Source of the DNA: Trueperaceae bacterium
GTDB lineage: Bacteria > Deinococcota > Deinococci > Deinococcales > Trueperaceae
Length of the DNA stretch: 34,653 nt
Assembly: GCA_020354625.1 (NCBI GenBank)
Contig: CP070651.1
Coordinates: 2,690,507 to 2,725,159, forward strand
Direction: 5' to 3'
Shown: positions 1 to 34,653 of the stretch, piece after piece
Layout: every line of letters starts with the position of its first letter
How positions within the stretch are numbered: the first letter of the stretch is position 1
Translations under genes and position numbers: made by a program
Notes under the pieces: generated by a model
Told to the model about the DNA's origin: nothing
Databases searched by the model: none
What the model saw: only the letters and a program-made list of their open reading frames with translations

Positions 1-9
1 CCTTGTTTG

Positions 10-18
10 AGGGGAGGC
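10..18 (+). promoter_or_regulatory. Ribosome binding site of the first TIM-barrel gene
   Basis: The purine-rich stretch GAGGGGAGG lies about 10 nt before the ATG at 29. It supports that ATG as the true start, so the first gene is complete in the window although its promoter is not. Confidence 0.6.
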
Positions 19-28
19 CTTCGAACCC

Positions 29-841
29 ATGAATCCTAAGATCGGTATCTGTGAGTGGTCGCTGCCCATCGATGGGCCCTACGCCTGCAGACTCGTCGCC
101 GAGCTCGGCCTCAGCGCCATCCAACTCGACGTCGGCCCCTTCGATCGCGGCTTTTCGAAATCGCGACCGGTGGTGCAGGAGGCGTGGCTGGAGATGGGCG
201 AGCGCCACAGCGTCATCTTCACCGCCATGGCCGTCCGGGTCACCGACCACTACAACCTCCTGGCCGGACCCGGCAGCGAAGCGTCCGAGATCGCGCGGCG
301 TGGGATCCGCGCCGCCATCGACGCATGTGCCGCCATGGGCATCCCAGTGACGATGATCGGCACCTTTGAGGCGAGCACCGTTCGCAACCGTCACGATCTC
401 GACACCTTGGTCGAGACGTACCGGTGGGCCTGTGACCTCGCCGGTGAGCGCGGTCTCACCGTCGCGGCCGAGAACACACTCTCGGTCGAGGCCACGCTGG
501 AGCTTTTCGATCGCGTCGACCGCAGCAACCTGAAGCTCTACTTCGACTCGCAGAACTACTACCTCCAATCCGGCGCCCACACACCCGATGTGCTCGAGGC
601 CCTCTACCCCCACGTCATCGAGATCCACATCAAAGACGGTGTGGGGGGCGTGATCAGCTCGGCGCTGCTCGGTAGCGGCGACGCCGACGTCCTCGGCACC
701 CTGGCGGTCCTCAAGGCCCGTGGCTTCGGCGGCTGGCTGATCCTCGAAAACTACTACGACCAGGCGCCGCTCGGGGTCGACGAAGATCCGGTCAGTCAGA
801 TTCGGCGCGACATCGACACGATCCGCCGGGCGCTAGGGTGA
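29..841 (+). CDS. Sugar phosphate isomerase/epimerase family protein (xylose-isomerase-like TIM barrel)
   Basis: A 270-residue protein of the AP-endonuclease-2/xylose-isomerase-like superfamily. These are cytosolic metal-dependent TIM barrels that isomerise or epimerise sugars and inositols. The expected metal tetrad can be picked out by strand position: E148 (in AENT), D173 (in YFDSQN), H200 (in IHIKD) and E240 (in LILEN). The length is usual for the family. The start at 29 is supported by a strong purine-rich ribosome binding site. It ends 16 bp from the convergent CPBP protease gene, so it is the last gene of whatever transcript enters from the left. The substrate cannot be read from sequence. 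The sugar-acid genes further right suggest a carbohydrate role, but there is no direct link. A second, divergent member of the family lies at 16350-17144 with the same spacing of metal ligands. Confidence 0.85.
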   Translation: MNPKIGICEWSLPIDGPYACRLVAELGLSAIQLDVGPFDRGFSKSRPVVQEAWLEMGERHSVIFTAMAVRVTDHYNLLAGPGSEASEIARRGIRAAIDACAAMGIPVTMIGTFEASTVRNRHDLDTLVETYRWACDLAGERGLTVAAENTLSVEATLELFDRVDRSNLKLYFDSQNYYLQSGAHTPDVLEALYPHVIEIHIKDGVGGVISSALLGSGDADVLGTLAVLKARGFGGWLILENYYDQAPLGVDEDPVSQIRRDIDTIRRALG

Positions 842-857
842 ACCAGCCGTAGGGTCC

Positions 858-1655
858 TCAGCCCACCAGGCCCCACACCACGTGCCAGACGATATCCGTC
901 CAGAAGTGGATGCCGGCCGCGGCCAAAAATCCATGCTTCCTGAAATAGGTGGCGGCCAGGAGCGACAGAGCCCCGTTGAGCAAGAGCATCTCGAGCCACA
1001 AGGCGAGAGGCAGTTCTGCGACGTTACTCAAACCCAAGATGGCCAGGGCGGAAGGGAGGTGCGCCACGGCGAACACCAGGGCGGAGGCGACGCTCACAAT
1101 CCAAAACACCGCTAGTTCGAAGCGCCCCCGAAGGAGTACGCGCGAAATCAACCAGAGCCAAAAGGGGATATAGAAGAGCCTGAAGATGATCTCTTCGCCG
1201 ATGCCCGCCGTAATCGAGGCGAAGAGCGAGGTAGGAAAGGGCGGATGGGGCAAACGGCCCAGCGTATGGAAGTTCTCGAGGGCGAGGTCGGCTACGATGA
1301 AAAAGACGCCTGTGCCTACCCCGATCAGAGCCGGCAGGCCCCAACGCTGAAAGCTCGAGAGCTCCTCGTTCCAAAGCGGGGGAAACCCCAGGCGCCCGGC
1401 CAGGCGAAGCCCTAGATACCCCAGCGCCCCGTACACGACCAGCACCAGCCCTGCGTTGGCCAGCGCCAGCACAAATTTGGGCGCAGGCAAAGCCTCCGGT
1501 ACCGGCAAAAAACCGCCCAGGGGCAAGAAGACCGTGATGGCTGTCGACAGCGCCAGAATCGCAAGGAGCAGCAGGTAGGTAACCAGGGAACGCGAACCCA
1601 TAACGGATACCTTACCAGCCCCGGTGAGAGCCGGGTCGGTTCCTCGGTCCGTCAT
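858..1655 (-). CDS. CPBP-family intramembrane glutamic endopeptidase
   Basis: A 265-residue polytopic membrane protein. It shows the three signature motifs of the CPBP (Rce1/Abi) family: EExxxR as E154-E155-R159 in GEEIIFR, FxxxH as F195-H199 in FAVAH, and a C-terminal HxxxD as H250-D254 in HFWTD. These residues form the active site within membrane helices. About seven hydrophobic segments are visible, starting at residues 24-46. Family members process prenylated proteins in eukaryotes; in bacteria they are linked to bacteriocin immunity or have no known substrate. The start at 1655 has a short AGGGG a few nt upstream. An internal ATG at residue 19 is possible and would remove a polar tail. 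It is divergent from the dehydrogenase gene and convergent with the gene to its left, with no functional partner nearby. Confidence 0.85.
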   Translation of the reverse strand: MTDRGTDPALTGAGKVSVMGSRSLVTYLLLLAILALSTAITVFLPLGGFLPVPEALPAPKFVLALANAGLVLVVYGALGYLGLRLAGRLGFPPLWNEELSSFQRWGLPALIGVGTGVFFIVADLALENFHTLGRLPHPPFPTSLFASITAGIGEEIIFRLFYIPFWLWLISRVLLRGRFELAVFWIVSVASALVFAVAHLPSALAILGLSNVAELPLALWLEMLLLNGALSLLAATYFRKHGFLAAAGIHFWTDIVWHVVWGLVG

Positions 1656-1752
1656 AAGCCCCTGTGACGAAGATCGTCCCTAAGCACGTCCAGGACCTGT
1701 TTGCAGCAACGGACCTGAGGGCGGCCCCAGGTTCCAACCTCGCTCTACTCGC

Positions 1753-1785
1753 CCTAAGTTTGAGGCAAGATGCCTCAAACTTAGG
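1753..1785. repeat. Perfect 15-bp inverted repeat upstream of the dehydrogenase gene
   Basis: The left arm CCTAAGTTTGAGGCA and the right arm TGCCTCAAACTTAGG are exact reverse complements separated by three bases (AGA). The element sits 32 bp before the dehydrogenase ATG, between two divergent genes. No gene ends toward it, so a terminator role is unlikely. It may be an operator, an attenuator hairpin in the leader, or a leftover mobile-element end. I see no second copy in the window. Confidence 0.7.
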
Positions 1786-1817
1786 TTGGACGTACGTAAA
1801 AGAGTAAAGTTGATCCT

Positions 1818-2828
1818 ATGAAGGCAGCCTATTATGAAGGCAATAGGACCATCCGCATCGGCGCATGCGTCCCGCAAGACCCAAAACCGGACGAAGTGCA
1901 GATCCAAGTTTCGCACGCAGGCATCTGCGGCACGGACTTACACATCTTTCACGGGGCCATGGACGCTCGAGTGAGCTTCCCACAGGTCATGGGGCACGAG
2001 ATGTCGGGCACCGTTGAGGCCGTTGGGGAGGGCGTCGACCACGTGCGCGCCGGCGACCCCGTGACGGTCATGCCGCTAGACACCACTTTGTGTGATCCGG
2101 CAGACCCTTACAAACACATCGGCCAGCACATGAAATTCATGGGCATCGACACCCCTGGTGCCTTCCAAGGCTACTGGACCGTACCCGGGTTTACCGTGCA
2201 CAAACTGCCGGGCTCGCTCCCCTTACAGCACGGTGCGCTACTGGAGCCTCTGGCCGTCGCCTGCCACGACGTGCGCCTGGCGGAGTTGATGGCGGGTGAA
2301 CAGGCTGTGGTGCTCGGCGGCGGTCCGATCGGCCTGCTGGTGGCGCTGGTAGCGCGGGAGACGGGCGCTACTGTGACCCTCTCGGAGATCAGCCCGTACC
2401 GGGTGGACTTTGCCAAGACGCTGGGCCTGGACGCCATCAACCCCAATGAGACGGATCTGCAAGCCTACGTTGAGGACAAGACCGCCGGGCAGGGCGCGGA
2501 CGTCGTCTTCGAGGTCACGGGCAGCCCGGCGGGCGCGGCCACCATGACCACCTTGCCCCGTATCCGTGGGCGTATCGTTGTGGTCGGCATCGCCCCCAAC
2601 CCCCATCCGGTCGACCTCTTTCAGTTCTTCTGGAAGGAGCTGGTCATGCGGGGCGCCCGGGTCTACCAGGAGGAAGACTTTACCAGGGCCATCGAGCTGG
2701 CGGATGAGGGCAAGCTGCCCTTGGACGCCCTTATCACCGAGATCAGGCCCGTCGACGAGGCGCAAGCCGCCTTCGAACGGGCGGACCGAGGCGCAGAGGT
2801 AATGAAGATCTTGCTGCAGCTGTCGTGA
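1818..2828 (+). CDS. Zinc-dependent medium-chain alcohol/polyol dehydrogenase lacking the structural-zinc cysteines
   Basis: A 336-residue NAD(P)-dependent medium-chain dehydrogenase of the threonine/sorbitol dehydrogenase type. The GroES-like N-domain carries catalytic-zinc ligands C37 (GICGTD) and H60-E61 (MGHEM). The Rossmann domain has GGGPIG near residues 165-170. In most relatives a four-cysteine structural-zinc lobe follows the phrase around residue 86. Here only C92 remains and the segment is polar instead. The adjoining KFMGIDTPGAFQ is typical of the family, so this looks like a natural variant rather than a frameshift. The gene is monocistronic, preceded by a long perfect inverted repeat and convergent with the GntR gene 21 bp away. 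It probably oxidises a polyol or sugar-acid hydroxyl; the exact substrate is unknown. Confidence 0.85.
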   Translation: MKAAYYEGNRTIRIGACVPQDPKPDEVQIQVSHAGICGTDLHIFHGAMDARVSFPQVMGHEMSGTVEAVGEGVDHVRAGDPVTVMPLDTTLCDPADPYKHIGQHMKFMGIDTPGAFQGYWTVPGFTVHKLPGSLPLQHGALLEPLAVACHDVRLAELMAGEQAVVLGGGPIGLLVALVARETGATVTLSEISPYRVDFAKTLGLDAINPNETDLQAYVEDKTAGQGADVVFEVTGSPAGAATMTTLPRIRGRIVVVGIAPNPHPVDLFQFFWKELVMRGARVYQEEDFTRAIELADEGKLPLDALITEIRPVDEAQAAFERADRGAEVMKILLQLS

Positions 2829-2849
2829 GCAGCTGACGGGCAAGCTACC

Positions 2850-3584
2850 TTATCGGCTCGAATCTTCAGGCGGGGCGAGGTGACTCAGCCAATCCGGCTC
2901 GTCCGCGGTTTCGAGGTGCTCGAGCGCAGTTGCAATCGTCACGTCGCGAATGCGGCGAATATGCTCGCTGAGCAGGTGCCGCGCCTCGGCTTCCTCGTAC
3001 GCTCTGTAGGCCGCCAGGATGGCTTTGTGCTCGGCCACCGTTTTGGTAAAGCGGCTCTTGGATAGAGGCGTGGTCTTGCCAAACTGGTACACGCGCACGT
3101 TAGCGAGGAGCTGATCCCACAAATCGAGCAGACGAGCATTGCCGGCAAGGGACAGAAGCAACCGGTGAAACCGAACATCGAGCCGCCAGAAGCGGCTATG
3201 CAGGGGCGGATCGTCGACGATCTTCGGTGCGATTTCCGCAGCCTCCTCGACCACACGGTCGAGTTCCGGTGGGATCGGAATCCGGGCACCGATGACACGC
3301 GTTGCAGCGTGAAGTTCCGTCATCTCACGCAGGTCGAAAAACTCCATCAGGTCGGCCTTGGTCGGAACGGTAACCGTGAACCCGTGACGGGAATCGTAAT
3401 CGAGCAACCCTTGCTCGTGCAGCCTCCCCGCGGCCGCCCGCAAGGGGGTGCGGCTCATGCCGAACTTGGCGGAGAACTCGCGTAGCGGAAGCGCCTGACC
3501 CGGCCTGGCATGACCGTGAGCCAGCCACTCCAACAGAGTCTTCATCGCTTGTTCTTCTAAGGTCGATCCTGTGCCTTTAGCCAT
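2850..3584 (-). CDS. GntR-family transcriptional regulator, FadR/FCD subfamily
   Basis: A DNA-binding repressor or activator with an N-terminal winged helix and a C-terminal all-helical FCD ligand domain. The helix-turn-helix covers about the first 75 residues, with the typical sequence FGMSRTPLRAA followed by the wing. The FCD domain has the usual FDLREMTE entry helix and a histidine-rich metal or ligand pocket. Three in-frame starts exist: GTG 3608, ATG 3593 and ATG 3584. I prefer ATG 3584, which gives MAKGTG and 244 residues. FCD regulators typically sense sugar acids, lactate or sialic acid. The gene is the last of the leftward group but is separated by about 127 bp from the sialidase-like gene, so it may have its own promoter. 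A good candidate target is the GGTATA-type operator at 8787-8810. Confidence 0.88.
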   Translation of the reverse strand: MAKGTGSTLEEQAMKTLLEWLAHGHARPGQALPLREFSAKFGMSRTPLRAAAGRLHEQGLLDYDSRHGFTVTVPTKADLMEFFDLREMTELHAATRVIGARIPIPPELDRVVEEAAEIAPKIVDDPPLHSRFWRLDVRFHRLLLSLAGNARLLDLWDQLLANVRVYQFGKTTPLSKSRFTKTVAEHKAILAAYRAYEEAEARHLLSEHIRRIRDVTIATALEHLETADEPDWLSHLAPPEDSSR

Positions 3585-3657
3585 ATGTAACATCGTTGTC
3601 GTTCCCACATCTTCCGGCTCATCGAACCCGTGGGTTCAAGCTAGCCGGCGTAGATAT

Positions 3658-3679
3658 AGAAACTATAGAACCATAATTC
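3658..3679 (-). promoter_or_regulatory. Possible promoter or operator of the GntR gene
   Basis: Upstream of the GntR starts, the + strand reads TATAGAAAC then TATAGAACC as tandem near-repeats. On the - strand this gives GGTTCTATAG and TTTCTATA, AT-rich blocks that could be a -10 region or half-sites for self-control. It is the only AT-rich pocket in the 127-bp gap. This is inference from composition and repetition only. Confidence 0.3.
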
Positions 3680-3735
3680 TCAAGTCACTCCTGTATTCGA
3701 CTAGCTACGATGGATCCGGTGCCACTCTTCTTTCT

Positions 3736-4851
3736 TCAGGGTGTAAAGATCGTACCCGCGATATGCCTGACGCCCCCGTCACACTGCGTCTCATCGTCGG
3801 CGCGATTGAAGTAATAGGCGACCATCACCTTGCCATCGGCGAGCTTGACGGTACGCGGATAGCCCAAATCCCAGGAACCGGCATCGTCTCTCAGCACGAG
3901 TTCCGGCCCCCAGCTCTTCCCTTCATCTTCAGAGATGCGCGCGCGGATACCGTACGGCTTCACGCGGTAACCGTAGACGAGGAGCAGCCGCTGATCGTCG
4001 AGCAAACAGAGGTGCGAAGGCCCTCCCCAATCGCTGGGCCGCGATACGAAAGACCACGTCCGGCCGCCATCACACGACTCGAAGAGTTCGGGCCAGGCGT
4101 TTCGGGCATCGATCTGGCAGCGGAGGGCCACCAGCATGCGACCATCGGCGAGCAAGACGGGGCTGGCGTAGTAGCGATTCACAAAATGACGGTCGGGTGC
4201 TTGGGATTGAATGGCGCCGAGATAGTTCCAGCTCAACCCCTGATCGGGAGAGGCGTAAACGGCCACGAAGCGCTGGCCGCGGCTCCCGCCGCCGATCCCG
4301 GCGGTGACGAAGAGCAAGATAAGACCGTCTGGCCTCACCAGATAGTCCGGTTTGACCTGGACCCAAGAGAAGCCGAAGGAGGGCATCTTGCGTGGGCTGG
4401 TCCACGAATGGCCTCGATCACCAGAGACTTGGATGTAGCCGAGATCCCGGTTTTGAACGGGCGGTATACCGAAGCCGGCCGTCATGCAAAAGCCCGGAGA
4501 CGTCCAGTCCATCGCCTGTAACGTCTCGGTCGAACCCATAAAGAGTGGCCGTTCGATCTCCTGCCTCGAGCCCAACGACTGCAGGCTCTCGCGGGGCCAG
4601 GTCAGGCCGCCATCGGTGGACCGCAGCAAGACGTACTCGCCTCCCCGGGCGTCGACCACCGAGTGCCCCATATCGTACCTGGAGCGATAGTTACAAGGGC
4701 CGCGAGAGAACCCGATCAACAACTCCTCCTCGGAAAAGGCCCAAAAGCCGTGGTTGAAGGGCCAAGCGGCGAATTCGTCGGCCTGGTAGTAGATGGTGAT
4801 GTGTTCGGCGTCATCAGGATAGATGGGCGAAGGGTAGGGTTCGGCAGACAT
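3736..4851 (-). CDS. Sialidase-like (BNR/Asp-box) beta-propeller protein, no signal peptide
   Basis: A 371-residue protein built of Asp-box (SxDxGxTW) repeats typical of six-bladed sialidase-fold propellers. Counting from the upstream TTG, five boxes are clear: STDGGLTW (83-90), SGDRGHSW (148-155), SPDQGLSW (206-213), SCDGGRTW (264-271) and SEDEGKSW (312-319). The spacing of 45-65 residues is one per blade. The start is set at ATG 4851 because GAGAGGA lies 6 nt upstream, so the TTG at 4866 is probably part of the binding site. There is no signal peptide, hence a cytosolic enzyme. The fold is shared by exo-sialidases, GH145-type enzymes and several uronate lyases, so sialic acid is not proven as substrate. 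It follows the ABC permease genes and probably trims the imported glycan. Confidence 0.78.
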   Translation of the reverse strand: MSAEPYPSPIYPDDAEHITIYYQADEFAAWPFNHGFWAFSEEELLIGFSRGPCNYRSRYDMGHSVVDARGGEYVLLRSTDGGLTWPRESLQSLGSRQEIERPLFMGSTETLQAMDWTSPGFCMTAGFGIPPVQNRDLGYIQVSGDRGHSWTSPRKMPSFGFSWVQVKPDYLVRPDGLILLFVTAGIGGGSRGQRFVAVYASPDQGLSWNYLGAIQSQAPDRHFVNRYYASPVLLADGRMLVALRCQIDARNAWPELFESCDGGRTWSFVSRPSDWGGPSHLCLLDDQRLLLVYGYRVKPYGIRARISEDEGKSWGPELVLRDDAGSWDLGYPRTVKLADGKVMVAYYFNRADDETQCDGGVRHIAGTIFTP

Positions 4852-4934
4852 ACTCGATCCTCTCAACAGGGGTCTGACAATAGAGAACGGCAGACTATGA
4901 GATCTCTAGCTATCAGCAATCGATCGATCAAATA

Positions 4935-4952
4935 GAGGGGGCAGGCACCCTC
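4935..4952 (-). terminator. Weak intercistronic hairpin after the second permease gene
   Basis: On the - strand GAGGG and CCCTC can pair around an 8-nt loop, beginning 2 nt after the permease stop and followed by TATTTGAT. It could attenuate transcription between the transporter genes and the sialidase-like gene. The stem is short. Confidence 0.35.
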
Positions 4953-4954
4953 CA

Positions 4955-5899
4955 TCAGGTGACCCGGCGCGGGTCGAGCGCGTCGTTGAGCCCATCGCCC
5001 AAAAAGACGAAGGCCAACTGCACGAACCCGATGGTGGCGGCAGGACCGATGAGCAGGTGAGGGAACGACTGCCACAGTCGCAGGCTGTCGCTCAGCATCG
5101 TGCCCCAGCTTGCGTTCGGCGGTTGCACGCCGAGGCCCAAAAAGCTCAAACCGGCTTCCAACACCACGGCAGCCCCCATATTGGCGGTCACGGCGATGAC
5201 GAGAGGCCCGAGCGAGTTCGGCACGACGTGCCGAAGCATCACCTGCATCTCGGTGGTGCCCAAGGCGCGGGCCGCCAAGACGTAGTCTTCTTGGCTCACG
5301 CTCAGAACCTGCCCGCGAATCAAGCGGGCGAAGCCCGGCCAGGCGATCAGGGCCAGGGCGCTGAACACCAAGACGAAGTCGAGCCAGTTGGTGTTGAGGT
5401 AGAAGGGGTTGCGGGTCTGTTCGTAGAGCCTGTCGAACCAATTGATGATGGGGCGTCTCAAGGCCGTATTGATGAGCATGACCAGGAGCAGTCCGGGAAC
5501 GGCTTGAACCTGGTCGCTGATCCACATCAGAAACTGGTCGACCCGACCCCCCTGAAGCCCGGCCCAGGTGCCGACCAGAATACCGAGGGCCAGACTGATC
5601 GCGGTGGTCGAGAAGGCGACCAAGGCCGCGGTGCGCGCGCCGTAGAGGAGGCGGCTGAAGATATCACGGCCGAGTTCGTCGGTCCCCAGCCAGTGTTCTG
5701 GCGTCGGGGGCTTGAGGATGTTAAAGAGGTCCTGGGCCAGAAAATCGTACGGTGCGATCCAAGGGCCGATCAGGCCCATCAGCAAAAAGATTGCGATGAC
5801 CACGAGACCCGCGACGGCGAGCCCGTTTCTGCGAAATCGGCGGAAGGCGTCTTGCCACAAACTTCGTGACTCGGCACGCTGTAACGCAAAGCTGTCCAC
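4955..5899 (-). CDS. Opp/Dpp-type ABC transporter permease (DppC/OppC-like)
   Basis: A 314-residue inner-membrane permease of the peptide/nickel/oligosaccharide uptake class. It has the OppC-type N-terminal extension with TM1 at about residues 27-49, then the periplasmic segment GTDELGRDIFSRLLYG that is diagnostic of the DppC side. The EAA cytoplasmic loop reads DYVLAARALGTTEMQVMLRHVVPN and contacts the ATPase. The C-terminal GLSFLGLGVQPP is also family-typical. The start is GTG 5899, 2 nt after the upstream permease stop, so the two are translationally coupled. A ribosome-binding-like GGTGAGG lies just before. No ATPase genes (DppD/DppF) are in the window, so they must be supplied from elsewhere. 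In this context the load is probably an oligosaccharide, as for Opp-class sugar transporters of Thermotoga. Confidence 0.93.
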   Translation of the reverse strand: MDSFALQRAESRSLWQDAFRRFRRNGLAVAGLVVIAIFLLMGLIGPWIAPYDFLAQDLFNILKPPTPEHWLGTDELGRDIFSRLLYGARTAALVAFSTTAISLALGILVGTWAGLQGGRVDQFLMWISDQVQAVPGLLLVMLINTALRRPIINWFDRLYEQTRNPFYLNTNWLDFVLVFSALALIAWPGFARLIRGQVLSVSQEDYVLAARALGTTEMQVMLRHVVPNSLGPLVIAVTANMGAAVVLEAGLSFLGLGVQPPNASWGTMLSDSLRLWQSFPHLLIGPAATIGFVQLAFVFLGDGLNDALDPRRVT

Positions 5900-5901
5900 G
5901 T

Positions 5902-6852
5902 CTAGGAGAACCTCACCCGCGGGTCTAAAAGGGGGTAGATCAGGTCCACGAAGAGGTTACTCACAAAGATGATGAGCGTTCCGATGATGGTGACGGCCAT
6001 GATGATGGGGTAATCGACGGTACGTATGCCTTCGATGGTGAGCAAGCCGACCCCGGGAATGTTGAAGACCAGCTCGACGAACAGCGCACCGTTGACCAGC
6101 GTGATCATCTGCAGACCGAGCGTGGTGACGACCGGCGTCATGACCGGGCGGAGCATATGGCGCGCGATCACCATGCGTTCTGACAACCCCTTGGCGCGAG
6201 CGGTGCGGACAAACGGTTGGCTCATGACTTCCAAAACCGCCGACCGCGCCTGCCTTACGATGATCGGCAAGGGACCCAGCGCGATCACCACCACGGGCAA
6301 GATCACATCCGAATGAAAGATCCCGTTCCAGCCATACGGCACATCCATCACATCGACGACCAACACCAGAAAAAAGAGCAGCATGGGCGCCGTAACAAAC
6401 ACGGGGATAGCTGTGACAAAGGTGACGCTGCTTACCACCAGGCGGTCCAACCAGCGGTTGTGTTTCAGGGCCGCCAGAACCCCCAAGGGTATGCCGACCA
6501 GCGAGGCGAGGATGGTGGCTGCGAAGCCGAGCTGCATACTGATGGGCAAGCGGAACTTGACGATCTCCCAAACGGGCCTGTCCACACTGAGCCTGATCGA
6601 ATTGCCCCAATCGCCTCTGGCAAGGTTGACCACGTAGTTGCGAAACTGGACGATAAAGGGCTGGTCCAGGCCGTATTTTTCCTGCAAGATCTGCATGATG
6701 ACGGGGTCGGCGTCAGCAAACTCCTCGCTGTCGATAAACATCCGCTTGACGGGGTCCCCTGCCCCATAAAACATCATGGCGTAGGTGACGAAGACGATGA
6801 GGACGAGGCCGGACGCCCAGCGCAGCAAGCGCACCAGAAGATAGTGCGCCAT
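5902..6852 (-). CDS. Opp/Dpp-type ABC transporter permease (DppB/OppB-like)
   Basis: A 316-residue permease forming the heterodimer with the DppC-like protein. TM1 covers about residues 9-30. The periplasmic domain contains QEKYGLDQPFIVQFRNYV and ARGDWGNSI, both diagnostic of the DppB side. The EAA loop reads FVRTARAKGLSERMVIARHMLRP, followed by the family-typical NIPGVGLLTIEGI. The length is usual. It starts at ATG 6852, 182 bp downstream of the binding-protein gene, with a long hairpin in that gap that probably lowers permease expression relative to the binding protein. Its stop is 2 nt before the next permease start. Confidence 0.93.
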   Translation of the reverse strand: MAHYLLVRLLRWASGLVLIVFVTYAMMFYGAGDPVKRMFIDSEEFADADPVIMQILQEKYGLDQPFIVQFRNYVVNLARGDWGNSIRLSVDRPVWEIVKFRLPISMQLGFAATILASLVGIPLGVLAALKHNRWLDRLVVSSVTFVTAIPVFVTAPMLLFFLVLVVDVMDVPYGWNGIFHSDVILPVVVIALGPLPIIVRQARSAVLEVMSQPFVRTARAKGLSERMVIARHMLRPVMTPVVTTLGLQMITLVNGALFVELVFNIPGVGLLTIEGIRTVDYPIIMAVTIIGTLIIFVSNLFVDLIYPLLDPRVRFS

Positions 6853-6966
6853 CTACCCGGTCCGACTTTCCCGTCGAAGGTTTTTCACTGTGACCATCTG
6901 AAACGTGGTGTCCTTACTCATGTCTTCACGTTACAAGCTGCCCGCCGGCTTGGCAAAGGGGGCGAT

Positions 6967-6995
6967 GAAGCCAGAAGAGGATCTCTTCTGGCTTC
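6967..6995 (-). terminator. Strong 13-bp hairpin between the binding-protein and permease genes
   Basis: GAAGCCAGAAGAG and CTCTTCTGGCTTC are exact complements with a 3-nt loop (GAT). The hairpin is 39 nt past the binding-protein stop codon. There is no clear U-tract, so it is more likely an mRNA-stabilising or attenuating hairpin, which would explain excess binding protein over permease. Confidence 0.6.
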
Positions 6996-7034
6996 TCACG
7001 AAAAGGGACTGGTCTCTTTTGACCGTGAACCGCG

Positions 7035-8651
7035 TTACCTGTTGATACTGATCTTCCAGGGTTCGATCAGGCTGATGTCGGGACCCTTGATGTAGTTCTC
7101 GACGTAATCCCGGGCGTTGATGGTGGCAATGGGCTTGCCAAAGTGCGCCATGACGTAATCGTTGATGTAGAAATCTTGTGCCTGACGCGTCAGCTCGCAG
7201 CGCCTGGGATCGTCGGGAGAGAGCGTCAAGGCCTCGTCGATCAGGGCATCGAGATCTTCGTTGACATAGCCGTCCAAGGGGTTGCCGGGGCGCGCCACGG
7301 CGCCGTCGCTATGACCGGCGGTGAACATGTAGGTGGCGCCATCGGGGAAGCGGATCACCACATCGTCGCGGGTGAGGTTCAGCTTGTCGATGTCGTCCCC
7401 AAAGCCGTCGGGGCGCTCTTGGAACTCGATATTTTCGATGCCCAGGTTCTGGCGCCAAAACTCCATCGCAGCCTGAAGGGCCCTATTGTTGAACTCGTTG
7501 TTCCCGCGGGGGGTCACCCGGAGTTTGGGCAGGTTCTCAGCGCTGCCGTAGCTCGACGCGGCCAGCGCGGCCTCGGCCGCTTCCACGTCGAAGGGGTAAC
7601 CGGTCAGGGCCGGATCCCAGCAGTTCAGCACGTCGTCCATCGGTTGGGTCGTCGGCACACCGGTGCCCTCGAAGGGGAAGGTGGCGCGGAATACGGCGTT
7701 CCAGTCGACCGAGAGGATCAGCGCCCTGCGCACGTTGATGTCGTCGGTGGGTGGAGCGATCGGGCTGAACCAGAAGGTATTGAAGCCGATCACCTGAATG
7801 GGCCGGAAGTAGTCGGGCACCTGACCGCGCAGCGCGGATGGGATGGGGGCCAAGCTGGCATCGATCTGGTCGTTGAGCACCATCGCCCCGATGATCTGGC
7901 TGTCGGGCACGAACTGGAAGGTGACCTTATCCAGGAAGGGTCCCTCATCGCGCCACCAGTTGGGGTTGGGAACAAGCTCTGCCGTTTGCAGGTTTTCATC
8001 GAAGGCGCTCAGCACAAAGGGCCCACTGAAAACAGGGTCGTTTTCGGGCTTCCAGTACTCGTTGTAGCCGTGCTCGAGCACGTCTGCAGCGTTGGCAGTC
8101 GACAAATGGGCGGTCGCAACCCGCCAGTTGAAGGCGGGATCCGGGCTGGCGAGCGTCACCCGAACCGTGGCGTCGTCGAGAGCTTCCAAGCCCGAGACAG
8201 AGACGCTGAGGTCGTCAGCCCCTGCGCCCTCTCTCGCCGCTCCAAAGCCCGCGACATTCCCGAGGTAACCGTTGATACGTCCCACGGAGTTGACCGGGGC
8301 GATCTGTATCTGCCACGAATCGACGACTTGCTGCGCGGTCATGGAGCTGCCGTCAGACCACTTGGCGCGTGGATCCATGGTGAAGGTCCATACCGTGCTG
8401 TCCTCATTGCCTTCCCAGGACTGGAAGATGCCTGGCTGCAGCTGCAGATCGGCATCGAAGTACATCGGCGGCATGAAGAGGAGCGTCGACCAGTTTTGCT
8501 GGTCGGCACCGGCAACCAGAACGTTGAAATGGAAAGACGATTGGCCTGAGGAAGCGGTGGCGATTCGTAACACCTGCTCCTGGGCAAACGCTACTGAAAG
8601 GCTCAACAAAACGAACGTGAGGATCGAAAACAAAGGGGTTATTCTACGCAT
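7035..8651 (-). CDS. ABC transporter substrate-binding protein, family 5 (Opp/Dpp type)
   Basis: A 538-residue periplasmic solute-binding protein of SBP_bac_5. Residues 1-23 are a classic signal peptide: MRR, a hydrophobic core, and AFA before QEQ as cleavage site. There is no lipobox cysteine, so the protein is probably soluble in a periplasm rather than lipid-anchored. Family-typical segments include the early WSDGSSMTAQQVVDSWQ, the mid-region DINVRRALILSVDW and the C-terminal lobe with a DPRRCELTRQAQ helix. The start is well supported by TAAGGAG at 8661-8667, 9 nt upstream. It is the first gene of the leftward transcript and would capture the transported ligand. The class binds peptides but also oligosaccharides; the neighbouring glycan enzymes favour the latter. 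Confidence 0.93.
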   Translation of the reverse strand: MRRITPLFSILTFVLLSLSVAFAQEQVLRIATASSGQSSFHFNVLVAGADQQNWSTLLFMPPMYFDADLQLQPGIFQSWEGNEDSTVWTFTMDPRAKWSDGSSMTAQQVVDSWQIQIAPVNSVGRINGYLGNVAGFGAAREGAGADDLSVSVSGLEALDDATVRVTLASPDPAFNWRVATAHLSTANAADVLEHGYNEYWKPENDPVFSGPFVLSAFDENLQTAELVPNPNWWRDEGPFLDKVTFQFVPDSQIIGAMVLNDQIDASLAPIPSALRGQVPDYFRPIQVIGFNTFWFSPIAPPTDDINVRRALILSVDWNAVFRATFPFEGTGVPTTQPMDDVLNCWDPALTGYPFDVEAAEAALAASSYGSAENLPKLRVTPRGNNEFNNRALQAAMEFWRQNLGIENIEFQERPDGFGDDIDKLNLTRDDVVIRFPDGATYMFTAGHSDGAVARPGNPLDGYVNEDLDALIDEALTLSPDDPRRCELTRQAQDFYINDYVMAHFGKPIATINARDYVENYIKGPDISLIEPWKISINR

Positions 8652-8660
8652 GAACGAAAA

Positions 8661-8667
8661 CTCCTTA
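8661..8667 (-). promoter_or_regulatory. Ribosome binding site of the substrate-binding protein gene
   Basis: On the - strand this reads TAAGGAG, 9 nt before the ATG at 8651. It fixes the start directly before the signal peptide. Confidence 0.75.
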
Positions 8668-8786
8668 TATAGCTTTGCACCCTGTGATAAGGGGACTTCC
8701 GTAGACTTTTAGGCGGACAGCTTGTGATCTGCCTCCTTCCTGCCAGATACGAAGAGATTCGGATGGGTAGAACTAGCGGCATTCAC

Positions 8787-8810
8787 TGGTATAGCATGGT
8801 ATACCATACC
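8787..8810. promoter_or_regulatory. Candidate GntR/FCD operator with GGTATA repeats
   Basis: The site contains TGGTATA at 8787-8793, the perfect palindrome ATGGTATACCAT at 8796-8807, and an inverted CCATACC ending at 8810. The two TGGTATA copies start exactly 10 bp apart, one helical turn. It lies between divergent genes, 74 bp before the rightward ATG at 8884 and about 135 bp before the leftward start. NanR of E. coli binds GGTATA repeats, and ExuR/UxuR bind a TTGGTATACCAA-type palindrome; both are GntR/FCD regulators of sugar acids. The FCD regulator encoded at 2850-3584 is the obvious partner. The repeat is seen; the assignment is inference. Confidence 0.6.
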
Positions 8811-8883
8811 TTGGTTCGCTTTGTGAAGTGGACTGGGGTGCACAAACCACGAGCACCGTAACACCCTTTAGGAGCTGCCCGAC

Positions 8884-9795
8884 ATGATGCCCTTGCCCAA
8901 CGGAATCTGGCCCATTTTATCGACGCCCTTCACCGATACCGACCGAGTCGATCTCGATGGGCTCGCTTCGCTGGTGGACTTCTACAAAGAGGCCGGCGTA
9001 TCGGGCCTTCTCGCCCTGGGGCAGGCGAGCGAGGTGTTGGCGCTACACGATGATGAACGGTTTTTGGTGGCGGAACACGTGGCAACGCTCTGCAAGGGCG
9101 AACTCCCTCTGGTGGTGGTCGGCAATTTCGGGCGAACCCTGGCCGAACAGGCGAGCTCGCTCAGCCGGGTGGCGGCCTTAGGAGCGGATGCCGCCGTGGT
9201 GGGCCTGTCGCTCCTCCCCTCAGCAGAGCGCATGGACGAACAACTCCTCGAATTGGCCGAGCAGGTCGATGGGATTCCCTTGGGCATCTATGAATTGCCG
9301 GAGCCCGAACACCGGCTGCTATCTCCCGAACAGGTAGCGAGGGTGGCCCGATCAGGCCGTTTCTACTTCATGAAGGACACCTGCCGTCAAGCCGAGCCCT
9401 TTATTGCCAAGCTCAAGGCCGCACAAGGCACGAAGCTCAAGCTCTTCCAAGCCAATTTGCGCGTCTTGCCTGAATCGATGGCAGCGGGCAGCCACGGCTT
9501 TTGCGGGTGGATGCCGATGGTGGCACCAGAACTCTGTGCACAGCTCATCCATACCGGTACCCCCCCAGAGATCAAACGCCTGGCCTACGAAAAGCTCATG
9601 GCCTTCCAAACCGTGATGGTGGCCCAAGGGTTCCCAGCTTCCGCCAAATACCTGCTCATGAAACGGGGGGTGAAGATCCACGCTCATAGCCGAGTGGCCT
9701 CTGCGCGTCCCTTTTCTAGCGAGGGAGCCGCGATTTTAGACCGCACTATCGAAACAGAAGATCCGTTTGCCCTCATTCCGACGCCGGACTCGTGA
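8884..9795 (+). CDS. Dihydrodipicolinate synthase/N-acetylneuraminate lyase family aldolase
   Basis: A 303-residue class I aldolase-type TIM barrel. Members cleave or form pyruvate-derived C-C bonds, for example N-acetylneuraminate lyase, KDG aldolase and ketodeoxyglucarate dehydratase. The Schiff-base lysine is K164 in YFMKDTC and the catalytic tyrosine is Y136 in GIYELPEP. The family loop that is usually G-T/S-T/S-GE here reads GQASE (46-50), which suggests altered recognition of the pyruvate carboxylate. A ribosome binding site AGGAG lies 9 nt before ATG 8884; an ATG at 8887 is an equal alternative. It is the first gene of the rightward operon and ends 7 bp before the sulfatase start. It could release pyruvate from a 2-keto-3-deoxy acid. 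The substrate is unknown. Confidence 0.85.
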   Translation: MMPLPNGIWPILSTPFTDTDRVDLDGLASLVDFYKEAGVSGLLALGQASEVLALHDDERFLVAEHVATLCKGELPLVVVGNFGRTLAEQASSLSRVAALGADAAVVGLSLLPSAERMDEQLLELAEQVDGIPLGIYELPEPEHRLLSPEQVARVARSGRFYFMKDTCRQAEPFIAKLKAAQGTKLKLFQANLRVLPESMAAGSHGFCGWMPMVAPELCAQLIHTGTPPEIKRLAYEKLMAFQTVMVAQGFPASAKYLLMKRGVKIHAHSRVASARPFSSEGAAILDRTIETEDPFALIPTPDS

Positions 9796-9802
9796 GACGA
9801 AG

Positions 9803-11173
9803 ATGCCCGACCGACCCAATCTAATCGTCTTCTTGACCGACGATCACGCCCAGTGGGCGCTGCCCTGTTACGGCAACCGGGAGATCCATGCGCCCAACCT
9901 CGACTATCTTGCCGAAACAGGCGTCCTGATGGCGAACGCCTTCACGCCGACGCCGGTCTGCTCACCCGCTCGAGCCTCCTTCTGGACAGGGCTCTACCCC
10001 TCTCAGCACGGGGTCCACGACTATTTGGCGGAGCACGAGGATGAAATCGGCTCGCGCAATTGGCTTGAAGATCGCACCACTCTGGCCCAGATGCTGCAAG
10101 AAACCGGTTATGAAACAGCCTTTTGCGGCAAGTGGCACTGTGGCCTGGGCGAGGTACCGAAAGAAGGCTTCGACTTCTGGTATAGCGCCTGGCGGCAGAC
10201 CCCCAAATACCACCAGCCCACCGCGAAATACAGCAACCAGGGCGAGGTGGAGACGAAAAGGGGGTACGACACCCAGATCATCACCGACGCGGCCCTCTCC
10301 TTTTTACGCCGAGAAAGAGATCAGCCCTTTTTCCTTTTCGTGGGGTTTGCCACCACGCACGGCCCCTGGGTCAACCGCGCAGAGCGCCTGGTGTCACGCT
10401 ATCGCAAGGCCGGCTTTCAAGATATCCCCGATGACCCCTTCTACCCCTTCGGCCTCGAAGGAGACACGCCCAAAAGACCTGCCGATCCGCCGGAGGTAGC
10501 AGCTCAATACTACGCCTCGGTGAGCCAGATCGACGAGATGGTGGGGCGGGTGCTCGATGAACTCGATGCACTCGGCGTGCGGGATGAGACCTTGATCGCC
10601 TATACCTCGGATCACGGCCTCAACCTCGGGCACCACCAGGTATGGGGCAAAGGCAACGCCACCCGGCCCTTGAACATGCTCGAGGAGTCGATCCGCATCC
10701 CCCTCCTGCTGAACGGTCCCGGTCTGCCGGGTGGAGCGGTGCGACACGCGTTTATCAACCACACCGATCTCTTTATGACGCTTCTGGACTATGCCCACGC
10801 TATGCCAGAAGACAGGTCCAGCTATCCGGGACGAAGTTACAAGGCACTCCTCGAAGGCAGCGAGCCCGATGAAGGGCGCGAGGTGCACATCGGCGAATAC
10901 GGCCCGGTGCGGATGGCGCGCGACAGAAGGTACAAGCTCATCCTCCGTCACCCTGATGGGCCGCATCTGCTGTTCGATCTCGAGAAAGATCCCAGGGAGC
11001 ACCACAATCTCTACGGTCAGGCGCTTTACCAGCCGCTCATCGAGAGACTCCGCCACCAGATCGACGCGTTCTTTTCCCGCTATCAAGATCCCGATCAGAG
11101 CGGTTTGAAGCCCAGGCTGGCCAAACACAACACCGCCGCGGCGTGGGATAACCGTGCAGAGAAAGGGCATTAG
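9803..11173 (+). CDS. Formylglycine-dependent sulfatase, probably cytosolic
   Basis: A type I sulfatase of 456 residues that hydrolyses sulfate esters. The metal site begins with D13-D14 in FLTDDHAQW. The maturation motif is CSPAR with C53, the residue converted to formylglycine by an FGE-type enzyme not present in the window. A second metal cluster is in YTSDHGLNLGHH, and the C-terminal domain has the usual NHTDLFMTLLDY. The start is ATG 9803, 7 bp after the preceding stop. An in-frame codon at 9767 lies inside the upstream gene and would add an unlikely tail. There is no signal peptide, which is unusual since many sulfatases are exported. This implies desulfation of an imported sulfated oligosaccharide or monosaccharide. 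It sits tightly inside the catabolic operon. Confidence 0.9.
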   Translation: MPDRPNLIVFLTDDHAQWALPCYGNREIHAPNLDYLAETGVLMANAFTPTPVCSPARASFWTGLYPSQHGVHDYLAEHEDEIGSRNWLEDRTTLAQMLQETGYETAFCGKWHCGLGEVPKEGFDFWYSAWRQTPKYHQPTAKYSNQGEVETKRGYDTQIITDAALSFLRRERDQPFFLFVGFATTHGPWVNRAERLVSRYRKAGFQDIPDDPFYPFGLEGDTPKRPADPPEVAAQYYASVSQIDEMVGRVLDELDALGVRDETLIAYTSDHGLNLGHHQVWGKGNATRPLNMLEESIRIPLLLNGPGLPGGAVRHAFINHTDLFMTLLDYAHAMPEDRSSYPGRSYKALLEGSEPDEGREVHIGEYGPVRMARDRRYKLILRHPDGPHLLFDLEKDPREHHNLYGQALYQPLIERLRHQIDAFFSRYQDPDQSGLKPRLAKHNTAAAWDNRAEKGH

Positions 11174-11176
11174 ACT

Positions 11177-11205
11177 ATGAAAATCGTAAGACCATGAAAA
11201 TCGTA
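11177..11205 (+). repeat. Duplicated gene start with a six-codon mini-ORF
   Basis: ATGAAAATCGTA occurs twice, at 11177-11188 and 11194-11205, separated by AGACC (a 17-bp period). The first copy opens a six-codon frame, M-K-I-V-R-P, whose TGA at 11195-11197 overlaps the ATG of the enolase-superfamily gene as ATGA. It looks like a tandem duplication of the start region and may couple translation. Confidence 0.7.
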
Positions 11206-12360
11206 GCCATTCGCGATGAGGTCGTTCCCATCAGATCATCGATACGAAACGCCTTTATCGATTTCTCGCAGATGACGGCGTCGATCGTAAGGATCGAAAC
11301 CGACGTCGTGCGCGGCGGCAAACCGGTTGTCGGCTACGGCTTCAACTCCAACGGCCGCTACGCCCAGAGCGGCATCCTGCGCGACCGCATCATCCCCCGT
11401 CTGCTCAAGGCCGCGCCCGAGGATCTGCTCGACGATGAGGGGACCAATCTCGATCCCTTCAAGGCCTGGGACGTGATGATGGCCAACGAAAAGCCGGGGG
11501 GCCACGGCGAACGCTCGGTAGCGGTAGGCACCATCGACATGGCGCTCTGGGACGTCGTGGCCAAGATCGAAGAGAAGCCGCTCTATCAGGTGCTGGCCGA
11601 TCGCTATAACGCGGGCCGGGCCGACCCCGATATCTTCGTCTATGCCGCCGGGGGTTACTACTATCCAGGCAAAGACTTACCCACTCTCAAAGCTGAAATG
11701 CAGGGCTACCTCGACCTCGGCTACAACACGGTGAAGATCAAGATCGGCGGCAGCTCGCTCGAAGACGACCTAAAAAGGATCGAAGCGGTTCTCTCGATCC
11801 TCGGCGAGGGGCAATCGCTGGCCGTCGATGCCAACGGCCGCTTCGACATCAGAGAGGCCATCCGCTACGCTGAGGCGCTCGAGCCCTATGAACTGTTCTG
11901 GTACGAGGAGGCCGGTGACCCGCTCGACTACCTGCTCAATGCCGCCCTGGTGCAAGCGACCGAACGACCCATCGCTACCGGTGAAAACATCTTTTCGCTC
12001 ATCGATGCCACCAACCTGATTCGCTACGGGGGCCTCCGTCCCGATACCGATTACCTGCAATTCGACCCCGTGCTCAGCTACGGGCTGGTGGAGTATCTGC
12101 GCATTTTGGAGATGCTGAAACGCCACGGCTGGTCGTGGCGACGCTGTATTCCCCACGGTGGGCACCAGCTTACCCTCCATATCGCGGCGGGTCTCGGCCT
12201 GGGAGGCAACGAGTCGTACCCGCACGTCTTCAAACCCTTCGGAGGCTTCGGAGACCGTGCGCAGGTCCTAAACGGACGCATCAAACCGCTCGAAGCACCT
12301 GGGATCGGCTTTGAACTCAAGTCCGACCTGATGGACTGTTTCAACACCTACTTCACCTAA
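11194..12360 (+). CDS. tarD: Enolase-superfamily acid-sugar dehydratase, D-tartrate-dehydratase-like
   Basis: A 388-residue member of the mandelate racemase group of the enolase superfamily. These enzymes abstract the proton alpha to a carboxylate with Mg2+ and dehydrate aldonic, aldaric or related acids. Visible catalytic residues are K181-x-K183 (VKIKIGG), metal ligands D212 (VDANGR), E238/E239 (WYEEAGDP) and E264 (TGEN), and the base-region histidine H321 in PHGGHQ. The layout, including VGYGFNSNGRY, EKPGGHGERSVAVGTIDMA and AAGLGLGGNESYP, matches what I recall of Bradyrhizobium D-tartrate dehydratase (TarD), with active-site numbering offset by one. TarD makes oxaloacetate from D-tartrate. 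In this operon the substrate could be another short hydroxy-acid. It follows the sulfatase gene by 20 bp with a duplicated start. Confidence 0.85.
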   Translation: MKIVAIRDEVVPIRSSIRNAFIDFSQMTASIVRIETDVVRGGKPVVGYGFNSNGRYAQSGILRDRIIPRLLKAAPEDLLDDEGTNLDPFKAWDVMMANEKPGGHGERSVAVGTIDMALWDVVAKIEEKPLYQVLADRYNAGRADPDIFVYAAGGYYYPGKDLPTLKAEMQGYLDLGYNTVKIKIGGSSLEDDLKRIEAVLSILGEGQSLAVDANGRFDIREAIRYAEALEPYELFWYEEAGDPLDYLLNAALVQATERPIATGENIFSLIDATNLIRYGGLRPDTDYLQFDPVLSYGLVEYLRILEMLKRHGWSWRRCIPHGGHQLTLHIAAGLGLGGNESYPHVFKPFGGFGDRAQVLNGRIKPLEAPGIGFELKSDLMDCFNTYFT

Positions 12361-12373
12361 GGGTTGCACTAAC

Positions 12374-13123
12374 GTGATCACCTTTGTCACCTACTACGTG
12401 GCCCTGAGCCAGCAGACGATGGACACCATCCATCAAACCACCAAGACCATCACCGTGACCGAGCCGTTCCGCTTTATCGAGACGATGTTCGACTCCGCCA
12501 GGGCGTTCCACCCCAGCTGCCGCTGCGCCATCTTGACAGATGAAGCCACACGCTTCCCCTTCGATGAAACACTCCCCGTCATCCGCTTCGCGCTCAATAA
12601 CGAGCACCCCATGCTCTCGCGCTCAGAAGCGTGGCCGCGCTATTTGGCCCAAGCCGAGAGCCACGTCGTCTTTCTCGACTCGGACATTCTCATCAACGCC
12701 GACTTGGAACACGTCTTCACCCACGACTTCGACGTCGCCCTCACCTACCGCGACGAACAGAAGTGGCCGATCAATGCGGGCATCCAATTCATACATAAGA
12801 GCGCTCTGGGACGAGCACGAACCTTTTACCAGAAGTGGTTGGACGAATACCGGGCCAGGCACCGCGAAGCGTCGGTGTGGGGCGGAGATCAGGACGTACT
12901 ACGAGAGATGTTCGAGCGGGTCGACTTTGGCAGGGCCGACGATTTTCATCACGAGCAAGCGGGCTTCAGGTTCCGCTTCCTGCCGTGCTCGAGCTACAAC
13001 TTTTCGAGCGAAGACGAGCAGATGACGGACCGCTATCCCGAGAAAAAGGTCCTTCACTTCAAAGGGCGCCGCAAGGCAGCGATGCTGCCCTATTGGCAGA
13101 CGGTTGTGGCGGCCGGCTCGTGA
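12374..13123 (+). CDS. Small glycosyltransferase-like protein (GT-A fold, DxD motif)
   Basis: A 249-residue protein resembling GT8-type or nucleotide-diphospho-sugar transferases. The region around residues 95-105 reads VVFLDSDILINADL, with a DSD metal/nucleotide motif preceded by a hydrophobic strand. A later WGGDQDVLREMF is typical of the acceptor-side helix, and a C-terminal KVLHFKGRRK fits the terminal H-x-x-G-like loop. No signal peptide or membrane segment is seen. The start is GTG 12374, 13 bp after the enolase-superfamily stop. A transferase inside an operon of lyases, sulfatase and aldolase is odd. It may be a biosynthetic passenger, or act by a different reaction on the same glycan. 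The family assignment is moderate and the function unknown. Confidence 0.65.
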   Translation: MITFVTYYVALSQQTMDTIHQTTKTITVTEPFRFIETMFDSARAFHPSCRCAILTDEATRFPFDETLPVIRFALNNEHPMLSRSEAWPRYLAQAESHVVFLDSDILINADLEHVFTHDFDVALTYRDEQKWPINAGIQFIHKSALGRARTFYQKWLDEYRARHREASVWGGDQDVLREMFERVDFGRADDFHHEQAGFRFRFLPCSSYNFSSEDEQMTDRYPEKKVLHFKGRRKAAMLPYWQTVVAAGS

Positions 13124-13171
13124 CCACACCGCTGGCCACCACCGAACGGTCAAAGTCTTAGGCGACGACGC

Positions 13172-16100
13172 ATGGAACTCCTCCCCCACATCGACCTCAT
13201 CGATCCCGAGCTGATCACGGTGCTCCTCAGCGACCCGCAGAACTTCAGCTGGCGCGCCATCGACAGCGAAGGCCTCGATAGTTGGAGCCCCGATATCGGC
13301 TTGAGCAGCTATCCCAACCCGAGCATCGTCCGCCCGGTTGCGGTGGCTCGCTCCGGCATGGCTTCGACCTTGCGTCACCGCTTCTGGAGCACGGTAGAGA
13401 GGCAAGCCGATCACACGGGGCATCGCTATATCGGCATCCTCATCTATATCCCTGTAGGCGAACCCTGCCCGATGGAACTGCGTTTGGGCGCCCACGAGAT
13501 CGGGCGGGTCGAACCGAAACGCCGTGACAACCGGCTCCACCTGATCGTGGTGGACAGAGCGGTTCGCTTCCTAGGCGAGATGGAGATCTTCCAACTCACC
13601 GCCCCCGGGCCGGGCCGCTACCGCATCGAAACGTTTGCGCTGCTCAAAGAGCGCCCGGCACCTGCCCGCTTTATCCCCCAAATCGACAAGTTGAGCGTTC
13701 ACCCTTCCCCTCGAGATACGGGGCGATGGCAGGCCGATCTCCACTTGATCACCTCCGAAGTCGCCTCGGTTCAGGTCGAGCTCACGGCTGAGGGTCGACT
13801 CGTACACCAGCTCGAGCAGCCCCATCACACGGCGCTCCATAGGCTCCGGCTTAGCGACCTGGCCCCCGACACCAGCTACACAGCCACCGTCACCGTCACC
13901 GAGCCCGAAGGGGAGCAGGCCAGCGAGTCCCTCACGTTTACAACCCGGCGCGGAACGCCGAGCGAACAACCTTTCAGCGTCCCCTTCGAGCTCGTCAACC
14001 TGGCGGACACAGACCTCTCCGGGTTGCCGCTCACCTTCGGCGTTCCGCTCCCCCAGGGCACGCTTTCCGGTGGCTCGAACTGTCTCCTCAAGCTGGGTAA
14101 GCACCAACAGACGGCGCAGCTGCGCACACAAGCCACCTGGCCCGACGGTTCGGCGCGCTGGGTCTTGATCGACGGGGTCGTGCCGCCAACCTCGGATAGG
14201 GTCACGAAGGGGGTGCTCGAGCCCACCTCTCAACCCAACCTGGCGCTCGACGGCATCTCGAGCCGGAGCCAAGAACACCGGCTCACCGTGGCCCACAACC
14301 AGCTCACCGTCACCGTCGACCGGGACGAGGGCATCACGATCGAACAGGAGGCTGGGCAACAGCAGCCGCTGCGGCTCTCTTTTGCCTCGGTTCTCGGCAA
14401 CGAACTGCCCCTCACAAGCGGCAGGCTCGAACACCTGACAGTAGAGACGCTCGGACACCGGCGGGCCGTGATCCACTGCGTCGTGCCCCACGAGGATGAA
14501 GGGGGAACGGCTCATTTACAGAGCAACCTGCGCATCCACCTCTATGCAGGAAAGCCCTTCGTCAAGCTCGTCCACCGCCTGGAAGTGATCAGCCCGGCCC
14601 TCGCCCCCGCAGCCGCAGGAGGTGTACTCGCCGAAGACGTGCTCAAAGGCCCCATCGGCTCCGCCGTCGCCGGCACCAAAGGCGAAGCGAGCACGCTGTT
14701 GACCCTCCGGTCGTTTGCGCTTCAGCTGTCCTGCCCGGACGTGCGTTCGGTGGCGGTGCTCGGGCGATCGTGGGACGCTACCGAGGATTGGCGCTTGCTT
14801 CAAAAAAACGATCACGGCTACGCCGTCTTTACCGGAGAGCGGATGACGAAACACCAGGGCCGCGCGACAGGGCAGTTCACGCTCGAACATAGCAACGGAA
14901 GCTTCGGTGTCGGCATCAAAGACTTCTGGCAAACCTATCCCAAGGGCCTGCGGGTTCAAGCCGGAGCCGTCGAGATCGAGCTCTTTCCGGCCTTGACAGC
15001 AAAGACTCTGCCCGATGAGCACGAAAGCGACCCCGAAGCCTGGCACCGCCTCTATTTCTGGCTGCAAGGTGGGCTCTATCGACTCAAAGCAGGAATGGCA
15101 CTGACCAGCGAGCTGGTGCTCGATCTTGCCGGTGAAACCGGAGCCGTCTTCGATTGGCTCGAGAACCCTCCCGTGGTGAGGCCGGCGCTCGAGCATCTCA
15201 ACCGGTGCCGTGCGCTCGGCCCGATCGGCTCGAAGACGGCCTCGCTCTTGCCGCGCTACGAGGCCTTGGCGGACGAAGCGCTCACGTCTTTTCACCGAGA
15301 CCAGGCCCATTTTCGCGCCTTCGGGCAGCTCAACTACGGCGACTGGTACGGCGAGAGCGGCTGGTCGTGGGGGAACAACGAGTACGACCCGGCCTACTGC
15401 GCCTACATCGAATTTTTGCGCGGAGGCGAGCCCGCTTGGGCGACCTGGGGTGCAAAGGCGGTGCGGCATCTGGTCGACGTAGATACCCTGAACCATTCAG
15501 CCGACCCGAGTGAGATCGGCGGGCAGGCCATGCACATGCCCGGGCACCTGGGTGGCTACCTGCCGGCCCTGTTTCGCAGCAAGATGAAGGGCACCAACTC
15601 GATCCCCTCACATACCTGGGTGGAAGGCCCCCTCTTGCACCTCTTGTTGACCGGTGATGAGACGGTGCGAGAGAGCATCGAGAAGACCAAAGGTTGGCTC
15701 TTACAGAAACGTTGGTTCGACTGTTACGACTTTTCCAACTGCCGCGAAGCCGGCTGGCACCTCATCCATCTCTGCATGCTCGCCTCGGCCACCGACGACC
15801 CGATGTGCCTCAACGCCGCCGCCCTGATCGTCAGACGCGTTCTCGAGAGGCAGTCGCCTGAAGGAGGCTGGCTGCGGATGTTGACCGAAAGCCACTGCGG
15901 ATGCGGCTATCCGCGTTGCCGGGGTGAGGCCGGCTTTATGGTGGGCGTGTTGCTCTCGGGCTTGCAACGCTACCACCACCTTACCGGCGACCGGGGCGTT
16001 GCCGAAAGCATCATCGCTGGCGCACGCTGGCTGATCGCCCACACCTTCGATGAGGCGTCCGGTCACTTTCGCTATACCTCGTGCCGGAACCGCTCGTTGG

Positions 16101-16330
16101 GGGGAGGGTTTCAACAGACGCAGTGGGTGCTCGAAGGACTCGCTGATGCCTATGAGATTTCGGGGGACGCTGTCATCGGCAGCTATGTCGAACGCGGCCT
16201 GGCGGCGATCGGGCGATTCCCCGAGGGTTTGGATCATCTAGGGCTGGGAAAAGCGATGGCCCAACAGATGCGCTACGTGCCGGCCATCTTGGCGGCTCTG
16301 GAGAAGCGCCCATTGAGAGCCGATTCGTGA
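13172..16330 (+). CDS. Large exo-rhamnogalacturonan-lyase-like protein (PL26/PcRGLX type)
   Basis: A 1052-residue protein, the largest enzyme of the locus. Residues about 1-165 form an N-terminal beta-rich region I do not recognise. About 170-265 looks like a fibronectin-III domain (TSYTATVTVTEPEG). About 270-460 resembles the RIFT-barrel first domain of PcRGL-type lyases, with LPLTFGVPLPQGTL and TWPDGSARWVLIDG. From about 690 to the end is an alpha/alpha-toroid, including FGQLNYGDWYGESGWSW and HMPGHLGGYLPALF. PcRGL cleaves rhamnogalacturonan I from its end by beta-elimination. A cysteine cluster, CGCGYPRC near residues 907-914, could bind a metal. There is no signal peptide, so it acts on imported oligosaccharide. 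The family call rests on remembered motifs and the polysaccharide is not certain. Confidence 0.68.
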   Translation: MELLPHIDLIDPELITVLLSDPQNFSWRAIDSEGLDSWSPDIGLSSYPNPSIVRPVAVARSGMASTLRHRFWSTVERQADHTGHRYIGILIYIPVGEPCPMELRLGAHEIGRVEPKRRDNRLHLIVVDRAVRFLGEMEIFQLTAPGPGRYRIETFALLKERPAPARFIPQIDKLSVHPSPRDTGRWQADLHLITSEVASVQVELTAEGRLVHQLEQPHHTALHRLRLSDLAPDTSYTATVTVTEPEGEQASESLTFTTRRGTPSEQPFSVPFELVNLADTDLSGLPLTFGVPLPQGTLSGGSNCLLKLGKHQQTAQLRTQATWPDGSARWVLIDGVVPPTSDRVTKGVLEPTSQPNLALDGISSRSQEHRLTVAHNQLTVTVDRDEGITIEQEAGQQQPLRLSFASVLGNELPLTSGRLEHLTVETLGHRRAVIHCVVPHEDEGGTAHLQSNLRIHLYAGKPFVKLVHRLEVISPALAPAAAGGVLAEDVLKGPIGSAVAGTKGEASTLLTLRSFALQLSCPDVRSVAVLGRSWDATEDWRLLQKNDHGYAVFTGERMTKHQGRATGQFTLEHSNGSFGVGIKDFWQTYPKGLRVQAGAVEIELFPALTAKTLPDEHESDPEAWHRLYFWLQGGLYRLKAGMALTSELVLDLAGETGAVFDWLENPPVVRPALEHLNRCRALGPIGSKTASLLPRYEALADEALTSFHRDQAHFRAFGQLNYGDWYGESGWSWGNNEYDPAYCAYIEFLRGGEPAWATWGAKAVRHLVDVDTLNHSADPSEIGGQAMHMPGHLGGYLPALFRSKMKGTNSIPSHTWVEGPLLHLLLTGDETVRESIEKTKGWLLQKRWFDCYDFSNCREAGWHLIHLCMLASATDDPMCLNAAALIVRRVLERQSPEGGWLRMLTESHCGCGYPRCRGEAGFMVGVLLSGLQRYHHLTGDRGVAESIIAGARWLIAHTFDEASGHFRYTSCRNRSLGGGFQQTQWVLEGLADAYEISGDAVIGSYVERGLAAIGRFPEGLDHLGLGKAMAQQMRYVPAILAALEKRPLRADS

Positions 16331-16349
16331 CGCGTATGGGGATGAGAGT

Positions 16350-17144
16350 ATGAACCACTGGCAAGAACGCCTCGCCATCATCAGCGATGAGGCCTCGGAA
16401 TCGTTTGCTGAAGCCGTGTCCATCTCTCTGCCGCTTGGGATCAAAGCCTTTGAGCTGCGCAGTCTGGAAGGGAAGCGTTTTCCGCAGGTGAGTCAGGACA
16501 CCATCACCTCGATCATCGAGACCACAAAACAGCACAGGCTCGAGCTATTGGGCGTGAGCCCCGGCTTTTTCAAGCATCCCCTCGACAGTCCTCAAACGGA
16601 GCAGGCCTTTGAACGCGGGTTCTCTGAAGCCTTCCGCCTCATGGAACAGCTCGGCATCACCCAGATGACCGTTTTCAGCTTCGAGCGTCGAGGCGGCCGC
16701 GAGGCGCCGATCCCCGAGGGGGTGCTCGAGCAGCTCGGGCGGGCGAAGCGACGATGCCGGCGCGAGGGCGTCGCCCTGCTCATCGAAAACAACCCTGCCG
16801 GTTGGGCTGATACCGGAGCGAACCTGGCGTATCTCGCCGACAAACTCGGCTTACAGGTCGTCTGGGATCCTGCCAACGCAGCCGCCTCGGGAGAGCGAGC
16901 CTATCCCGAAGGCTACGAAAAGGTCCGCGAGCACATCCACCACGTGCACTTCAAAAATTGGGTGCCACAAACAGGGAATGTCGATCTCATAAGCGGTGTG
17001 GTCGATATGCAGGCGCAGATCGCAGCCCTCAAAGCCGATGGCTACGAGGGCTACTACTGCCTCGAACCGCACCGGTGGCACGAGCGGGAAGCAGCGACGC
17101 GCCGCAACGCCGAACAGTTGCATAGGATGCTAAGCCATGGCTGA
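16350..17144 (+). CDS. Sugar phosphate isomerase/epimerase family protein (TIM barrel)
   Basis: A 264-residue cytosolic TIM barrel of the xylose-isomerase-like superfamily. The metal tetrad is E146 (LLIENN), D173 (VVWDPAN), H200 (HHVHFKN) and E239 (YCLEPH). The order and spacing are almost identical to those of the protein at 29-841, though the overall sequences differ. The H-x-x-N-W feature after H200 is common in hydroxypyruvate-isomerase and inosose-type members. It starts at ATG 16350, 19 bp after the large lyase gene, and is the last gene of the first rightward unit before a 310-bp gap. It probably isomerises a sugar or keto-acid released by the lyases. The substrate is unknown. Confidence 0.83.
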   Translation: MNHWQERLAIISDEASESFAEAVSISLPLGIKAFELRSLEGKRFPQVSQDTITSIIETTKQHRLELLGVSPGFFKHPLDSPQTEQAFERGFSEAFRLMEQLGITQMTVFSFERRGGREAPIPEGVLEQLGRAKRRCRREGVALLIENNPAGWADTGANLAYLADKLGLQVVWDPANAAASGERAYPEGYEKVREHIHHVHFKNWVPQTGNVDLISGVVDMQAQIAALKADGYEGYYCLEPHRWHEREAATRRNAEQLHRMLSHG

Positions 17145-17454
17145 AGCCACTCCCCCCATCGGCAGCATCGTTGTCGATACAGGCGATAGATCTGTTCGGC
17201 CTATTTTGAGGAACCATGACAAGGTGGGGTGCTTTTCCGTTGTTTTTTCCGGCACAGCCAGATCAAACAACAGCGTCTCACCCACAAGAAACGACCGACT
17301 TCTCAGCAGGATTCCAGACGAAAGGCGACGAAATGAGGTGGGTGTACGGCACAGCGTAGCGCAAGAATGGAGCCAGGGCCATGAGACAACATATTGAGTC
17401 GAATCGAAACCGTAGCGCTGCTTCTGCAGCACACCATTTCAGGGAGGTTATGTG
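17145..17454. other. 310-bp gap between catabolic units; no gene called
   Basis: The gap separates the isomerase gene from the second aldolase-type gene. I see a possible GTTGTTT/AAACAAC long-loop hairpin at 17239-17271 and a short GCTGC-TTCT-GCAGC hairpin near 17416-17429. Open frames exist on both strands here, including about 100 codons on the - strand, but none shows a ribosome binding site or a recognisable family. It may be leader and promoter sequence, or an eroded insertion. Confidence 0.4.
17441..17447 (+). promoter_or_regulatory. Ribosome binding site of the second DHDPS-family gene
   Basis: AGGGAGG lies 7 nt before ATG 17455 and only 4 nt before the in-frame GTG 17452. The spacing favours ATG 17455 as the start. 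Confidence 0.75.
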
Positions 17455-18402
17455 ATGGCGAGACCGAAACCGAGCGGCATTTTTCCGGCGATACCGATCC
17501 CCTTTGCGTCCGACTGGAGCCTAGACGAGGCTGGTTTTCGCCAGTACTTGCAGTGGATCAGCCAACAGGGGGTCCAAGGGCTGGTAACGAACGGTCACAC
17601 CGGCGAAATCAGTTCGCTGAGTCGCGAAGAACGCCGGCGGGTCACCGCAGTGTGCGTGGACGAAGTAGGGCATCTGCTGCCCGTCTACTCCGGCATCTCT
17701 GCCGAGGGGACCATCGAAGCCGTCGAACACGCCCAAGACGCCCAAGCAGCAGGGGCCAAAGGTATCTTGCTGATGCCCCCACACAACTGGTTGCGCTTCG
17801 GCACCAAACCGGAGGCGAAAGTCGACTTCTTCAGAGACGTGGCGGCGGCGATCGACATCGATATCATCGTGCACCTCTACCCCGCCTGGACCAAGACCTT
17901 TTACACCGTCGACATGCGCCAGGCCATGGGCGATATCGACAACGTAGTGGCCATCAAAGATGGCACCAGGGAGATGGCGCAGTACCAAAAGGATTTGAGC
18001 ATCCTCAAAAAGAGCCATCCGGATATCGCCATCCTGACCTGCCACGACGAGTACCTGCTACCGACCATGATCTTCGGCATCGATGGAGCGCTCGTCGGCT
18101 TTGGCAGCCTGGTTCCCGAACTGATTACAGGGCTCTGGAAAGCGGTTCAGGCGAACGATATCGTCTTGGCCCGCCGCTTCGAGGAACGCCTGCTGCCGCT
18201 CAAGCTGGCCGTGTACGGGATGGGCGAGCCCTCAGGGGATGCACACGCCCGCCTCAAAGAGGCCCTGGTGCAGCGCGGACTCTTCCCATCAGCGCGCATG
18301 CGTCCCCCCGTACCGGCCTTGACCGACGCCGAGAAGCAGACGATTGCAGACGCCTTCAAGGCGGCGGGGGTCGAGCGAGAGGTCGTCCACGCTGTTTCAT
18401 GA
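17455..18402 (+). CDS. Dihydrodipicolinate synthase family aldolase/dehydratase (second copy)
   Basis: A 315-residue Schiff-base TIM barrel. From ATG 17455 the catalytic lysine is K168 in VVAIKDGT, the tyrosine is Y142 in VHLYPAW, and the pyruvate-binding loop is GHTGE (47-51). That loop is closer to the canonical GTTGE than the GQASE of the paralogue at 8884-9795. The C-terminal helices are complete. KDG aldolases and 5-keto-4-deoxyglucarate dehydratases belong here, both fitting degradation of unsaturated uronates produced by lyases. It begins a second unit with its own long leader; the PL22-like gene follows by 108 bp. Two differently tuned members in one locus suggest two distinct keto-acid intermediates. 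Confidence 0.87.
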   Translation: MARPKPSGIFPAIPIPFASDWSLDEAGFRQYLQWISQQGVQGLVTNGHTGEISSLSREERRRVTAVCVDEVGHLLPVYSGISAEGTIEAVEHAQDAQAAGAKGILLMPPHNWLRFGTKPEAKVDFFRDVAAAIDIDIIVHLYPAWTKTFYTVDMRQAMGDIDNVVAIKDGTREMAQYQKDLSILKKSHPDIAILTCHDEYLLPTMIFGIDGALVGFGSLVPELITGLWKAVQANDIVLARRFEERLLPLKLAVYGMGEPSGDAHARLKEALVQRGLFPSARMRPPVPALTDAEKQTIADAFKAAGVEREVVHAVS

Positions 18403-18500
18403 GCGACCCCAACTGTCTTGAACAAACGGGGAGGCGAGGGGGTGGTCGCCTCATGGCATCTTTTACCCCCCCGCTCCCCTGCTCCTCTGGAGCACCGACT

Positions 18501-18505
18501 AGGAG
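18501..18505 (+). promoter_or_regulatory. Ribosome binding site deciding the start of the PL22-like gene
   Basis: AGGAG lies 5 nt before the GTG at 18511. The in-frame stretch upstream, back to 18418, is low in family-like sequence, so GTG 18511 is the likely start. Confidence 0.6.
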
Positions 18506-18510
18506 CAGCC

Positions 18511-19629
18511 GTGTCTCGAGGTAGTCGCTATCCGGCCGAATCGGTAAACTATCAAGACTCCCGAACCGGAGTACGGATCAGGCAGGTCACCGACCACCCC
18601 TCGATCCACCACCACCCCATTTTCATCGTGCCTGCCTACGACGATGCCATGGAGCGGCTGATCTTCGTGTCGCACCGCACGGGCCGGCCCGAGATCTTTG
18701 CCGAAGAACGGGCCAGCGGCGAGCTGATTCAGCTGACGGAGCGAGATCATCTGTCCGAATACTCGATCTACCCCTCGCACGACGGCCGCTATGTCTACTT
18801 CACGGCCGGCTCGAGCGCCTGGCGCGTCCACACGGAGTCCTTTGAAACGGAGATGCTCGTCGATTTCGGCGCGGTGGCATTAAAAGAGGCAGGCATGGTG
18901 GCCTCGGCCATGGGCACCACCGCCTTGAGCGCGAACGACAGGTGGTGGGCCGTGCGGTTCAGCGTGGGTGATGAGGCCTCGATCGCGGTGATCGACACCG
19001 AGACGCTCGAGTACCAGGTCATCTTGCAACGTGACAGCGTGGCACACATGATGTTTTGCCCCGACGACGACACCCTGCTCTACTACGCAGGCCCGCTCAA
19101 AGACCGCGTCTGGCTGATCAACCGCGATGGGAGCGACAACCGCCGTCTCTATCAGCGAAAAGCGGGGGAATGGATCACCCACGAGGTATGGATTCCGGGC
19201 ACGAAAGAGCTCGCCTTCGTCGATTGGCCCCACGGCATCCGCTGTGTCCACGCAGACAGCGAACGGGAGCGCCGGGTGACGTCGTTTAACGCTTGGCACG
19301 CCATCTGCAACCGTGACGGCAGCCTGATGGTCGCCGATACCAACTATCCAGATCGGGGGCTACAGCTCTTCAACCCGTTAGATGGGGTGGGAAGCCCTGA
19401 AGTCATCTGCTTTCCCGGCGCGTCCAACATGGGCGAGCACTGGGCCGGGCCTTTCCCCTATGAACACGGCCCCATCAACGTCAACGCCCCGCAGCACACC
19501 CACCCACACCCCTCGTTTTCACCAGATAGCCGCCACATCGTCTTTACCAGCGACCAGACGGGCTACGCCCAAGTCTACGAAGCTGAGATACCCACCGACA
19601 TGATAGGGAGAATAAAACATGGGTCATGA
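18511..19629 (+). CDS. Oligogalacturonate-lyase-like (PL22) beta-propeller
   Basis: A 372-residue seven-bladed propeller of the oligogalacturonide-lyase type, a cytosolic enzyme that splits short uronate oligomers by beta-elimination. The metal site of PL22 is a QxxHxH motif plus an upstream histidine. Both are visible, as Q328, H331 and H333 within APQHTHPHPSFSPD, and H263 in NAWHA. Blades carry WD40/TolB-like repeats such as TDHPSIHHHPIF and YPSHDGRYVYFTAG. GTG 18511 is chosen on the basis of AGGAG just upstream. There is no signal peptide. Its last 11 bp overlap the oxidoreductase start, indicating coupled translation. It may make 4-deoxy-5-keto-uronates that feed the neighbouring dehydrogenase and aldolase. 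The exact uronate (galacturonate or another) is unknown. Confidence 0.82.
   Translation: MSRGSRYPAESVNYQDSRTGVRIRQVTDHPSIHHHPIFIVPAYDDAMERLIFVSHRTGRPEIFAEERASGELIQLTERDHLSEYSIYPSHDGRYVYFTAGSSAWRVHTESFETEMLVDFGAVALKEAGMVASAMGTTALSANDRWWAVRFSVGDEASIAVIDTETLEYQVILQRDSVAHMMFCPDDDTLLYYAGPLKDRVWLINRDGSDNRRLYQRKAGEWITHEVWIPGTKELAFVDWPHGIRCVHADSERERRVTSFNAWHAICNRDGSLMVADTNYPDRGLQLFNPLDGVGSPEVICFPGASNMGEHWAGPFPYEHGPINVNAPQHTHPHPSFSPDSRHIVFTSDQTGYAQVYEAEIPTDMIGRIKHGS
19605..19610 (+). promoter_or_regulatory. Ribosome binding site of the Gfo/Idh/MocA gene
   Basis: AGGGAG lies 8 nt before ATG 19619, inside the end of the PL22-like coding region. It supports the 11-bp overlap between the two genes. Confidence 0.7.
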
Positions 19630-20869
19630 GCCGCTCACCGTTGCGCTGATCGGAACGGGTAACCGTTCGAAAAAGATCTACCGGGCCGTCTTCGAAGCCA
19701 TCAAACCTTGGGTAAAGATCGTCGCCGTATGCGACCCGGTGCGTGAGTCGACCGACGCCTTTGCCGAGAGTATCGGCGTGCCGGCCTTTTACGATCTCAA
19801 AGAGTTGGTCGAGGCGCGGCCGATGGAAGCCGCGTTCGTGGTCACCCCCGTTCCGTCGCACCACTCGATCGCCTGCTACCTGCTCTCACACGGGGTTCAC
19901 GTCAACGTCGAGACCAGCATGTGCAGCCTTTTGGCACAAGCCCAAGACATGGTCAAAACAGCGCGCGAGCACCGTGCGATTTTGCGCGTGGCCGAGAACT
20001 TCTTCCGCTTCCCCTTCGACCGCATGATGAAGCTCGTCGCCCAAGATGGATTCATCGGTCCCGTGAAACGGCTCACCTGCTGGCACGACCACACCGGCTA
20101 CCACAACAATTCGCGCTGGATCCACTTTTTCGAAAGCTATCCCACCGCCGTACAGTCGATCGAACACACCATGCCGACGGTGCCTCACAACGAGATGGTG
20201 CATCGGCATCACGTGAGCGAGACGTACCGGGCCCGCTTTTTCTGGTTCCCTGATGACAATCCCGACGGTGCGCTGGTCATCGACCACGCCGGCAACATCA
20301 AGAGTATGCTGGGGCGCTATCCGCGACCAGGGTATACCGAACTCGCCGGGGCCAGAGGCAGCATCATGCAGGAGGCAGGCCTCGACTGGCACGGCATCGG
20401 CGAGGTCAGGTATTGCACCGATCGCTCCCTCATGCACGGTGCTGAGGCAGATCTTCACTACCCGATCGTTCACGTCGGAGACGGCAACGACTGGTTCTCG
20501 TCCCACGTCGACCTGCCTACAGGCCGGCTCGAATACCAAAACCCGTACCGAATCGGAAACCCGGAGCACATCGGCACCGGACACCGGCGCGACTACTACC
20601 GGGCCGCAGTGGTCGGGCACATCGTCGACTTTGTCGACAGCGTTCGGGGCACCAAAGCACCCGAATACACCGATGAAGACGCCATGATGGCCATGATGAT
20701 GGAAGTGGCCGCCCGCGAGTCCACGATGCAAGAAGGGAAGCGCCTGCAGCTGCCGCTCGAAGGCGATCTGGAATCCGAAGAGGTACTGCGCGCCAAGGAG
20801 AGAGCGAACTACGGGGTCGATCCGCTCGACATCGAAGGGATGCTGGCGATCAGCTACCCGAGGCCGTGA
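19619..20869 (+). CDS. Gfo/Idh/MocA-family oxidoreductase with a non-canonical EKP motif
   Basis: A 416-residue NAD(P)-dependent oxidoreductase. The Rossmann fold opens with VALIGTGNRSK (8-18) and the second strand IVAVCDP ends at residue 40. The region that normally holds E-K-P reads VNVETSM (E98-T99), so the lysine that usually contacts cofactor and substrate is a threonine. The C-terminal alpha/beta domain is complete, with WHDHTGYHNN and the family-typical HIVDFVDSVRG. It overlaps the PL22-like gene by 11 bp, so the two proteins probably act in sequence on the same uronate or its keto product. The missing lysine could mean an unusual reaction, or a non-oxidative use of NAD as in some glycosidases of this fold. 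It is the last gene of the locus. Confidence 0.85.
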   Translation: MGHEPLTVALIGTGNRSKKIYRAVFEAIKPWVKIVAVCDPVRESTDAFAESIGVPAFYDLKELVEARPMEAAFVVTPVPSHHSIACYLLSHGVHVNVETSMCSLLAQAQDMVKTAREHRAILRVAENFFRFPFDRMMKLVAQDGFIGPVKRLTCWHDHTGYHNNSRWIHFFESYPTAVQSIEHTMPTVPHNEMVHRHHVSETYRARFFWFPDDNPDGALVIDHAGNIKSMLGRYPRPGYTELAGARGSIMQEAGLDWHGIGEVRYCTDRSLMHGAEADLHYPIVHVGDGNDWFSSHVDLPTGRLEYQNPYRIGNPEHIGTGHRRDYYRAAVVGHIVDFVDSVRGTKAPEYTDEDAMMAMMMEVAARESTMQEGKRLQLPLEGDLESEEVLRAKERANYGVDPLDIEGMLAISYPRP

Positions 20870-20990
20870 GGTAGGTGAGCGCCGCTACAGGTCGGTAGAA
20901 CTCTTACGGCGAGCGTGGGAATCCTGCCCACCGCCGCCGCAGATGAACGTGCTTTGCTTTACTTGAAGGTACGCAGGTACCTAGCTGCGG

Positions 20991-22286
20991 ATGAGCCGTG
21001 ATGGCTTTGGGCTCTGGGTAGGAATCATGAATGGCCGCGAGCATAAGCCGGTTCGAGTTCGACCCTTCCTGCTAGGAACACCCTGGCGTTTGGCCTGGCG
21101 CAACACCTGGCGCCATAGGCGTCGCACCGCCCTCTTGATCGTCGTGGTGGCCTACGCCACCGTTGCCACAATCTTCTATTGGAGCTTCGTCGACGGCTAC
21201 CTGGAATCGGTGGTGAACAGCCATGCGCGCTTTATCGCCGCGCCGGTCCGCGTGACTCAGGAGAGCTGGTTCGAAGATCCCGATCCGGAACACGCGCTGC
21301 CGAGCCTCGACTTTCTGGCCGAGGTACTGGCCTTGGCAAACGTGCAAGCCGCTGCGCCAAGGCTCGAGTTCGCCGCCTTGGTGAGATCGGCCTACGGCTC
21401 CGAAGGGCTTACGGTGCGTGGGGTCGATCCCGCTGCCGAAAGGGCTGTGAGCCAACTGCCCGGTAAGGTGATCCAGGGCCGCTGGTTGGTAGGACGCGGT
21501 GAGGTGGTGCTCGGCTACCTGGCAGCGGAGCGGCTCGACATCCGGCTCGGGGAACGTCTGGTGCTCGATACCGCGGCCTTGGCCGGGTATCGAGCCGTGG
21601 GTCTGGAGGTGGTCGGATTCATCGACGCCGGGATCGCCGGGGTCGACCAGAACAGCGTGCTGATCCACCTCGAAGACGCCCGCGCTCTGACCGGAGTCGC
21701 CACGGCGACGACCCTCGCCTTGGCAGTACCGCACGGACGGGAGGCTGCTTCTGCCAGAGACGTTACACCGCTACTGCCCCCCGGAGTCAAGGCATACGGC
21801 GTGTGGGACTTGATCGGGCCGATCAAGACCGATGTGATCGGCGCCAAGGTCTCGGCCATCCCCATCGGACTGCTGCTCGCAGCCTTTGCGGCCATGGCGG
21901 TGACGAGCACCGTTCTGGTCAGCGTTTTGGAGCGCAGTCGCGAGTTGGGCGTGGTGCAGGCACTGGGCTTGCGGTCCGAACGGTTGGCGAAGATGATCGC
22001 GCTCGAGGCGATCATCGCTACCTCGCTGGGCTACGGCGTGGGCTTGGTGATCGGCTACGGGATCATCTCGATCTTCGCCAGCTACAACCTGATCGGACCG
22101 CTGTTTGCCTCGGCCGGCGAGGCCTGGGCGTCGGCCGGCTTGGCCGAGGAGTTCTATGCAGCGATCCACCCGATCTACGTCGTGTACGCCCTGGCCACGG
22201 TGGTGCTGGCGGGACTGTTTAGCCTGCTGGTGCCGGTACGGCACGTAAGAAGGCTCCAGCCGACCGAGGCGATGAGACCCGAGTAG
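20991..22286 (+). CDS. ABC transporter permease of the FtsX/MacB/LolE type (first of two)
   Basis: A 431-residue membrane protein. TM1 is at about residues 45-66, followed by a large extracytoplasmic MacB-core-like domain to about 280, then three TM segments near 285-310, 330-357 and 390-415. The N-terminal WRLAWRNTWRHRRRTALL and the C-terminal LVPVRHVRRLQPTEAMRPE are family hallmarks. The start at ATG 20991 has no clear ribosome binding site; ATG 21027 is an alternative. The paralogous gene follows 10 bp later, so the pair likely forms a LolC/LolE-like heterodimer for lipoproteins, peptides or lipids. Its ATPase partner is not in the window. Confidence 0.88.
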   Translation: MSRDGFGLWVGIMNGREHKPVRVRPFLLGTPWRLAWRNTWRHRRRTALLIVVVAYATVATIFYWSFVDGYLESVVNSHARFIAAPVRVTQESWFEDPDPEHALPSLDFLAEVLALANVQAAAPRLEFAALVRSAYGSEGLTVRGVDPAAERAVSQLPGKVIQGRWLVGRGEVVLGYLAAERLDIRLGERLVLDTAALAGYRAVGLEVVGFIDAGIAGVDQNSVLIHLEDARALTGVATATTLALAVPHGREAASARDVTPLLPPGVKAYGVWDLIGPIKTDVIGAKVSAIPIGLLLAAFAAMAVTSTVLVSVLERSRELGVVQALGLRSERLAKMIALEAIIATSLGYGVGLVIGYGIISIFASYNLIGPLFASAGEAWASAGLAEEFYAAIHPIYVVYALATVVLAGLFSLLVPVRHVRRLQPTEAMRPE

Positions 22287-22296
22287 GGGTAGCCGT

Positions 22297-23526
22297 ATGT
22301 TCTCCCTGGCCTGGCGCAACATCTGGCGGAATCGCCGGCGCTGCCTGCTCACCGCCAGCTCGGTGGTGATGGTCGCCTCTCTGACCTTGGTCCTCTTCGG
22401 CTGCTCGGCCGCCCTGAAAAACGGGATGTTTCAAAACCTGACCGAAGATACCGGGCATCTTGTAGTTCAAGTGGAGTCCTGGCGGGACGTTCGCGCGTTC
22501 GACCAACTCCTCATCGACGAGGCGACCCAGTTGCAAGACCTCATCGAAGAGATCTCTCCCGCGGCCGAGCTCGCCGCGCTGCTCGAGGTTCCGACGCTCC
22601 TCTCCGGCAAGATGCGCTCCCGCGGTATCCGGTTGATCGGCATCGCACAACCGGCAGCACTAGAAGGGGTCTTCAAAGCCAAGTATCTGGCGGCCGGGCA
22701 GCTCATACAGCCTCATAGCCTCGACGAGGTGATCCTGGGCACAGGCTTGGCCAGGGCGCTACGCGTAGGCCTGGGCGACACCGTATACGCCTACGCCCCC
22801 GGCACCGAAGGGTACGGGGCGGTAGCTCTTACGGTGGTGGGGCTGCTCGACTTGCCGGCCACCGCCTTTGCCGCTCGCACCGCGTACGTGTCGCTATCAG
22901 CCGCCCAGGAACTAGCTGCCCCGGACGCCGTCACACGGTTCGAGCTCCACCTTCCGGAGCTGAAGCGGTTGGCGGATGAGAACGAGATCACCGGCCTACA
23001 GAAAAAACTCTCTTCGCAACTACCTGAGGAGCTGGTGGTAGAGAGTTGGCGCCAGGTCAACCCCGATCTAGCCACCATCCTCGACCTGCTCGAGCCGATG
23101 CTGCTCTTTTACGCCTTCATCTTTTTCGGTATGGCCGGCCTGCTGGTGGTGAACACCGTCTACCTGAGCCTGGTCGAACGAATTCGGGAGTTCGGGGTGA
23201 TCATCTCGCTGGGAGCCGGCCGTTGGAAGGTCATGCGCCTGGTGCTCCTCGAAACCGGTTTGCTGGTGTTGGGCGGCTCCCTGGTGGGGGGCGGCCTCGG
23301 CGTGCTCGGCGTACTCCGCATGAGCCAGGGATTCACGATGCCGCTGGGTCTGGCCGAGATCTACGCCGAGTTCGGCCTCCCCACCATGCTCTACGCCAGC
23401 CTCTCGACCGGACAGGTCCTATCGACGCTGCTCTTCGCAATCACCACCGCCATGCTGGCCGCCCTGTGGCCGGCTTGGGTAGCCGGCAGACTCGAGCCGG
23501 TCGAGGCGATGAAGTTCGTGACCTAA
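22297..23526 (+). CDS. ABC transporter permease of the FtsX/MacB/LolE type (second of two)
   Basis: A 409-residue paralogue of the preceding permease. TM1 is at about residues 17-36, after SLAWRNIWRNRRRCLL. A large extracytoplasmic domain runs to about 260, then three TM segments follow near 265-290, 312-340 and 370-400. The C-terminus reads WVAGRLEPVEAMKFVT, the usual FtsX ending. The gene begins 10 bp after its partner and ends the unit, facing a convergent gene with a palindromic terminator candidate between. Together with its partner it should need a LolD/MacB-type ATPase encoded elsewhere. Confidence 0.88.
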   Translation: MFSLAWRNIWRNRRRCLLTASSVVMVASLTLVLFGCSAALKNGMFQNLTEDTGHLVVQVESWRDVRAFDQLLIDEATQLQDLIEEISPAAELAALLEVPTLLSGKMRSRGIRLIGIAQPAALEGVFKAKYLAAGQLIQPHSLDEVILGTGLARALRVGLGDTVYAYAPGTEGYGAVALTVVGLLDLPATAFAARTAYVSLSAAQELAAPDAVTRFELHLPELKRLADENEITGLQKKLSSQLPEELVVESWRQVNPDLATILDLLEPMLLFYAFIFFGMAGLLVVNTVYLSLVERIREFGVIISLGAGRWKVMRLVLLETGLLVLGGSLVGGGLGVLGVLRMSQGFTMPLGLAEIYAEFGLPTMLYASLSTGQVLSTLLFAITTAMLAALWPAWVAGRLEPVEAMKFVT

Positions 23527-23582
23527 ACCGGCTTTCAGTGCACTTGTCACGCCAACTGAACGCATTTGCTCAACCTCGCTCT

Positions 23583-23612
23583 GATCAATTGATCTTGGCA
23601 GTGCCAAGATCA
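23583..23612. terminator. Nested palindromes between convergent genes, probable bidirectional terminator
   Basis: A perfect 23-bp palindrome at 23590-23612 has arms TGATCTTGGCA and TGCCAAGATCA around a single G. It overlaps a 12-bp palindrome GATCAATTGATC at 23583-23594. It lies between two convergent stop codons (23526 and 23625). No clear T-run follows, so termination efficiency is uncertain. Confidence 0.55.
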
Positions 23613-23624
23613 CCGAAAGACGGC

Positions 23625-25010
23625 TTAGGGTACCGGCAGATTATCGACCCAATTCGCAGGCAGATCGATCAGGTACATCTCCACCTCACCAGTTCCCATC
23701 TGATCCCAATTGCTCCCGAACACGATCCGCGTCAGGTCGTGATTGGCGCTAGCCTGCGGCTCGGCAAAATAGAAGTAGTCCGGGTCATTGACATCGTCCA
23801 CTAGCGAGTGCGTGTGCGCCAGCCTCGCCACCCGGCCCCCGGCGGTGAGCTCGACCGCGAACACAGAGTCGTCCATCCAGGTCATGGCGGTCGGTCGGCT
23901 CCCTTCATAGGTCGAGACGATAGCCCAGCCGGGTTCAGCAAACGAGCGCCCCGAAATGTGGAAGCCGATCGGTGAATGGCTGAAGTCGATCTGCCAGAGC
24001 GCCGTAATGACGCCGCTTTGCAAATCGACCATGGAAATCCAGTCGGTGGTGGTGTCCTGGAAGACCAGAACCTCCCGTCCTTGACTGTCATAGGCCGGGT
24101 CGGAGTGGCCCACGGTGCGGAGAAGTCCCCGTCCGTTCTTGAGGTTCTGGTCGTAGACCATCAAACCGCACGGATTGGCCGCGGTACCGAGGGTACCCAC
24201 CGGGCACGTCAGGTCGTGATAGGCCAAGAAGTAGTTCCCTGATGGGCTGATGGTGACGGTGTCGATCTCCCGCTGCACTTGCGTGAAACCGGTCAAATCC
24301 AAGCTGGCGATGACGGTGTCCGTAAGCTGGTCGTACACCACCAAGGCCATCGGTAACCACTGCGCATCCTGAGCCATCAGACCCCAGGTTCGGCCGTCGC
24401 TGGAAGGGCTGCCCTCATAGCGGGTCCACACCGCGGTGACCTGTTGGCCAGGGAAGTCGGCGGTGAAGTCGTGAACCAGCGTCTCTTGACTTGTAGCCAC
24501 GTTATACGCCATCAGACGAACGTAGCGGGCCTGGTCATCGACGGCGCTTTCCGTAAAGTGATAGATGACATCGGGATCGGTAGCGTCCCAGCGGGGATCG
24601 ATGTCGAGCGGAAGCTGCCGGATCACCTGCAGGGTGACAGCGTCGTAGAGGTACCAGTTCGCTTCAACGCTGCGCGCCAGAAGACGGGTCCCGTTCGCAT
24701 TGAAAGCCTGCACCCGTGAGTATTCGTTCTTGAGCCCTGGTGAGGGATCACCGGGATCGAGATCCGCCGTGCGGTCGGTGACCCGCACAACACAGGTGCC
24801 GAACACCGGATCGAGAAAAGGGGCACGCGGCTGCGGCTCTGCCAGGTTGGGCGTCTGGTAGACGGTCGTATCGGTTACTTCTGGCATCGTGGGGGCGGTG
24901 CACGCGGTGACGTCGGCTGAAGCTACCGCAGTAATAGCGTAGACCAACAGGACCGCCCCACATAGGAGCAACCCGTAGGCCGCCCCTCGGCACCTTATCT
25001 TTCCCACCAT
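23625..25010 (-). CDS. Secreted WD40/TolB-like beta-propeller protein of unknown function
   Basis: A 461-residue exported protein. Residues 1-32 form a signal peptide with a long hydrophobic core ending in ASA. After it comes a proline-rich linker and then repeated blades with motifs such as VTDRTADLDPGD, NANGTRLLARSV, ISPSGNYFLAYHD and TRIVFGSNW, typical of TolB/WD40-like propellers. The final blade NHDLTRIVFGSNWDQ resembles the last blade of oligogalacturonate-lyase-like proteins, but the QxxHxH metal motif is absent. GAGGAG is just upstream of ATG 25010. Four cysteines in the mature part could form disulfides. It is divergent from the GH31 remnant. A polysaccharide-binding or lyase-related role is possible but unproven. 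Confidence 0.75.
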   Translation of the reverse strand: MVGKIRCRGAAYGLLLCGAVLLVYAITAVASADVTACTAPTMPEVTDTTVYQTPNLAEPQPRAPFLDPVFGTCVVRVTDRTADLDPGDPSPGLKNEYSRVQAFNANGTRLLARSVEANWYLYDAVTLQVIRQLPLDIDPRWDATDPDVIYHFTESAVDDQARYVRLMAYNVATSQETLVHDFTADFPGQQVTAVWTRYEGSPSSDGRTWGLMAQDAQWLPMALVVYDQLTDTVIASLDLTGFTQVQREIDTVTISPSGNYFLAYHDLTCPVGTLGTAANPCGLMVYDQNLKNGRGLLRTVGHSDPAYDSQGREVLVFQDTTTDWISMVDLQSGVITALWQIDFSHSPIGFHISGRSFAEPGWAIVSTYEGSRPTAMTWMDDSVFAVELTAGGRVARLAHTHSLVDDVNDPDYFYFAEPQASANHDLTRIVFGSNWDQMGTGEVEMYLIDLPANWVDNLPVP

Positions 25011-25293
25011 GGCTCCTCACCTCATCCTTAGTTGGTTCGTGAAAAACCGTGCTTCATTATGAGACACCTTCATTGTGGTGCGACCGGCTTTGGGTAGCCA
25101 AGAGACAAATGTCCCCTGCCTGAGAGGGGTTTCGACCGCTCTCGCGGCCGGTGGAGGGCAAGCACACAACCTCGGTACCTACGAATAGGGACGCTAGCGA
25201 AGAGGTGTGACGGTATGATAGTCGTGGGAACGCGCTGCCCGAGTACCAGGTGATGTTTGGACCTGGAACGTCACGCTGCAGAGGGGAGCACAC
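25011..25293. promoter_or_regulatory. 283-bp divergent region between the propeller gene and the GH31 remnant
   Basis: It should contain promoters for both directions. TATGAT near 25214-25220 is a candidate -10 element on the + strand, and an AT-rich block with CATAAT on the - strand lies near 25055-25065. No long repeat or known site is recognised. An open frame of 78 codons on the - strand is not supported by any family or ribosome binding site. Confidence 0.35.
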
Positions 25294-26443
25294 GTGTCAC
25301 CAATTTTCCTTCTAGGGACCTATCGCGAGCTGCGAGCACAGGCGCTCGCCCTCATCACCCTTTGCCTCTTTCTTACTGTCTGCTTCCAAGGCACAGCGGT
25401 CACAGGCGCCCCAACGGGCCGGTTGGACCTGGACGGCCGACTCGTTTTCGCAATGGGATTATCTGCTTCCTCACCTCAGGGCCGTACAGAACCTCGGGCT
25501 CGGGGGCTTCGCCTTTGTGGGCCAAGATATCGGCGGTTGGGACGGTGACGACGGCGAGGAGGCTGCTGCCCCGCCACCGAGCCCCGAACTCTACACCCGC
25601 TGGTTCGAAATCGGTGTCTTCAACGCTCTCACCAGAGCCCACGGCACCTCTGCGCGGGAGCCGTACCAATTCGGTCAAGAGGTCGAGCAGATCACCAAGG
25701 ACTACCTCAGACTCCGTTACCGACTGCTCCCTTACATCTACACGTCGGCCTGGCAAGCCAGCCAGACCGGCGTGCCCCTGGTCCGCCCACTCGTGCTGGA
25801 GTTCCAAAACGACCCCACGACCTACGTGCGCGACGACGAGTTCTTGTTCGGACCCTCGCTACTCGTGGCGCCCGTGACTACACTCGGAGCGAGTTCGCGA
25901 GAGGTGTATCTGCCCGAAGGCCTTTGGTACGACTTCTGGGAACCGACGCAGACGTTCCGGGGACCGACCACACTGACAGAAGTCGCCGCTCCCTTAGGCC
26001 GGGTCCCGCTCTTCGTCCGCGGTGGAGCGGTGATCCCGATGGGTCCTGAGATGAACTACGTGGGTGAGCAGCCTTTGGATCCGCTCGAGCTCCATATCTA
26101 CCCGGATCAAACCGCACGCGGCCTCCTCTATGAGGACGACGGCGTCAGCCCAGAAGGATCCTATAGCACCACCAACTACAACCTGATCCAAGGCGAAACG
26201 CTCCGTCTCGACGTGGACCGGCGCACCGGATTGTTTCGGCCTCAAGAACGCACCTATCGAGTGATTCTTTACGACCGGGATGAACCGACCGCGGTAGCTC
26301 GAGACGGGTCACGGGTGGCCGAGGTCGCCTCGCACTTGGAGCTGCAAACGGTTTCCTACGGATGGTTCTACGATGCGAGCGCCCGCGTTCTCCATCTGGC
26401 ATTTCCCGACACCGGGGCCGCGACGCAGTGGGAAGTGCGCTAA
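25294..26443 (+). pseudogene. GH31 glycosidase remnant (signal peptide plus C-terminal half, frameshifted, catalytic core deleted)
   Basis: The first 40 codons encode a signal peptide (LITLCLFLTVCFQGTA). From about 25415 a different frame reads RAGWTWTADSFSQWDY, then LGLGGFAFVGQDIGGWDG, then the complete GH31 C-terminal region with LRYRLLPYIYTSAWQA and REVYLPEGLWYDFW. The first of these segments aligns with the acid/base aspartate region of GH31 alpha-glucosidases/xylosidases. About 400 residues that normally precede it, including the nucleophile block, are missing, and the signal peptide is out of frame with the rest. An internal GTG at 25517 could only express an inactive C-terminal piece. 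The best reading is a deletion within a secreted GH31 gene. Confidence 0.78.
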
Positions 26444-26721
26444 CCGCTTAGCTCCTCAGGGATGGAACCAACCATCCCATGGCCTCCATCGGCCTTCTTG
26501 ATAGTAACCAGAGAGCGTGTCAGGATTGCCCTACCCCACGCCATCCGAGACCGGACTCCGTTATGCCCGTTGAAACACAACGGGCGATCCGCTGTATAAC
26601 GGGACGTTTGTCTCTTTACATACACTTCACGGAAGGGGTAGGTGTGTCGATAAGACTGAGACGGCTCTAAGAGAAACCTTCTCTTGATTCTTTCCTTATT
26701 CCCGCTAAGGAGAAGATCGTC
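26444..26721. other. 278-bp gap with three hairpins before the large propeller gene
   Basis: Three inverted repeats are visible. GGGATGG/CCATCCC at 26459-26478 is a plausible terminator of the GH31 remnant. GCCCGTTG/CAACGGGC is at 26565-26585. AAGAGAA/TTCTCTT at 26669-26685 is followed by a T-rich stretch 36 nt before the next ATG. The last could be a leader attenuator. No gene is seen. Confidence 0.5.
26706..26712 (+). promoter_or_regulatory. Ribosome binding site of the 1149-residue propeller gene
   Basis: TAAGGAG lies 9 nt before ATG 26722, which confirms a start with a long polar stretch before the signal peptide. Confidence 0.75.
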
Positions 26722-29700
26722 ATGTCGAGAACGTTTTTGTCCGCCCCGTTCCCGCCTTGGACGTTCACGCCACCCACCTTCGTACACGGCAAGAGAATCG
26801 GTCGCCTTATCCCGGCACTGGCCTTCGCAATCTTTGTGATCGCACAAACCGTTTGGCTAGGCTGCCCAGCCCTCGCCCAGAGCGGAGGGTTCCATGAGCT
26901 CTTCGATGACCCCTCTCTCCCGGAGTGGGAAATGATCGGCCACAGCGCAGTCGAGAATAGCAGCCTCCTCATGGAATCGGGCGGCGGTGCCGTCCGCATC
27001 GGTCGATGGTCCGATTTCGAACTACATGCCCGCATGCGCCGGATCGGTGAAGGAGAGCTTCTGGTCCAGCTCCGCCTCGAGGATGAGGGTTCTATCTCGC
27101 TGCGCATCGGCGGAACCTACGCCGCCCTGCTTTTGGGCCCACAGCTCTTGGTGGCATCTCCTCTTGAGGAGATCCCGGTGCGGGAATGGTTCACGCTGGG
27201 TACCTTCGCAGCCGGCGACGAACTAATCGTGGAGATCAACGGCCGGCCACAGCTGACCGCCCGTCTGCGTGAGGGGCCTACCCGGGGCACGGTGGGGTTC
27301 TTTTTCGAGGGTCCGGGCAGAGGCGAGGTCGACTTCGCCGAGCTGTTGAGCCTAGACGAAGAGTCCCCCGAAGCGGTACCGGAAGCGACACAAGCCCTTC
27401 CCAGAGAAACTCCACCCTCATCGCCATCTCGAGGTGAGTTTCCCTCTGAATCTGTGGTGGTCATGTTTGAAGACATGAGAAACGGCATGTTCGATGCCGC
27501 CGTCCCCAGCGGACCGGGCACCTTGAGTGTGGAACCAGCTGGAATGGACAACCTCGCCGCACACCTTACAGGCGAGGTGAAGCTCACCATGCACGGCGCA
27601 ACCTGGCAGTCCTACTCGTGGAGGGACTACGATCTCTCGCTACGCTTGAAACGCTCCCAAGGGGGCTTTGGATTCGGTTTGCGGTGGCTCCAGCTCGTTC
27701 CCCATGCCCGCTCAGACACCGGGCGCGGCTACTGGATCGATCACGATGGAAGGGAATGGATCCTCTCGAAAGAGGTGCATGAGGTCTCCACCGAGCTTGC
27801 TCGGTTCCCTGGACCAGTCACACCCGACAGCTGGCACGACCTGACGCTCTCGGTGCGAGATGTGCCGGGCGGAGGAGAGATTTCCGTTTCTTTAAGCGGC
27901 GTCACGGCGTTTCGCTTCACCGATCCTTCGCCCATCCCGTACGGCACGCTGGCCTTCCGTACACAAGGTACGGCTGCCGAGCTGTGGCTTGATGATATCG
28001 AGGTCATCGAGCACCTCGATCCGAACAGGACGTGGCGCCAGGCGCGCGGTCCTGAGGGCGTGAGTGATGTGACTGCGATCGCCGTCGACCCGCGCGATTG
28101 GCGCGTCGCCTATGCGGGCGGCTCGGATGCTGGGTTCTTCAAGACAACGGATGGTGGAAGGACCTGGCAGGAGATCGGCCTTACACGTGAACTGTGGACC
28201 CCACGAATCCACACGATCGTCCACGCCCCCTCCGATCCGAACATTCTCTACTTGGGCGCCGGTGGAAAGCATATCAGCCCGATCTGGCGGAGCGACGACG
28301 GCGGGGAGACCTGGAAGTGGATGCGGCTGGTGTCACCGGGAGGAGATTACTTGGCAGAGGCGGACGCCATGGCGATTGCGGTGATGCCCGACGATCCGAT
28401 GCATATCTACTTCAGCATCGGCTCCGCTTTTTTCATAATCCCTCCCCCGGAGTTTTCAGGGGTATATGAGTCACGAGACGGCGGCCGAACCTACAAGAAC
28501 TTACAGAGCGGCGGCGGTAACATTTCATCCGTGGCGCTCGATCCCGCCGATCCGCGCCACATCCTCGCCGGCAGTCTCAACGCCGCCGAATCGGGTGTTT
28601 CAATCATCGCTTCTTATGACGGCGGCCACAGCTGGGCTGCCTCCGACGATGGCATCGCTCAGGACGATATCCGCCAGATCATCTTCGATCCATCCTCGCC
28701 GGGCACCGTCTTCGCCGTGGCCTTTACCTTCATCCCTGAGGTTGGTGGCAACCTCTACCGCTCAGAAGATTCGGGGCGAACGTGGGAGATCCTCGCTTCG
28801 CTCCCAAAGAGCAACGGACTGCTGTATAACCCGCCACCTATCCCAACGCTTTATGCCAACCAGCCCGATGGGCTCTACACCTCGATCGATGCGGGTGATT
28901 CGTGGACCCGTCTGACGGGCAGCGAGTGCATCAGGGGCATCAGTGCGCTCGGCAGCAACAATCCTGAGGTCATCTACTCCATCACCGCTCCCACCATCAG
29001 CGTCTCTACCGATCGTGGCACGACCTGCACCCAATCGACCGAAGGTCTGCTGGCACACCCCGTCATCGGCTTGGGTATCTCTAAAAGCAACCCGGCCGTG
29101 GCCTACATCGGGACGACGATGGGCGTGTTCAAAACGACCGATGCGGGCGAGACGTGGGAGTTCCTGCTCAGAGGTATGTTCGCCGGCATCGCCGTCGATC
29201 CGACCGATAGCGAGACGGTCTATCTGGGCGCAGTCGAAGGAGCTGAGGTGCTCAAATCGACCGACGGCGGAAGGGGCTGGACCAACTTGAAAGCCGAGAT
29301 CCATTATCCCGGCGTCTCGACGCTCGTAATCGATCCCAACGATCCGCAAACGATCTACGCCGGGACGGGCCACGGCCCACAGATGCCTCCACAGGGCGCC
29401 GGCCTGTACAAGAGCACCGATGCCGGCAAAACCTGGAACCGCTTGCCCGGCGTTCCGGACGTCGCTGTCACCGCCGTGGAGATCGATCGAGGCGGCAGCG
29501 GCCGCGTCGCCGTGTCGACCATGGGCAACGGGGTTCTCATCAGCGAAGATAACGGTCTCACCTTCGAGCCGCGCAATCGCGGCTTCGTCGACGATCCCGT
29601 CGCCCGACAAGTGTGGGCCTTGAGAATGCACCCACAGAATCCCGATGTGCTCTACGCCGGTACCAGCCGCCATTACGGCCAGGTCGGCAGCGGAGGAAAA

Positions 29701-30171
29701 GATGGTCTCTATAAGACCACAGATGGTGGGCGCAACTGGACCATGATCCTCGGAGGTGAGGACGTGCCGGTTGCACCCAACGGCTACATCCATCTCGGCG
29801 GCGGCATCGACGCCATCGCCATCAACCCGGCACGACCGGAGCAGGTCTATGCGGCCCTGCACGATCCCGGGATCGTTTTCAGCGAGGACGGCGGCGAGAC
29901 CTGGAGCTATGTAAACGCCGGACTGGTCCCGCTGATGACACACGTCTACCCGTACCGTATGGACATCTCCCCGACAGGCGACGTTCTCTACGCCACCTCC
30001 TGTGGTCGCAGCATCTTCCGCAACCTGACCAACGTGCCTGAGGATTCGCTCTCCGCCTTCCTGTCGACGCTCTCAGAGAGAGAGCAAGCCCGACCAACAG
30101 AAGGTATGTGGGAGTCGACCGAGCCAGCCGCGGCACAGGTTGAGACAAACTCACGTGAACACAGGCGCTGA
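26722..30171 (+). CDS. Secreted protein with two lectin-like domains and a double Asp-box (VPS10/GH74-like) propeller
   Basis: An 1149-residue exported protein. A 25-residue polar lead is followed by a hydrophobic segment (about 31-52) ending in PALAQ, a probable signal-peptidase site. Two concanavalin-A-like beta-sandwich domains follow (about 58-210 and 245-435), joined by a proline/serine-rich linker. From about 440 to 1110 there are roughly 13 Asp-box repeats, including TTDGGRTW, SDDGGETW, SRDGGRTY, TTDAGETW, STDAGKTW and SEDGGETW. They are preceded by D-P-x-D/N-P phrases such as IDPNDPQTIYAG. This pattern is typical of two stacked seven-bladed VPS10/GH74-type propellers. No catalytic aspartate pair of GH74 can be assigned. 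The cytochrome gene follows with no gap, so the two products probably work together at the cell surface. Confidence 0.8.
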   Translation: MSRTFLSAPFPPWTFTPPTFVHGKRIGRLIPALAFAIFVIAQTVWLGCPALAQSGGFHELFDDPSLPEWEMIGHSAVENSSLLMESGGGAVRIGRWSDFELHARMRRIGEGELLVQLRLEDEGSISLRIGGTYAALLLGPQLLVASPLEEIPVREWFTLGTFAAGDELIVEINGRPQLTARLREGPTRGTVGFFFEGPGRGEVDFAELLSLDEESPEAVPEATQALPRETPPSSPSRGEFPSESVVVMFEDMRNGMFDAAVPSGPGTLSVEPAGMDNLAAHLTGEVKLTMHGATWQSYSWRDYDLSLRLKRSQGGFGFGLRWLQLVPHARSDTGRGYWIDHDGREWILSKEVHEVSTELARFPGPVTPDSWHDLTLSVRDVPGGGEISVSLSGVTAFRFTDPSPIPYGTLAFRTQGTAAELWLDDIEVIEHLDPNRTWRQARGPEGVSDVTAIAVDPRDWRVAYAGGSDAGFFKTTDGGRTWQEIGLTRELWTPRIHTIVHAPSDPNILYLGAGGKHISPIWRSDDGGETWKWMRLVSPGGDYLAEADAMAIAVMPDDPMHIYFSIGSAFFIIPPPEFSGVYESRDGGRTYKNLQSGGGNISSVALDPADPRHILAGSLNAAESGVSIIASYDGGHSWAASDDGIAQDDIRQIIFDPSSPGTVFAVAFTFIPEVGGNLYRSEDSGRTWEILASLPKSNGLLYNPPPIPTLYANQPDGLYTSIDAGDSWTRLTGSECIRGISALGSNNPEVIYSITAPTISVSTDRGTTCTQSTEGLLAHPVIGLGISKSNPAVAYIGTTMGVFKTTDAGETWEFLLRGMFAGIAVDPTDSETVYLGAVEGAEVLKSTDGGRGWTNLKAEIHYPGVSTLVIDPNDPQTIYAGTGHGPQMPPQGAGLYKSTDAGKTWNRLPGVPDVAVTAVEIDRGGSGRVAVSTMGNGVLISEDNGLTFEPRNRGFVDDPVARQVWALRMHPQNPDVLYAGTSRHYGQVGSGGKDGLYKTTDGGRNWTMILGGEDVPVAPNGYIHLGGGIDAIAINPARPEQVYAALHDPGIVFSEDGGETWSYVNAGLVPLMTHVYPYRMDISPTGDVLYATSCGRSIFRNLTNVPEDSLSAFLSTLSEREQARPTEGMWESTEPAAAQVETNSREHRR

Positions 30172-30179
30172 GTGGCGCC

Positions 30180-30184
30180 GGAGG
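30180..30184 (+). promoter_or_regulatory. Ribosome binding site deciding the cytochrome start
   Basis: GGAGG lies 8 nt before the in-frame GTG 30193. The more upstream GTG 30172, directly after the preceding stop, has no such site. Confidence 0.55.
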
Positions 30185-30192
30185 ATCCGATC

Positions 30193-31974
30193 GTGGATGC
30201 GCATACGCATCATGGCAAGAACACCCGGCGAAAACCCCAGTTCTGGATCGGTCTGCTGCTGATTTCGATCGCTCTCGCCGGCGCCGTGGCGTGGACCTGG
30301 AAGGTTGATTCTGTCGAAGGGATCGTGTGGGACGAAACCGGGGAACCTATCCCCGGCGCCATCATACGCGTAAAAGCGGAAGAGACCCAGGCAACGACCG
30401 TTGCGACCGGCCGGTTCCACTTGATCGGATTCGAACCGCGCTTCCGCACACGAGTTACGGCCTGGGCACACGGCTACTACGTAAGCGGTGTCGACGTCTG
30501 GCCCTGGACAGAGGAGGCCGAGTTCATCCTGCGTCGCTATCCGGTCGAAGACCATCCTGACTACACCTGGGTACCACCGGCGGTCGAGACCCGCAGTGCC
30601 CTACGAGAGACTTGGATCCGATTAGGATTAGATCTCACCGCACGACTCTCCTTCCACCACGCCTTCCTGCCCCTCGCCGACCGGCTGAGCCTCGGCTGCC
30701 GCGACTGTCACGGAGCAGTAATCTTTGAAGAGTGGGCCGAGGGTGCCCACGCCCGCGGGGCAGACAACCCGGTCTTCCTTACGCTCTACAACGGAACCGA
30801 CGTAACCGGTGTCAAAGGTGCTGAGGTCCAGTTCGGAACCTCGCCCTACTACTACAACAAGGTGATCGTCTCGCCAGACACGGAGGCCGCGGATGTCGGG
30901 GCAGGCTTCCGGCTCGATTTTCCCGAGATTGCAGGCAACTGCGCTACCTGCCACCTACCCTCCCCAGCGCTCGATGCACCCTACAACACCGATCCGAACG
31001 CTGCGACCGGGATCGACGCCCAAGGAGCCCACTGCGACTTCTGCCATAAGATCGTCGACGTCCAGCTCGATCCCGAGAGCGGCTTGCCCCCCGAAAACCT
31101 GCCCGGCGTCCTGTCCCTGGAACTGGCACGGCCCGGCGCCGGGGAACAGGTATTCTTCGGACCCTACGATGACGTCGACGCGGGTCCAGACACGTACCTA
31201 CCGCTCATGAAGCAGAGCCAGATCTGCGCGCCCTGCCACAACGCCTCTTTCTGGGGGGTTCCGATCTACCAATCCTTTGCCGAGTGGCTCGAGAGTCCCT
31301 ACAGCAACCCCGAGACCGGCCAGACCTGTCAAAACTGCCATATGCGACCGAACGGGATAACAGATAACTTCGCCCCAGGCCGCGGCGGATTAAAGCGCGA
31401 TCCCGCCAGTCTGCCGACCCACATCTTTCCGGGCGCGGCCGACCAGGAACTGCTGGCAGAGGCTGCCAGCATGCACGTCGACGCTTCTTGGCAGGCTGAG
31501 ATCCTCACGGTGAACGTGGCGATCGAGAACGACAACACCGGTCACCACATCCCGACCGACAGTCCGCTACGGCAGGTGATCCTCCTGGTCCAGGCCACTT
31601 CGGATGCCGGTGAGCCGTTACCTCTACTGGAGGGTCCAACCCTGCCAGATTGGACCGGAATCGGAGACCCGACAGGCGGAAACTACGCCGGCTTTCCAGG
31701 CCGGGTCTATGCCAAAGTGCTCGAGGAGGTAAGGACCGGAACAGCCCCGACAGCGGCGTACTGGAACCCGATCCGCATCGTGAGCGACAACCGCATTCCC
31801 GCCATGGAGGCAGACCGCGTCAACTTCCGATTCGCAGCCCCGGTCGATGGGCCGCTGCAGGTTCAGGTACGGCTCCTCTTTCGCCGAGCGTTCAAACCTC
31901 TTGCTGAACAAAAAGGTTGGGACGTCCCAGACATCCCGATGGCCACCCGTGAGTTGACGCTGATCCGCGAGTGA
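30193..31974 (+). CDS. Membrane-anchored pentahaem cytochrome c with an N-terminal carboxypeptidase-regulatory-like domain
   Basis: A 593-residue protein. A short cytosolic tail (VDAHTHHGKNTRRKPQ) precedes one TM helix (about 17-38), which anchors the rest outside. Residues about 40-115 form a carboxypeptidase-regulatory-like beta-sandwich (GIVWDETGEPIPGAIIRV, then GRFHLIGF). Five CxxCH haem sites follow: CRDCH (169), CATCH (250), CDFCH (281), CAPCH (345) and CQNCH (379). Distal histidines are abundant, for example HHAF and GHHIP. The arrangement recalls cytochrome c-554-type multihaem proteins. The last 180 residues are beta-rich with no haem. It directly follows the large propeller gene with no spacer, so the two are co-transcribed. 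The role is presumably electron transfer at the cell surface; the partner redox enzyme is not visible. Confidence 0.87.
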   Translation: MDAHTHHGKNTRRKPQFWIGLLLISIALAGAVAWTWKVDSVEGIVWDETGEPIPGAIIRVKAEETQATTVATGRFHLIGFEPRFRTRVTAWAHGYYVSGVDVWPWTEEAEFILRRYPVEDHPDYTWVPPAVETRSALRETWIRLGLDLTARLSFHHAFLPLADRLSLGCRDCHGAVIFEEWAEGAHARGADNPVFLTLYNGTDVTGVKGAEVQFGTSPYYYNKVIVSPDTEAADVGAGFRLDFPEIAGNCATCHLPSPALDAPYNTDPNAATGIDAQGAHCDFCHKIVDVQLDPESGLPPENLPGVLSLELARPGAGEQVFFGPYDDVDAGPDTYLPLMKQSQICAPCHNASFWGVPIYQSFAEWLESPYSNPETGQTCQNCHMRPNGITDNFAPGRGGLKRDPASLPTHIFPGAADQELLAEAASMHVDASWQAEILTVNVAIENDNTGHHIPTDSPLRQVILLVQATSDAGEPLPLLEGPTLPDWTGIGDPTGGNYAGFPGRVYAKVLEEVRTGTAPTAAYWNPIRIVSDNRIPAMEADRVNFRFAAPVDGPLQVQVRLLFRRAFKPLAEQKGWDVPDIPMATRELTLIRE

Positions 31975-32026
31975 GCCAGAGTGGCTTTGCAACGAAGCAG
32001 AAGCCTATCGCCAGGAGTAGATCGTC

Positions 32027-32278
32027 GGCACTGGCCGCGTCCACGATAGTTGCCGTAACATCGACCAGGGAAACACAACGCACCATCCTCCAGCCCACAT
32101 CTGCCTGGCCCAGCCAGCAGATCTGAAGCGGCACCCGCGCGACCTGCTCATAAAACGACATCTTGCGCCACAGGCCGTGCTCGCCGAGCATCTCGCCGTG
32201 ATCCGAGGTGTGGATGACGATGGTCCGGTCCACCAGCCCTGTCTCGTCCAAGGTATCTAGCTGTGCAATCTCACCGCT
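32027..32278 (-). pseudogene. Sulfatase fragment, truncated at both ends
   Basis: An open stretch of about 80 codons matches the middle to C-terminal part of a type I sulfatase: LDTLDETGLVDRTIVIHTSDHGEMLGEHGLW, quoted here in two parts as LDETGLVDRTIVIHTSDHGE and MLGEHGLWRKMSFYEQ, then VARVPLQI and SLVDVTATIVDAA. The metal-binding DHG is intact, but the N-terminal half with the CxPxR cysteine is missing and the C-terminus decays into unrelated sequence. It is more like choline/aryl sulfatases than the intact sulfatase at 9803-11173. Its 5' end abuts the recombinase fragment, which marks a rearrangement point near 32280. Confidence 0.7.
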
Positions 32279-32281
32279 CTT

Positions 32282-32644
32282 TTGCTCGAGCACCGCGAAA
32301 ACGCTCCAGCAAATGAGCACGATCTCGTCTTCCCCAATCAAAATGGTGAGCCCCTAGACGTGGATAACTTCGCCCAGCGAAACTTCAAGCGCATCCTCAA
32401 AGTCGTCGGCTTACCCAATATCCGCCTTTATGACCTCAGGCACACCTGCGCCACCCTGCTTCTTCTTGCTTGGATGCACGCCAAGGTGGTGAGCGAGCGT
32501 CTCGGGCACGCCAGCATCAGAGAGACGATGGACACCTACAGCCACGTCTTACCGAGTATGCAAAAGCAAGCGAGCGACGCTCTCGAGCATCTGCTCTTTA
32601 GCGATAAAAGCGAGGATTACCAGCAAGTCAGGGAGCTCAACTAA
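32282..32644 (+). pseudogene. Tyrosine recombinase (phage-type integrase) C-terminal fragment
   Basis: The reading frame encodes the C-terminal catalytic part of a tyrosine recombinase: DLVFPNQNGEPLDVDNF, then LYDLRHTCATLLL with the second catalytic arginine (H-x-x-R position reads YDLR), then SERLGHASIRETMDTYSHV with the conserved GH and the nucleophile tyrosine. The N-terminal core-binding domain and the first catalytic arginine and lysine are missing. The apparent TTG start is therefore not a real one. It is a broken integrase, left by a prophage or integrative element. No att core, tRNA or matching repeat is visible beside it. Confidence 0.8.
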
Positions 32645-33115
32645 GAGGATTGTAATGCAAGATCATCTCGCACCCTGAGTCGGGAAAGTGGAGGAGAGAA
32701 GCAACTCTAAAATAAACCAAATCCGATTGGTCAAACCCGAGGCCACCTGAGGAGAGTGTCTCTCATACAATTGCCGACTACTCGGTTGAGGCAGAGACCA
32801 CCTCAGCAACCTACACGAGCGCGCCCAGTTGTACACCGGCACCCCCCTCCCAACACCGCTCTCGACTCGGGATTCTTGGCGAAAGCCCGCATCCTTCGCA
32901 CATTCTCAGCGTCCATACTCCGCAACATGTCGGTACGCCGCTCGCTGGTGTTGTCGTTCGGAGTTGAGAAGCCCAGCCGAGAGCGTTTCCTGGTGAAGTG
33001 TTGACTACTTCCATGCGCCACCCGTGCCCCCACTCCTACGAGGCGCCGACCACACCTCCGACGCCGTCTGCTGTACCAACCGGCGGCCCGGCACTCAAGC
33101 TAGCCGCCCCATTCG
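32645..33115. other. 471-bp stretch without a confident gene
   Basis: This lies between the recombinase remnant and a small minus-strand gene candidate. A - strand frame at about 32803-33033 has a helix-like, protein-like middle (SMDAENVRRMRAFAKNPESR), but no family or strong ribosome binding site is recognised. It is probably eroded coding sequence. No repeat, RNA gene or promoter is clear. Confidence 0.4.
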
Positions 33116-33475
33116 TCAGCGCGCCGACGTGCCGGTACGTGAGCCGGGCACGGGCGGAGCGGATGGTGTGGGCCGCCAGGGCCGAGGGGTGCGCCTGGCG
33201 ACCCAGGCACGCACCCTGTTCATCAGGGAAGGGCGGGTTCTCGTCAGGTGGGAGGATTCAGCCTCACGCTCGAGAACGGCAGCAACGCCGGTTTCTTCTG
33301 CACCCATGAGGGCTTTCAGATCGATCCGATGGGGACATGTCGGGTACTGGTAGCTGAACATCTTTCGACTCCTTTTCTCACGCCCGGCCTCGAACAACCC
33401 CTGAGCGTGCTCGATCCTGTCTCCGTACGGCGCCATGTCGAAGAGGTGATCCGCATACAGCTCGATGTAAATCAT
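33116..33475 (-). CDS. Hypothetical small protein with two well-spaced in-frame start sites
   Basis: Up to 119 codons from ATG 33475, which has AAAGGAG 7 nt upstream (33483-33489). A second in-frame ATG at 33361 has AAAAGGAG (33369-33376), also 7 nt upstream. It would give 81 residues starting MFSYQYPTCPH. The first 38 residues (MIYIELYADHLFDMAPYGD) look like a separate small protein that has lost its stop codon. The C-terminal third is rich in Arg and Pro and probably not native. I do not recognise a family. It is divergent from the SARP-type regulator. Existence of one or two small genes here is likely on the strength of the ribosome binding sites; the function is unknown. Confidence 0.42.
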   Translation of the reverse strand: MIYIELYADHLFDMAPYGDRIEHAQGLFEAGREKRSRKMFSYQYPTCPHRIDLKALMGAEETGVAAVLEREAESSHLTRTRPSLMNRVRAWVARRTPRPWRPTPSAPPVPGSRTGTSAR

Positions 33476-33547
33476 GCTCGAACTCCTTTCCCTTCCACCA
33501 TGCCAGCACCCCCCTACACCCCCCCTACGGCGGCCCTACCGCAGCCC

Positions 33548-33575
33548 TTCACCACACCTACAAAGACCGTATAAT
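33548..33575 (+). promoter_or_regulatory. Leaderless promoter of the SARP-type regulator
   Basis: A perfect TATAAT at 33570-33575 ends 6 nt before ATG 33582, and TTCACC at 33548-33553 is a -35-like hexamer 16 nt upstream of it. No ribosome binding site fits between. Transcription would start at or next to the ATG, giving a leaderless mRNA, a common arrangement in Deinococcus and some actinobacteria. Confidence 0.65.
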
Positions 33576-33581
33576 TGAGCC

Positions 33582-34653
33582 ATGCTCCTTCGTACCCTCG
33601 GCAGGCTCCAGCTCGAGGGCGCCTCGTTCACCCAGGCCAAGGCCCTGACACTACTGGCCTACCTCGCACTCGAAGGCCCCCAGGAAAGACGACACCTCGC
33701 CGAGCTGTTCTGGTTCAAAGCAACCGATCCCCTCAACAACCTCAATACCGCCCTGAGCCGCATCCGGAAGGGAGCCCCCGGCGCGGTGGAGGCGGATGAG
33801 GTGCGGGTATCGACCCGCCTCCCGTGTGATGCCGTGGAGCTTCTCGAAGCCAACCCGAAGGGTGAGGCCGAAACCTGCTTGGCGCTGTACCAGGGCAGGT
33901 TCTTGCAAGGCGTGCGGCTCCAGGGAACCAGCAACGACCTCGAAGAGTGGATCTATGCCACCCGAGAGACATTGGCTGCCCGGGCTCGCGAGGCCTTGCT
34001 GCACCTCGCGGAGGACAGCGCCGCGGCGGGAGATTTCGACCGGACTGCCGACCAGGCCCACCGGGCGTACCTGCTGCCGGGCGCCCCGGAACCCGAAGCG
34101 GAAGACCTCGAGAGGATGTACGCGCTCCTTCGGGCAGCAGAGCATCCGGCGGCCACCGAGGTTCGCAAGGAAGCCGGAGGCTACGGCCTGAACCTGCGGC
34201 TCTCGCCCAGCGAGGCGCGAGCGTCGCTTCGGCTCGAGGCTGAGCCGGCACGGCGGGAGGTCTCGCACAACCTGCCTGTGCAACCCACTGGCTTCATCGG
34301 GCGCGAAGCCGAGATGGCAAAGCTTGACAGGCTACTCGCCGATCCAGAGTGCCGCCTCTTGACGATCACCGGACCGGGAGGGGTCGGCAAGACCAGGCTC
34401 GCCATCGAAGCGGTGCAACACCAAGGTGAACGCTACCCTGATGGCGTCACCTTCATCTCTTTTGTCACCGTCACCGCCCCAACCTCCATGCCCTACCCCA
34501 TCGCCACCGCTCTCGACTTCTCCTTTTTCGGTCCCATCAACCCCAAAGAACAGCTCCTCGAACACCTCCAAGATAAAGAGATGCTCTTGGTGCTCGATAA
34601 TCTCGAGCACCTCTTATCAGGTGTTCACTTCATCGGTGAGATGCTGGCAACCG
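33582..34653 (+). CDS. SARP/BTAD-type regulator with AAA/NB-ARC ATPase domain, 3' end outside the window
   Basis: The frame is open for 357 codons and runs off the window. Residues 1-75 resemble the winged-helix output domain of SARP-type regulators (LLRTLGRLQLEG, then LTLLAYLALEG and HLAELFW). About 80-230 is a helical bacterial-transcriptional-activation (BTAD) region. From about 235 an ATPase domain begins with TGFIGREAEM, then Walker A GPGGVGKT at 264-271 and Walker B LLVLDN ending near 340. This matches large STAND-type regulators (DNA-binding, BTAD, NB-ARC, often TPR repeats). The C-terminal sensor region is not visible. ATG 33582 is chosen because a TATAAT box sits 6 nt upstream. The target is unknown. 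Confidence 0.85.
   Translation, partial: MLLRTLGRLQLEGASFTQAKALTLLAYLALEGPQERRHLAELFWFKATDPLNNLNTALSRIRKGAPGAVEADEVRVSTRLPCDAVELLEANPKGEAETCLALYQGRFLQGVRLQGTSNDLEEWIYATRETLAARAREALLHLAEDSAAAGDFDRTADQAHRAYLLPGAPEPEAEDLERMYALLRAAEHPAATEVRKEAGGYGLNLRLSPSEARASLRLEAEPARREVSHNLPVQPTGFIGREAEMAKLDRLLADPECRLLTITGPGGVGKTRLAIEAVQHQGERYPDGVTFISFVTVTAPTSMPYPIATALDFSFFGPINPKEQLLEHLQDKEMLLVLDNLEHLLSGVHFIGEMLAT

Follow-up and report, generated by a model that had tools for sequence, protein, structure and literature searches.

A gene pair for an Asp-box propeller and a pentahaem cytochrome, found in six phyla, as a candidate module for extracytoplasmic electron transfer

Does a gene for a secreted Asp-box propeller that lies directly beside a gene for a pentahaem cytochrome mark a functional partnership or a chance neighbourhood? 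The question is raised by a stretch of 34,653 nucleotides (the window) from the 4.29 Mb single-contig genome of a Trueperaceae bacterium (Deinococcota), in which the two genes, encoding P0001 and P0002 (Table 1), form a cassette bordered by remnants of a GH31 gene and a sulfatase gene and by the C-terminus of an integrase. Genes of a pectin/uronate-type catabolism are also present in the window. Extracellular electron transfer has been studied mainly in metal reducers with porin-cytochrome conduits, and a pair common to six phyla points to a different way of positioning an electron carrier at the surface. The most likely role of the pair, in our reading, is extracytoplasmic electron transfer, the propeller serving to dock the cytochrome to a polymer or surface.

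Architecture of the two proteins

An earlier note, made from the letters of the window alone, had described P0001 as a secreted double propeller with two lectin-like domains, and profile searches support the Asp-box and lectin-like parts of this description. P0001 matches the Sortilin-Vps10 (E 8.5e-34) and BNR (E 7e-12) families of Pfam, exceeding the gathering scores for PF15902 (117.5 bits vs 33) and PF02012 (43.9 vs 27), and contains 10-12 Asp-boxes, of which 10 are strict compared to a mean of 0.01 in shuffled sequences. A model derived from the lectin domains of four relatives (L028, L036, L093 and L095, see below) recognizes both lectin-like domains of P0001 (domain E 4e-10 for residues 57-205 and 6.5e-11 for residues 287-419), but none of 14 propellers that do not adjoin such a cytochrome (non-partner propellers). 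A double propeller, seven-bladed in GH74 xyloglucanases, is predicted for P0001, supported by a fold search whose top 25 matches are GH74 double propellers, although the underlying structure model is weak (pLDDT 55.6), its alignment of six sequences being too thin. P0001 was rejected as a GH74 enzyme because the two catalytic aspartate motifs of this family (as in 1sqj/2ebs), which we take to be RTD[IV]GGAYRW and SGxGDxxG of 1sqj, are absent from it; the second is also absent from all partner propellers described below.

Table 1. Features of the propeller–cytochrome cassette, in positions of the window
Feature	Position	Strand	Basis or remark
AAGGAG ribosome-binding site, propeller gene	26707..26712	+	read from sequence; 9 nt before ATG
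P0001, secreted Asp-box double-propeller protein, 1149 aa	26722..30171	+	ORF, Pfam, fold search, motif count
Signal peptide, h-region LIPALAFAIFVIAQTVWLGC, ALA/QS site	26722..26880	+	by eye
Lectin-like domain 1 (LamG / 3keto-disac_hyd), residues 57-205	26890..27336	+	Pfam and relatives' model
Lectin-like domain 2, residues 287-419	27580..27978	+	relatives' model; missed by Pfam
Asp-box propeller region (residues 435-1105), predicted GH74-like double propeller	28024..30036	+	Pfam, fold search, motif count
P0002, pentahaem cytochrome ORF, 600 aa from GTG 30172	30172..31974	+	likelier start GTG 30193
GGAGG, 8 nt upstream of GTG 30193	30180..30184	+	
N-terminal hydrophobic helix, residues 22-42	30235..30297	+	structure model
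CarboxypepD_reg (transthyretin-like) domain, residues 47-103	30310..30480	+	Pfam and fold search
Haem site 1, CRDCH, residue 176	30697..30711	+	
Haem site 2, CATCH, residue 257	30940..30954	+	
Haem site 3, CDFCH, residue 288	31033..31047	+	
Haem site 4, CAPCH, residue 352	31225..31239	+	
Haem site 5, CQNCH, residue 386	31327..31341	+	
C-terminal beta domain with conserved GHxxPT motif (GHHIPT, 31540-31557)	31468..31962	+	

P0002 has exactly five CxxCH sites (shuffled mean 0.006) and a carboxypeptidase-regulatory-like domain (CarboxypepD_reg, E 2.3e-08), both as previously proposed, while its Pfam matches to haem domains are weak. Searching the PDB by sequence gave no significant match, and it was the fold search alone that found one: with an AlphaFold2 model built from 22 sequences (pLDDT 82.6), Foldseek returned 5ZE8, the penta-haem cytochrome c552 of Thermochromatium tepidum, as the single clear match for the haem domain and C-terminal part (E 2.7e-19, TM 0.70 by target length), and transthyretin-like domains for the N-terminus. 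Judged by this model, P0002 belongs to the PHC/ExtKL family, having five ordered c-type haem sites and a c552 fold with a C-terminal Ig-like beta domain. The ten haem cysteines, three further histidines (H193, H417 and H458) and the GHxxP part of the C-terminal motif are conserved without exception in 14 close relatives, as in a broader set of 22 sequences, whereas haem 1 varies among the aligned relatives, being CxxCK in L033 and degenerate in L032. P0002 is not ExtKL proper, as it scores 46.1 bits against a cut-off of 250 for NCBIfam NF040886 and lies among the remnants named above rather than beside an extHIJ porin and rhodanese. Nor is it an NrfA nitrite reductase, which would require an active-site CxxCK haem: haem 1 is CRDCH, and CxxCK occurs only in L033 within the aligned set. 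Covalent haem binding by P0002 is putative and suggested by the motifs together with CcmF- and CcmC-like haem-attachment genes (named from length and family) in the genome.

Two details of the earlier description stand in part. The open reading frames do abut, but GTG 30193, preceded by GGAGG, is the likelier start compared to GTG 30172, which would leave a true intergenic gap of about 21 nt instead of none. Likewise, the N-terminal helix makes membrane anchoring of P0002 plausible, but this helix could instead belong to a cleaved signal peptide, and several relatives resemble lipoproteins or secreted proteins. Scans of the locus matched nothing promoter-like and gave no usable terminator signal.

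Conservation of the pairing across phyla

With an alignment of four cytochromes as the query, a scan of 84,980 species genomes yielded 38 loci, and further loci were obtained by sampling in the phyla of L028, L036, L030 and L034 and in the order of L029. Within the close cytochrome clade (n = 26), an Asp-box propeller is encoded by the adjacent gene in 9/26 cases, comprising the window itself (Deinococcota) and loci from Chloroflexota (L028, L093 and L095), Acidobacteriota (L036), Lysobacterales of the Pseudomonadota (L029), KSB1 (L030 and L163) and Nitrospinota (L034). The pair thus spans six phyla, with eight relatives in five phyla other than that of the window. The earlier note had taken adjacency in no relative as the sign of a chance neighbourhood, an explanation that these nine adjacent pairs rule out; their recurrence indicates that the two genes very probably work together. 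The propeller gene lies upstream of the cytochrome gene in L028, L036, L093 and L095 and downstream in L029, L030, L034 and L163, such that linkage is kept while the arrangement changes. No other Asp-box ORF was found within the relatives' loci examined, and the partner propellers are the best match in genomes that encode many other propellers. By contrast, none of 22 more distant cytochrome homologues has an Asp-box neighbour (9/26 vs 0/22, Fisher p 0.002, a figure that serves as a guide since sampling was non-random and loci of the same phylum are not independent). Adjacency by chance has a probability of about 2e-10 even when computed at the greatest propeller density encountered, again as a guide only given the non-random sampling.

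No Asp-box partner is seen for the other 17/26 cytochromes of the clade (in a few cases the contig stops too soon to judge), showing that the cytochrome does not depend on this propeller. This bears on the idea, which draws on matches of the Pfam family PSII_BNR (Ycf48) to P0001 (1.6e-10) and to relatives (3.3e-20 for L028), that the propeller acts in assembling the cytochrome, as a factor or chaperone akin to the Asp-box protein Ycf48/HCF136 in photosystem II assembly, and has no part in external binding. Most cytochrome relatives do without this propeller, and the lectin-like domains and varied surface-sorting tails point outward, making such a role decidedly unlikely. Both KSB1 partner propellers (L030 and L163) carry T9SS sorting tails, that of L163 slightly below the Pfam cut-off, which supports a surface location of the partner. 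A reading of the locus as a carbohydrate-utilization region, with the propeller acting as a GH74-like polysaccharidase and the cytochrome linked to it loosely or not at all, is also very unlikely: while the closest folds are GH74 xyloglucanases and the window holds the catabolic genes mentioned above, the catalytic motifs are missing and it is the adjacency to the cytochrome, not the carbohydrate genes, that is conserved across phyla.

Relationship of P0001 to the partner propellers and origin of the cassette

The partner propellers of the eight relatives form one clade (support 100/100), whereas P0001, at 24-25% identity to them, falls outside this clade on a long branch in the best tree, and some non-partner propellers score above P0001 on a model of the partners. 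P0001 could therefore be an Asp-box protein of separate descent that came to lie next to the cytochrome, an analogue rather than an orthologue of the relatives' partners. We regard this as unlikely, since forcing P0001 into the partner clade costs 2.6 log units and is not rejected (AU test, p 0.205), since P0001 has the lectin-plus-propeller architecture of the partners, with both lectin domains matching the model that no non-partner matches, and since its best BLAST matches are partners (top score 178 bits, compared to at most 101 for non-partners). Moreover, P0002 groups with the cytochrome of L029 (99/92) and then with that of L028 (100/99), both of which are paired. The cytochromes of L029 and L030 are not sisters although their propellers are, and this conflict between the two trees suggests that loci may have exchanged partners.

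In this genome the cassette probably arrived by horizontal transfer, as suggested by three features of its sequence and distribution: no other member of this cytochrome clade occurs among 110 other genomes of the phylum (where we found only three cytochrome relatives, at 27-31% identity and without propellers), the cytochromes nearest to P0002 belong to Lysobacterales and Chloroflexota, and gene remnants flank the cassette. No foreign base composition was seen, the GC content of about 0.60-0.62 being the same as in the remaining window. A close plasmid origin was rejected, as the plasmid collection gave one distant match only (22% identity), as was a close viral origin, for which no viral relative was found.

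Proposed function and comparison with known systems

Other relatives of the cytochrome adjoin different propellers or haem enzymes. Two FG-GAP propellers lie beside the cytochrome in L037, a YNCE propeller fused to MauG/RoxA-like domains is followed by an FG-GAP propeller fused to cytochrome c in L032, a lactonase-type propeller is fused to a MauG domain in L033, and a CCP_MauG di-haem protein is adjacent in L164 and L165. The neighbours of the remaining relatives are diverse (transport, sulfatase, sulfite reductase, phosphorylase) or not recognized by Pfam. A propeller or di-haem oxidase adjoining this cytochrome is thus a recurring theme. Tentatively, and with the odds against it, we consider that these loci represent a widespread, horizontally moving module that combines a conserved pentahaem cytochrome of the PHC family with interchangeable surface-binding propellers (Asp-box, FG-GAP or YNCE/lactonase, some fused to MauG-type haem enzymes), whose docking to a chosen polymer or surface would determine the site of electron delivery.

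The di-haem proteins beside four close relatives (L164, L165, L033 and L032) also lend indirect support to one proposal of the earlier note, delivery of electrons to an external oxidative enzyme. Taken further, the cytochrome would shuttle electrons to or from a MauG/peroxidase/RoxA-like di-haem oxidase, with the propeller as a substrate-presenting or catalytic partner. However, the pair in the window has no MauG-like neighbour, none was recognized beside the eight other Asp-box pairs, and the Asp-box propeller has no haem site, rendering this version rather unlikely.

The reading we prefer, with a probability of roughly 0.45, is that the two genes are a mobile cassette serving electron transfer outside the cytoplasm, with a propeller that holds the cytochrome at a bound polymer, surface or partner. 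The cytochrome, as a five-haem electron carrier of the PHC family (ExtKL / c552-type), would be tethered to the cell envelope through its N-terminal helix, and its transthyretin-like domain would serve as a spacer or docking arm. Once exported, the propeller may use its lectin-like domains and propeller faces to bind a partner protein, a polysaccharide or a different envelope polymer and so hold the cytochrome at the bound site, where it could carry electrons between the respiratory chain and an oxidative enzyme, donor or acceptor outside the cell. Whereas the anatomy of the proteins, the fold family of P0002 and the adjacency in six phyla are direct results, we infer from the genes the physical complex, its ligand, its location and the direction of electron flow, and likewise the suggestion made before that binding of a polymer or surface is coupled to the transfer of electrons. 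Small and defined, the pair is open to expression and testing, and it offers a genomic entry point to the many Asp-box proteins that are functionally uncharacterized.

Consistent with the earlier claim that no such system had been described, open-literature searches found no description of a multihaem cytochrome with an Asp-box propeller as its partner, although the cytochrome family itself is described and the combination of propeller and multihaem cytochrome in general is a known theme. For example, bacterial partners of ANME have an operon for a six-bladed propeller and cytochromes of 16 and 26 haems (PMC5539420), which resembles our pair in encoding a secreted propeller with multihaem cytochromes in an electron-transfer setting, but differs in propeller type, in the cytochromes and in its four-gene core with a prolyl isomerase (PMC5539420). 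P0001 is predicted to share the double Asp-box propeller fold with GH74 xyloglucanases and with bacterial Sortilin/Vps10-like Asp-box proteins, and is distinguished from the xyloglucanases by the missing catalytic aspartates and by the lectin-like domains in front. Like the decahaem outer-membrane cytochromes MtrC/OmcA, P0002 is a predicted multihaem, extracytoplasmic protein (with a weak Pfam match to MtrC/MtrF), but it has five haems, a different C-terminal domain and no porin; indeed, no porin-like gene or outer-membrane conduit of the Mtr/Ext type (porin and outer cytochrome in one cluster) was found beside the pair. The PHC family includes ExtKL, Gsu2801 and the pentahaem proteins of cable bacteria, and resembles c552 and archaeal cytochrome nanowires (PMC11976967). 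Its members (ExtKL, Gsu2801, sPHC/lPHC and c552 5ZE8) share with P0002 an array of five CxxCH haems ahead of an Ig-like beta domain, whereas the extra N-terminal helix, the carboxypeptidase-regulatory-like domain and the propeller partner set P0002 apart, as does, relative to ExtKL, the lack of ExtHIJ porin and rhodanese neighbours. ExtKL is part of a cluster contributing to metal reduction in Geobacter, where the periplasmic cytochrome of the Ext clusters is conserved and the outer partner replaced (PMC6148476), and the varied partners of the cytochromes related to P0002 recall this arrangement, in that the cytochrome is kept and the partner swapped.

Gene remnants and other genes in the window

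The GH31 glycosidase remnant, one of the gene remnants that flank the propeller-cytochrome pair, has kept only the final third of the TIM barrel and the C-terminal domains. Elsewhere in the window lies a catabolic cluster of pectin/uronate type, and a second BNR protein is adjoined by an oligopeptide-type ABC transporter.

Features of the window outside the propeller-cytochrome pair
Feature	Position	Strand	Remark
BNR/sialidase-like protein	3736-4866	-	second in window
Catabolic cluster	8884-20869		PcRGLX-like lyase; oligogalacturonate-lyase-like protein; two DHDPS-family enzymes; MR_MLE; sulfatase; GFO_IDH
GH31 glycosidase remnant	25316-26440	+	
Sulfatase remnant	31895-32353	-	immediately 3' of cytochrome gene, with recombinase remnant
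Tyrosine-recombinase C-terminal remnant	32261-32641	+	immediately 3' of cytochrome gene, with sulfatase remnant
SARP/BTAD-like regulator start, then NTPase-like region	33583-34653		at window edge; by eye only

Related cytochromes and their neighbours

Haem site 1, which is CxxCH in the rest of the cytochrome clade, reads CxxCK in the relative at L033:9989-11608 and is degenerate in that at L032:9881-11557. At these two loci, as well as at L164 and L165, MauG/CCP di-haem proteins adjoin the clade's cytochromes, and some of these proteins are fusions with YNCE or lactonase-type propellers. Both KSB1 partner propellers (L030:2515-5109 and L163:9434-11935) carry a T9SS-type sorting tail at their C-terminal end.
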